Source: Acidobacteriota bacterium (GTDB lineage: Bacteria; Acidobacteriota; Vicinamibacteria; Vicinamibacterales; JAKQTR01). From it: a stretch of DNA of 47,877 bases. Shown here one piece after another: positions 1-47,877 of this stretch (positions are counted from its first letter, which is position 1; each line of letters begins with the position of its first letter). Position numbers and translations under genes: made by a program. The stretch lies in assembly GCA_026393755.1 (NCBI GenBank), contig JAPKZO010000033.1, forward strand, positions 1-47,877, given 5' to 3'. The notes under the pieces were generated by a model. The model saw only the letters and a list, made by a program, of their open reading frames with translations, was not told the DNA's origin and did no database searches.

Positions 1-93
1 ACCCACCGCATGGAGCGACAACCCCTCATCCAGGAGCGCCAGCGCCCGATGCCGCCGATCTTCCAGCAAGTCCGCCGATCCTCGAAGTCGCAT
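1..93 (-). CDS. IS630-like transposase, N-terminal fragment (runs off left edge)
   Basis: Thirty-one codons are open from an ATG at 93 down to base 1. The peptide starts MRLRGSADLLEDRRHRALAL and continues LLDEGLSLHAVG. The pattern (Gly-Ser, Leu-Glu, basic run, Ala-Leu-x-Leu-Leu-Asp-Glu-Gly-Leu-Ser) is what I know from the first helix-turn-helix of IS630-type transposases and related winged-helix proteins, where this domain reads the element's ends. A GAGG lies six bases before the ATG and a TGGTACAAT extended -10 lies just upstream. The catalytic DDE part would be outside the window, so whether the gene is intact is unknown. It could also be an orphan HTH regulator. Confidence 0.5.
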   Translation of the reverse strand, partial: MRLRGSADLLEDRRHRALALLDEGLSLHAVG

Positions 94-110
94 CGCGCAC
101 CTCGAGGAAC

Positions 111-119
111 ATTGTACCA
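111..119 (-). promoter_or_regulatory. extended -10 promoter before the transposase fragment
   Basis: Read on the minus strand, the bases are TGGTACAAT, a TGN extended -10 with a five-of-six match to TATAAT. It lies about 18 bases before the ATG at 93, giving a very short leader. No convincing -35 box was seen. Confidence 0.3.
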
Positions 120-137
120 TTATTTATGCAGCAGTCT

Positions 138-179
138 TTAGGGATTGGCTAATCCCCAATCCCTAATCCCCAATCCCTA
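138..179. repeat. short tandem and inverted repeat (AATCCCCAATCCCT)
   Basis: The 14-base unit AATCCCCAATCCCT occurs twice in tandem (151-164 and 165-178). The preceding TTAGGGATTGG (138-148) is the perfect reverse complement of CCAATCCCTAA (156-166), so the block can fold into an 11-bp hairpin. It lies between the transposase fragment and the YbaK-like gene. No coding role is apparent. Confidence 0.7.
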
Positions 180-360
180 CTTCTTCACCGGTGCACTTCC
201 CTCCCGCTTGACCGGGTAGGGCGGCGGAGGCGCCAGCGTGCCAGGCTGTTTCTTCACCCGGCGATCTCTGGCGCACGCAGGAGGCGGGGGCGGCAAGTGG
301 CGACCGGTCGGTACGCATTTGCCGTCTCGTCGCCAGGTTGGGTACCATCGCTGGAGCACC

Positions 361-912
361 ATGCACACGGATAATCAGGACCCGGCGGCGGCCGCCCTCG
401 CCGTATTGGATCGCCTCGGCATCGTGTACACGCGGCACGATCACCCGCCGGTGTTCACGGTCGACGAGGCTCTCCTGCACTGGCGGGGCATCGACGCGGC
501 GCACTGCAAGAATCTGTTCCTGCGAAACAAGAAGGGCAACCGCCACTACCTTGTCGTCGCGGAGCACGACCGGGCGGTGAGCCTGCAGCGGGTGGCCGAG
601 ATCGTCGGCGACGGCCGGCTGAGTTTCGGCTCAGCGGAACGGCTGATGCGCTACCTCGGTCTCACTCCGGGGTCCGTCTCTCCGTTGGGCCTGATCAACG
701 ACACGGCAAAGCATGTGCGCGTCGTCATCGACGCCGGGCTTCGTGAACGAGCCCGCGTCGGTTTCCACCCCAACATCAATACCGCCACCATCGTGATGGC
801 CACCGAGGACTTCGAGCGGTTTCTCGACTGGTCCGGGCAGCCCGTGCAGTGGGCCTCGCTGGAGGCGCTTTCGCCCGATCGAGAGCGGGGCGATCTCAAG
901 CACAAGGGCTAG
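361..912 (+). CDS. YbaK/ProX-type aminoacyl-tRNA deacylase
   Basis: A 183-residue cytoplasmic protein of the YbaK/prolyl-tRNA-synthetase-associated fold. It shows the ProXp-ala (PrdX) hallmarks: the CKNLFLRNKKGNRHYLV block with Lys50-Asn51, the GSVSPLGLIND loop near residues 104-114 and FHPNINTAT near 136-143. Known members hydrolyse Ala-tRNA(Pro), correcting prolyl-tRNA synthetase errors in trans. The start at 361 is chosen because homology begins at once; the frame is open upstream to 238, but that part is low-complexity and unlike the family. Length is normal. It stands alone, followed by a 371-base gap. Family assignment is firm; the substrate (Ala-tRNA(Pro) rather than another mischarged tRNA) is inferred. 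Confidence 0.88.
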   Translation: MHTDNQDPAAAALAVLDRLGIVYTRHDHPPVFTVDEALLHWRGIDAAHCKNLFLRNKKGNRHYLVVAEHDRAVSLQRVAEIVGDGRLSFGSAERLMRYLGLTPGSVSPLGLINDTAKHVRVVIDAGLRERARVGFHPNINTATIVMATEDFERFLDWSGQPVQWASLEALSPDRERGDLKHKG

Positions 913-1283
913 CAGCCCGCGGCGTCGAGCCGACGGCGTTCCTGCGTTCGGCTCGGGGGCCGTGGAAGGACTTCGGCGTCGCAGGCGGGATGCTCTGCCA
1001 AGCCGCTCCAGAATGACAAAGTGCTCGACGGTCTGGCCGACCTCCGGCATGGGGCTCTCCCAGCCAGTCGCCGGCTCACCGCAGTCAAGAGTGATTCACC
1101 TGAGCGCGGACTCCGCCGTGCAGAATTGCGCCGGAAGGGGGCAGGCACACGATCACCGCGGCGGAAGGTCGAAATCATAACGGCAGGGCGTGGTCTCGTC
1201 GTCACGTCCCGCCCGGCCGGTTGGGCAATCGTCGCGTTCGGCGTATGATCCGAATGGGGCGTGTCGATCACAGGAGGCCGGTT
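913..1283. other. intergenic region without a convincing gene
   Basis: Reading frames here are open on both strands only because of the base composition; none shows family resemblance. The last part holds the promoter and ribosome binding site of the toxin-antitoxin pair. The stretch around 940-1020, read on the minus strand (starting with CATTCTGGAGC near 1015), looks like a dispersed intergenic element, but there is no second copy in the window to prove it. Confidence 0.5.
1221..1249 (+). promoter_or_regulatory. sigma70-type promoter of the DUF433/DUF5615 pair
   Basis: TTGGGC at 1221-1226 and TATGAT at 1244-1249 are separated by 17 bases. Transcription would start near 1256, leaving a leader of about 28 bases that carries AGGAGG before the GTG start. 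Confidence 0.5.
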
Positions 1284-1526
1284 GTGACCCGAGAGGAATT
1301 GCTGGCGAGGATTTCGATCAATCCCAACATCTGTTTCGGGAAACCGTGCATAAAGGGCCACCGGATCTGGGTGTCATTGATCCTCGACATGCTGGCGAGC
1401 GGAATGAGCATCTCCGAGATCCTCGAGAACTACGACATCGAAGAGGCCGATGTCCAGGCCTGCATCGCCTATGGGGCGGAGATGTCACGCGAGCGCTACG
1501 TGACAGTTGAGGCGGTGGCGCGCTAG
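1284..1526 (+). CDS. DUF433 antitoxin-like protein
   Basis: An 80-residue protein with the DUF433 signature INPNICFGKPCIKGHRIWV at residues 12-30, followed by the helical part LILDMLASGMSISEILENY and a C-terminal winged-helix-like segment. DUF433 proteins are small DNA-binding antitoxins usually found directly before a PIN-like DUF5615 toxin, as here. The GTG at 1284 is preferred over the in-frame ATG at 1245 because AGGAGG (1272-1277) ends six bases before it and the known family begins there. The stop codon overlaps the toxin start by one base (TAGTG), so the two are translationally coupled. The antitoxin role is inferred from the pairing. Confidence 0.85.
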   Translation: MTREELLARISINPNICFGKPCIKGHRIWVSLILDMLASGMSISEILENYDIEEADVQACIAYGAEMSRERYVTVEAVAR

Positions 1527-1891
1527 TGCGGTTGAAGCTCGACGAGAACTTCGGTAGACGAGGCGCGGAGATCCTTACTGCGGCGGGGCACGACGTCGCG
1601 ACCGTGCCGGCGGAGGCCCTGTGCCGTGCGACCGACAACGAGGTGGCTCGTGTCTGTCTCACGGAGGGACGCTGTCTCGTGACACTCGATCTCGATTTCG
1701 GAAACCCCCTCGCGTTCAAACCTGCTGACTATCCGGGACTCGCGGTCGTGAGACTCCGCGGCAAGGCCGAACCCGAGGACCTCGAACGCGCGCTGCGAGT
1801 GCTCGTCGCGGGCCTCGCGGGGGCATCGATCGTTGGCAAACTGTGGATCGTCGAACCCACGCGGCTTCGGGAGTACCAACCAGACAACTAA
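1526..1891 (+). CDS. DUF5615 PIN-like toxin (probable RNase)
   Basis: A 121-residue protein of the DUF5615 (Mut7-C/PIN-like) family. Acidic residues expected to bind the catalytic metal are visible: Asp6 and Glu7 in MRLKLDENF, and Asp55 and Asp57 in the TLDLDFGNP block that ends strand 3. GHDVATVPAE (21-30) is the usual second motif. Starts with GTG sharing one base with the DUF433 stop. By family, it is the toxin of a type II system and likely cleaves RNA; the actual target is unknown. Length is normal and all acidic residues are present, so it looks functional. Confidence 0.85.
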   Translation: MRLKLDENFGRRGAEILTAAGHDVATVPAEALCRATDNEVARVCLTEGRCLVTLDLDFGNPLAFKPADYPGLAVVRLRGKAEPEDLERALRVLVAGLAGASIVGKLWIVEPTRLREYQPDN

Positions 1892-2052
1892 TCCGCTTCG
1901 GCGGCCGGGAACACCGATTGCTTCCCCAACGCGTTGCGGAAGGCCCACAGCGCCACCGCCAGCAGGATCAGGAAGACGACTGCGGGGGCGCAGGAGCAGT
2001 TGACAGAATTCGGGGGTGTCGGGCTACCGCGCGGAGGCTGGTGCCCGAGCAT
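1888..2052 (-). CDS. possible small membrane protein downstream of the M23 gene
   Basis: A 54-codon frame starting at ATG 2052, overlapping the last 29 bases of the M23 gene on the same strand. It has one strongly hydrophobic segment (residues 22-38, APAVVFLILLAVALWAF) followed by Arg and Lys, so it would sit in the membrane with a short cytoplasmic tail. Its last bases overlap the convergent toxin gene. I recognise no family and see no clear ribosome binding site. It may be a real translationally coupled peptide or chance hydrophobicity in GC-rich DNA. Confidence 0.25.
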   Translation of the reverse strand: MLGHQPPRGSPTPPNSVNCSCAPAVVFLILLAVALWAFRNALGKQSVFPAAEAD

Positions 2053-3337
2053 CAACCGGACCCGCTTTCTGGCCACGCTGGAGCGTGGCGATCCCAGGCT
2101 CGACGGGCGACGACGCCTCGGCCGGCAGCAGCGCAGCTTGCCGATCGCGTTCAGCCTGGAACGCGGCCCGCAGCGCAGGGGCGATCGGTTCGCCCGGCGG
2201 CATGCGACGGCGTTCGACGAGCGGATTCACGTAGGCGCCGTTCTTTCGAATCCGGTAGTCCAGATGCGGGCCGGTCGACAAACCGGACGAGCCGACCCGC
2301 CCGATCAGATCGCCCTGGCTCACATGCTGACCCGTGCGCACGGCAATCGACGACAAGTGCATGTACATCGTTTCGTAGCCGCTGCTGTGGCGCACGGCCA
2401 CGAGACGTCCGGCACCGCCGGAGAACCCGGCCTGAGTTACCACACCATTGGCCACCGACACCACCGGAGCCCCGATGGGCGCCCCAAAATCGACGCCGAG
2501 GTGCGCGCGCGTGACATTGAGTATCGGGTGCCGTCGGTTGTAGGAAAAACCGGAAGTGACCCGCGGCTCGAACTTGAGCGGCGACCACAGCATGAACCGC
2601 TTCAGCGAACGGCCGTTCTCGTCGTAGTACCCCACCTTGCCGTCTGGCAGCACGAACCGGAACGCCTTCAGGCGACGCCCTTCGTTGACGAACTCCGCCG
2701 CAAAGACGGCCCCGTACGAGACGGTCCCGGTCTCGCGCGTCACTTTCTGGACCGCAACGCGAAAGACGTCGCCGGGCTGGATGCCGCTGTTGAAATCCAC
2801 TTCGCCGGAGAAGATGGCCGCAAGTTCGATCGACAGATCATCGGTTTCGCCGACGGCGTGCATCGCCTCAAACAACGAGGGCGTCTGTTTGTCGATGCGG
2901 CCGGCGACGGCGGCGGTGGCCTCCTGCCGCTTGTACTCGATGACCTCGGCCACCAGTTCTCTCGGGGCTTCGGGTGTGGCTGGCGCCACGCGCAGGCGTC
3001 GATCCAGATCGATCTCGTAGTCGAACCCCCGCAGCCATCCGTCGAAAGTCCGGGTCAGCGTGAACCGCTGCTTCGCTCGGAGTTTGCGCGGGTCGAACTG
3101 CTGAGACACCAGGCGCACGGCGGCTTCGGCTCGATCCGGCGGCAGGTACGTCCGGAACAGTTTCGCCAGCGTCGTTGCCTGCGGGATGCTGGCGACGATT
3201 TCTTCGGTGTCCGGAGAGAGCTGGACGTCGGCGGCGGTGGCCGCGCCAGCGGGCGGGCCGGTCTCCTTCGCGCATCCGGCCGCAACGGCCAGAGTGAGCG
3301 CGACGGAGACCAGCACCAGAAGACGAGGCAAGGTCAC
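2024..3337 (-). CDS. M23-family metalloendopeptidase, lipoprotein
   Basis: A 437-residue exported protein. Residues 1-22 form a lipoprotein signal with lipobox ending at Cys22 (LAVAAGC). A region of about 230 residues resembling the N-terminal part of MepM/OapA-like M23 proteins follows, then the peptidase M23 (LytM) domain at roughly 258-375. Zinc and catalytic residues are intact: His279 and Asp283 (AHLGVDFGAP), His327 (MYMHLSS) and His358 (GPHLDYRI). Such enzymes cut peptide cross-bridges of peptidoglycan and act in the periplasm on the inner side of the outer membrane. The start is GTG at 3337, chosen because the signal peptide begins there. The tail after 380 is variable. It is followed after 50 bases upstream by the DinB-like gene on the same strand. 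Cleavage specificity cannot be told from sequence. Confidence 0.9.
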   Translation of the reverse strand: MTLPRLLVLVSVALTLAVAAGCAKETGPPAGAATAADVQLSPDTEEIVASIPQATTLAKLFRTYLPPDRAEAAVRLVSQQFDPRKLRAKQRFTLTRTFDGWLRGFDYEIDLDRRLRVAPATPEAPRELVAEVIEYKRQEATAAVAGRIDKQTPSLFEAMHAVGETDDLSIELAAIFSGEVDFNSGIQPGDVFRVAVQKVTRETGTVSYGAVFAAEFVNEGRRLKAFRFVLPDGKVGYYDENGRSLKRFMLWSPLKFEPRVTSGFSYNRRHPILNVTRAHLGVDFGAPIGAPVVSVANGVVTQAGFSGGAGRLVAVRHSSGYETMYMHLSSIAVRTGQHVSQGDLIGRVGSSGLSTGPHLDYRIRKNGAYVNPLVERRRMPPGEPIAPALRAAFQAERDRQAALLPAEASSPVEPGIATLQRGQKAGPVDARAPASAR

Positions 3338-3387
3338 GCGTCCCCTTCCGTGGGCCTTCTCTGGAGAAACAAGGCACGCCCTCGCCG

Positions 3388-3987
3388 TTACTTCCTGGGC
3401 TGCTGCATGCGCTCGGTCGAGGGCGGCACCATGCCCTTGATGCGCATCATGGTCACCAGGTTCCCGTAGTGTTCGTTGTCGTGCGCGACGTTGCCGATCA
3501 GGCGGCCGGCGCGAGCAATCTCGTTTTGTCCAGACTTGATCATCTCAGCCGCCTTCGCGTCAGTCAGCGTGCTGTACACCGTGTCGCAGTAGGCGAATGA
3601 GTCGCCCAGCGCCTTGATGACGGCGGCTTTGGTGGTCGCGGTCTTCTCGAAATCGTCCTTGTTCGGATTCGCCTCGCCCTTGGCAGCCGCGCAGTAGCTG
3701 AACTGCGTGTTCGCGATGTGGTCGAAGATCTGGGCGAAGTTCCGCACTTCCTTGGTCGGCTGGAAGGCGTAGTCGGCCTCCGGCACCTTCACCGCCGATT
3801 CGGTCAGGTTTCGCTTGATGGCGTTGTACCCGTTGAAAATGACCCGGCTCAGCGGGTCGGTCGGCCCGGCTGGAGCGGCCTGAGCCCCCATAACAGGCGT
3901 ACCAGGCGGCGCGGGCGGTTGCGCCTGTGCGGCGACGGGCAGGGCAACGAGCATGGCGAGCACGAGAACGGTCAGCAGGCGTTTCAT
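3388..3987 (-). CDS. exported DinB/DUF664-family protein
   Basis: A 199-residue protein with a Sec signal peptide (MKRLLTVLVLAMLVALPVAA, cleavage after AQA near 25) and a DinB four-helix fold. Candidate metal ligands are His at FDHIANTQ and the HDNEH motif near residue 166. DinB-like proteins bind a divalent metal and many act as thiol-dependent transferases, but exported versions such as this one, common in Acidobacteriota and Bacteroidota, have no established reaction. ATG 3987 is chosen because AAGGAG lies nine bases before it and the signal peptide begins there. It lies upstream of the M23 gene with a 50-base gap and may share its transcript. Fold assignment is good; function unknown. Confidence 0.8.
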   Translation of the reverse strand: MKRLLTVLVLAMLVALPVAAQAQPPAPPGTPVMGAQAAPAGPTDPLSRVIFNGYNAIKRNLTESAVKVPEADYAFQPTKEVRNFAQIFDHIANTQFSYCAAAKGEANPNKDDFEKTATTKAAVIKALGDSFAYCDTVYSTLTDAKAAEMIKSGQNEIARAGRLIGNVAHDNEHYGNLVTMMRIKGMVPPSTERMQQPRK

Positions 3988-4076
3988 GGGCAACTCCTTC
4001 GGCTGATGGTATTGGACGCAGCGCGGATGATGACGGTTTGGACGCCAACGTGATCGTAGCACAGCGCTGCCGGTGT

Positions 4077-5651
4077 CTACGGGAGCCGACCGTGGCGGGC
4101 GCCCCAGGTTCTGAGGGTCTCAGCTCGCGCCTCCGCCTCAGGTTGCGTGGTAAACCGATCGACCGCCCATGGCAGCTTCCACGTCCAGTTGACCGCATCG
4201 ATGACGGCGGGCACGTTGATGCGGTTGGTCCAGCCAAACACATCCTGGATGGGCAATACGAGCAGGTCGGATCCCGATGCGTAGAGCGCCTCGAGCAACT
4301 GGTCGCGCAAGGCGGGTCCAAACCCGGCGCCGGCATCGCTTGCCGTCGCCCCGGTCGCTGTCAGCACGGCGGTCCGCACGTCCGTGTCGAGCCTGTTCCA
4401 CCACGCTGCCAGCGTGTCGGTGTCGTGCGTGCCGGACGTCGCCACCGAGCACGCCGGGTAGTTGCACGGATCCCTGAACGGGCGCCCGGGAGCGAGCCAT
4501 TCACGTTCCCACCTCAGCACTCGGTATCCCGGGATGTTCAGCGTGCGAAGCGCCGCGCGCACGAAATCCGGGATTGTGCCCAGGTCTTCGGCCACCACAT
4601 CGGCGCCGCCGGCCATCAAGACCTGCAACACCGCCTGCCCCTGGAGGATCTGATCGGCTTCGGCAGACGGCAGGAAGTGGGGCGGCCGATCGTCGGGCGG
4701 GAACATCCATGTGCGGAACAGCCCTACAACATGATCGACGCGATAACCGTCGAACAAGTCGGCGGCGCGGCGCGCACGCGCCGCGAACCACTCGTACCGG
4801 CGGGCAGCCATCACGTCCCATCGATACATCGGCAATCGCCAGTTCTGCCCTTCGTCGCTGAACGCGTCGGGCGGCGCACCGATGGTGCCGTCAAACGAAA
4901 ACAGATCCTGGTGGGCCCAGACGTCGGCGCTGTCGGCAGAGACGCCAAACGGAAAATCGCCGAACACCCTGATGTCGCGGACCGCCGCCCGGGCGCTCTG
5001 CCACTGGTCGTGCGCGATCCACTGCAGATACTGGCGGAACAGGATTTCCTGGTCGAGGTCGCGCCGCGCACGAACCAGCGCCTCGGGATCCCGGTCGCGA
5101 ATCCCCGCGGGCCAGGCCTGCCACTCTTTTCCGCCGGCGACGTATTGCAGGGCGCGATAGAGCGCGTGGTCGTCTAGCCACCAGCGCTGTTCGTCGGCAA
5201 ACCGTCTGAGATCGGCCGCTCTCGCGGAGTCGCGCGCCCATTCCTCCACGCGGAACCGCTCGAACGCGGCCCTCAGCGCACCGGACTTGATCGCCCGCAC
5301 GTGGCTGTAGTCGACCCGCGTCGCGGCTTTCACGTCGGCGAGCATGTCACGCGATGCCGCATCGAGGGCCTGTTCGCCGCCGAGGACGTCGAAATCGGCA
5401 ACGGCCGGAACCGCAATGAAGATGGGATCGAGCGCCAGCGCGCTCGTAGCCGAATAGGGCGAGCTCTGGCCCGCGGCCATTTCGTTGAGCGGCAGCAATT
5501 GCAGCAACCGCAGTCCGGCGTCGCGCATCCACCCCGCCAGTGCCGGCACGTCCGGGAACTCCCCAATTCCCCAACTGTGTGTCGATGGACACGAGGAGAG
5601 CGGAACCAACAGCCCGGCCAGGCGCCCCGTCCGGCTCCGGCCACCCGTCAC
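4077..5651 (-). CDS. malQ: 4-alpha-glucanotransferase (GH77, amylomaltase)
   Basis: A 524-residue cytoplasmic enzyme that transfers alpha-1,4-glucan segments between maltodextrins, releasing glucose. The GH77 barrel is complete: HSWGIGEFPD near 25-34, SSPYSATSALALDPIFI at 64-80, GDFPFGVSADSADVWA at 231-246, nucleophile Asp306 in GYRVDHVVG, acid/base Glu355 in VAEDLGTIP, and Asp410 in SGTHDTDTLA. Length fits the short bacterial amylomaltase type. The GTG start shares four bases (GTGA) with the stop of the aminotransferase gene, so the two are translated together. No other glycogen genes are next to it. The functional link with the aminotransferase is unclear. Confidence 0.95.
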   Translation of the reverse strand: MTGGRSRTGRLAGLLVPLSSCPSTHSWGIGEFPDVPALAGWMRDAGLRLLQLLPLNEMAAGQSSPYSATSALALDPIFIAVPAVADFDVLGGEQALDAASRDMLADVKAATRVDYSHVRAIKSGALRAAFERFRVEEWARDSARAADLRRFADEQRWWLDDHALYRALQYVAGGKEWQAWPAGIRDRDPEALVRARRDLDQEILFRQYLQWIAHDQWQSARAAVRDIRVFGDFPFGVSADSADVWAHQDLFSFDGTIGAPPDAFSDEGQNWRLPMYRWDVMAARRYEWFAARARRAADLFDGYRVDHVVGLFRTWMFPPDDRPPHFLPSAEADQILQGQAVLQVLMAGGADVVAEDLGTIPDFVRAALRTLNIPGYRVLRWEREWLAPGRPFRDPCNYPACSVATSGTHDTDTLAAWWNRLDTDVRTAVLTATGATASDAGAGFGPALRDQLLEALYASGSDLLVLPIQDVFGWTNRINVPAVIDAVNWTWKLPWAVDRFTTQPEAEARAETLRTWGARHGRLP

Positions 5652-6820
5652 TCGCTGGCCTCCACCCGGGCGAGCACCCGGGCGATTGCGCGGTCGAACA
5701 CGTCAGGAGGAGGGAGCAGGCTGATGATGAGGAAGGCCTCTCTCGGGAAGTCGAAGAAATATCCGGGGTGCACCAGGACGTGATCGTGCTCGAGGATGCG
5801 GAGCACGAGCGACTCCTCGGACTGCATGGCCGGCACCTGCATCACGGCATACCAGCCGCCCTCTGACGCCAGCACGCCCACCGACGGGCAGGAGCCCGAG
5901 AGCGTCATGACGCTTCGGTAATTACGGGTGATTCGATCGCGAATCTGTGATCGAATCGACGCGCCTTCAACGAGCAGCGTCGGGAGCGCCTCCTGAACGG
6001 GCGTGGAGACCGACAGGTAGGTGTCGCAGATGAGTTCCAGGCGTTCAAGCGCGGCCTTCACGAGGGCGTCGGGGCCGTTGACGACCATCCACCCGAGCTT
6101 CAACTGCGGCAGGCCCAGCGACTTCGACAGTCCACCGAGGCCGAATGTCAGCGCCTCGCGCTGGGCCAGCACCGACGACACGCGCGGCAGTTCGACGTCC
6201 AGCACGTACTCCGCAAACACCTCGTCCCCGATGATCGCGATGTCGTGCGCCCGGCAATGCGCGGCCAGCGGCGCCAGGTCATAGCGCGACAGGTAGGATC
6301 CCGTCGGATTGTTGGGGCTCACGATGACGACGGCGCGGGTGCGCGGCGTCGTTGCCCGCTTGATGGCATCGACATCGTAGGCCCAACGCCCGTGAAAGTC
6401 GAGACGGTACGGTCTCGCCTCTACGGCATCGAGCGACGCGAGGTACTGGAACAGCGGGTAGCTCGGCACCGGCACGAGCACTTCGTCTCCCGGGTCGCAG
6501 AGCAGCTTGAACAATAGCGAATAGGCTTCGCTCGTGCTTGCCGTCAGCACGACTCGATCGCGCGAGATGGCGAATCCACGGCGCCGATAGTCGTCCACGA
6601 CGGCCTGCCGCGCGGCCGGCCGGCCGAACGCCTGAGGGTGGTAGCTGAGCGCCGCTGGCGCCGCAAGCGAGTCGAGCAGCCGCGCAGGATACGTCAGCCC
6701 GACCACGGTCGGATTGGATTCCGTCAGATCGTCGATCTCGACGTCTGCACTACGCAGACGCGTAATCGCCGCCGACAGGCGGTTGGGAGCGAGATCAGAA
6801 GAGAGCCGAGAGGAGAACAC
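5648..6820 (-). CDS. class I/II pyridoxal-phosphate aminotransferase
   Basis: A 390-residue fold-type I aminotransferase. Visible landmarks are DLTESNPT (31-38), the NNPTG motif at 170-174, Asp199 (IIGDEVFAEY), and the PLP-binding Lys233 in GLSKSLGLPQLKLGW, with an Arg in the C-terminal domain for the substrate carboxylate. It would move an amino group between an amino acid and a 2-oxo acid in the cytoplasm. The closest match I recall is the group of PLP-dependent aminotransferases starting with the FSSRL-NRL-DLTESNPT pattern; the amino acid used is unknown. The start is GTG 6820, where the family's N-terminus begins. The ribosome binding site is weak. First gene of a two-gene operon with malQ. 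Confidence 0.9.
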   Translation of the reverse strand: MFSSRLSSDLAPNRLSAAITRLRSADVEIDDLTESNPTVVGLTYPARLLDSLAAPAALSYHPQAFGRPAARQAVVDDYRRRGFAISRDRVVLTASTSEAYSLLFKLLCDPGDEVLVPVPSYPLFQYLASLDAVEARPYRLDFHGRWAYDVDAIKRATTPRTRAVVIVSPNNPTGSYLSRYDLAPLAAHCRAHDIAIIGDEVFAEYVLDVELPRVSSVLAQREALTFGLGGLSKSLGLPQLKLGWMVVNGPDALVKAALERLELICDTYLSVSTPVQEALPTLLVEGASIRSQIRDRITRNYRSVMTLSGSCPSVGVLASEGGWYAVMQVPAMQSEESLVLRILEHDHVLVHPGYFFDFPREAFLIISLLPPPDVFDRAIARVLARVEASE

Positions 6821-6874
6821 GGTTGGTGTCAGTTACTTTACAACGACGCGCCGACGATGACGAAGGAACATTCA

Positions 6875-6895
6875 AGGGGACGCGAAGGAACCGTC
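6875..6895 (+). repeat. 21-nt dispersed repeat, copy 1
   Basis: These 21 bases (starting AGGGGACGCGAAGG) are identical to the reverse complement of 38149-38169. Both copies are intergenic. This copy lies in the 122-base gap between the symporter stop and the aminotransferase start. Otherwise I see nothing in this gap except a possible minus-strand -10 (TAAAGT, near 6836-6841). Confidence 0.75.
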
Positions 6896-6942
6896 TTCCC
6901 GCTGGCCGCGGACTGCACGCGAGGGGCAACAGGTAGGAATGA

Positions 6943-8640
6943 TCACGCTTGTCGCACCGGCTGTGGTTCGGTCAGACTCAACAGCGTCCCCACCACCACG
7001 ACGACGACGGCGCCGACCACGTTGTGCCAGAGGAAGGCGATTGTCGTGAAGTTCGCCACCGCGGCCACCGCCGCCATGCCGGCGATCAGGCCCCAGAAGG
7101 CACCGCGGCTGGTCGCCCGCCTGATCCCGATCGCGAGGATGAACACGCCGAGCAGCGAACCGTAGAAGAACGATCCGAACCGGTTGACCACTTCGATCAG
7201 CGATCCCAGACTCGCGGCGTAGATCGCCACCGTACACGCCACCAGGCCCCAGAATCCCGTTGCCAGCTTCGACACCAGCAGATAGTGCGCATCGGGCGCG
7301 GTCTTCCTGATGTGCCGGCGGTACACGTCAATCACCGTGGCTGTCGCGAGCGCGTTCATCTCGCCGGCGCTCGCGGACATGGCCGCCGCGAAGATGGCCG
7401 CGATAATCAGCCCGACCAGGCCGACAGGCAGTCTCGTCGTGACGAACGTCGGAAACACGTAGTTGACGTCGTTGTACTTGGCGTCACCGGTCACGTCTTT
7501 CACCAGCGCGGCTGCCTTGGCCCGCGTGTCCTTCACCCGCGCTTCCGACGCGACGAACGCGCGGCTGGCCTCGTCGGCGCGCGCTCGATCACCGCTCCGC
7601 TCCCCCTCGGCCAGCGACATCGCCGCCTGCCGCCGCACATTGAAGGCGGCCGTAAAATCCTGGTCGAGCTGCGCATATTCCGCCGCCCGGGGGCTGGCCG
7701 CGACCTTCGCCTTGAAGACCGGATTGAAGAGCATCGGCGGCTGGTTGAACAGGTAGAAGACGAAGACCAGCACGCCCACCATCAGAATGAGCGCCTGCAA
7801 CGGGATCTTGACGTAGGCGCTGATCATCAGCGAACTGCGCGCCTCGTCCACGGACTTCGCCGTCAGGTACCGCTGAACCTGGCTCTGGTCGCACCCGAAG
7901 TACGACAGCATCAGGAACAAGCCGGCAATCGTGCCCGACCAGAAGGTGTACTGCTCGTGGAGCGTGAACGAGAAATCGATCGTGCGCAGCCGGCCCACCG
8001 AACCGGCGATGTGCATGGCTTCGCCGAGCGACACGTCGTGCGGCAGCCCGATGATGAGGGCCACCACGGCCGCCAGCACCCCCGAGATCACCACGACCAT
8101 CTGCTTGACGTCGGTCCACGCCACGGCCTGCACGCCGCCGAACATGGTGTAGAGGGCGGTCGGCACGCCAATGGCGAGCACGGTCAGGTACAGGTTCCAC
8201 CCGAGCACGATCGAGAGGATCACGGCGGGCGCCGAGATGATGACGCCGGTGGACATGCTCCGCGACGCCAGAAACAACAGGCTCGCCAGGGCGCGTGTTT
8301 TCGCGTCGAATCGCCGCTCGAGGTACTCGTAAGCCGTGTAGACGTGCGCCCGATAGAAAAACGGCACGATCGTGACCGACAGGATGATCATCGCAATCGG
8401 CAGCCCGAAGTAGAACTGCACGAAGCGCATCCCGTCGGCGTACGCCTGGCCCGTCGTCCCAACCAGCGTGATGGCGCTCATCTGGGTGGCCATCACCGAC
8501 AGCCCGGCGGCCCACCACGGCAGGCTGCGGTTGGCCAGAAAGTAGCCTTCCACCTGATCCGCCGATTTCGTCCGCTTCAGGCCGTCGTAGACGATCCAGA
8601 GAAGGTAAGCGGCGATGATGGCCCAGTCGATGGCGCTCAT
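6943..8640 (-). CDS. sodium:solute symporter (SSS family)
   Basis: A 565-residue inner-membrane protein with about 13 hydrophobic segments and the SSS core: [20 protein letters not shown] near residues 38-57, LERRFD (107-112), the [15 protein letters not shown] signature at 248-262, and [20 protein letters not shown] near 417-437, the likely Na+-site helix. It should import a small organic solute with Na+; the solute cannot be named. Residues about 303-398 form a hydrophilic, alanine/arginine-rich insert between two membrane segments, absent from short members such as PutP but seen in SSS proteins of this kind from related bacteria. ATG 8640 overlaps the stop of a 47-residue membrane peptide gene (ATGA), implying coupled translation. 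An in-frame start 30 bases upstream is less likely. Confidence 0.92.
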
Positions 8641-8780
8641 AAGCTGCCGAAGTAGCGCCCGAACGCCCACAACGCGAGGACGACCACGAGCTCAACAAGG
8701 GCGACGGCGAGGTACGTCCGCCAGCGATCGGCTTCGCCGGCATGTGGCGTCTTGCCGAGGTCTTCGCGAGTGGTGGTCAC
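8637..8780 (-). CDS. 47-residue single-pass membrane peptide, coupled to the symporter
   Basis: The frame starts at GTG 8780 and encodes [20 protein letters not shown], then [20 protein letters not shown] and GRYFGSL, 47 residues. The segment at about 23-40 is a clear membrane helix preceded by a charged, polar N-terminus. The stop overlaps the symporter ATG as ATGA, the usual sign of translational coupling, and GGAG lies nine bases before the GTG. Small subunits of this shape precede some SSS transporters, so an accessory or assembly role is likely; the function is inferred from context only. It is below common gene-length cut-offs and easily missed. Confidence 0.72.
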
Positions 8781-8893
8781 GGGTGGGTGCTCCGCTGCTG
8801 CCGCAATTCGGAATTGGAGCCGTCAGTTTATCAGAAGCGTCCGGCCCGGCCGGATCGCGCGCCCCGAATCCGGCGCGGCGCCGCGCAGCACGG

Positions 8894-8923
8894 TTGACGC
8901 CGGACCGGCCGACTTCCTATAGT
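8894..8923 (+). promoter_or_regulatory. sigma70-type promoter of the PIG-L gene
   Basis: TTGACG at 8894-8899 and TATAGT at 8918-8923 are separated by 18 bases. Transcription would begin near 8930, about 20 bases before the chosen ATG. It is the best -35/-10 pair in the window. Confidence 0.6.
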
Positions 8924-8950
8924 CGAAAGCACACTGTCAGGAACATGACC

Positions 8951-11695
8951 ATGAGACGTCTTCTGCTTGCTGGGCTCGTCATCGGAGCCATCGCACTTGC
9001 CGGCCTCACCGCACGTGACGCGAACGTGCACGCGCAGAGCCGGCAGCTTTCGATTGTGAGCGCCGACAGCGGACACGTCGCGCTCGGTCTGGCGATCCGG
9101 CGCCTTGGGGTCTCCGGCACGTTCATGCAGACGGCCGCGCACCCGGATGACGAACACAACCAGTTGCACGCGCTGCTGGCGCGGGGGATGGGCCTGCGAT
9201 CGATCATCGTGCAGACCACGCGCGGCGCGGGCGGCCAGAACGAGATCGGGCCGGAGCTCTTTCAGGACATGGCGGTGCTCCGCACGGCGGAACTGCTGGC
9301 GGCGCATCGGCTCGACGGCGCGGAGCAGTGGTTTACGCGGGCGATTGACTACGGCTACTCCTTCAGCCCGGACGAGATCTATGCGAAGTGGGGACGGCGC
9401 GAAGTCGTCGCCGACTTTGTGCGCCTGATTCGCACGTTGCGTCCCGACGTGGTCGTGACGATGAACATCCAGGGTCGCGGCGGCGATCGTGCGCACGAAG
9501 CGACGGCGGTCCTGACCAGGGAGGCGTTCCGCGCGGCTGCCGATCCAACGCAGTTCCCAGAGCAGATCGCGGAGGGTCTGCGCCCGTGGCAGGCGAAGAA
9601 GTTGTACTTCAGCGGCGCGGGTGGCCCACCTCCGGGAGCGTCAGTCACGCCGCCGGCCGTTCGGCTGGCCTCAGTGAACGCGGGCGTCTACGATCAGCTT
9701 CTCGGTCGCACGTACACAGAGATCGGCGCGGATGCTCGCAGCAGCCACAAGTGCCAGGGCATGGGTCAGTTGTCTCCTCTTCCCGGCGGGGGCGGGGGCG
9801 GACGCGGCGCCGGCCCGGGCCGCTACCAGTTGGTCGACTCGACAATCCCAGGACAAACCGACAAGGACGAGACCTCTCTCTTCGACGGGATCGACACGAC
9901 GCTCGCTGGTCTCGCGCAATACGCCGGGCCGATCCCGCCAGACGCGCTCAAGAACGGGCTGGCGGCCATTGCCGATCAGGCGCGGATCGCCCGAACGGCA
10001 TTTGACGGCGGCAATGACGCCGCCGCGGCCGCTCCCATCGTGGCGGGACTGTCGGCGCTGCGGGAACTCCGGGCGCAACTCGCGTCGATGGGCCTGAGCG
10101 ATACGGCGCGGTACGAAATCGATCTGCGTCTGGCGATCAAGGAACAGGACTACCAGGCCGCGGCGCTGGCCGCATACGGCGTCAGTTTCGAAGCCCTCGC
10201 CGATGACGGGCTCGTCGTTGGCGGGCAGCCGGTCAAGATCTCGCTGGTCGCCGCCAATCGCGGCGCGTCCGATATCACCGTCGCCGACGTGATGGTCACG
10301 GGATTTGACGGTCGCGCGGCCTGCAACGCCGGCCCGGTCAAGATCAACACGGCGTACACCTGCACCGCCGATGTTCAGATCCCGAAGACGGCAAGGCTGA
10401 CGGCGCCGTACTGGACGGACCAGTACTGGACCGCGCAGCCCCAGAAAGCCGCGCTCGACATCTACGAACCAGATGTGCCGTTTGGCGCACCCTTCCGGCC
10501 GACTCCATTCCGCGCGGTATTCCGGCTGAAGCTCGGCGGCGCCGATGTGACCAGGGATGTGCCGGTCCAGTACCGTTACGCCAGGGACGTCTTCGTCGGC
10601 GAGAAGCGAATCGAACTCAACGTCGTGCCCGCTTTCTCCGTGAAGATGACCCCGGCAACCGCCGTGGTCCCAACGACCTCTGGCGCTGCCGCGAAGCCGG
10701 CGACACGCGAGATCCACGTCTCAGTGACCAATGGCACCAAAAGGGCGGCGCAGGCCACGGTCGCGCTCGAGGTTCCACCAGGGTGGCAGGTCGCTCCCGC
10801 ACAGGCACCGCTCAATTTCTCCGCCGAAGACGAATCGCTCACCGTTCGCTTTGCCGTGACGGTTCCAGCCGGCATCAAGCCAGGTGACTACAAGATGCAG
10901 GGCCTGGTCACGTCGGCGGCGACTGGTTCCGATCGGTTCCTCAGCGGCTATCAGGAAATTGACTACCCTCACATCGAGCGCCGCCAGGTGATCAAGCCCG
11001 CCGTCACCTCACTCAAGGTGATGAACGTCCGGGTCGCGCCCAATCTCCGCGTCGGGTACATCATGGGTGTCGGCGATCAGGTGCCGCCCGCGTTGGAGCA
11101 GCTCGGGGCCAGGCTGGACTTTATCGAACCCGACGATCTGGCGTGGGGCGACTTGAGTCGGTACGACGTCATCATGACGGGCGTGCGCGCCTACGAACGC
11201 CGGAAGGACCTTCGCGCCTACAACCGCCGCCTGCTCGATTTCGCCGAGCGCGGCGGGACGGTCATCGTCCAGTACAACAAGATGGAATTCAATCAGGCCC
11301 AGTACGGCCCCTTCCCTGCCCGCGTAAGCTCAGCCCGGGTCACTGACGAGAATGCACCGGTGACGGTGCTCGTGCCGAACCACCCGGTGTTCACCTTTCC
11401 GAACACGATCGGCGACCGCACGTGGCAGGGCTGGGTGCAGGAGCGCGGTCTGTATTTCCTTGGCGAGAAGGACGCGAAGTACGTGGACCTCGTGCAGATG
11501 GAGGATCCGTTCCCCGACAATCCGGGCATCAAACGCGGCGCGCTGGTCGAAGCGCGAACCGGGAAGGGCCGGTGGCTCTATGTTGGTCTCGGCCTGTGGC
11601 GCGAGGTGCCGGCTGGAGTCGAGGGCGCCTATCAACTGCTGGCGAACCTGATCAGCCTCCCGAGAGCGCCGGAGAAAGCTGGGGCCCCGAAGTAA
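8951..11695 (+). CDS. exported PIG-L-family deacetylase with C-terminal beta and amidotransferase-like domains
   Basis: A 914-residue exported protein. A signal peptide spans about 1-29 (MRRLLLAGLVIGAIALAGLT, then a cut near VHAQ). The PIG-L/LmbE zinc deacetylase domain covers about 55-330: His64-Pro-Asp66-Asp67 in AAHPDDEHN, TTRGAGGQNEIG at 89-100, and His182 in GDRAHEATA as probable third zinc ligand. Two beta-rich regions follow, the second (about 560-660) resembling the NEW3 domain of glycoside hydrolases. The end (about 690-900) resembles the class I glutamine-amidotransferase-like fold without a clear Cys nucleophile. PIG-L enzymes remove N-acetyl groups from N-acetylglucosaminyl compounds; the substrate here is unknown. 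The ATG at 8951 has AGGA eight bases before it; the ATG at 8945 is too close to it. Confidence 0.85.
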   Translation: MRRLLLAGLVIGAIALAGLTARDANVHAQSRQLSIVSADSGHVALGLAIRRLGVSGTFMQTAAHPDDEHNQLHALLARGMGLRSIIVQTTRGAGGQNEIGPELFQDMAVLRTAELLAAHRLDGAEQWFTRAIDYGYSFSPDEIYAKWGRREVVADFVRLIRTLRPDVVVTMNIQGRGGDRAHEATAVLTREAFRAAADPTQFPEQIAEGLRPWQAKKLYFSGAGGPPPGASVTPPAVRLASVNAGVYDQLLGRTYTEIGADARSSHKCQGMGQLSPLPGGGGGGRGAGPGRYQLVDSTIPGQTDKDETSLFDGIDTTLAGLAQYAGPIPPDALKNGLAAIADQARIARTAFDGGNDAAAAAPIVAGLSALRELRAQLASMGLSDTARYEIDLRLAIKEQDYQAAALAAYGVSFEALADDGLVVGGQPVKISLVAANRGASDITVADVMVTGFDGRAACNAGPVKINTAYTCTADVQIPKTARLTAPYWTDQYWTAQPQKAALDIYEPDVPFGAPFRPTPFRAVFRLKLGGADVTRDVPVQYRYARDVFVGEKRIELNVVPAFSVKMTPATAVVPTTSGAAAKPATREIHVSVTNGTKRAAQATVALEVPPGWQVAPAQAPLNFSAEDESLTVRFAVTVPAGIKPGDYKMQGLVTSAATGSDRFLSGYQEIDYPHIERRQVIKPAVTSLKVMNVRVAPNLRVGYIMGVGDQVPPALEQLGARLDFIEPDDLAWGDLSRYDVIMTGVRAYERRKDLRAYNRRLLDFAERGGTVIVQYNKMEFNQAQYGPFPARVSSARVTDENAPVTVLVPNHPVFTFPNTIGDRTWQGWVQERGLYFLGEKDAKYVDLVQMEDPFPDNPGIKRGALVEARTGKGRWLYVGLGLWREVPAGVEGAYQLLANLISLPRAPEKAGAPK

Positions 11696-11740
11696 CAGCC
11701 CTGGTTCCGTCATTCCGGCGCCCGCCGAAATCTTCGTGAC

Positions 11741-11760
11741 GGGCGCGATGAATCGCGCCC
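11741..11760. repeat. GGGCGCGAT/ATCGCGCCC hairpin, copy 1
   Basis: A 9-bp perfect stem with a two-base loop, sharing its whole core with the hairpin at 45116-45145. It is directly preceded by CGTCATTCCGGCG...GTGACG (11708-11741), which resembles the ends of the larger repeat at 37094-37200 and may be a shrunken copy. The 144-base gap between the PIG-L gene and the P-type ATPase gene holds nothing else obvious. The hairpin may end PIG-L transcription. Confidence 0.65.
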
Positions 11761-11839
11761 CTACGGCCGCCCCATCGGGATCGCAATTCCCTGGCCCCGG
11801 GTGCGCCGTTGCTTGCGCCGGACGTGTGATGGGTGAACA

Positions 11840-14659
11840 ATGGGCCAGAAGTCCATGCCGGCCCAAACCCGCCCGAAACACCCTGACTCCCCTGATCTGC
11901 CGGCACCGGGCAACTGGCACACGCGATCGGCCGCCGACGTCTTGACCGCTCTTCACACCACCGCAGAGGCCGGGTTGTCTTCGGATGCCGTCGCGCGCCT
12001 GGCCGGTGAGCACGGACCAAACGAATTAACGGAGCGTGATCGCAAGAGCGCCTGGCGGATGCTGTGGGAGCAACTGTCCTCGACGATCGTCGCGCTCTTG
12101 ATCGCGGCAGCCATCGTGTCGGCCGCGCTCGGCGACCTCAAGGACGCGATCGCGATCGCCATCATCGTCGTCCTCAATAGTGTGCTTGGTCTGTTCCACG
12201 AACATCGCGCCGAACGCGCCATGGCCATGCTCAAGCGCCTGGCCGTCCCCATCGTCAAGGTGCGCCGGGACAGCCGCGTGCAGGAAGTCCCTTCCCGCGA
12301 TCTCGTGCCGGGCGACATCGTGCTGCTGGAGGCTGGCAACCTCGTGCCCGCCGACTGCAGGGTGCTCGAAAGCGCCAACCTCCGCCTGCAGGAAGCGGCG
12401 CTCACAGGGGAGAGCGAGCCGGTCGAAAAATCCCACGACGCGCTGGCCGGTCCGGATCTGCCCATCGGCGATCGCCTCAACATGGTCTACATGGGCACAA
12501 GCGTCGCCTATGGCCGCGGTGTCGTGGTGGTTGCCGAGACCGGCATGCGGACTGAACTCGGGCGCATCGCCGATCTGATTCAGTCCGTCGATCGCGAGCC
12601 CACGCCGCTTCAGCGGCGCCTCGACCAGCTTGGGCGGGTGCTGGCGGGGCTGGCGGTCGCACTGGTCGGCGTCATCTTCGCGAGCGGCCTGCTCCGCGGT
12701 GAACCATTGGAGCTTATGTTCCTCACGGCTGTGAGCATGGCCGTAGCGGCCGTGCCCGAAGGGCTCCCGGCCGTCGTGACGATCGCCCTGGCGCTCGGAG
12801 CGCAGCGGATGCTGAAGCGCAAGGTGGTCATCCGCAAACTGCTCGCGGTCGAAACGCTCGGATCCGTGACGGTCATCTGCTCGGACAAGACCGGCACGCT
12901 CACCGAGAACCGGATGACCGTTACGGTGCTCGACGTGGCGGGGCGGCGGCTCGACGTCGCCGAGACACTGCATGGCGCGGCACCGGCCGGTGACCTCGAA
13001 CCCGGACGCGCGGCGGTGCCTGACGACGACAGCGGGCTGACCGTGCTGCTGACGGGCGCAGCGCTCTGCAACGACGCGGTGCTCGTGCCACAAGCCGATC
13101 AGCCTGCGCACTTCCACACGATTGGCGACCCCACGGAGGGCGCGCTGGTCGTGGCGGCCGCCCGCTTCCGCCTCGGCAAACCCCAACTGGACCTGTTGTT
13201 TCCGCGAGTAGCCGAGGCACCGTTCAGCTCTGACCGCAAGCGGATGACAACGATTCACGAGATGCCGCAAACACCGGCTGGCGCGGCTCCGGGTCTGGAA
13301 CCCTTATGGTCCTGCGGCCATGTCCTGGCCCCGCGCCGCTGGATTGCCTTTACTAAAGGCGCCGTCGAGCCGCTGCTGCAGGTGTCCTCGTCCATCTGGG
13401 TGAACAGCGAGGTCCGGCCGATTGACGAGGGATGGCGAGCCCGGGTGATGCGCGGACACGACGCGCTGGCGCACGACGGCATGCGGATGCTCGGCGTCGC
13501 GTTTCGCATCCTGACCGAGCCGGCGGTGGACGATCCGTCGAGTGCGGAACGGGACCTCGTGTTCGTTGGCCTCGCGGGAATGAACGATCCGCCGCGGCCT
13601 GAGGTCAAGGACGCCGTCGCCACGTGCCGGCTGGCCGGCATCCGGCCCGTCATGATCACGGGCGATCATCCGTTGACGGCCAGGTACATCGCCGCCCAGC
13701 TCGGCATCGACGGCCACGATGCGGTGGTCGTCACGGGACAGGATCTGGCGCGCCTGAGCGACGACGAGCTTCAGACCATCGTCGGCGAGACGACGGTGTT
13801 TGCCCGGGTTTCACCCGAGCACAAGCTGCGGATTGTGCAGGCGCTGCAGGCGCAGGGCGAGGTGGTGGCCATGACGGGCGATGGCGTCAACGACGCGCCC
13901 GCGCTCCGGCGTGCTGACATTGGCGTGGCGATGGGCATCACGGGCACGGAGGTGTCGAAGGAAGCGGCCGACATGGTGTTGAGCGACGACAACTTCGCGA
14001 CGATTGTTTCGGCGGTCGAAGAAGGCCGCGTCATCTACGACAACATTCGGAAGTTTATCAAGTACCTGCTGACCAGCAACACCGGCGAACTGTGGGTGAT
14101 GCTGCTCGCGCCGCTGCTGGGCATGCCACTGCCGCTGCTGCCGCTGCAAATCCTCTGGATCAACCTCGTCACCGACGGCCTGCCCGCACTCGCGCTGAGC
14201 GTCGAACCGGCGGAGGCGCACACGATGCGCCGGGCGCCGGTGTCGCCCACCGAGAACATCCTGGGGCGCGGGCTGCTGTGGCAGATTGCCTGGGGCGGGC
14301 TCGTCGTGGGCCTCACGCCGCTCGCCATGGGTTACTACTTCTTCTCCATCGGCGACTCGGGATGGCAGACGATGGTGTTCACGACGTTGACGCTGTCGCA
14401 GTTGGCGTACGTGCTGGCCGTGCGATCAAGCCGCGACTCCTTCTTCCGCATTGGCGCGCTGACCAACACGCCGCTGGCGCTGACCGTGGTCTTCACGTTC
14501 ATGCTGCAGGTGATGGTGACCTACGTGCCGTTCTGGCAGGACCTGCTGAAGACGCACCCGCTCACCCCTGGCGATCTGGGCGTCAGCCTGGCGGTCGCCA
14601 CGCTTCCGTTCTGGGCCGAGGAACTCTATAAGTGGATCCGGCGCCGCCGCCTCAGGTAA
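11840..14659 (+). CDS. P-type cation ATPase, SERCA-like (P2A), probable Ca2+ exporter
   Basis: A 939-residue inner-membrane pump that couples ATP hydrolysis to cation export. Domains in order are the N-terminal cation-ATPase domain, two membrane helices, the actuator with TGES (189-192), M3-M4 with PEGLP (306-310), the phosphorylation domain with DKTGTLT (Asp349), a nucleotide domain with [16 protein letters not shown], the hinge [10 protein letters not shown] (680-689), and six C-terminal helices. Ion-site residues match [15 protein letters not shown] in M4, SNTGEL in M5, [12 protein letters not shown] in M6. This points to Ca2+, though Mn2+ or Na+ relatives exist. The start ATG 11840 has only a weak ribosome binding site; residues 1-25 are variable. 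It converges on the ammonia-lyase gene with a shared hairpin between. Confidence 0.93.
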
Positions 14660-14664
14660 CCGAG

Positions 14665-14687
14665 GACATGGGGCCTGGCCCCATGTC
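14665..14687. terminator. hairpin between convergent genes (P-ATPase and ammonia-lyase)
   Basis: Perfect 11-bp arms GACATGGGGCC and GGCCCCATGTC with a one-base loop fill the whole 30-base gap between two stop codons. The position suggests a bidirectional terminator, although there is no T tract on either side. Confidence 0.6.
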
Positions 14688-14689
14688 TG

Positions 14690-16210
14690 CTAGTCGAACG
14701 CGCCGACGGCGGCTTCGACCCCCGTCAGTAATTCGCCCGACTGCACGAGCGCCTTCATCGCGTTGTGATCGTTGAAGAGCGGCCGGTCCACCTCGAGATG
14801 CGCCACGTGCCGGCGGATGATCTCCCGCGCGGTCTGCGTGCCCTTGCCGGGCGTGAACGTGCGGAAGTCGAGGGCCTGGGCGGCCGCCATCAGCTCGATC
14901 CCGAGCACGCCGTACGCGTTGTCGAGAATCTGGCCGTTCTTGAGGGCGGTGTTCATCCCCATCGAGACGAAGTCTTCCTGATCGGCCGCCGCCGGGATTG
15001 ACTGGATTGAGGCTGGCGCCGATAGAATGCGCTGTTCGACAATCAGGTGGTCGGCTGTGTACTGGCTGAGCATCAGGCCCGAGTAGAAGCCGGGTTCGTG
15101 GGCGAGAAAGGCCGGCAGGCCCTGGGATAGCGCAGGATTGGTCAGCCGGTTGAGGCGCCGCTCCGACAGCACCGACACCATGGTGATCGCGATGCCGGCC
15201 ATGTCCATCGGCAGCGCAACGGGCGAACCCTGAAAATTGGCGCCCGTCAGCGTCAGGCGCTGCTCCGGGATGAAGACGGGGTTGTCGCCGACCCCGTTCA
15301 ATTCGATCTCCACCTGCGAGCGCGCAAACGCGACCGCGTCGCGGGCCGCACCCAACACCTGCGGCGTCGACCGCATCGAGTAGGCATCCTGGACCTTGGT
15401 CTTCATTCTTCCCGTCGCCAGGTCGGATCCTTCGACCATCCGCAGGATGTTCCGCGCCGAGGCCACCGCACCCTTGAATCCGCGGAGTTCGTGAAGCGTC
15501 GCGTTGTACGGCTTGAGATTGCCCAGCAGCGCTTCGATCGACATCGCCGCCGCAATCTCGGCCTGCCGGATCCAGCGCTGCATGTCGTGGATATGGATCG
15601 CGGACATCGCGGTCAAGAGGTTCGAGCCATTGATGGTGGCCAGTCCGTCCCGCGCGTGCAGGCCGGGCACCGGGACTCCCGCACGCCGCATCGCGTCCGC
15701 ACCAGGCAGGCGTTCGCCCTGGTAGAACGCCTCGCCTTCGCCCATCAGGAGGAGCGCCGCCTGGGCCATCGGCGCGAGATCGCCGCAGGCGCCCACCGAG
15801 CCCTTCTGGCAGACCACCGGCGTCACGCCCCTGTTGAGCATCTCGACCAGCGTGAGGGTAATTTCCGGCCGGCACCCGGAGTTGCCGTGTGCGTGCACGT
15901 TGATGCGCCCGGCCAGCGCCGCCCGCACGTGTTCGATCGGGGCCGGATCGCCGATGCCCGCCGCGTGGTTGTAGACGAGATACCGCTGGAACTCCTTCAC
16001 TTGATCGTCGTTCAGCACCTTCTCCGAGAACTCGCCGATCCCCGTGTTGGTCCCATACATGATCTCGCGGGCAGCCAGTTTCTCCTCGAGCATGGCGCGG
16101 CACACCGTGATCCGTTCGCGCGCGGCTGGGGCCAACTGAACAGGGTCTCCCCGTCTGGCAATGCCGACCAGTTTCTCAATCGTCAGATTCGATCCGTCGA
16201 GCACAACCAT
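14690..16210 (-). CDS. hutH: histidine ammonia-lyase-like MIO enzyme with Ala-Cys-Gly triad
   Basis: A 506-residue protein covering the whole aromatic amino acid ammonia-lyase family. HutH removes ammonia from histidine to give urocanate, using a cofactor (MIO) formed by cyclisation of Ala-Ser-Gly. Conserved parts are Tyr52 in MYGTNTGIG, His82 in YNHAAGIG, KVQDAYSMRSTPQVLG at 272-287, GDNPVF near 308-313 and QEDFVSMG at 411-418. Differences from typical HutH are the triad Ala141-Cys142-Gly143 (GSVGACGDLAPMA), Phe414 where His is usual (QEDH), and NFQG at 325-328 where HutH usually has NFH. The Cys codon is TGC at 15785-15787. AGGAG precedes the ATG. No hutU, hutI or hutC is nearby. Family is certain; histidine as substrate is probable only. 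Confidence 0.8.
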   Translation of the reverse strand: MVVLDGSNLTIEKLVGIARRGDPVQLAPAARERITVCRAMLEEKLAAREIMYGTNTGIGEFSEKVLNDDQVKEFQRYLVYNHAAGIGDPAPIEHVRAALAGRINVHAHGNSGCRPEITLTLVEMLNRGVTPVVCQKGSVGACGDLAPMAQAALLLMGEGEAFYQGERLPGADAMRRAGVPVPGLHARDGLATINGSNLLTAMSAIHIHDMQRWIRQAEIAAAMSIEALLGNLKPYNATLHELRGFKGAVASARNILRMVEGSDLATGRMKTKVQDAYSMRSTPQVLGAARDAVAFARSQVEIELNGVGDNPVFIPEQRLTLTGANFQGSPVALPMDMAGIAITMVSVLSERRLNRLTNPALSQGLPAFLAHEPGFYSGLMLSQYTADHLIVEQRILSAPASIQSIPAAADQEDFVSMGMNTALKNGQILDNAYGVLGIELMAAAQALDFRTFTPGKGTQTAREIIRRHVAHLEVDRPLFNDHNAMKALVQSGELLTGVEAAVGAFD

Positions 16211-16316
16211 GAATGCCGTCTCCTTCGTCGATTGCCCTTCGGCCGTTCCGGTCGATGATCGATCCCGGCCGCCCTCGAGGACACATCAGATGGTACGTCG
16301 CCTGCGCGCGACGCGT

Positions 16317-17618
16317 CTACTTAGCGCGGATCCACTTCGCGAGATCGCGGAAATTCGCCGACTTGCCCTGCATCAACAGGCCGGCCCTGAAGATCTTGCC
16401 GGCCGCCCAGACGAAGGCAAGGGCCGTCGCGCTGGTGAGCACGAGCGACAGCGCCACCTGCCATGCCGGTGGCGGCGGATTCAGGAACAGCCGCAGCAGC
16501 ATCAGGAACGGCGTCGCCGGCGGGAACAGGGAGAGGGCGATCGCAAGCAGGCTGTCTGGCGCACGCGCCACCGTCAGCCACGTTGCAATCGGAATGATGA
16601 TGATGATGACGACCGGCGTCATCAGGTTCTGCGCGTCCTTGAGATCCGAGCACGCTGCGCCAATCGCGCCGTAGAACGACCCAAACAGCAGCACTGCCAG
16701 GCTGAGGAAGACCACGAACCAGATCACGAGCCTGGGCGTAATGATGTCGCCGTATCCCTGGGTCACCGCCACGGCCATCGCGCCCCCCAGGTACGTGCTG
16801 GCGAACACAAGCGTGACGCCGGAGGCCCCGACAAGCTTGCCCAGCATGAACTCGGATGGGCTGAGCGACCCCAGCATGACCTCACTGATCCGGCTCATCT
16901 TCTCTTCGAGCACGGTGGTCAGCAGTTGGGGCGTCGCCGTCATCACCGAGACGAGGACCAGGAACATCAACCCGGCCGGAATCGCGAACGTCCGGATCGC
17001 GTCCACCGTGTCCGCCTGCTTCAGTTGCCCCGCGGCATCGCGGACAAAGAGCCCACGCTCGGTCGCCTTGACCGGCCGCACAAGCTTCGAGACGACGACC
17101 GGATCGACGCCCGCCATTTTCATGCGCTCGGCCTGCACGATACGCGTGACGGCGCTTTCGATCCACCTCGGGAGTGTCGTGTAGGTCGGGTGATTCGAAT
17201 AGTACGCGAGCGCGCCCTGCGCCGATCCGTCTGACGCCAGGATGGACTCCCCTATCTCGACAAAGGCGAACAATTCCCTGGACATGACGCGCGCGGAGAG
17301 GTCGACGCGGATCTGCTCCACCGACCGCGATCCCATCTCAGCCCTGAGGGGAATGAACGTGGGGCCGCCTTTGCCCGCGGCGGCGGCGGCGTTGTACTCG
17401 GAGGCGACCCGCTCCAGGGCGTCGAACACCTTCCCGGAACGGTCGACGACGGCGAAGGCGCGCGTCTCGGTGTCCACCTGAGCCATGGCGCGCCGCTGGA
17501 GGAACATGATGCCGCCCATCAAGACGGGCATGAGCAGCAGGCCAACGACGAACGCTCTGGTTCGCACCGCCATCTGAAACTCGGAGGACGCGACCAGGCC
17601 GACTTTCGAGAAGTTCAT
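16317..17618 (-). CDS. ABC-2 type (NatB-like) transporter permease
   Basis: A 433-residue inner-membrane protein with one N-terminal helix (about 22-40), a periplasmic domain of about 180 residues, and five or six helices between about 235 and 420. LLTTVLEEKMSRISEVMLGS near 250-270 is the coupling region characteristic of the ABC-2/NatB family. With the ATPase next to it, this forms a type V exporter; relatives export Na+ or other small molecules, or peptides, and the cargo here is unknown. The ATG overlaps the ATPase stop (ATGA). No accessory periplasmic subunit is adjacent. Well placed as the last gene of a three-gene operon. Confidence 0.9.
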   Translation of the reverse strand: MNFSKVGLVASSEFQMAVRTRAFVVGLLLMPVLMGGIMFLQRRAMAQVDTETRAFAVVDRSGKVFDALERVASEYNAAAAAGKGGPTFIPLRAEMGSRSVEQIRVDLSARVMSRELFAFVEIGESILASDGSAQGALAYYSNHPTYTTLPRWIESAVTRIVQAERMKMAGVDPVVVSKLVRPVKATERGLFVRDAAGQLKQADTVDAIRTFAIPAGLMFLVLVSVMTATPQLLTTVLEEKMSRISEVMLGSLSPSEFMLGKLVGASGVTLVFASTYLGGAMAVAVTQGYGDIITPRLVIWFVVFLSLAVLLFGSFYGAIGAACSDLKDAQNLMTPVVIIIIIPIATWLTVARAPDSLLAIALSLFPPATPFLMLLRLFLNPPPPAWQVALSLVLTSATALAFVWAAGKIFRAGLLMQGKSANFRDLAKWIRAK

Positions 17619-18544
17619 GTGCGGCCTCCCTCCAGTGGTGCCGCGTACTCGGCCCCCGGCCCGGCAATTCTCACGAAAATATCCTGCAGCGACGGCCGGG
17701 TCACTTCAAAGTAGGTGACGCTGGTCGTGGCCGCCAGTTGCTGCAGCAACCGCTGTGGATCTCCCTGGACGCGGAGCTCCTGCATGTTTCCGAGGTCGTT
17801 GACTGATTCAATGCCGGGCAGGCCGGCGAGTGCCCGAACGCCGGCCTCGCTTCGAACCCGGATCGTGTCGGCCCCATACGCGGCCTGGATCTCGTTCAGG
17901 GTGCCATCGAGCACCTTGCGCCCCTTGAGGATCATGAAGATGCGGTCGCACATCTGTTCGGCCACGCGCATGTCGTGCGTGCTGAGCACGATGGTAGTTC
18001 CCCCGCGCCGCAGTTCGAGCATCGCGTTCTTCAGAACGTCGGCATTGACCGGATCGAGCCCCGTGAACGGCTCGTCGAGAATCGCGAGTTCGGGTTTCGC
18101 CACCACGGCCGCGATGAACTGCACCTTCTGCGCCATCCCCTTCGACAACGCGTCGATGCGCCGATCCGCCCAGTCGGCGAGCCCCATCGCCTTCAGCCAC
18201 TCGCCAATCGATCGGTCGATCTCGGCCGCGCTCCGCCCTTTGAGTTGCCCGTAGTAGCGCAGGAGGCGGCGCACGGTCATCTTCTGGTAGAGCCCGCGTT
18301 CTTCCGGCAGATAGCCGACGCGGTCGCGCGCCGCCGCGGTGCCGTCATCGCCCAGCACTTCGACGCGGCCCTCGTCCGGCAGCAGGATGCGCATGATCAT
18401 GCGCAAGGTGGTGGTCTTTCCAGACCCGTTGGGCCCGATGAATCCGTAGATGCAGCCAGGCGGGACATCGAGCGAGACAGCATTGACCGCGGTCACCGCG
18501 CCAAAGCGCTTGGTGACGTCGCGAAGGCTGATCGTGGCGTCCAT
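17615..18544 (-). CDS. ABC transporter ATP-binding protein
   Basis: A 309-residue cytoplasmic ATPase that powers the partner permease. Walker A GPNGSGKTT at 37-45, a YLPEERGLY segment at 79-87 (Glu at the usual Q-loop position, frequent in NatA/YhaQ-like ATPases), signature LSKGM at 133-137, Walker B AILDEP at 154-159 and switch His190 (STHDM). A C-terminal extension (about 215-300) is typical of drug/Na+ exporter ATPases and carries the DUF4162-like region. Its stop overlaps the permease start by four bases; it starts six bases after the zinc-ribbon gene. The exported compound is unknown. Confidence 0.93.
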   Translation of the reverse strand: MDATISLRDVTKRFGAVTAVNAVSLDVPPGCIYGFIGPNGSGKTTTLRMIMRILLPDEGRVEVLGDDGTAAARDRVGYLPEERGLYQKMTVRRLLRYYGQLKGRSAAEIDRSIGEWLKAMGLADWADRRIDALSKGMAQKVQFIAAVVAKPELAILDEPFTGLDPVNADVLKNAMLELRRGGTTIVLSTHDMRVAEQMCDRIFMILKGRKVLDGTLNEIQAAYGADTIRVRSEAGVRALAGLPGIESVNDLGNMQELRVQGDPQRLLQQLAATTSVTYFEVTRPSLQDIFVRIAGPGAEYAAPLEGGRT

Positions 18545-18550
18545 GGCGGC

Positions 18551-18991
18551 TCAGGACTTGAACAAATCGTCGAAGGCGCTGCGGGCGGTCGTCTGCCGCA
18601 CGGACCCGGTCTCGCGTTCGACGGTCGTGCGGGCCTCGAACAGCTCGCAGACGTTGAAAGCGTCCTTGGGCGCCACACGAGCGGTGATGGGCTGCATGCA
18701 CTCGAACCGTGCGGCCGGGTTGAACGATTCACACTGCGCGCAGCAGTGCAGCGGCGACGCGCATTTCGCGCACGTCGCCTTCGACAGAATGCCGCCGTCG
18801 GTCACGCAGCCGCATCGATGACATCGCACGACGGCGCGGAATCCCGGCATGTTGGGCGTGCGCGGGCCTTCCGGGCGGTCCGCCGACTTGGGCCTGGCGG
18901 CACCATTGTCGCCGGCCTTCGGCCGGGCCTGCTCCCGGTCCCGCGAACCGTCATCCTGGTAACCGCGCTGGCGGTATTTGCGATCACCCAT
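18551..18991 (-). CDS. zinc-ribbon protein, first gene of the ABC operon
   Basis: A 146-residue soluble protein. The first 55 residues are charged and probably disordered (MGDRKYRQRGYQDDGSRDRE...). A cluster of cysteines follows: CHRCGC, CAKC, CCAQC, then FNPAARFEC, enough for two zinc sites. The last 40 residues contain an acidic/basic helix and end FDDLFKS. I recognise the pattern from conserved hypothetical proteins of Acidobacteriota but know no function. ATG 18991 has a strong AGGGAGG eight bases upstream; the frame is open further up, but that part lies in the divergent promoter region. The six-base spacing to the ABC ATPase gene argues for co-transcription and perhaps a regulatory or redox-sensing role. 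Confidence 0.75.
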   Translation of the reverse strand: MGDRKYRQRGYQDDGSRDREQARPKAGDNGAARPKSADRPEGPRTPNMPGFRAVVRCHRCGCVTDGGILSKATCAKCASPLHCCAQCESFNPAARFECMQPITARVAPKDAFNVCELFEARTTVERETGSVRQTTARSAFDDLFKS

Positions 18992-19388
18992 GACACGTGC
19001 CTCCCTGTCGATCGTCAGACCAGGAGAATCCATCTGGCGACATCGGCGCACAGGGGCTGGCGTGGTAACAGCGGGCGGGGCCGCAGCAGGAGCCGCAGCC
19101 ACATGTGGCCCGTGGCGGCCCACTGTATCACAAGGATTCCTGCAACCCAGGCTGGCTGCACTTCGGGGAGCGCCCGGAATGCGTTCTTCGCGGAACGCGT
19201 CTCCTCCGTGTCCCCGCTCGCGGGCGATCCTTCGACGGGGACGGGAAGCGAAGCGCCGCGCCACCCGACGTTCGTCTCTGGACGGTTTTCGGTGGCGTGA
19301 ACGCGCACGCCGCGTGGTATAAGAAAGAGACGCGCGTCTTCAGTCCGACTAACCCCCAGAAACGACCGACGTCGAGTGGAGCGGTGCC
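18992..19388. other. divergent intergenic region between zinc-ribbon operon and Mg-transport operon
   Basis: 397 bases with no supportable gene. Minus-strand frames are open by composition. One minus-strand frame (about 19000-19110) contains a Cys-rich run (TCGCGSCC...) but has no start codon after an in-frame stop. The right end carries the extended -10 for the MgtE_N gene. No Mg-sensing riboswitch could be recognised by eye, though the length would allow one. Confidence 0.5.
19315..19323 (+). promoter_or_regulatory. extended -10 promoter of the MgtE_N/Nramp operon
   Basis: TGGTATAAG: a TGN extended -10 with five of six matches to TATAAT. Transcription would start near 19330, giving a leader of about 59 bases before ATG 19389. 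The -35 region is poor. Confidence 0.45.
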
Positions 19389-20636
19389 ATGGCCGACAGC
19401 CTGCTCTTCCTCACCGAACTGATGGGCATGAAGGTCTACGACCTGAAGGGCCGGAAGATCGGCCGCCTTCGGGACGCCTGTCTCGTGCCCAGCGTCGATC
19501 CCGTCATCGTCGACCGGTACCTGGTTGGCGGAGAACTGACCTGGTGGACCGTCCGCCAGGACCAGGTGGAGCGGATCTCGCTCGACGGCATCTACCTCCG
19601 CGACGAGCACCTCACGCCGTACCACGAAGACGAGTACATGCTGCGGATGGTGCGCGATCTGCTCGATCAGCAGATCATCGACATCCACGGCCGCAAAGTC
19701 GTCCGCGTCAACGACGTGACCTTCGAGCTGAGGCACGCGAACAGCCACGATCAACTCTGGGTGCTCGAAGTCGACGTGGGCGTCCGGAGCATTTTCCGCC
19801 GCCTGTGCCAGGGTATCCTGCCGCCGCGGCTGGTTCGCCGGATGATGATGCGCATCGCGCCGAACTCGATCCGCTGGGAATTCTGCAACATCGTCGAGCC
19901 AGACCCGCAGCGCCGGCTTCGGCTCAATATCGACATGAAGGCGCTGGAAGGCATCCACCCGGCCGACCTGGCGGACATCGTCGAGGAACTCAGCCACGAG
20001 GACCGGGGGGCGGTGTTCGCGGCGATCGACAGCGAGGTCGCGGCCGACACACTGTCCGAGGTCGAGGATCCGCGCACGCAGGCCTCAATTCTCGAATCCC
20101 TCGAGGCCCATCGCGCCGCTGACATCGTCGAGGAGATGGACCCCGACGAGGCTGCAGACGTGCTGGGAGAGATGGGGGACGAGAAGTCGGAAGCCATTCT
20201 CGACGAGATGGAAGCCGAACCCAAGACGGATGTCGAGGAGTTGCTGGAGTTCGACGAGAAGTCGGCCGGAGGCATGATGACGAGCGATTTTGTCGCCGTC
20301 GCCGACACCGGAAATGTATCCGACGCGATGGTGTTGGTCCGCGAACAGGTCGAGCATATCGACACGCTCACCAATATCTTTCTCGTCGACGCCAACGGCC
20401 GGCTTACCGGGTCGCTGCCGGTGGGACGGCTGCTGCTGGCAGAAGGCCCGACACTTCTGTGTGACCTTGCCATAGACGACGAGGTCGTGTCGGTGGCCGT
20501 CACTGAACGCCGCGATCGCGTGACCGAGATCGTGGACAAGTACAACCTGATGGCCCTGCCCGTGGTGGACGAGCGCGGTGCGCTCGTCGGCGCGATTACG
20601 GCGGACGACATCATCTCGGTCCTCAGGCAGGAGTAG
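19389..20636 (+). CDS. PRC-barrel / MgtE_N / CBS-domain regulatory protein
   Basis: A 415-residue soluble protein. Two PRC-barrel-like segments span about 12-70 and 90-140 (KVYDLKGRKIGRLRDACLVP and DIHGRKVVRVNDVTFELR). The MgtE N-terminal superhelix follows at about 188-293 (GIHPADLADIVEEL, DIVEEMDPDEAADVLGEM, KSAGGMMTSDF), then two CBS domains at about 297-350 and 355-413 (MALPVVDERGALVGAITADD). In MgtE channels this acidic superhelix-CBS unit binds Mg2+ and closes the pore, but here the MgtE membrane part is missing. The next gene, five bases on, encodes an Nramp-like transporter, so this protein probably senses Mg2+ (or nucleotide) and gates that transporter. GGAG precedes the ATG. Domain calls are secure; the partnership is inferred. 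Confidence 0.87.
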   Translation: MADSLLFLTELMGMKVYDLKGRKIGRLRDACLVPSVDPVIVDRYLVGGELTWWTVRQDQVERISLDGIYLRDEHLTPYHEDEYMLRMVRDLLDQQIIDIHGRKVVRVNDVTFELRHANSHDQLWVLEVDVGVRSIFRRLCQGILPPRLVRRMMMRIAPNSIRWEFCNIVEPDPQRRLRLNIDMKALEGIHPADLADIVEELSHEDRGAVFAAIDSEVAADTLSEVEDPRTQASILESLEAHRAADIVEEMDPDEAADVLGEMGDEKSEAILDEMEAEPKTDVEELLEFDEKSAGGMMTSDFVAVADTGNVSDAMVLVREQVEHIDTLTNIFLVDANGRLTGSLPVGRLLLAEGPTLLCDLAIDDEVVSVAVTERRDRVTEIVDKYNLMALPVVDERGALVGAITADDIISVLRQE

Positions 20637-20640
20637 GCGC

Positions 20641-21894
20641 GTGCGGCTTCTGGATCGTCTGCCTCGCCGTCTCCTGCTCTTCTTCACCGTCATCGGCCCT
20701 GGCTTCGTGACGGCCATGGTTGATAACGACGCGGGCGGCATCTATACGTACTCGCAGGCTGGCGCCAGATTCGGCTACATGATGCTCTGGACGCTGCCGC
20801 CGATCGCGCTCCTGCTGGTGGTGACGCAGGAAATGAACGCGCGCATGGGTGCGGTCACCGGCAAGGGCCTGTCGGACCTGATTCGCGAGGAATTCGGCCT
20901 GCGGACGACGTTTGTCGTGATGATTCTGCTGGTCCTGGGGAACTTCACGAACGTCGTCGCTGAGTTCGCTGGCGTCGCCAGCGCGCTCGAGCTGTTTCAC
21001 ATCAGCAAGTTCGTGTCGGTGCCGCTTGCCGCCCTCGCCGTCTGGCTGCTTGTCGTCAAGGGCACCTACGCGAGCGTGGAGAAGATCTTCCTCGGCGCCT
21101 GCGTGGTGTACATCGCCTACATCGTGGCGGCCGTGCTCATCAGTCCGGACTGGGAGGCCTCGGCGCTGGCCAGCGTCAAGCCCGTGCTCCTGCTGGATGC
21201 GGCGTACCTGACGCTGCTCGTGGGGCTGGTCGGAACCTCGATCGCACCGTGGATGCAGTTCTATCTGCAGGCGGCGGTGGTCGAAAAGGGCATCACCATC
21301 AAGGACTACAAGGAGTCGCGCGTCGAGGTCATCGTCGGCTGCATCGTCATGGTCGTGGTCGCGTTCTTCATCATCGTCGCGTGCGCCGCGGCCATCTTCA
21401 AGACCGGGCCGCGGGACATCGGCAACGCCGCCGAGGCGGCCAAAGCGCTCAGACCATTCGGGGAGTACGCCTACCTGCTGTTCAGCGCGGGATTGCTCAA
21501 CGCCTCGCTCTTTGCGGCCAGCATCCTGCCCCTCTCGACCGCGTATTCAGTCTGCGAGGGCCTGGGATTCGAATCCGGCGTGAACAAGCGATTCCGCGAG
21601 GCGCCGATCTTTTACTGGCTCTACACCGGCCTGATCGTGCTGGGCGCAGGCGTGGTTCTGATGCCAGACTTCCCGCTCATCAAGATGATCCTGTTCTCGC
21701 AGGTCGTCAACGGCGTCCTGCTGCCCGTCATCCTGGTGTTCATGATCAAGCTGGTCAACAAGGCCGACCTGATGGGCGATTGGGTCAATCCTCGCGCCTA
21801 CAACGTGATCGCGTGGGTCGCCGTCGTCGTGCTCGCCGCCCTGACCTTCGTGCTGACGGGCCTCACGATTCGCGACATGTACTTCGCGGGGTAG
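20641..21894 (+). CDS. Nramp-family divalent-metal transporter, non-canonical (possible Mg2+ type)
   Basis: A 417-residue inner-membrane protein with 11 predicted helices of the Nramp fold. The canonical metal-site motif in helix 1 (Asp-Pro-Gly-Asn) is here Asp30-Ala-Gly-Gly (VDNDAGGIYTYS), and the helix 6 Met-Pro-His motif is Ala202-Pro-Trp-Met (SIAPWMQFYLQ). The helix 6 methionine is what normally favours Mn2+/Fe2+ over Ca2+/Mg2+, so its loss suggests an alkaline-earth substrate, as in NRAMP-related Mg2+ transporters. The GTG start follows the MgtE_N-CBS stop by four bases with GGAG within the preceding gene. Fold assignment is firm; Mg2+ is an inference supported by the neighbour. Confidence 0.85.
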   Translation: MRLLDRLPRRLLLFFTVIGPGFVTAMVDNDAGGIYTYSQAGARFGYMMLWTLPPIALLLVVTQEMNARMGAVTGKGLSDLIREEFGLRTTFVVMILLVLGNFTNVVAEFAGVASALELFHISKFVSVPLAALAVWLLVVKGTYASVEKIFLGACVVYIAYIVAAVLISPDWEASALASVKPVLLLDAAYLTLLVGLVGTSIAPWMQFYLQAAVVEKGITIKDYKESRVEVIVGCIVMVVVAFFIIVACAAAIFKTGPRDIGNAAEAAKALRPFGEYAYLLFSAGLLNASLFAASILPLSTAYSVCEGLGFESGVNKRFREAPIFYWLYTGLIVLGAGVVLMPDFPLIKMILFSQVVNGVLLPVILVFMIKLVNKADLMGDWVNPRAYNVIAWVAVVVLAALTFVLTGLTIRDMYFAG

Positions 21895-21948
21895 CGCGCC
21901 GGGGAGAATTGGCGTCTGCCACCAATCCTCGTCGCCGTGCCGGCGAAT

Positions 21949-22029
21949 GGCAGGGGCAGCCACAGAGGGCCGCCCCTGCGAAATCCCGTCTCGGAGGCGC
22001 GGGGGGCACCCCCTGTGGTTGCCCCTGCC
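21949..22029. repeat. imperfect 21-bp inverted repeat between convergent genes
   Basis: Arms 21949-21969 and 22009-22029 pair with three mismatches (GGCAGGGGCAGCC... against ...GGTTGCCCCTGCC) around a 39-base loop. It fills most of the 150-base gap between the Nramp stop and the M28 stop. The position suggests a bidirectional terminator, and the sequence looks like a REP-type dispersed element; only one copy is present here. Confidence 0.7.
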
Positions 22030-22044
22030 AGAGAGTAGATCGAT

Positions 22045-24489
22045 CTACTGACCACCTCTCGCGGCTGGCGCCGGCGAGAAGCGGCTCAGGTTGCTCTGGC
22101 CCGGCGCGCCGCCCGATCCCGCCGCGGCAACACCCACCATGGTATTGATTTCATCCTGGGTCCACTTTGCCTTGACGAGCGCCAGGTACAGCTTCCGCGT
22201 CGCGTCGGCCCGATCTCTGGACGCACCCATCGACAGCAGCAGATTGTTCTTCCCCACGGCCGTCGCCGACATTCCGAGCTTCTTGACGCAACCGTCAATA
22301 TCCGCCGGGTCGCAGACAACGATGGCCACGGCCTTCTTCGCCTTGAACTTCTCTGCGAGGGCTGCGTCCATTGCGCCAGGCTCGGTCACCATCAGAGGCT
22401 TCTGCGCGTTGTCGAGTACGTCGCCGAGCAGACCAGCCTGCGGCCGCACGAGATTGACCACGATGTTGGCCGCCTCCATCGCCTTCAAGGCCGCCTTGCC
22501 GTCGGTCGTCAGTCTGTCGCCAAACCACGCGCCGTCCGGCCCGGCGACGTCGATACGGCCGAAACTCAGCAGCGTCGCCGCGGCTTCCATCGTCTCGATG
22601 CTGCCCTGGAACACGCCAGGACCGCGGACGCCGCTGGTGTACCTGGCCCCGCCGCCGCCTCTGCCCCCACGCCCGCCGGCCGCCGGCATGGCGCTTGCGG
22701 CCTGCATTTCCCGGATCCGCTGCGTCATCGCGGTCATCAATTCCGCATTGGTGGACGCCCGCACAAACGACCAGCCGCCGCCGCCGCGCCCGCTCCCGCC
22801 GCCCCGGGCCCCGGCCCCGCCTTCGCCCGCCACGTCGGGCACGACGAATCGCTGCGAGTTGTACTGATCAAGCCGGTCGGCGATGATCAGGTTGGTCTCG
22901 GTCTCGTTGGCCACATTCAACGCACCCTGCAGGACAAACTGCCCGGTCCATCCCAGGACGTCCGCCTCGATCTTCGACGGGTCATCGGTAGAGTCGTGAT
23001 AGTCGGGATGGCCGCCGCGGCCGGCCGTCATCAGCCCGAGCGCCTCGATGCCGCGCGAGATGAACGCCGAGTAGTCACTGCCGCCCGGACCGGCTTCGGT
23101 CGCATCCACGATCTTCGCGACGGCCGGATCCTGGTCCTTCATGATCACCTTGAAGATCGACGGGAAGTTCAGCGCGCCCGCTGCGCCGATCCGATCGCCG
23201 AGGCCAACCATGTCCATGTTGAAGTTGGTCACGACCGTGTCCATCTTGACGCCGTCAGTCGGGTTGTCGGCCCAGTAGTTCGAACCGAGCAGCCCCTGTT
23301 CCTCGCCGCACCACAGGCCGAAGATGATCGTTCGCTTCGGCTGCACCTTGTTGAGGGCCATCAGGCGCGCCACCTCGAGCACCACCGCCGACCCCGACGC
23401 GTTGTCGTCGGCGCCGTTGTAAATGACGCCGTCGCGAATGCCGTTGTGATCAAGATGGCCGCCGAGGACAACGTACTGCGCTTTCAGCGCCGGGTCGGTG
23501 CCCTCGAGTTTCGCAATCACGTTGCGGGCGAAGTTGTTCTTGAACGCAGCGCCGTAGAGAGAAGTCGACGTGTACCCCTTGATCTGGACCAGCTTGCCGG
23601 TGCGCATCGAATGCGCCTTTTTGTTCTTGATGTCCTGCCGGTAGAGGCCGATCCGACGGCCGTAGGCGTTGGCCGATTCCTGCGGGTCAGTCCACATGAT
23701 CGCGTCGAAGACGGGCTTCGCGATGTTCGTGACGTAGAGAAAGGCGGTCTTGAATGGCGAGGGGCCTGCTGCTGCACCCCGGCCGCCACCGCCACCGGTT
23801 CCAGTCGCCGGCGCCGACGGATCGTAGAGCATGATGCCGGCCGCGCCCTTTTCGTAGGCGTTCATGGCCTTCTTCTGATCAGCCGACTCGTCAGCAAACT
23901 CGTCCTTCGCACCGGCCGCGGGCGCCGTGCCCCCCACGCCCGGAGGCGCAAACTGCACGCGCACCGCGGGAGCCGCCATCGGCGATCCCTTCAGTGCAAC
24001 GACGACCTTTCCTTTGACGTCGATGCCGGCGTACTCGTCAAGGCCTTTGGCTGGCGCCGAGATGCCATACCCGACGAACACGACCTCTCCGTTCGCCACG
24101 GCGCCAGGCGTCGACAGGGGGCTGACCGTAAAGTCGCCCTCGCGAAGCTCGAAGGCCCGGCCGCTGATCGCCAGACTCGGCGCGCCGGTAGTCCACACTA
24201 ACGTTGAACGCGCGCCGCTGATGATCACCTTCTGGAAGTAGGTGCCGTTCTCGCCCGCCGGCTTGAGGCCCCATTCCTTGAACTTGCCAGCCGCCCACTC
24301 GGCCATCTTCTCGTACCCGGGCGTCAGGGTTCGACGGCCCTGCTGTTCGTCGGCCGCGAGAAACGCGATGTAGCCCTTGATGATCTTGCCATCGACCTTG
24401 ATCTTCGTCGGTTCGGCGGTCATGCGCACGGACGAGACGAGGGCCAGACATACGGCCAACGCGAGCGATAGACGGGTGCTTCGACGCAT
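22045..24489 (-). CDS. exported M28-family zinc aminopeptidase with PA domain
   Basis: An 814-residue exported protein: signal peptide about 1-25, helical prodomain-like region, PA domain inserted at about 120-260 (GEVVFVGYGISAP, GKVVVALKGSP), and the M28 peptidase core at about 320-535. The two-zinc site is complete: His345 (GGHLDHNG), Asp361 (NGADDNASG), Glu396-Glu397 (CGEEQGLLGS; catalytic base and ligand), Asp426 (NFNMDMVG) and His498 (YHDSTDD). It should release N-terminal amino acids from peptides outside the cytoplasm. A Gly/Arg-rich linker (about 565-580 and 615-630) leads to a C-terminal region of about 170 residues that I do not recognise. It is downstream, with a 128-base gap, of the BNR propeller gene on the same strand. 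Confidence 0.93.
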   Translation of the reverse strand: MRRSTRLSLALAVCLALVSSVRMTAEPTKIKVDGKIIKGYIAFLAADEQQGRRTLTPGYEKMAEWAAGKFKEWGLKPAGENGTYFQKVIISGARSTLVWTTGAPSLAISGRAFELREGDFTVSPLSTPGAVANGEVVFVGYGISAPAKGLDEYAGIDVKGKVVVALKGSPMAAPAVRVQFAPPGVGGTAPAAGAKDEFADESADQKKAMNAYEKGAAGIMLYDPSAPATGTGGGGGRGAAAGPSPFKTAFLYVTNIAKPVFDAIMWTDPQESANAYGRRIGLYRQDIKNKKAHSMRTGKLVQIKGYTSTSLYGAAFKNNFARNVIAKLEGTDPALKAQYVVLGGHLDHNGIRDGVIYNGADDNASGSAVVLEVARLMALNKVQPKRTIIFGLWCGEEQGLLGSNYWADNPTDGVKMDTVVTNFNMDMVGLGDRIGAAGALNFPSIFKVIMKDQDPAVAKIVDATEAGPGGSDYSAFISRGIEALGLMTAGRGGHPDYHDSTDDPSKIEADVLGWTGQFVLQGALNVANETETNLIIADRLDQYNSQRFVVPDVAGEGGAGARGGGSGRGGGGWSFVRASTNAELMTAMTQRIREMQAASAMPAAGGRGGRGGGGARYTSGVRGPGVFQGSIETMEAAATLLSFGRIDVAGPDGAWFGDRLTTDGKAALKAMEAANIVVNLVRPQAGLLGDVLDNAQKPLMVTEPGAMDAALAEKFKAKKAVAIVVCDPADIDGCVKKLGMSATAVGKNNLLLSMGASRDRADATRKLYLALVKAKWTQDEINTMVGVAAAGSGGAPGQSNLSRFSPAPAARGGQ

Positions 24490-24617
24490 GCGGAAATCCT
24501 CTCAGCGGGGGCTGAAACGATGGACGCGGAATGCCTGGGCGCGGCAGGCGGTCACAACACACACGTGCCCTTGCCTCACACTTACGACACGGAGGCGTCC
24601 TTCGTTTAGCTCCGCCC

Positions 24618-27600
24618 CTACCTGATTCCGAGCCGCATCCCCGCGTTCGCTCTGTTGAAGGCGGGCAGGTCCTTCTCCATCAGCGTGGCGTAGTCGCGTT
24701 CGGCGGCCGCCAGGTCCTTCTCCATCCACGCGAGTGCTTCGAGCGACGCGTCGGTCGGCCGATGATCGGCTCCGCCCTGGACATCGCTGGCGCCGCCTCC
24801 CACCATGCCGCCGAGCCAGACGAGATTCAGGTACACCTTGTAGGCCTCGACGTACCACTTGTCGTCGCTGTGCATCTCGGTGCGCGACAGCAACTGCAGT
24901 TCGACCGCCATCATCTTCTGATCGAGGCCGCGCAACGCCTGCTCCGCAGACTTCCTGCCGGCGTTGGCTTTGAGCAGATCCTCGATCTGTTTCCGCATCA
25001 CCTCGAGCCTGTTGACGATCGCGACCGTCCTGTTGATGTCGTCGCGAATCCGGATCTGCGCCGCGGTCGACGCGGCGAGGTCGGACGGCGGCGCGGGCAG
25101 TTTCGGATCCTTGACCACGTCGAACGGGCGCGAATACGTCTGGTCACCCACGGTCATGCGGATCACGTAGCGGCCGGGCGCCGCGATGGGCCCCTGCCGT
25201 TGCGGCCCCTGGATCCCCCAGTGCACGATGGGCCGCGTGTCGCGCCCCTTGAAGCGGGCCTCTTCCCAGATATGGGGGTTGTCCGGCGGAATCGTGCGCA
25301 GCTCCACCTGCGCCGGCCCGTCATACCTGAGGTCCCAGGCGACGCGGTTCAAGTCCGCCTTTCCCGAACCTTCGAGCTTGCGAACGACGACGCCGCTCGC
25401 GTCGACAATCTCGAACGCGATGCGTTTGGCTGATGCCGCCTTCAGCGAGTAGAGGAACTCCGCGTTTCCGCCGCGCGCGAGCCGGAACGCGACGCGGGGC
25501 TGATAGAGGAACGCGGGCGCGGTTGCGATCGCCGGATCCTCCTGCTCCAGGCGCGTGATGTCGCGCAGCAGAAACAGACCCCGGCCGTACGTGGAGACCG
25601 CCACGTCGTGCGCCTGCGGCTGCACCTCGATCCAGCTCACCGGGGCGGCGGGCAGCCCCTCCTTGAACGCGGTCCACGTCTTCCCATCATCGATCGAGTA
25701 GAAGAACGCGTGCCCGGTTCCGGCAAAGAGCATCCCCTTGCGATTCGGGTTCTCGGCAATCGACAACACGTAGTCGAGCGGATGCCCGGTCGGGAGCGCG
25801 TCGCTGATCTTCGCCCATGTCTTCCCGAAGTCAGTGGTCTTGTAGATGAACGGCTCGCGGTGGTCCATCAGGTGAAGATCGACGGCGACGTACGTCGTCC
25901 CCGCGTCAAAGCGGGACGGCTCGATCTTCCGGATCGTCCCCCATGCCGGCAGGCCGGCGATGTTCTTCGACACGTTGGTCCACGCGCCGCCCCCGTCTCG
26001 CGTGTACCAGATCTGTCCGTCGTTGGTGCCGGCCCAGATGAGGCCCTTCTGGATCTTCGACGGCGCGATCGCAAACACAACCTCGCCGTAGAACTGGCCG
26101 AGGTTGTCTCCGACGATGCCCCCCGAGGACACGATGCGCGCCGGATCCTGCGTGGACAGATCCGGGCTGATGATGTTCCACGACTGGCCCTGGTCGCTTG
26201 TCTTGAAGATGTACTGACAACCGTAATACACCGTCTCCTTCTCGAAGGGATCAAACGCCAGAGGCGGCGTCCAATGGCAGCGATACCTGGCCTTGTTCGG
26301 CTCCGAATCCAGCGTGTGGATCCACGGCGAGACGGATCGCGCCGTACCCAGACGGTTGTCGAACCGCGTCACCTCGTTGCCGTAGCAGGTCGCCCAGATG
26401 ATGTCGGGGTTGCCCGGCACGGGGATCGTGAATCCCGATTCGCAGCCGCCGATGTTCGGCTGCCACGCGATGCCGCCACCACCGCGTCCACCACCGGCCG
26501 CTCGCCCTGAGCCGGTCGAAGGGCCACCGCCTCGGCCACCCTGCGCCACCGAATACGACGGCACGTTGGTCACGGGCACCGGCGATGTGCTCGGCCCTCT
26601 CATCGTCCCATCATCCTGCCGGTTGCTGTAGAGCCAGTACGGCACCTGTTCATCAACGGCGACGTGGTACATCTGGCCGATGGGCAGGATGACGCTGAAG
26701 AATGACTTCGCGTGGTCCCGCGTGATGCCCATGCCGCCATCGCCGGTCGCCACCCAGTGATCGCCATTGGTGGGATCGATCCAGATGTCGTGGCAGTCTC
26801 CGCAGCCGCTGCCGCCGCCAGGCGGGAACGTCAGACCGCCATCCGTCGAACGGTGGAAGCTGCTGTTGGCGATGAGCACCTCGTCCGGATTCTGCGGATT
26901 CACCTCGATGCGGATGTAGTAGCCCGCGCGGCCGATGAGCCGGCGATCCCAGCTGACAACCTTCCACGCGTCGCCGCCATCATCGGATCGCCAGAGCGAT
27001 CCCTGATTGGGGGTCTGGATGAGCGCAAACATGCGCTTCGCGTTGGACGGCGCAATCGCGACGTCGATCTTGCCGACCGGCGATGCCGGAAGACCCGGCG
27101 ACGCAAGCTTCTGCCAGGTCGTTCCCCCATCCTTCGACCGGTAGACGCCGCTGCCGGGGCCACCGCTGTACATCGCCCACGTGTGCATCACGACTTCCCA
27201 CGTGCCGGCGAGCAGCACGTTCGGGTCTTTCGGATCCATGCTGAGGCCCGAACAGCCCGTGTCGGCGTTCACAAACAGCACGCGTTGCCACGCCTTGCCG
27301 CCATCGGTCGTGCGGAACACGCCCCGTTCTTCCTGCGGTCCGGTGGCGCGGCCGAGCGCGCACGCAAACACGATGTCGGGATTGGTCGGGTGAACGAGGA
27401 TGCGTCCGATGCGGCCGGTGTCCTTGAGGCCGACGTTGCTCCACGTCTTGCCGGCATCGGTCGATTTGTAGATGCCGTCTCCCATGATGTCCGCATCGCG
27501 AATCGCCCAGGCCTCTCCCGTGCCTGCCCAGACGATGTCGGGTTTGGAGCGAGAGACGGCGAGCGCGCCAATCGCCTGCACGGGCATGCTGTCGAAGATC

Positions 27601-27869
27601 GGTTCGAACGACTGTCCGCCGTCCGTGGTCTTCCAGACGCCACCCGAGGCCGCGCCGGCATAGTAGGTCTTCGTGTCACCGGGAACGCCGGCGACCGCCG
27701 AGATGCGGCCCGAGCTTTCGGGACCCATGTAGCGGAACTTCAGCGGCTCGACAGTCGGGTCGGGCGCCGGGCCCCCACCTCTGCCTTGGGCGTTGAGTCC
27801 CATGGCGAACAGAAGCGCGACGACCGCGCCGATGGCGAGCCTCGCGGCCGCGGTGGTTCTTGGATGCAT
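24618..27869 (-). CDS. exported BNR/VPS10-like beta-propeller protein (paralogue 1)
   Basis: A 1083-residue exported protein annotated in relatives as 'glycosyl hydrolase' or sortilin-like. Signal peptide about 1-28 (ends MGLNAQG). At least ten Asp-box (BNR) repeats follow through about residue 750: TTDGGQSF, STDAGKTW, TTDGGKAW, SKDGGTTW, SDDGGDAW, STDGGLTF, TSDQGQSW, TRDGGGAW, TTDFGKTW and SIDDGKTW. Two seven- to ten-bladed propellers are likely. A beta-sandwich and a C-terminal helical region (about 930-1083) end it. No glycosidase catalytic set is evident, so binding or scaffolding of a peptide or glycan is more likely than hydrolysis. GGAGAGG precedes ATG 27869. A Gly-rich loop near residue 445 contains a dispersed DNA repeat. 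Paralogous to the gene at 41598. Confidence 0.88.
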   Translation of the reverse strand: MHPRTTAAARLAIGAVVALLFAMGLNAQGRGGGPAPDPTVEPLKFRYMGPESSGRISAVAGVPGDTKTYYAGAASGGVWKTTDGGQSFEPIFDSMPVQAIGALAVSRSKPDIVWAGTGEAWAIRDADIMGDGIYKSTDAGKTWSNVGLKDTGRIGRILVHPTNPDIVFACALGRATGPQEERGVFRTTDGGKAWQRVLFVNADTGCSGLSMDPKDPNVLLAGTWEVVMHTWAMYSGGPGSGVYRSKDGGTTWQKLASPGLPASPVGKIDVAIAPSNAKRMFALIQTPNQGSLWRSDDGGDAWKVVSWDRRLIGRAGYYIRIEVNPQNPDEVLIANSSFHRSTDGGLTFPPGGGSGCGDCHDIWIDPTNGDHWVATGDGGMGITRDHAKSFFSVILPIGQMYHVAVDEQVPYWLYSNRQDDGTMRGPSTSPVPVTNVPSYSVAQGGRGGGPSTGSGRAAGGGRGGGGIAWQPNIGGCESGFTIPVPGNPDIIWATCYGNEVTRFDNRLGTARSVSPWIHTLDSEPNKARYRCHWTPPLAFDPFEKETVYYGCQYIFKTSDQGQSWNIISPDLSTQDPARIVSSGGIVGDNLGQFYGEVVFAIAPSKIQKGLIWAGTNDGQIWYTRDGGGAWTNVSKNIAGLPAWGTIRKIEPSRFDAGTTYVAVDLHLMDHREPFIYKTTDFGKTWAKISDALPTGHPLDYVLSIAENPNRKGMLFAGTGHAFFYSIDDGKTWTAFKEGLPAAPVSWIEVQPQAHDVAVSTYGRGLFLLRDITRLEQEDPAIATAPAFLYQPRVAFRLARGGNAEFLYSLKAASAKRIAFEIVDASGVVVRKLEGSGKADLNRVAWDLRYDGPAQVELRTIPPDNPHIWEEARFKGRDTRPIVHWGIQGPQRQGPIAAPGRYVIRMTVGDQTYSRPFDVVKDPKLPAPPSDLAASTAAQIRIRDDINRTVAIVNRLEVMRKQIEDLLKANAGRKSAEQALRGLDQKMMAVELQLLSRTEMHSDDKWYVEAYKVYLNLVWLGGMVGGGASDVQGGADHRPTDASLEALAWMEKDLAAAERDYATLMEKDLPAFNRANAGMRLGIR
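26504..26524. repeat. 21-nt dispersed-type repeat inside the BNR gene
   Basis: GCCCTGAGCCGGTCGAAGGG plus one C, with GCCCT/AGGGC ends inverted. It matches the widespread bacterial intergenic repeat GCCCTGAGCxxGTCGAAGGGC that I know from many genomes. Here it is translated on the minus strand as PSTGSGR within a Gly-rich linker of the propeller. Confidence 0.6.
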
Positions 27870-27916
27870 ATCAGGCCTCTCCGTGTTTCTCCGCATTACT
27901 TCCTGTCCAGCATTCC

Positions 27917-28008
27917 TTCATTCCGGGGCCGCGAAGCGGAACCCGGAATCCAGCCGTGTACCTCTCTGGACCCCGGTCTACCACCCCAACGCGGCTGCCG
28001 GCATGACG
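27917..28008. repeat. dispersed repeat element, copy A (intergenic)
   Basis: Lies between the tricorn-like gene's stop and the BNR gene's start. A 46-base core (27955-28000) is identical to 37123-37168, and the flanking TTCATTCCGG and CATGACG ends are similar to those of the second copy. Boundaries are estimated from the alignment of the two copies. Confidence 0.85.
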
Positions 28009-28026
28009 ATCTCTTGAGATAGTCTC

Positions 28027-31000
28027 CTACTTCCTCTTGCCCCACGTCGGTGGGGGCGGCTCTTTCGTGGCCCGATCGACCGGCTTCGCCTTGAGCATGC
28101 GCAGCCCTTCCTGCACCGCGCGTTCGAGCTGCGGGTCGTGACCGGCAATCACGTCCTTCGGCCAGTTCTCCACGTCAACATCGGGCCCGACGCCCTCATT
28201 CTCGACGGCCCACTTGTTGTCGCGCGAGAAGAACCCGCCGCGCGGTGCAATCATCGAACCACCGTCGATAAAGCCTGGCGTGTCGGCTGTGTGCACGAGG
28301 CCTCCCCACGTGCGTTTGCCTACCAGCAGGCCGATCTTGCGGTACCGGAACATGTACGGCATCAGGTCGCCGCCCGAGCCGGCCATCTCGTTGATGATCA
28401 TCACCTTCGGCCCCCAGATGCCTGCCGCAGGGCTCGTGAACGGATAGCGATCGCCGGCCACGTTGTTGAAGTAGCCGTCGAAGTCGCGCTGCAGGACGTC
28501 GATGATGTAGTCGGCCGCAGACCCGCCGCCGTTGAATCGCTCGTCGATGATCGCGCCCTTCTTCTCCTGCTGCGCGAAGTAGTAGCGGTTGAAGCTCGTG
28601 TAACCGGGTTGTCCCGTGTTCGGCACGTACACATACGCGAGCTGCCCGTCGGACAGTTTGTCGACCAGACGCCGGTTCGATTCGACAAACGCCCTCGTCC
28701 GCAGCCCCTGTTCATTCGCGACGGGAACGACCGTCACCTGCTTCGCGCCCTCCATCACGGGCTTGGCGTTGACCGTGAGCACGGTCTGCCTGCCGGCGGT
28801 GCCATCGAGCAGACGATAGATATTGTCTGGCGCCTTCAGTTCCACGCCATTGATCGCGAGCACGTAATCGCCAACCGATACGTCTACGCCCGGTGTCGCC
28901 AATGGAGCGCGGAGATCGGGATTCCAGCTTTCGTTGTCGTAGATTCTGGCGATTTTGTAGCGCTGGCTGTCGATGGCGAAATCGGCGCCGAGCAGTCCGC
29001 CATACACCGGCGGCACCTCCGGCATATCGCCCCCACGCACGTACGAGTGGCCGATACTGATTTCGGATCCCATGTTGTCGAGCAGGTAGTTCAAGTCGGC
29101 CCGATGCATCGCGTACGGCAGCAGCGCGCCGTACATCTGCTTCATCTTCGGCCAGTCGGTGCCGTGCAGGTTGGGCACGTACAGGTAGTCGCGTTGATTG
29201 CGCCACCCCTCGTTGAAGATCTGCTTGAACTCTTCTTTCGGCTCCAGGAACATCCGGAGCGTCGCCTCCAGGCGGCCCTGGCCGGGCTGCGGAGGCGTGC
29301 GGTCGGCGTCGACCAGATACAAGCTGGGGCCGCTGCCTGCCCCTCCAGCCGCGCCTCGGCCGCCGCCGCCTCCTCCGCCACCTCGATACACAAGCTTGCG
29401 GCCGTCCGCGCTCACGTCATAGGTCGTGACGCCGCTCACAAACGTCGCGGCCCTGCGATCGCTCAGGCGATACCGCTGGAGCGTCGCGCCTCCGCCGCCG
29501 CGCCCGCCGCCGCCAGCCGCCGCCGGTTCGAGATAGAACACGGTGCCCGCCACGCCCGGCCGCAACAGCGTATACGGCCGCCCCGCCACGCCGGGCACCG
29601 AGATGATGCGCTGCGGCAGCCCGACAAAATCAATCTCGACCGTGACAGGCTGGCGCGGACCCCGCGCTGCCGGCGCAGGTTGATCGCCACCAGCCCCTGG
29701 GACTTCTCCAGCCGCCTGTCCCGCGCCTGCCGACGAACCACCGCGGCCCCCGCGGCCCGAGCCCGACGCCGGATCTCCCGGCGCGGGCGCGCTGCCCACG
29801 CCCTTATCTTCGTCACTCTCCGGCAACAACGGACTCTGGTCGCCCTTCTTCAGCACGGCACAATAGAGACCGAAGTTCTCTTGGTGGTCGTACGACGTCA
29901 TGTCGAGCCATTGCGATCGCAGGGCAAAATCAGTCGACGCAAAGAACCACAGGTACTTGCCACCCGCATCCCACACTGGAAACACGGCGTCGGCCAGCGC
30001 GTCGGTGACCTGCTTGCTCTCGCCGGTCTCGACGTTGCTCACGAAGATGGCGTGGTAAAGCGATCGCAACCGGCTCGAGTACGCCACCCACTTGGAATCT
30101 GGACTCCACGTGGGATTGAGCGTGCGCGTGGGCACCATCCATGGATCGCTGCCCACAACCTTCGCCTGGCCCGTGGCGACGTCCAGCACCCACACCTTGA
30201 GATTGGTGTCGGTGAACATGATCTTCTTCGAGTCGGGCGACCACGACGGTGTGTAGTAGTGGGTCGGGTTCTGGAGCGCAATCTCGCGCGGCGGTGCGAG
30301 CCCATCCTGTGTCTCGATGACGAGCTTGTACTCGCCAGATTTGTCGCTGAAGTACGACACGAACTTGCCGTCAGGCGACCAGGCCGGGTCGCGCTCGGCG
30401 GATCCGCTCGACTTCGTCAGGTTGCGGACATCGCCCTTTTCGGCCGGGATGGTGAAGATTTCGCCTCGCGCCTCGACGACAACGCGCTTGCCGGTCGGCG
30501 AGAGACTGATGCTGGTCATGCGGCTCGTGACGTCTTCCCATTTCGACATCATCCACGGGAAGTCGCCGGCCGCGTGGATCGTGACCACGTGCTCGCGTCC
30601 GCTCTTCGGATCAAGTTCATGGATGTTGCCCGCCTGCTCGAAGACGACCGTGTCGGCGCCAGAGTCCATCGTCTTGACGTCGAAGTCGGTGAACGTGGTG
30701 ACCTGCGTCAGCTTCTTCGCCCTGGTGTCGAACGACCAGACGTTGGCCACGCCATCGCGGTCAGAGATGAAGAACACCGTGTCGCCCACCCAGCAGGGAT
30801 CGACGTCCTTCGAGTCGGTCCACGGCGGCGAGATGAGGTCGAAGGACTTGAGGTCGACGATCCAGATCGGCCGGTTCTGCCCGCCACGGTAGTTCCGGCG
30901 CTCGTCGTCCCACGAGTTGTTCATCCGGTAGGCGATCCGCGTCCCGTCGGCGGAGATCTTCCCCTGGTAGGCTCTCGGCAGCGCCATCGGCTCTTCGACG

Positions 31001-31491
31001 CCGCCTTCGGCCGGCACGGTCCAGAAGCGCGGCGACCCGCTCGGCGCCCACGTCGCCCGAGACGACGCGAAGACGACGGATTTGCCGTCCGGCGTCCAGC
31101 CCTGGACCTGGTCTGCGCCGGGATGCCACGTCAGCCGGCGGGGTTCGCCCCCCGAGGCGGGCACGACGTACGCGTCCGTATTGCCGGCGTAGTCGCCGCT
31201 GAATGCGATCCACTTGCCGTCGGGTGAGAAATGAGGGTTGACCGTCTGGCCCTGGAAGCTCGTGAGGCGGCGGGCCGACCCGCCGGCACGCTCGACCACC
31301 CAGATGTTGTTGGCGTAGGCGAAGGCAATCTCGGTGGCGCTGACCGTGGGCGAGCGCAGCAGGCGCGTGGATTCGTTGTCAGGCGCTGCGGTCAGCACCG
31401 CCACGCCGGGCAGAGCCGCGACCGCCAGCACGGCCGCAAGCACAACCGCGACGAGAGACAGGACACCGAGGATCGCTCGACACTGACGCAT
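28027..31491 (-). CDS. tricorn-like S41 protease with WD40/PD40 propellers and PDZ domain
   Basis: An 1154-residue exported or membrane-anchored protein: hydrophobic N-terminal segment at about 8-36, PD40/WD40-type beta-propeller blades over about 40-560 (SPDGKWIAFSGD, TPDGKSVVFASS, SPDGKFVSYFSD, SPDSKKIMF), a Gly/Arg-rich linker, a tricorn C1-like region (about 760-850, SIGHSYVRGGD with a candidate catalytic His), a PDZ domain (about 870-940, GVDVSVGDYVLAINGVEL) and the S41 serine-protease core with nucleophile Ser1039 in MAGSGGDLMPY and the acidic ENEGVGPDVDVE block near 1098-1109. Tricorn cuts short peptides made by larger proteases; here this would occur in the periplasm. The C-terminal Pro/Lys tail is short. 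No shared operon is obvious. Confidence 0.92.
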   Translation of the reverse strand: MRQCRAILGVLSLVAVVLAAVLAVAALPGVAVLTAAPDNESTRLLRSPTVSATEIAFAYANNIWVVERAGGSARRLTSFQGQTVNPHFSPDGKWIAFSGDYAGNTDAYVVPASGGEPRRLTWHPGADQVQGWTPDGKSVVFASSRATWAPSGSPRFWTVPAEGGVEEPMALPRAYQGKISADGTRIAYRMNNSWDDERRNYRGGQNRPIWIVDLKSFDLISPPWTDSKDVDPCWVGDTVFFISDRDGVANVWSFDTRAKKLTQVTTFTDFDVKTMDSGADTVVFEQAGNIHELDPKSGREHVVTIHAAGDFPWMMSKWEDVTSRMTSISLSPTGKRVVVEARGEIFTIPAEKGDVRNLTKSSGSAERDPAWSPDGKFVSYFSDKSGEYKLVIETQDGLAPPREIALQNPTHYYTPSWSPDSKKIMFTDTNLKVWVLDVATGQAKVVGSDPWMVPTRTLNPTWSPDSKWVAYSSRLRSLYHAIFVSNVETGESKQVTDALADAVFPVWDAGGKYLWFFASTDFALRSQWLDMTSYDHQENFGLYCAVLKKGDQSPLLPESDEDKGVGSAPAPGDPASGSGRGGRGGSSAGAGQAAGEVPGAGGDQPAPAARGPRQPVTVEIDFVGLPQRIISVPGVAGRPYTLLRPGVAGTVFYLEPAAAGGGGRGGGGATLQRYRLSDRRAATFVSGVTTYDVSADGRKLVYRGGGGGGGGRGAAGGAGSGPSLYLVDADRTPPQPGQGRLEATLRMFLEPKEEFKQIFNEGWRNQRDYLYVPNLHGTDWPKMKQMYGALLPYAMHRADLNYLLDNMGSEISIGHSYVRGGDMPEVPPVYGGLLGADFAIDSQRYKIARIYDNESWNPDLRAPLATPGVDVSVGDYVLAINGVELKAPDNIYRLLDGTAGRQTVLTVNAKPVMEGAKQVTVVPVANEQGLRTRAFVESNRRLVDKLSDGQLAYVYVPNTGQPGYTSFNRYYFAQQEKKGAIIDERFNGGGSAADYIIDVLQRDFDGYFNNVAGDRYPFTSPAAGIWGPKVMIINEMAGSGGDLMPYMFRYRKIGLLVGKRTWGGLVHTADTPGFIDGGSMIAPRGGFFSRDNKWAVENEGVGPDVDVENWPKDVIAGHDPQLERAVQEGLRMLKAKPVDRATKEPPPPTWGKRK

Positions 31492-31626
31492 CGCCCTCTC
31501 CTTTGTGATTCGAGATTACCCGGGGGACATGCCCGCGACGGGGCTATCCTACCTCAGCCCGGCAATCTGGGGGCGAGCAACCACAGGAAGGCAAGGCCAC
31601 GCGTCTTTGAACAGGTTGGGGCAGAG

Positions 31627-33377
31627 TCAATCCTCGGCGTCCAGGGCGTTGCGCACCTTTGTGGCCAGTTCTTCAGTTGAGAACGGCTTCTGGACGAAAT
31701 GCACGCCTTCATCCAGCACGCCCTGATGGGCGATCACGTCGGCGGTATATCCCGACATGAACAGGCGCTTCATGCGGGGATAGAGGTACAGCAGGTTCCT
31801 CGCCAGGATCCGGCCGTTCATCTCGGGCATCACGACGTCGGTCATCAGCAGGTGAATCTCGCCGGCGTGTTCCTTCGCAAGGCTCTTGGCTCCGCCCGGC
31901 GTACTCGCGGCCAGCACGCTGTAGCCCTGCTGTTCGAGCATTCTCTTGGTCAGCGTCAGGATGGCCGGCTCGTCCTCCACGAGCAGGATCGTCTCCTGGC
32001 CACGCGCGGTCGGTTTTGTCGGGCCTTCCGTCCTCGCCTCCGCGGCTTTGCCCGCGTGGCGTGGCAGATAGATTTTGAACGTCGTTCCCAGGTTCGGCTC
32101 GCTGTAGACGTTGACGCTGCCGCTGTTCTGTTTGACGATGCCGTAGATGGTGGCCAATCCCAGGCCTGTGCCCTTGCCCATCACCTTGGTCGTGAAGAAC
32201 GGTTCGAACAGATGCGACACGGTGTCCTTGTCCATGCCGCAGCCGTCGTCGCTCAGTGCAAGAAGCACGTAGTCGCCCGGGTTACATCCCACGTTCGCGG
32301 CGCAGTAACGCTCGTCGAAGGTGGTGTTTCCGGTTTCAATCGTCACCTTGCCGACGCCAGAGATCGCGTCCCGGGCATTGACGCACAGGTTTGCCAGAAT
32401 CTGGTCGATCTGCGACGGGTCCACGTTGACCGGCCATAAGTCTGCCGCCGGCCGCCACTGGAGGTCGACATTCTCGCCGATGAGCCGACGCAGCATGTTG
32501 ATCATGCCCGCCACGGTGTCGTTCAGGTCCAGCACTCTGGGCGCGACGGTTTGCTTGCGGGCAAACGCGAGCAGTTGCCGGGTCAGGTCGGCGGAGCGCA
32601 TGGCCGCTTTGCGGATTTCCTCAAGATCGGCATGGAGCGGCTGCGTCAGGTCCACCTGCGCGAGCGCCAACTCCGCATGTCCGAGGATCACGCTCAACAT
32701 ATTGTTGAAGTCATGGGCCACGCCGCCGGCCAGGCGACCCACCGATTCCATCTTCTGGGCCTGCTGGAGCTGGGTTTCGAGTCTCGCCTGTTCTTCCTCA
32801 GCCCGCTTGTGGGCGGTGATGTCCAGCATCACGGCGCGACATTCCTGCCCATCTACGCTGCGGGTGGCCTCGATCTGCACAATAAGAGGCTGAGAATCTC
32901 CTCGCGGCAGCATCACTTCGCAGCTCTCTTTGGCAGTGCCGACAAAGACCTTCTGCAGGAAGTCGCTGAAAGCGCGACGGTCGCTCTCGGCAACGAATTG
33001 ACCGAAGCGGCGGTTCAACAATCCAGAGCGCTCGATGCCGAGCAGGCGCGCGCCGTTCAAGTTCACCTGCCGGATTGTCCCCTCACCATCGAAGGTCAGG
33101 TAGCCCGTCGGGGCGAAGTCGTAGAGGTCGGCGTAATGCGCCAGCCCCGCCTCCACCTCTGTCCGCGACGTCTTGAGTTCCTCGTTCTGCATCTCCAGCT
33201 CGATCTGGTGCACCTGCAGTTCGTGGACGAGCCGGGCGGTATCTTCCGTCGTCCGCTGACTTCTGACTGCTGACCGCTGATTTCTCTGCTTCTCGCGCAG
33301 CTGCTCTTCGGCGCGACGGCGAAGCTCGGGGGCAGTCTGGCCCCGGGAGGCGTCCGCGGGCGGGTCTTGGTTCTTCT

Positions 33378-33381
<4 letters not shown>
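31627..33381 (-). CDS. PAS-containing hybrid histidine kinase with receiver domain
   Basis: A 584-residue cytoplasmic protein with no membrane segment. A coiled coil (about 45-80) is followed by a PAS domain at about 82-192 (LYDFAPTGYLTFDGEG), the dimerisation/phosphoacceptor domain with His223 (GGVAHDFNNMLSVILGH), an ATPase domain with N box NLCVNARDAI, SDDGCGMDKD and GKGTGLGLATIYG, and a C-terminal receiver domain with phosphoacceptor Asp515 (TDVVMPEMNG) and Lys565. The stop codon of the CheB-CheR-PAS gene overlaps its ATG (ATGA), so both act in one pathway. No output domain or HPt protein is nearby; the phosphoryl group may pass to a distant partner. A four-unit heptamer DNA repeat lies in codons 35-44. 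Confidence 0.94.
33253..33280. repeat. four-unit heptamer repeat (CNNCTGA) within the kinase gene
   Basis: CCGCTGA, CTTCTGA, CTGCTGA and CCGCTGA follow each other without gaps. They are read on the minus strand near codons 35-44 of the hybrid kinase, in the poorly conserved linker before the coiled coil. Gain or loss of one seven-base unit would shift the reading frame. Confidence 0.8.
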
Positions 33382-36395
<3,014 letters not shown>

Positions 36396-36992
36396 TTCCC
36401 TTGCTGACCACGTCGGGTGATCGGGGGACCCAAGCAGCAGAGCGGGTCGAACGCGGCGCCCTCGATCTCTATGTTGCGGTCTTCGCGGCCAGGGTTTCGG
36501 CGCCGCTACGATTCCGCACGAGACGTGAGGGACATACCCGCGTCAAGAGCCGGTTACCTGACGGCGTTCGTGCTGGGCCCGGAGTCAACTGTCGGCGCTG
36601 AGGAATCAGTCTTGGTGCAAAAACACGCGCGGGGGGGGGGGGGTGGGGGGGTCACATTCGATTCGTACAGTGCCGCCCATCGGAGTGAGCACCAATCCGC
36701 CGCGCAGCGACGACCGTGCCACAGAGTTCTCATCCTCGCCAAGCCTACCACAGTCCCGTTCCTGAGATTCTGTTCAAAAGCGCACACTCTGGACACGCAG
36801 CGACCGTCGCCAGTGTGCCCTTCGGACGCCCGGCGTGCGCAGGTACGGTAGGATGCGCGGACGCAGACAGACGGGTGGGATCCGGCCGGCGACCGTCATG
36901 CCGGGATCGCCGGAACGGCCGGAACCATCCAGGCGATCGGGACGATCAGGGCTTCGAAGCGATCAGGACACTCGGGACACTCGGAGAACATC
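36396..36992. other. 597-base divergent intergenic region with G-tract
   Basis: Separates the sensory operon (minus) from the S51 gene (plus). Frames open on both strands (for example 36417-36851 plus, 36554-36796 minus) show no family features and run through a homopolymer, so I do not call them. It should hold the promoters of both flanking transcripts, but no convincing -35/-10 pair was found. It has the look of decayed sequence. Confidence 0.5.
36631..36651 (+). repeat. G13-T-G7 homopolymer tract
   Basis: Thirteen G, one T and seven G in a row. It can form a G-quadruplex and is prone to replication slippage or sequencing error. It lies 342 bases before the S51 start and 236 bases before the CheB-CheR-PAS start. 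Confidence 0.8.
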
Positions 36993-38135
36993 ATGCGCAG
37001 ACGTTTCGTGATGGTGATGGCGGCCGCACTTGTGCTGGCCACAGGCTACGGCGGTCAGATTAATGGTCAAGCCACTGAAGAACCCCTTCCATTCGTCATT
37101 CCGGCGAACGCCGGAATCCAGTCGTGTACCTCTCTGGACCCCGGTCTACCACCCCAACGCGGCTGCCGCGTCGGGGGCCCCGGTTTTCGCCGGGGTGACG
37201 GAAACCTGCCTCACTCGGTACGACTTGGCCGAACGGGGATGTCTAGTCAAAGTGGCAGCCAACTCAGCATCCAGGACGCGCCGGAGTACGGCCCCGCAAA
37301 GGGCACGCTGGTGATTGTCGGCGGCGGCTCAACGGAAGGCACTGGCATCGTCGAGAAGTTCATCCAGTTGGCGGGCGGCCCCAACGCCTCATTCGTGATT
37401 GTGCCGACCGCCGGCGGCAACAAGAACGCGGACGGCACGATCAAGGAATACAAGGAAGAACAGGTGATCGCCGGCTGGCTCAAGCGCGGCGTCAAGAACG
37501 TCAGGATGCTTCACACGCACGATCCCAAGGTGGCCGACACCGAGGAGTTCGCGAAGATCCTGCGGACGGCCAATGCCGTGTGGTTCGACGGCGGCCGCCA
37601 ATGGAACATCGTCGACTCCTATATGAACACGTTGACGTATAAGGAATTCCACAAGGTCCTGGAGCGCGGCGGCGTCATCGGGGGCAGTTCTGCTGGCGCA
37701 ACGATCCAGGGCGACTACCTGGTGCGCGGGGCCGTCGCCGGGGCGCAGATCATGATGACGCCGGAGAAGGAGCATGAACACGGGTTCGCGTTCCTGCGCA
37801 AATCCGCGATCGACCAGCACATCAACACGCGCAATCGGTGGGACGACCTGACCGACGTGATCAAGAAGATGCCGAACATGCTCGGGATCGGCCTCTCCGA
37901 AGGGACGGCGATCATCGTCACGGGGGACACGTTCGAAGTGGCGGGCAAGTGGAAGGTCGCCATTCACGACAACACGCGGCTCTATCAGCCATGGGAGAAA
38001 CCGTATTACGTGTTGTCGGTGGGCGACGTCTACAACATGAAGACGCGGAAGATCGTGAAGCTCGGCACGGGCGCGGCGCCGGCACGCGCGCCTGCGCCTC
38101 CGCGGCAGGGTGCCGGTGCGCCAGGAGGACTCTAG
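36993..38135 (+). CDS. exported S51-family peptidase (cyanophycinase-like) with an in-frame repeat insertion
   Basis: A 380-residue protein: signal peptide about 1-26 (ends INGQA), a linker of about 70 residues, and the S51 peptidase fold at about 103-365. Catalytic Ser233 lies in IGGSSAGATIQGD; candidate His276 lies in the IDQH segment; GIGLSEGTAIIV near 305-316 is the usual acidic motif. Cyanophycinases split beta-Asp-Arg from cyanophycin; other S51 members are Asp-dipeptidases, so the substrate is open. GGAGA precedes ATG 36993. The unusual part is residues 34-71 (FVIPANAGIQSCTSLDPG and on), the translation of a dispersed DNA repeat (37094-37200) placed between signal peptide and mature domain. 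If export needs a clean N-terminus this may matter; an internal ATG at 37239 would skip the repeat but lose the signal. Confidence 0.87.
   Translation: MRRRFVMVMAAALVLATGYGGQINGQATEEPLPFVIPANAGIQSCTSLDPGLPPQRGCRVGGPGFRRGDGNLPHSVRLGRTGMSSQSGSQLSIQDAPEYGPAKGTLVIVGGGSTEGTGIVEKFIQLAGGPNASFVIVPTAGGNKNADGTIKEYKEEQVIAGWLKRGVKNVRMLHTHDPKVADTEEFAKILRTANAVWFDGGRQWNIVDSYMNTLTYKEFHKVLERGGVIGGSSAGATIQGDYLVRGAVAGAQIMMTPEKEHEHGFAFLRKSAIDQHINTRNRWDDLTDVIKKMPNMLGIGLSEGTAIIVTGDTFEVAGKWKVAIHDNTRLYQPWEKPYYVLSVGDVYNMKTRKIVKLGTGAAPARAPAPPRQGAGAPGGL
37094..37200. repeat. dispersed repeat element, copy B (inside the S51 gene)
   Basis: 107 bases bounded by CGTCATTCCGGCG and CGCCGGGGTGACG, inverted repeats with two mismatches in 13. 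Its 46-base core (37123-37168) is identical to 27955-28000. Within it, CCGGCGAACGCCGG is a short palindrome. It resembles the 'VIPAxAGIQ' type of repeat that gives this peptide when read through. It is small, non-coding and MITE- or REP-like. Confidence 0.85.
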
Positions 38136-38148
38136 GCGCCGGCAGGAC

Positions 38149-38169
38149 GACGGTTCCTTCGCGTCCCCT
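38149..38169 (-). repeat. 21-nt dispersed repeat, copy 2
   Basis: Perfect reverse complement of 6875-6895. It lies 14 bases after the S51 stop codon, in the gap before the convergent S9 gene. Confidence 0.75.
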
Positions 38170-38218
38170 CGAACCAAGCTGCGGTCTTACGATTCCCGCA
38201 GTGTTTGACTTGAGTGTC

Positions 38219-38252
38219 TCTGTAGGGGCACGGCATGCCGTGCCCCTACAGA
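38219..38252. terminator. 34-bp perfect palindrome between convergent genes
   Basis: TCTGTAGGGGCACGGCA and its exact reverse complement join without a loop (axis between 38235 and 38236). It lies 84 bases after the S51 stop and 16 bases after the S9 stop. A cruciform or RNA hairpin here would serve as a bidirectional terminator. The GTAGGGGCACGGCATGCC core is of a type I know as dispersed in many bacterial genomes. Confidence 0.75.
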
Positions 38253-38267
38253 TGCGTAACGTCGTCC

Positions 38268-41195
38268 CTACTTGTCGATCGCGTCCGCCGGCGCGGCTTT
38301 CTTCTCCACCTTCACCGGGTTCTTCACGTACTTGTCGAGCCAGGCCGACCAGCGGGCCCACAGGTCGAGCAGCGTCTCGCGCGCCACGGGCCCGTGATCC
38401 TCGAACGGATAGAGATAGAGGGCCGAGGTCTTGCCGAGGCCGTTGAGCGCGTGGTGCAGCCTGATCGAGTTGGTCGGGTCTGTCCCGACGTTCTGGTCTG
38501 CCAGGTTGTGATACATCAGCAGGGCGCCGGTCAAGTTGTTCGCGTACAGGAACGGCGACATCCCGAGGTAGACGTTCGGCGCCTCCCAAAGATCGCGACG
38601 CTCACTCTGGAACCCGAGCGGAGTCAGCGTCCGGTTGTAGGCGCCGTCACCCGCGATGCCCGCCTTGAAGAATGGCGTATGCACCATCGCGTTGACCGTT
38701 GTGAACGCGCCGTAGCTGTGGCCGCCGATGGCCAGGCGGTTGCGATCCACCAACCCGCGGCGATCGAGCTCATCGATCATCGCCGACAGGCTGTTCCGCA
38801 GATCGTTCACGTAGTTGTTGTTCTGCTGATTGGCCGGCCCGACGATGGGCAGTCCGCCGCCGGGCGCTTCGACAACCACGGCGTAGCCCAGGCGCGCGAG
38901 GAACTGCATCGAGCGCGTCCCGAACGACGGGAACGCGTTCTTGTTGAACGTGCGGTCGGGTCGGTCGATCGCGTCCTGATCGACGAATTCGCGCGGGTAC
39001 AACCAGAAGATGGCTGGCGGCTTCGGGCTGCCAGGTTTCCAGTCAGTGGGCATCGTCACGCTGAGGGCGAACTTGATGCCGTCGGGACGCTCCACGATCA
39101 CGCGCTGCTTTGGCGCGGTGGTCAGATCGGGGAACAGGTCGGTGTTCTCGGTAAGCTGCTTGCGCGCGGGTCCATCGACGAGGAAGAACTGCGGCACCTC
39201 GGTGGAACTCTGGCGCTCCACGACGAACCGGCCGGCCTCAGGATCAATCACCGTCGCGACGCTTTCAAACACGTCCTTGTTGTCGCCTTCGAACAGCCGT
39301 TTCTTTTCGCCGGTCTTGATCGTCACCTTGTCGATGAACGTCTTGGGGCCGACCTTCTCGGGTTCCTTGTCGTAGGTGGCACCCTGGTAGTACACGCCCG
39401 TGTTGTCGGGCGACATCATCACCGGACCTGAACCGCCGCCGGCTCCGCCACGGCCGCCGCCGCCACCACGGCCGCCACCGCCGCCCCCGCGCGTCGACAC
39501 GAGCGTCCCCGGATTGGCCGCCGGATCGTCGGTCCGGAAGCGGGCGAGGGTATAGCGCTGGTCGGGCGCCTGAAGATTGACCGCAACTTCCACGGTGTTC
39601 TGCCCGCTTGTCTCTCTGAAGAAGATCGTCTGCATGTCGGGCGAGTAGCGCACGCCATTCATGCGCGTGTTGTTTTCGAAGAGGACCTTGGCGCCCTTCT
39701 CGGCGAACGGCGGCGCCCACTGATACAGACGGTCTTTGCGCTGCGGCGCCTGGCCGCGCGCGCCACCGGTGGCCTGATCGCCGCCCGCTCCCGCTCCGCC
39801 TCGTCCCGCACGACCGGCGCCAGCCCGGCCCGATCCACCGGTGCTTGGAGCTGCCGGTTCCTGTTCAACGTAGGTGAGGCCCTGGCCGTCGGCGCGCCAT
39901 GCCAGCTCACGCTTGCCGGCCTGACTGCCCCGGCCCGCCGGGGGTTCTGACGGGTCCGGCGCGGTCGCAGCCTGCGTGCCGAGGTCCAGCGGCCTGTCGG
40001 TCACCTTCGCCAGCACCTTGCCGTCCACATCCCAGACCTCCTCGACCTGACCGAAGTTGCCGACAGGTACGATGTACGAGAACGGTCTGGTCATGGTGGT
40101 GACGCGAATGAACTTGCCGTCCGGTGAGGCATCAATCGCGCGGATCATCGCCGGCTGACCGATCTTCCTGATGTGCTTGGCCGGTGGCGCGGGCCTGCCC
40201 TTGATCACAGGCGCGACGGGTGCCGTCAGGTCGATCGCGACGAGCTGTCCGGTCGTATGCCACTCGAGCAGGGCAAACTCGTACGGCGTGGACATCAGGC
40301 TTGGAAACGTCCGCAGGCGATTCTTGTCGGTTCCCTCGCTGACCTTCACTTCGGGTCCGCTTGGCGCCACCGGCGCCACAGGCATCGGCTTGCGGCCGTC
40401 GGGAATGACGATGGTCGTAATCTGCTTGCTGTCGTCAGTAAACTCGAAATTCGACACGAGCGTCGCCAGCACGGGTGTCGTCGTCAACTGCCGGGCCTTG
40501 TTGGTCGTGATGTCCGTCATCCAGATATGCGTGGCATCTTCCGTGTGAACGTAGTACGCGACGCTCTTCGAGTCAGGTGACCACACAGCGTTGGAGACGC
40601 GCGCGTTGGGCGGAATCTGAATCGTCTTCTTCGTGCCATCCGCCGCCGAGATGATCTGAATGCCAACGTCATTGCGAATTGTCAGGGCCCGGGCGCGATT
40701 GGCCTTGAAGTCGACGAAGATGCCCCCGAGCTCGTGAAACGGCTTTGAGAAGGTGGCCATCGGCACCGAGCCGTCGCCGATCTGGCTGAGGAACCACTTC
40801 TTGTCCGGGCTGGGGTTGGCAAGCGACACATTCTGCCAGCGCGGCGCGAGCACCGCAGGAGCCACTTCTGCCGGCGGCGTCGCGTAGGATTCCTGAGCAA
40901 GAGTCTGATCCGCCCAGCTGAGCGGCTTCTTCGGGGGCTCTGGTGCCTTCTCTGGCGTCTTGGGCGCAACCTGCGGAACAGCAACAGTCGGCTTCTGGCC
41001 TGCGGCCTGCGGGGTCGCGGTGACCGGCTTTTGCGCTGCCGGTGGCGCGGCGACGGTCTGTTTCTGCGGCGGCGCTGTCGTGGTCGCCTGGGCGAACATC
41101 GGCAGCTGGAATACGGTGAGAACAAGGATGAGCGAAACGGCCAGTGCGAAGCGCTTCGCGAGGTGGCCGGAGCCGATTGGCCCGCGTGTCGACAT
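38268..41195 (-). CDS. exported S9-family prolyl-oligopeptidase-like serine peptidase
   Basis: A 975-residue exported protein. Signal peptide about 1-36, a Pro/Ala/Lys-rich low-complexity stretch (about 37-90), a beta-propeller (about 115-660) with a Gly/Arg-rich loop, and the alpha/beta-hydrolase catalytic domain (about 700-965) with Ser827 (IGGHSYGAF), Asp900 (NLADQNVGTDP) and His934 (PFEDHGP). The HSYGAF context resembles the glutamyl-endopeptidase-like S9 subgroup rather than classical prolyl oligopeptidase. It should cut oligopeptides in the periplasm or outside. ATG 41195 has GGAGG six bases before it; the frame stays open upstream, but without signal-peptide character. It is divergent from the second BNR gene. 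Confidence 0.92.
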   Translation of the reverse strand: MSTRGPIGSGHLAKRFALAVSLILVLTVFQLPMFAQATTTAPPQKQTVAAPPAAQKPVTATPQAAGQKPTVAVPQVAPKTPEKAPEPPKKPLSWADQTLAQESYATPPAEVAPAVLAPRWQNVSLANPSPDKKWFLSQIGDGSVPMATFSKPFHELGGIFVDFKANRARALTIRNDVGIQIISAADGTKKTIQIPPNARVSNAVWSPDSKSVAYYVHTEDATHIWMTDITTNKARQLTTTPVLATLVSNFEFTDDSKQITTIVIPDGRKPMPVAPVAPSGPEVKVSEGTDKNRLRTFPSLMSTPYEFALLEWHTTGQLVAIDLTAPVAPVIKGRPAPPAKHIRKIGQPAMIRAIDASPDGKFIRVTTMTRPFSYIVPVGNFGQVEEVWDVDGKVLAKVTDRPLDLGTQAATAPDPSEPPAGRGSQAGKRELAWRADGQGLTYVEQEPAAPSTGGSGRAGAGRAGRGGAGAGGDQATGGARGQAPQRKDRLYQWAPPFAEKGAKVLFENNTRMNGVRYSPDMQTIFFRETSGQNTVEVAVNLQAPDQRYTLARFRTDDPAANPGTLVSTRGGGGGGRGGGGGRGGAGGGSGPVMMSPDNTGVYYQGATYDKEPEKVGPKTFIDKVTIKTGEKKRLFEGDNKDVFESVATVIDPEAGRFVVERQSSTEVPQFFLVDGPARKQLTENTDLFPDLTTAPKQRVIVERPDGIKFALSVTMPTDWKPGSPKPPAIFWLYPREFVDQDAIDRPDRTFNKNAFPSFGTRSMQFLARLGYAVVVEAPGGGLPIVGPANQQNNNYVNDLRNSLSAMIDELDRRGLVDRNRLAIGGHSYGAFTTVNAMVHTPFFKAGIAGDGAYNRTLTPLGFQSERRDLWEAPNVYLGMSPFLYANNLTGALLMYHNLADQNVGTDPTNSIRLHHALNGLGKTSALYLYPFEDHGPVARETLLDLWARWSAWLDKYVKNPVKVEKKAAPADAIDK

Positions 41196-41331
41196 GATGC
41201 CTCCGTAGCGTGGTGTGATGAGAGGGAACTCAAGCGATCGCGCGACACAGCCCGGGCGGACCCGGCCGTGGCGAGACGCAGCAACATACACCTCCCGGCC
41301 TACCGGTGTCGAGCGTTCGGGTCGCGTCATG

Positions 41332-41347
41332 CCGAACAGGTGTTCGG
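41332..41347. promoter_or_regulatory. possible operator palindrome
   Basis: Seven-base perfect arms CCGAACA/TGTTCGG around GG. A half-site repeats shortly after. It lies midway between two divergent secreted-protein genes, where a shared regulator could act. No regulator gene is adjacent. Confidence 0.35.
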
Positions 41348-41550
41348 AGAAGTGTTCGGAAATGCCGGCGCATCGCGGGCCAAGAGTGGCCTGGCAGCCC
41401 GTGGTGAAAGTCTGTCGTCGCACCGAGACCGGCGATGCGCCCGAATCGCAAGGCGCGAAACGCGAGAATATCGGGAATATTTGAGCGCTGAGCAACGCGG
41501 CGAGGCGGGATGCAGCGTCGGTCGAATGCAGACGGACTTCCACCGCGGGC

Positions 41551-41559
41551 TGCTATAAT
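41551..41559 (+). promoter_or_regulatory. consensus extended -10 promoter of BNR gene 2
   Basis: TGCTATAAT, a perfect TATAAT with TG extension. A start near 41566 leaves about 32 bases of leader with GGAGG at 41584-41588. No good -35 box, which extended -10 promoters can do without. Confidence 0.6.
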
Positions 41560-41597
41560 CGGCCGTCTCTCTCTTGATGTTCTGGAGGTTGCCTGTG

Positions 41598-44500
41598 ATG
41601 AAGTGCTTACGCGTGATTGGTCTCGGCGCGGCAATGGCCATTGCTCTGGCTGTCGCCGGCCAAACGCTCGTCGGAGCCGGCCAGTCGGCGGCGCCGGCTC
41701 CGCCGGCGGGTTCGCCGTTTGACACGCTCCGGTTCCGTTCCATCGGCCCTGCGTCCATGTCGGGCCGCATCAGTGATCTCGCCGTGTACGAGGCCAACCC
41801 CGCGATCTACTACGTCGGCGCGGCCCACGGCGGTGTCTGGAAGACGACCAACAATGGCACGACGTTCGAGGCTCAGTTCCAGGATCGGGGGTTGATGTCG
41901 ATTGGCGATGTGACGGTGTCGCAGAGCAATCCGGACCTGGTCTGGGTCGGCACCGGCGAATCGAACAATCGCCAGAGCGGCTCGTGGGGTGACGGCGTCT
42001 ACAAGTCGACCGATGGCGGGAAGACGTGGGCCAGCGTGGGATTGCTGACCTCGCGCCACATCAACCGCATCATCATCGATCCGCGCGACAACGATATCGT
42101 GTTCGTGGCCGCCACCGGAAGCCTGTGGGGCCCTGGCGGTGAGCGCGGCGTGTACAAGACGACGGACGCCGGAAAGACGTGGAAGCAGGTATTGAAGGGC
42201 GACGATGACACGGGGGCGAACGACCTCGCGATGGACCCCAGCAACAGCCGGATCCTGTACGCGTCGATGTATCAACGGCGCCGCACGGCGTGCTGCATGA
42301 ACGGCGGCGGTCCGGGTAGTGGCATCTTCAAGTCGACTGACGGCGGCGAGACATGGACAAAGCTGAAGGGCGGCCTGCCCGAGGGCGCATTGGGACGCAT
42401 CGCGCTTGATGTCTATCGGCGCCGGCCGAACATCCTCTATGCGCTCGTGGAGGGCCCATCGCCTGCCGGTGGACGAGGAGCCGGAGGCGGCCCGCCTTCG
42501 CCGGCGGCTACGGCGGGGCAAGCTGGCGGGGGTGAACAGGCTCCCGGGCCGCCGGCTGGCGGCGGCGGGCGCGGCATGGCCACCGGCGTCAACGCGACGC
42601 CAACAGGCATCTATCGCTCCGACGACAGCGGCACCACGTGGCGCAAGGTGAACAACGTCAACCCGCGCCCGATGTACTTCAGCCAGGTGCGGATCGATCC
42701 GAACGACCCCGAGGTCCTGTTCATAGGCGGAGTCGACCTGCACATGACCACTGACGGCGGCAAGACCGTCAACACCGCGGCCGCATCGAAGATCCACTCG
42801 GATCATCACGCCATCTGGATCGATCCCTCCAACTCCAGCCACGTCATGATTGGCAACGACGGCGGCCTGGCCGTGTCGTACGACCAGTCAAAGACGTGGA
42901 ACTTCCTGCCAAACCTGCCTGTCGGGCTCTTCTATCACGTGAGTTTCGACATGGCGATCCCGTATAACGTGTGCGGCGGCATGCAGGACAACTACGACTG
43001 GTGCGGCCCGAGCGCGGTGCGCGGCAACGCGGGCATCGGCAATCATCATTGGGCCACGATTCAGGGTGGCGACGGGTTCGTCGTGCTGCAGGATCCGACC
43101 GACCCGCGCGTGATCTACAGCGAATCTCAGGACGGCAACATCACGCGAATCGATCGCGTCACATTCGAGTCGATGTCGATTCGGCCGCAGGCCGCTCCGG
43201 GCGAGCCGCCTCTGCGGTGGCAGTGGGATACGCCCGTCACCCTGTCGCCCCACGACTCGAAGATCGTCTACGCACCAGCCAACAAGGTGTGGCGATCAAA
43301 CGACAAGGGCCTGACCTTCGTGGCCATCAGCCCCGATCTCACCAGCGGTGCGAATCGCGACGACGTCGTGACGATGGGGGTGAAAGGCAGCGAGATTGCC
43401 ATTTCGAGAAACGACGGGATCGCGGCCTGGCCGACCATCACGACATTTGCTGAATCGCCGAAGAAAGCGGGCCTGCTCTACGCAGGTACAGACGACGGGC
43501 GGCTGGCCGTGACGAAGGATGCGGGCAAGGCGTGGGCGCAGGTGATCGACAAGGTACCGGGTCTGCCCAAGGGGATCTACGTATCGAAGGTGGCGCCGTC
43601 GCGATTCGACGAGAACACGGTGTACGCCACGTTCGACGGCCATCGTCAGAACGACTTCGAGACGTACATCTACGCGAGTAGCGACGCCGGGCAGACCTGG
43701 CGGTCAATCAGCGGCAATCTCAAGGGCGAAGTGGCACGGACCCTGACCGAAGATCTCAAGAACCCGGACGTGCTTTATCTCGGCACCGAAACGGGGTTGT
43801 TCGTGTCGATCGACCGGGCGAAGAGCTGGATGCGTATCCGGTCGAACTTCCCGACCGTGCGAGTCGACGAGATTACGCTGCACACACGCGACAACGCGAT
43901 GCTTATCGCGACGCACGGACGGTCGATCTGGATTCTCGATCACCTCGAGCCCATCCAGGAGTACGCGGCGGCGCAGGCGGCCGCCGAGGCCAAGCTGTTC
44001 ACGCCGCCGCCGTTCTCGATGTACCGGCGGCCAGCCAGCGATCGCAACTACGAGTTCTGGGGCGACCAGACATTCTTCGGCGAGAACCCGCCGCAGGCAG
44101 CGATCATCTCCTGGTACCTCAAGAAGCAGGCCGGCGACGTGAAGTTGAAGATCACGGATGCGGCAGGTAAGGACGTGCGCGAGATGTCCGGGCAGGTGCT
44201 CGCCAACAGCAACAAGCCTGGGATGCAGTCGGCGTGTTGGGATTTCCGTGTGCAGCCGTTGCCGGCCCCGGCGGCCGACGCGGGCGGACGCGGCGGACGT
44301 GGCGGTGGTCAGGGAGGCGGCCCGCCTTCGCCGGCGGCTTCGGCGGGGCAAGCCCCTTCGGCTCCTCGACCAGGCTCGGAGCAGGCAGGCTCAGGGCAGG
44401 CGGCTGGGGGCGCGGCGGTACAGAACCCGTTCGGCGCGGGCTGCAGTTCTGGCGGCCGGGGCGGCGGACGCGGGGGCGGCGGCGGTGACGCCGGCCCGAT

Positions 44501-45110
44501 GGTACCGGCCGGCACGTACACCGTGGCGCTGGTGGTTGACGGAAAGACGGTCGACAGCAAGCCGTTGAAGGTGACGTCGGATCCGGAAATCGCGCTGCCG
44601 GAGATCGAGCGCAGGAAGATGTTCGACATGGCGATGGAGATGCACGAACTCCAGCGCATGGGCAACGACGCGAGCGCTGCGCTTCGGCCGCTCAGCACGC
44701 GCGCCGGAGAACTGTCGAAGGAGATCGGCGGCCGTACCGATGTGCCGGCCGACGTCAAGGGGTCCTTCGAGGCCTTCAACAAGGACTTGACGGCGCTCAT
44801 GCAGACGTTCGCGGCCGCTGGCGGTGGACGGGGCGGTGGCGGAGGTCGTGGCGGCGCGACGGCCGTGACGCCGACACCGAGTCTGATGGCGCGCGTAGGC
44901 CAGGCGAAGAGTGCGCTGTCGGCAACCATGCCCCTCACCGACGGGGCGCGGAAGGCCTATGCCGAGTCGAAGGCGCAGTTCCCGGGGAAGATGGCGGAGG
45001 TCAACGCCCTGATTGCGAAGGCGGCGACGCTCAGCAAGACGCTGGCGACATACAAGTTAAAGCTCGACGTACCGGAACCGATCAAGGCGCCGGCACCGGC
45101 GAAGAAGTAG
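41598..45110 (+). CDS. exported BNR/VPS10-like beta-propeller protein (paralogue 2)
   Basis: A 1170-residue exported protein similar in layout to the one at 24618. Signal peptide about 1-29, then Asp-box repeats: TTNNGTTF, STDGGKTW, TTDAGKTW, STDGGETW, SDDSGTTW, SNDKGLTF, TKDAGKAW, SSDAGQTW. A beta-sandwich (about 820-1000) and a helical C-terminus follow. FNPLPVG-like and GGMQDNYDWCGPSAVRG (about 462-478) are typical of this family's second propeller. Function is probably ligand binding; a hydrolase activity is not supported by visible residues. Two low-complexity inserts (about 285-335 and 892-966), rich in Gly, Ala, Pro and Arg, carry a duplicated DNA repeat. ATG 41598 is preferred over the adjacent GTG by the nine-base spacing after GGAGG; either is possible. 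Confidence 0.88.
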   Translation: MKCLRVIGLGAAMAIALAVAGQTLVGAGQSAAPAPPAGSPFDTLRFRSIGPASMSGRISDLAVYEANPAIYYVGAAHGGVWKTTNNGTTFEAQFQDRGLMSIGDVTVSQSNPDLVWVGTGESNNRQSGSWGDGVYKSTDGGKTWASVGLLTSRHINRIIIDPRDNDIVFVAATGSLWGPGGERGVYKTTDAGKTWKQVLKGDDDTGANDLAMDPSNSRILYASMYQRRRTACCMNGGGPGSGIFKSTDGGETWTKLKGGLPEGALGRIALDVYRRRPNILYALVEGPSPAGGRGAGGGPPSPAATAGQAGGGEQAPGPPAGGGGRGMATGVNATPTGIYRSDDSGTTWRKVNNVNPRPMYFSQVRIDPNDPEVLFIGGVDLHMTTDGGKTVNTAAASKIHSDHHAIWIDPSNSSHVMIGNDGGLAVSYDQSKTWNFLPNLPVGLFYHVSFDMAIPYNVCGGMQDNYDWCGPSAVRGNAGIGNHHWATIQGGDGFVVLQDPTDPRVIYSESQDGNITRIDRVTFESMSIRPQAAPGEPPLRWQWDTPVTLSPHDSKIVYAPANKVWRSNDKGLTFVAISPDLTSGANRDDVVTMGVKGSEIAISRNDGIAAWPTITTFAESPKKAGLLYAGTDDGRLAVTKDAGKAWAQVIDKVPGLPKGIYVSKVAPSRFDENTVYATFDGHRQNDFETYIYASSDAGQTWRSISGNLKGEVARTLTEDLKNPDVLYLGTETGLFVSIDRAKSWMRIRSNFPTVRVDEITLHTRDNAMLIATHGRSIWILDHLEPIQEYAAAQAAAEAKLFTPPPFSMYRRPASDRNYEFWGDQTFFGENPPQAAIISWYLKKQAGDVKLKITDAAGKDVREMSGQVLANSNKPGMQSACWDFRVQPLPAPAADAGGRGGRGGGQGGGPPSPAASAGQAPSAPRPGSEQAGSGQAAGGAAVQNPFGAGCSSGGRGGGRGGGGGDAGPMVPAGTYTVALVVDGKTVDSKPLKVTSDPEIALPEIERRKMFDMAMEMHELQRMGNDASAALRPLSTRAGELSKEIGGRTDVPADVKGSFEAFNKDLTALMQTFAAAGGGRGGGGGRGGATAVTPTPSLMARVGQAKSALSATMPLTDGARKAYAESKAQFPGKMAEVNALIAKAATLSKTLATYKLKLDVPEPIKAPAPAKK
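42483..42523 (+). repeat. 41-nt repeat in BNR gene 2, copy 1
   Basis: Identical to 44313-44353 except one base (A for T). Both copies are in the same frame and give GGGPPSPAATAGQA and GGGPPSPAASAGQA. It lies in the first low-complexity insert of the propeller protein. Confidence 0.85.
44313..44353 (+). repeat. 41-nt repeat in BNR gene 2, copy 2
   Basis: Second copy, followed at about 44360-44400 by sequence related to the GAC(A/C)GGCTCAGGGC type of dispersed repeat (AGGCTCAGGGCAGGC). It is in the second Gly/Ala-rich insert. Confidence 0.8.
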
Positions 45111-45115
45111 GGCCA

Positions 45116-45145
45116 GAGGCGGGCGCGATTCATCGCGCCCGCCTC
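45116..45145. terminator. GGGCGCGAT/ATCGCGCCC hairpin, copy 2, between convergent genes
   Basis: Perfect 14-bp arms with a two-base loop, starting five bases after the BNR stop and covering the stop codon of the diacylglycerol-kinase-like gene on the other strand. Core shared with 11741-11760. Probably a bidirectional terminator. Confidence 0.7.
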
Positions 45146-46172
45146 AGCAAATCACCCGCAACGCGCCTGGACGAACGGCAACCTCGAAGCGGCGGTCCTC
45201 GCAGACCAGTTCGCCATCGGCCGCAAACGGCAGTCGGCGCTCGCAGGTGATGACGGCCCGACCGGTTCGCACGACGCTCAATACGCCGTCCGGCACGCGC
45301 CAGCCATTCGCGAGACAGGTGAAGGCCCAGAGCAGACGTGCACGTGGCATCGGCTCGATGCAGGCGATCTCGAGCTGGCCATCGGCCATGTCGGAATCAA
45401 CTGGCACGTTCATTCCACCGCCCAGCAGCGTCGTGTTGGTGATAAACGCGCCAGAGATCGACCTCGGGCAAACGTCGCCGATCGTGCCGGACACGGTGTC
45501 ATTGCCTGCGCGTAGTGGCAGGTTCGCGCCGCCAGAGTGGGTCACGACACTGGTTCCAGGGATCTCGATGGCGACTCGCTCCAGTCGCGATCCGCGGCTG
45601 ACGAGCGCCGTCAGGCCGGCGACCCGATAAGACCACCCGCCGATCGCGCGCATCGCGGGCCTGCTCCAGGACCCTGGCCGGAGCAACCGATCGAACGCGA
45701 GCGTGGCTTCGGCTGCCAGGCCGAATACGCCGACGGTGCAGAACAGGCGCCCGTTCACGGCCACCAGGTCAATCTGCCGAATGTGTCCGTCAAGGATCCG
45801 GGCGGCTGCGCCGGCCGGGGCAGCCGGTATATGCAGCGCACGTGCGAAGTCGTTGCCAGTTCCCAACGGCAACAGGCCGATGGGGACATCGAGTCCTTCG
45901 ATCGCGTTGATCGCCCGGTGCAGCGTGCCGTCGCCGCCGGCGACGATCACCGCGTCGCACGACGTGGCGGCGGCTCGCGCGGCGGCCTCCAGTTCATCGA
46001 CACGCGATGGGGCGATTGTCTCGACCTTGTAGCGTTGCTGCAGCGTGCAGGCGGCCGACGCGATAGCGACCAGGTCACCCGTCGAGCGCGCGGCTGGATT
46101 CACCAGCAGCACGACACGGTCGCCAGCGCGGAGGGAAATCCCGTTGTCGGGAAGTGCCGGAGGTGATGCCAC
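45144..46172 (-). CDS. diacylglycerol/lipid kinase family protein (YegS/DgkB-like)
   Basis: A 342-residue cytoplasmic or membrane-associated kinase with the DAGK catalytic fold: VVLLVNPAARS at 20-30, GGDGTLHRAINAI at 79-91 (nucleotide binding), LPLGTGNDFARAL at 101-113, and a C-terminal beta-sandwich with GMNVPVDSDMADGQLEI. It should transfer phosphate from ATP to a lipid such as diacylglycerol or a sphingoid base; the lipid is unknown. The GTG at 46172 is chosen because the kinase fold begins soon after; the frame is open upstream to 46502 but crosses the inverted repeat and the divergent gene's leader. Its stop codon lies inside the terminator hairpin. Confidence 0.88.
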   Translation of the reverse strand: MASPPALPDNGISLRAGDRVVLLVNPAARSTGDLVAIASAACTLQQRYKVETIAPSRVDELEAAARAAATSCDAVIVAGGDGTLHRAINAIEGLDVPIGLLPLGTGNDFARALHIPAAPAGAAARILDGHIRQIDLVAVNGRLFCTVGVFGLAAEATLAFDRLLRPGSWSRPAMRAIGGWSYRVAGLTALVSRGSRLERVAIEIPGTSVVTHSGGANLPLRAGNDTVSGTIGDVCPRSISGAFITNTTLLGGGMNVPVDSDMADGQLEIACIEPMPRARLLWAFTCLANGWRVPDGVLSVVRTGRAVITCERRLPFAADGELVCEDRRFEVAVRPGALRVIC

Positions 46173-46200
46173 GCCGACAGCATATTGCAGCAGCGGAGGA

Positions 46201-46250
46201 GGGGTCGGACCTATTTTCGGTGCTGATTCCGCGAAAACAGGTCCGACCCC
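46201..46250. repeat. 19-bp inverted repeat (GGGGTCGGACC...GGTCCGACCCC)
   Basis: Arms 46201-46219 and 46232-46250 pair with one mismatch around a 12-base loop, followed by TTTT on the plus strand. It lies between two divergent genes, so it cannot be their terminator; the sequence type is a dispersed element known from many high-GC bacteria. Confidence 0.75.
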
Positions 46251-46270
46251 TTTTCCCGGAGGGGCTCGGC

Positions 46271-46299
46271 TTGACGCCCGCGGCACCCGGATGAACAAT
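46271..46299 (+). promoter_or_regulatory. possible promoter of the cytochrome c gene
   Basis: TTGACG at 46271-46276 and AACAAT at 46294-46299, 17 bases apart (5/6 and 4/6 matches). A start near 46306 would leave about 20 bases before the ATG. Confidence 0.35.
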
Positions 46300-46326
46300 G
46301 GATTCGGTCCCCGTGGAGGTTGCATT

Positions 46327-47103
46327 ATGTCGCGACGCTCACGGCCCCTGATCACCGCTGTTCTTTGCCTCTCTCTCGCTGCGGTGCTCGCGTGTGGCGG
46401 CTCGCAGCCACCCGCCGAAAAGCCCGCTCCCGCACCGGCTCCGCCGCCCAAACCGATCACCGAGTTGACCAGGGAAATGCACGAACAACTCGGCAAAGTC
46501 ACGGCCGTTGAGCAGGCCGTGATCCGGGGTGATCTGGAAACGGCCGCTGTGCCGGCCCAGTGGATGGCCGACCGTCAGCAGGTGGCGGGTTTCCCAGCCG
46601 ACACGGCCTCCTATGTGGCCGACATGAAGAAGTTCGCCGCCAACGTGGCTGGATCCAAAGACATCAAGGGCGCCGCGACAGCGACGGCGATGATGATCTC
46701 GTATTGCGGTCAGTGTCATGTGGCCGCAAAGGTCAAGCCAGCGTTTCCCGTCCCGCCGAAACCCGTCTGGACCAAGGGCAGGGCGGCCCATATGCTCGAG
46801 CATCAGTGGGCAGTCGACTTGATGTATCAGGGCCTGGCGGGACCGTCTGACGCGTTGTGGACGAAGGGTGTCGAGGCCCTGAAGGCCGCGCCGCTCTCGG
46901 CAGCAGACCTGCCGAAAGACACGAGCCTCACCGCGGAGATCGTGGCCAACGAGACCAGGATCCACGAGCAGGCCGCCAGCGCGCTGAAGACGACGGATAT
47001 GGGCTCACGAGTGGCGCTCTACAGCGATGTGCTCGGCGAGTGCGCCTCGTGTCACCGACTGCACGGAAGGGTGTGGGGGCCGGGGCTTCCCATCGGCAAG
47101 TAG
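46327..47103 (+). CDS. diheme cytochrome c lipoprotein
   Basis: A 258-residue exported lipoprotein: signal with lipobox ending at Cys23 (AVLAC), a Pro/Ala-rich linker (about 28-43), then a helical domain with two haem c attachment motifs, Cys127-Gly-Gln-Cys130-His131 and Cys239-Ala-Ser-Cys242-His243. The halves look like two class II (cytochrome c'/c556-like) four-helix units with the motif near each C-terminus. It should carry electrons at the periplasmic face. GGAGG precedes the ATG by eight bases. No partner oxidase or reductase gene is adjacent, so the redox partner is unknown. Calls to family are strong; the pathway is not. Confidence 0.85.
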   Translation: MSRRSRPLITAVLCLSLAAVLACGGSQPPAEKPAPAPAPPPKPITELTREMHEQLGKVTAVEQAVIRGDLETAAVPAQWMADRQQVAGFPADTASYVADMKKFAANVAGSKDIKGAATATAMMISYCGQCHVAAKVKPAFPVPPKPVWTKGRAAHMLEHQWAVDLMYQGLAGPSDALWTKGVEALKAAPLSAADLPKDTSLTAEIVANETRIHEQAASALKTTDMGSRVALYSDVLGECASCHRLHGRVWGPGLPIGK

Positions 47104-47201
47104 CGACCGAGCCGCGCCCGCTCGCCTCCGCGATTCGCTGACTTCCTTGGTCGGCGTGCGTCGCGGTCGCGCGCGTCGCAGTCTGCGTCTCGTGGCGCAG
47201 G

Positions 47202-47210
47202 TGCTACAAT
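47202..47210 (+). promoter_or_regulatory. orphan extended -10 promoter
   Basis: TGCTACAAT, a TGN extended -10 with 5/6 match. No plus-strand gene follows before the convergent antitoxin gene, so its transcript, if any, would be non-coding. Confidence 0.35.
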
Positions 47211-47314
47211 TCGCCGCGTCAGCAGCCAGGCCGGCCGCCTCGTTGCGGCGTCGAATCTCCGACGCCAGATACGTCGCGCGCAGCCAGAATCCGAGAACTC
47301 GATGAATCGACATA

Positions 47315-47337
47315 GGGGGGGACAAATTGTCCCCCCC
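47315..47337. repeat. G7/C7 hairpin (GGGGGGGACAA-A-TTGTCCCCCCC)
   Basis: Perfect 11-bp arms with a single-base loop. It stands between the cytochrome c gene and the convergent antitoxin gene and could stop both transcripts. The GGGGACAAATTGTCCCC core is a type of dispersed palindrome. Confidence 0.7.
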
Positions 47338-47410
47338 CTTGCGCTGACCATCGCCACCGTCGGCGGCCCGCAGAAGCTCCAATGCTGGGACACGCCTGGT
47401 ATTCTTCGTC

Positions 47411-47662
47411 TCATCCAGACCCGCCGGCGCGCACCCTCACTCCTGCGCCGGTCGGGTGCAGGCCGTGTTGGGCAGCTTTGGGGCTCCGTCCATCGGCTCG
47501 ACGGGTCGTGCGTTTTGGCGTTGCCGGAAGAAGCACGCTACCGCCTTCCCGTTCGTGCTGGCGGATGGTGGCGGCGATTCGATCAGCGTCGAAGCCGTGC
47601 GCGCTACCGATGTGTTCCCGGAGCTTGTGGAGTTCCTCGACGATAGGATCCTGGCTCTTCAT
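47411..47662 (-). CDS. putative antitoxin of a PIN-domain pair
   Basis: An 83-residue protein starting MKSQDPIVEELHKLREHIGS, with Phe-Asp-Ala-Asp-Arg-Ile-Ala and an Arg/His helix after it. This DPIVEE-hRLRE pattern is what I know from small proteins always found directly after a PIN-domain gene in many bacteria and probably serving as its antitoxin. The ATG overlaps the PIN stop (ATGA). Residues after about 50 are Arg/Gly-rich without conservation signs, perhaps an extended tail. DNA-binding or inhibitory action is inferred only. Confidence 0.65.
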   Translation of the reverse strand: MKSQDPIVEELHKLREHIGSAHGFDADRIAATIRQHEREGGSVLLPATPKRTTRRADGRSPKAAQHGLHPTGAGVRVRAGGSG

Positions 47663-47877
47663 GATGGCCTCCTCGCGGGTAGCTCCTCAGGCGTGCAGAT
47701 GATTGGCGGGCTCAAGCCCGCGGAGCGGCAGACCGCCTCAATAGTACTACGCATTGTCGCGTTGGCCAGGTGCTTGCAATTCCACGTCAACAGGTACGTC
47801 ACCTGATGCGCCGCGGCGATTCCGATGTGGAACGCATCGACCGTGGCCTTCTCGGGCAGGGCACCTCGCCGGACCAA
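47659..47877 (-). CDS. PIN-domain (VapC-like) toxin, C-terminal part (cut by right edge)
   Basis: The last 72 codons of a gene whose beginning is outside the window. VDAFHIGIAAAHQVTYLLTW followed by NCKHLANA is the C-terminal half of a PIN nuclease fold, with Asp14 as one metal ligand and the TWNxKHLAN variant of the usual last motif. The end, IICTPEELPAR, is also typical for this subgroup. Family members are RNases in toxin-antitoxin pairs; the partner follows at once with a four-base overlap. The true start and the first acidic residues are not visible. Confidence 0.75.
   Translation of the reverse strand: MVRRGALPEKATVDAFHIGIAAAHQVTYLLTWNCKHLANATMRSTIEAVCRSAGLSPPIICTPEELPARRPS

Follow-up and report, generated by a model that had tools for sequence, protein, structure and literature searches.

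Two neighbouring genes in the window (the whole analysed stretch of DNA, 47,877 nucleotides), one for a regulator resembling the cytosolic part of the Mg2+ channel MgtE and one for a putative NRMT-type transporter of the Nramp family, form a real and well conserved pair, and the genome survey reported here considerably strengthens the functional link between them; the association of the regulator and transporter genes as such is strongly supported. Judging from sequence and comparative analysis, we consider it probable that the transporter is an importer braked in trans by the detached MgtE-type sensor, and that the unit stands in for MgtE.

Both the pairing and the idea of feedback in trans are known in kind and have been in print since Shin et al. 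2014 (PMC4072509). According to the accessible excerpts of that paper, a separate gene homologous to the cytoplasmic domain of MgtE adjoins most nrmT genes, the acidobacterial pair ACP2976/2977 of A. capsulatum belongs to the described cases, and cytoplasmic feedback was speculated on; what the MgtE-like fragment does beside NRMTs was not settled there. What is new here is that the two genes are retained together even when unlinked and that MgtE is scarce in genomes with the pair, together with the residue counts. Co-retention, the scarcity of MgtE but not of CorA, and a conserved PRC module make up a specific and testable case for gating by a detached sensor; because Mg2+ overload could follow from an uncoupled importer that lacks feedback, this case bears on bacterial Mg2+ control in the absence of MgtE. 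A search of the open-access literature, with most subscription journals outside its range, found no report that combines a PRC barrel with MgtE, or with CBS and a magnesium transporter.

Domain architecture of the regulator

The features of the pair are collected in Table 1. In the Pfam search, the regulator matched MgtE_N at residues 189-291 (89.9 bits) and CBS at residues 363-412, and the channel domain PF01769 was absent from the protein, whose score against TIGR00400 (MgtE) is 136 bits, under the cut-off of 232.75. An MgtE-type sensing part that lacks the channel and lies beside an Nramp, as proposed by the sequence-only reading of this DNA, is thereby confirmed. MgtE_N and CBS were matched in all 47 regulators of alignment A2. 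The AlphaFold2 model calculated with these 47 regulators as input alignment (pLDDT 89.9, pTM 0.63) predicts two beta-rich modules (strands 5-70 and 95-162), followed by the MgtE_N helices and the CBS pair. It matches 2yvy, the cytosolic domain of Thermus MgtE, with a Z score of 26.2 over 230 residues at 2.3 A; the fold search listed folds of MgtE and CBS, with PRC entries absent, the PRC part being barely probed by it.

Table 1. Features of the regulator-transporter pair, in positions of the window
Feature	Position	Strand	Basis
Regulator gene: PRC1-PRC2-MgtE_N-CBS pair, 415 aa, without channel domain	19389..20636	+	ORF, Pfam, model, fold search
Likely PRC-type barrel 1, residues 1-86	19389..19646	+	partial Pfam PRC match; model strands 5-70
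Likely PRC-type barrel 2, residues 87-168	19647..19892	+	alignment, AlphaFold2 model, hhalign
MgtE_N domain, residues 184-290	19938..20258	+	Pfam, alignment with TtMgtE
CBS pair, residues 291-415	20259..20633	+	alignment with TtMgtE
Putative NRMT-type Nramp gene, GTG start (likelier), 417 aa	20641..21894	+	Pfam, phmmer, motifs
Helix 1 metal-site motif DAGG (DxxG)	20728..20739	+	translation, alignment
Helix 6 metal-site motif TSIAPW (TxxA; Trp replaces first His)	21235..21252	+	translation, alignment

Pfam scores only the first of the two N-terminal modules (PF05239, residues 7-29 in barrel 1, a partial match of 28.2 bits, cut-off 21.2; Pfam PRC is present in 40 of the 47 regulators of A2), and the second region of the window protein has no Pfam match, though it forms a beta module in the model. 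Two PRC barrels are nevertheless likely, since hhalign matches the profile of PRC1 with that of PRC2 (probability 51, single-comparison P of 1.5e-4) and two beta modules are modelled; neither profile matches MgtE_N. The barrels, regarded earlier as an unexplained third module, turn out to be constant components of the regulator, with stronger conservation in the second. Of the 50 near-invariant columns in the 47-sequence set, 38 fall in PRC2 and MgtE_N and one in PRC1; the mean entropy rises from 1.41 bits in MgtE_N through 1.69 in PRC2 to 2.35 in PRC1 (lower values meaning stronger conservation).

Assignment of the transporter to NRMT

The listed open reading frame of the transporter (20578-21894) overlaps the regulator gene, and the likelier start is the GTG codon at 20641, four bases past the regulator's TAG at 20634-20636. 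The protein belongs to PF01566 (Nramp; 303 bits), as does canonical Nramp/MntH. Among PDB sequences searched by phmmer, its top match is 7qia (EleNRMT), at 1.6e-110; the next, at 1.1e-25, is the best MntH-labelled chain, which we take to be DraNramp. Against NF001923 (MntH) the transporter scores 119 bits, with a cut-off of 430, and in place of the canonical DPGN and Met-Pro-His it carries DAGG and TSIAPW.

In the excerpts of the eLife 2022 study of EleNRMT (PMC8806188), the signature of the NRMT clade is given as DxxG in helix 1 and TxxA/T in helix 6, with the helix 6b histidines giving way to residues unable to take protons. The window transporter has DAGG and TSIA, close to DAGG/TTIA of EleNRMT; besides the Trp at the first histidine position, the residue five positions on is Leu (Gln if the gap placed by HMMER is accepted). 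The replacements of DPGN by DAGG and of Met-Pro-His by Ala-Pro-Trp, read earlier as losses of canonical metal motifs, are thus present as described, but they are not mere losses, being the signature of this clade; the suggested relation to NRMTs holds, both by motif and by best PDB match. Membership of the window transporter in NRMT is supported by these sequence comparisons. FastTree groups it with EleNRMT in a large, weakly supported clade (0.15), and the basal support values are too low for a placement of EleNRMT or of the solo Nramp copy of the window genome. EleNRMT carries Mg2+ without proton coupling (PMC8806188, excerpts). Installing NRMT site residues in EcoDMT, however, did not confer Mg2+ transport (PMC8806188, excerpts), so the motif alone is no proof of Mg2+ transport.

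Co-occurrence of the two genes in Acidobacteriota

Each of 247 genomes of Acidobacteriota, the phylum of the window, was searched with both window proteins. The transporter set was defined by at least 300 bits (lowest member 345.9, next match below 249.6) and the set of full-length regulators by at least 160 bits (lowest 165.4, next below 138.5); both cut-offs were placed at score gaps after the scores were known, and the claim is limited to matches above them, weaker homologues lying outside it. The two sets comprise the identical 55 of the 247 genomes, without a single discordant one. In 38 of these, the transporter is preceded on its own strand by the regulator, with a gap of 60 bases or less in 11, 61-300 in nine and 300-10000 in 18; in the remaining 17, the genes are unlinked, the regulator being found on another contig or far off. 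The sequence-only reading was to be abandoned if the pair separated freely in other genomes: in position it does separate, as in these 17 of 55, but in presence it does not, no genome searched having a window-type transporter or its regulator without the other, except at contig edges. Of the two outcomes suggested for a neighbourhood survey, strict co-occurrence was found (55 of 55 genomes), whereas natural fusions of the two proteins were absent from the loci read. Long frames in two loci (L112 and L118) were considered as fusions and rejected as overlapping frames.

Genes may also stand between the two partners. In family f16 a glycosyltransferase (Pfam) is interposed, and other spacer genes are GMC- and aldo/keto-like, judging by their initial sequence alone; we take these spacers as insertions.

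A second clade of Nramps is represented by 23 matches at 190-300 bits in the same 247 genomes. Nine of the 23 adjoin a regulator, with the transporter first, among the matches listed; two more (L102 and L103), seeming loners among the matches listed, had a regulator once their loci were read, so at least 11 of the 23 are paired. For the 12 others, locus reading covered only the second-clade copy of the window genome (L107, DPSG/TTISPY), which has no regulator within 9.5 kb. The pairs of reversed order (clade B) form one group in both protein trees (9 of 9, support 1.0 and 0.999), a grouping independent of rooting; the rooting of the regulator tree was not used.

Second phylum and wider sample

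The phylum of a deltaproteobacterial metagenome-assembled genome (G257) served as a second test set of 198 genomes, searched with a Pelotalea query; window-type NRMTs were counted from 300 bits, and regulators were listed from about 188 bits up. Among the matches listed, 41 of the 42 genomes with a window-type NRMT also hold a full-length regulator, and the sole exception is G257, where the NRMT ends at a contig edge. Three further regulators adjoin other Nramps, two of which score 249-255 bits, while the third is a fragment of 85 bits (G308) counted because a regulator adjoins it; Nramps from 181.7 bits (G271) downward were left out of the NRMT count. With these three, the totals are 45 transporter genomes and 44 regulator genomes, arranged with the regulator first in 29, the transporter first in three, convergently in six, on another contig in six and without a regulator in one. 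Overall, therefore, three gene arrangements were observed: regulator before transporter, transporter before regulator, and convergent.

A scan of a genome collection with an NRMT alignment extended the sample to the best 80 of at least 580 confirmed loci, a selection that leans to close relatives. A regulator was found in the flank at 60 of these best 80 loci (58 upstream on the same strand, two convergent), although at seven of the 60 it is only partial, truncated where the stretch ends, with 64 bits at or near the weakest (L185). Whole-genome searches of the other 20 recovered a full or near-full regulator elsewhere in 16. In G253 the regulator copy is in two adjoining pieces, G252 showed no more than a C-terminal part, situated at a contig edge, and G257 and G258 yielded short CBS-type matches only, their NRMT genes lying at a contig edge or within about 300 bases of one.

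Distribution of MgtE and CorA

The MgtE channel domain PF01769 (searched at E 0.001) was found in 146 of the 247 Acidobacteriota genomes, namely in eight of the 55 pair genomes versus 138 of the 192 others; the window genome has no match. In the second phylum, at the curated cut-off, it was found in 117 of 198 genomes, three of the 45 with an NRMT versus 114 of the 153 without; one further NRMT genome (G374) has a match below the cut-off. CorA, used as a control in the first phylum only, follows no such pattern (34 of 55 pair genomes versus 118 of 192 others). Fisher P values for the scarcity of MgtE are 1.7e-14 and 6.5e-17, which ignore relatedness and overstate certainty, the tables being raw genome counts uncorrected for phylogeny; agreement between two phyla together with the CorA control is the better argument. 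Pair and MgtE coexist in eight first-phylum and three second-phylum genomes; at the thresholds used, 19 of the 55, including the window's sister G143, lack both MgtE and CorA.

Conservation of predicted sensor residues

For the analysis of functional sites, 63 regulators were aligned with TtMgtE: 41 of clade A outside family f28, 14 of f28, and eight of clade B. The names of Mg-site and ATP-pocket residues of TtMgtE are taken from excerpts of the literature. In the window regulator, D220, D253 and D257 align with E59 (Mg7), D91 (Mg4) and D95 (Mg6), and D407 with D247 (Mg4), so that both members of the Mg4 pair are Asp (D253, D407); N386 and S410 occupy the positions of the Mg5 acids D226 and D250. 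The counts for all regulators are given in Table 2.

Table 2. Acidic residues at TtMgtE Mg-site positions in the aligned regulators
Site	Clade A outside f28	f28	Clade B	All
Mg6 (D95), Asp	40/41	14/14	5/8	
Mg7, acidic	34/41	14/14	7/8	
Mg4 pair, both Asp	20/41	14/14	0/8	34/63
Mg5 pair, both acidic	3/41	0	0	3/63

The ATP pocket of the window protein keeps V207 (as V367), and most other positions are changed, with Leu, Gly, Arg, Asn and Asp in place of F227, R187, D188, Y170 and N203 (the first three being L387, G346 and R347). Clade B retains R187 in eight of eight sequences and an aromatic residue at F227 in seven of eight, from which ATP binding may persist in that clade. In PRC2, the residues D98, V107, D109, R137 and W163 are invariant in all 63 regulators.

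Compared with the MgtE channel, the window regulator shares MgtE_N, the CBS pair and acids at the positions aligned with Mg4, Mg6 and Mg7, and differs in the missing channel domain, the missing Mg5 acids, the largely changed ATP pocket and the two added N-terminal modules, likely of PRC type. Compared with the described NrmT/NRMT pairs, it agrees in transporter clade, in the DxxG-TxxA/T site and in the adjacent open reading frame homologous to the cytoplasmic domain of MgtE; it differs in its PRC barrels, which the accessible excerpts do not mention for the described fragments. A subset of nrmT pairs, which excludes that of A. capsulatum, has an M-box upstream (PMC4072509, excerpts), in contrast to the window pair: the M-box is absent from the Rfam matches up to E 1 across 18400-22200, no credible RNA element was found by Rfam near the pair, and 12 related loci yielded only tRNA at the Rfam gathering thresholds.

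Proposed mechanism and alternative explanations

The two genes would form one Mg2+-uptake unit that replaces the MgtE channel. The NRMT would let Mg2+, and probably Mn2+ too, enter down the gradient without proton coupling; since an uncoupled Mg2+ carrier combined with a negative membrane potential would lead to overload unless braked, an importer of this kind would need a brake. The PRC-PRC-MgtE_N-CBS protein, presumably soluble, would dock to the carrier from the cytoplasm, probably via its PRC modules and with contact through PRC2. At high cytosolic Mg2+, MgtE_N and CBS would close up and the carrier would be slowed, a closure in trans modelled on that of MgtE, which the same domains close in cis. 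We infer the substrate, the direct contact, the docking by PRC modules, Mg2+ as the ligand and the inhibitory sign. A joined model of both proteins, with the stop codon read as glycine, reached a pTM of 0.69 versus 0.63 for the regulator alone, somewhat above the roughly 0.55 estimated for two independent halves; the short linker biases this value, which is only suggestive of contact.

Several observations count against parts of this scheme. According to the excerpts of Shin et al. 2014 (PMC4072509), the A. capsulatum transporter fully rescued a Mn-transport mutant and rescued Mg transport only at low millimolar Mg, and its MgtE fragment gave no further gain in Mg rescue. The loss of most Mg5 acids, the Mg4 pair being incomplete in many regulators, the altered ATP pocket of the window protein, the lack of an M-box near the pair and the coexistence of pair and MgtE in some genomes also count against it. 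One alternative is that the pair imports manganese, or divalent metals broadly, and that its detached sensor answers Mn2+ and not Mg2+. It draws on the same A. capsulatum rescue, for which the authors suggest that the fragment may respond to Mn, on the disappearance of the Mg5 acids from most regulators, and on the EcoDMT result. We regard it as unlikely: the site of the window transporter is near that of the Mg2+-transporting EleNRMT, the pair avoids genomes with the Mg2+ channel MgtE in two phyla while CorA (first phylum only) is free of such avoidance, and the window genome codes for a canonical Nramp with DPGN/ATVMPH that is, by its motifs, fit for Mn2+.

That the regulator might be an activator, chaperone or assembly factor for a stable NRMT, as opposed to an Mg2+ brake, would agree with strict co-retention, which suits an obligate partner of any kind, and with the inclusion of PRC2, not of the sensor domain alone, among the most constant regions. 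NRMTs, however, work alone, as judged from complementation by the C. acetobutylicum NRMT without the fragment (PMC4072509, excerpts) and from purified EleNRMT (PMC8806188, excerpts), and MgtE_N and CBS, the gating parts of MgtE, were matched throughout A2, which makes this role quite improbable.

If braking in trans is accepted, a wider generalization is possible and is offered tentatively: the sensing half of MgtE may have become a free-standing, obligatory gating subunit of an unrelated carrier of the LeuT fold, with a conserved PRC module as adaptor, and lineages may swap the two systems. One Mg2+ sensor would then close a channel in cis and, elsewhere, brake a secondary transporter in trans.

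Independent action of genes that adjoin by shared ancestry, for instance with the sensor serving another target, could account for the unlinked pairs of the first phylum and for insertions such as the f16 glycosyltransferase, and yet is very hard to reconcile with the sharing of the same genomes even by unlinked genes, with the pair being kept together in three arrangements, and with its presence on plasmids of Bacilli, Gammaproteobacteria and Actinomycetes. In each of the eight plasmid records with a regulator match of 80% coverage or more, an Nramp match lies no further than about 500 bases away, and both gene orders occur; the pairs read in detail come from Alicyclobacillus, Citrobacter, Leifsonia and Rhodococcus. 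On a ninth plasmid, from Mycolicibacterium, the regulator is covered at just under 80%, and an annotated Nramp adjoins it.

Variants of the transporters and of their regulator

A subgroup of the Nramp-related Mg transporters (NRMTs), found at loci L026, L168, L169 and L196, carries the motifs DPNG/TTIAPW, of which DPNG is closer to the canonical DPGN; two of these four transporters come from records named Acidobacterium. If the A. capsulatum transporter has such a motif, this might account for its preference for Mn. In total, four Nramp-family matches were obtained in the genome of the window, including a further Nramp with the motifs DPSG/TTISPY at locus L107, beside which no regulator was found within the 9.5 kb examined. 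Two candidate NRMT genes at locus L195, as judged by the coordinates of their open reading frames alone, are possibly a tandem pair.

The regulator of genome G253 is found in two adjoining pieces, perhaps as a result of a frameshift or as a split gene, which in the latter case would resemble the split gene reported for C. acetobutylicum. In the second phylum (198 genomes, including the deltaproteobacterial G257), a weaker-scoring MgtE-family group with short open frames of ~326-350 aa was observed (e.g., G283:C7, G405:C49 and G390:C6), and these frames perhaps represent MgtE without its own sensor domain.

Coordinates of the features described
Feature	Location	Coordinates	Details
Inverted repeat	Window	21946-22040	Imperfect, strong; shortly after the transporter gene
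Further Nramp gene	L107 (G000:C18)	4050-5354	DPSG/TTISPY
Two-piece regulator	G253:C41	136767-138009	Model positions 7-253 and 251-416
Candidate NRMT gene	L195	4501-5730	
Candidate NRMT gene	L195	5861-7120	

Surroundings of the pair

The inverted repeat in the window had Rfam matches that were all far below the gathering scores, and the search of the genome on both strands returned solely its own place; thus, at the sensitivity used, it is not a dispersed repeat. In family f28 (L091, L093, L094 and L095), a homologous gene follows the NRMT gene, and in L093, the only one scanned, its product is a channel of the MscS type that carries a cyclic-nucleotide-binding domain. On plasmids, the pair is located near an MgtC/SapB gene in Leifsonia (L214) and Mycolicibacterium (L229), and near genes for a heavy-metal P-type ATPase and an ArsR-type regulator in Citrobacter (L213).
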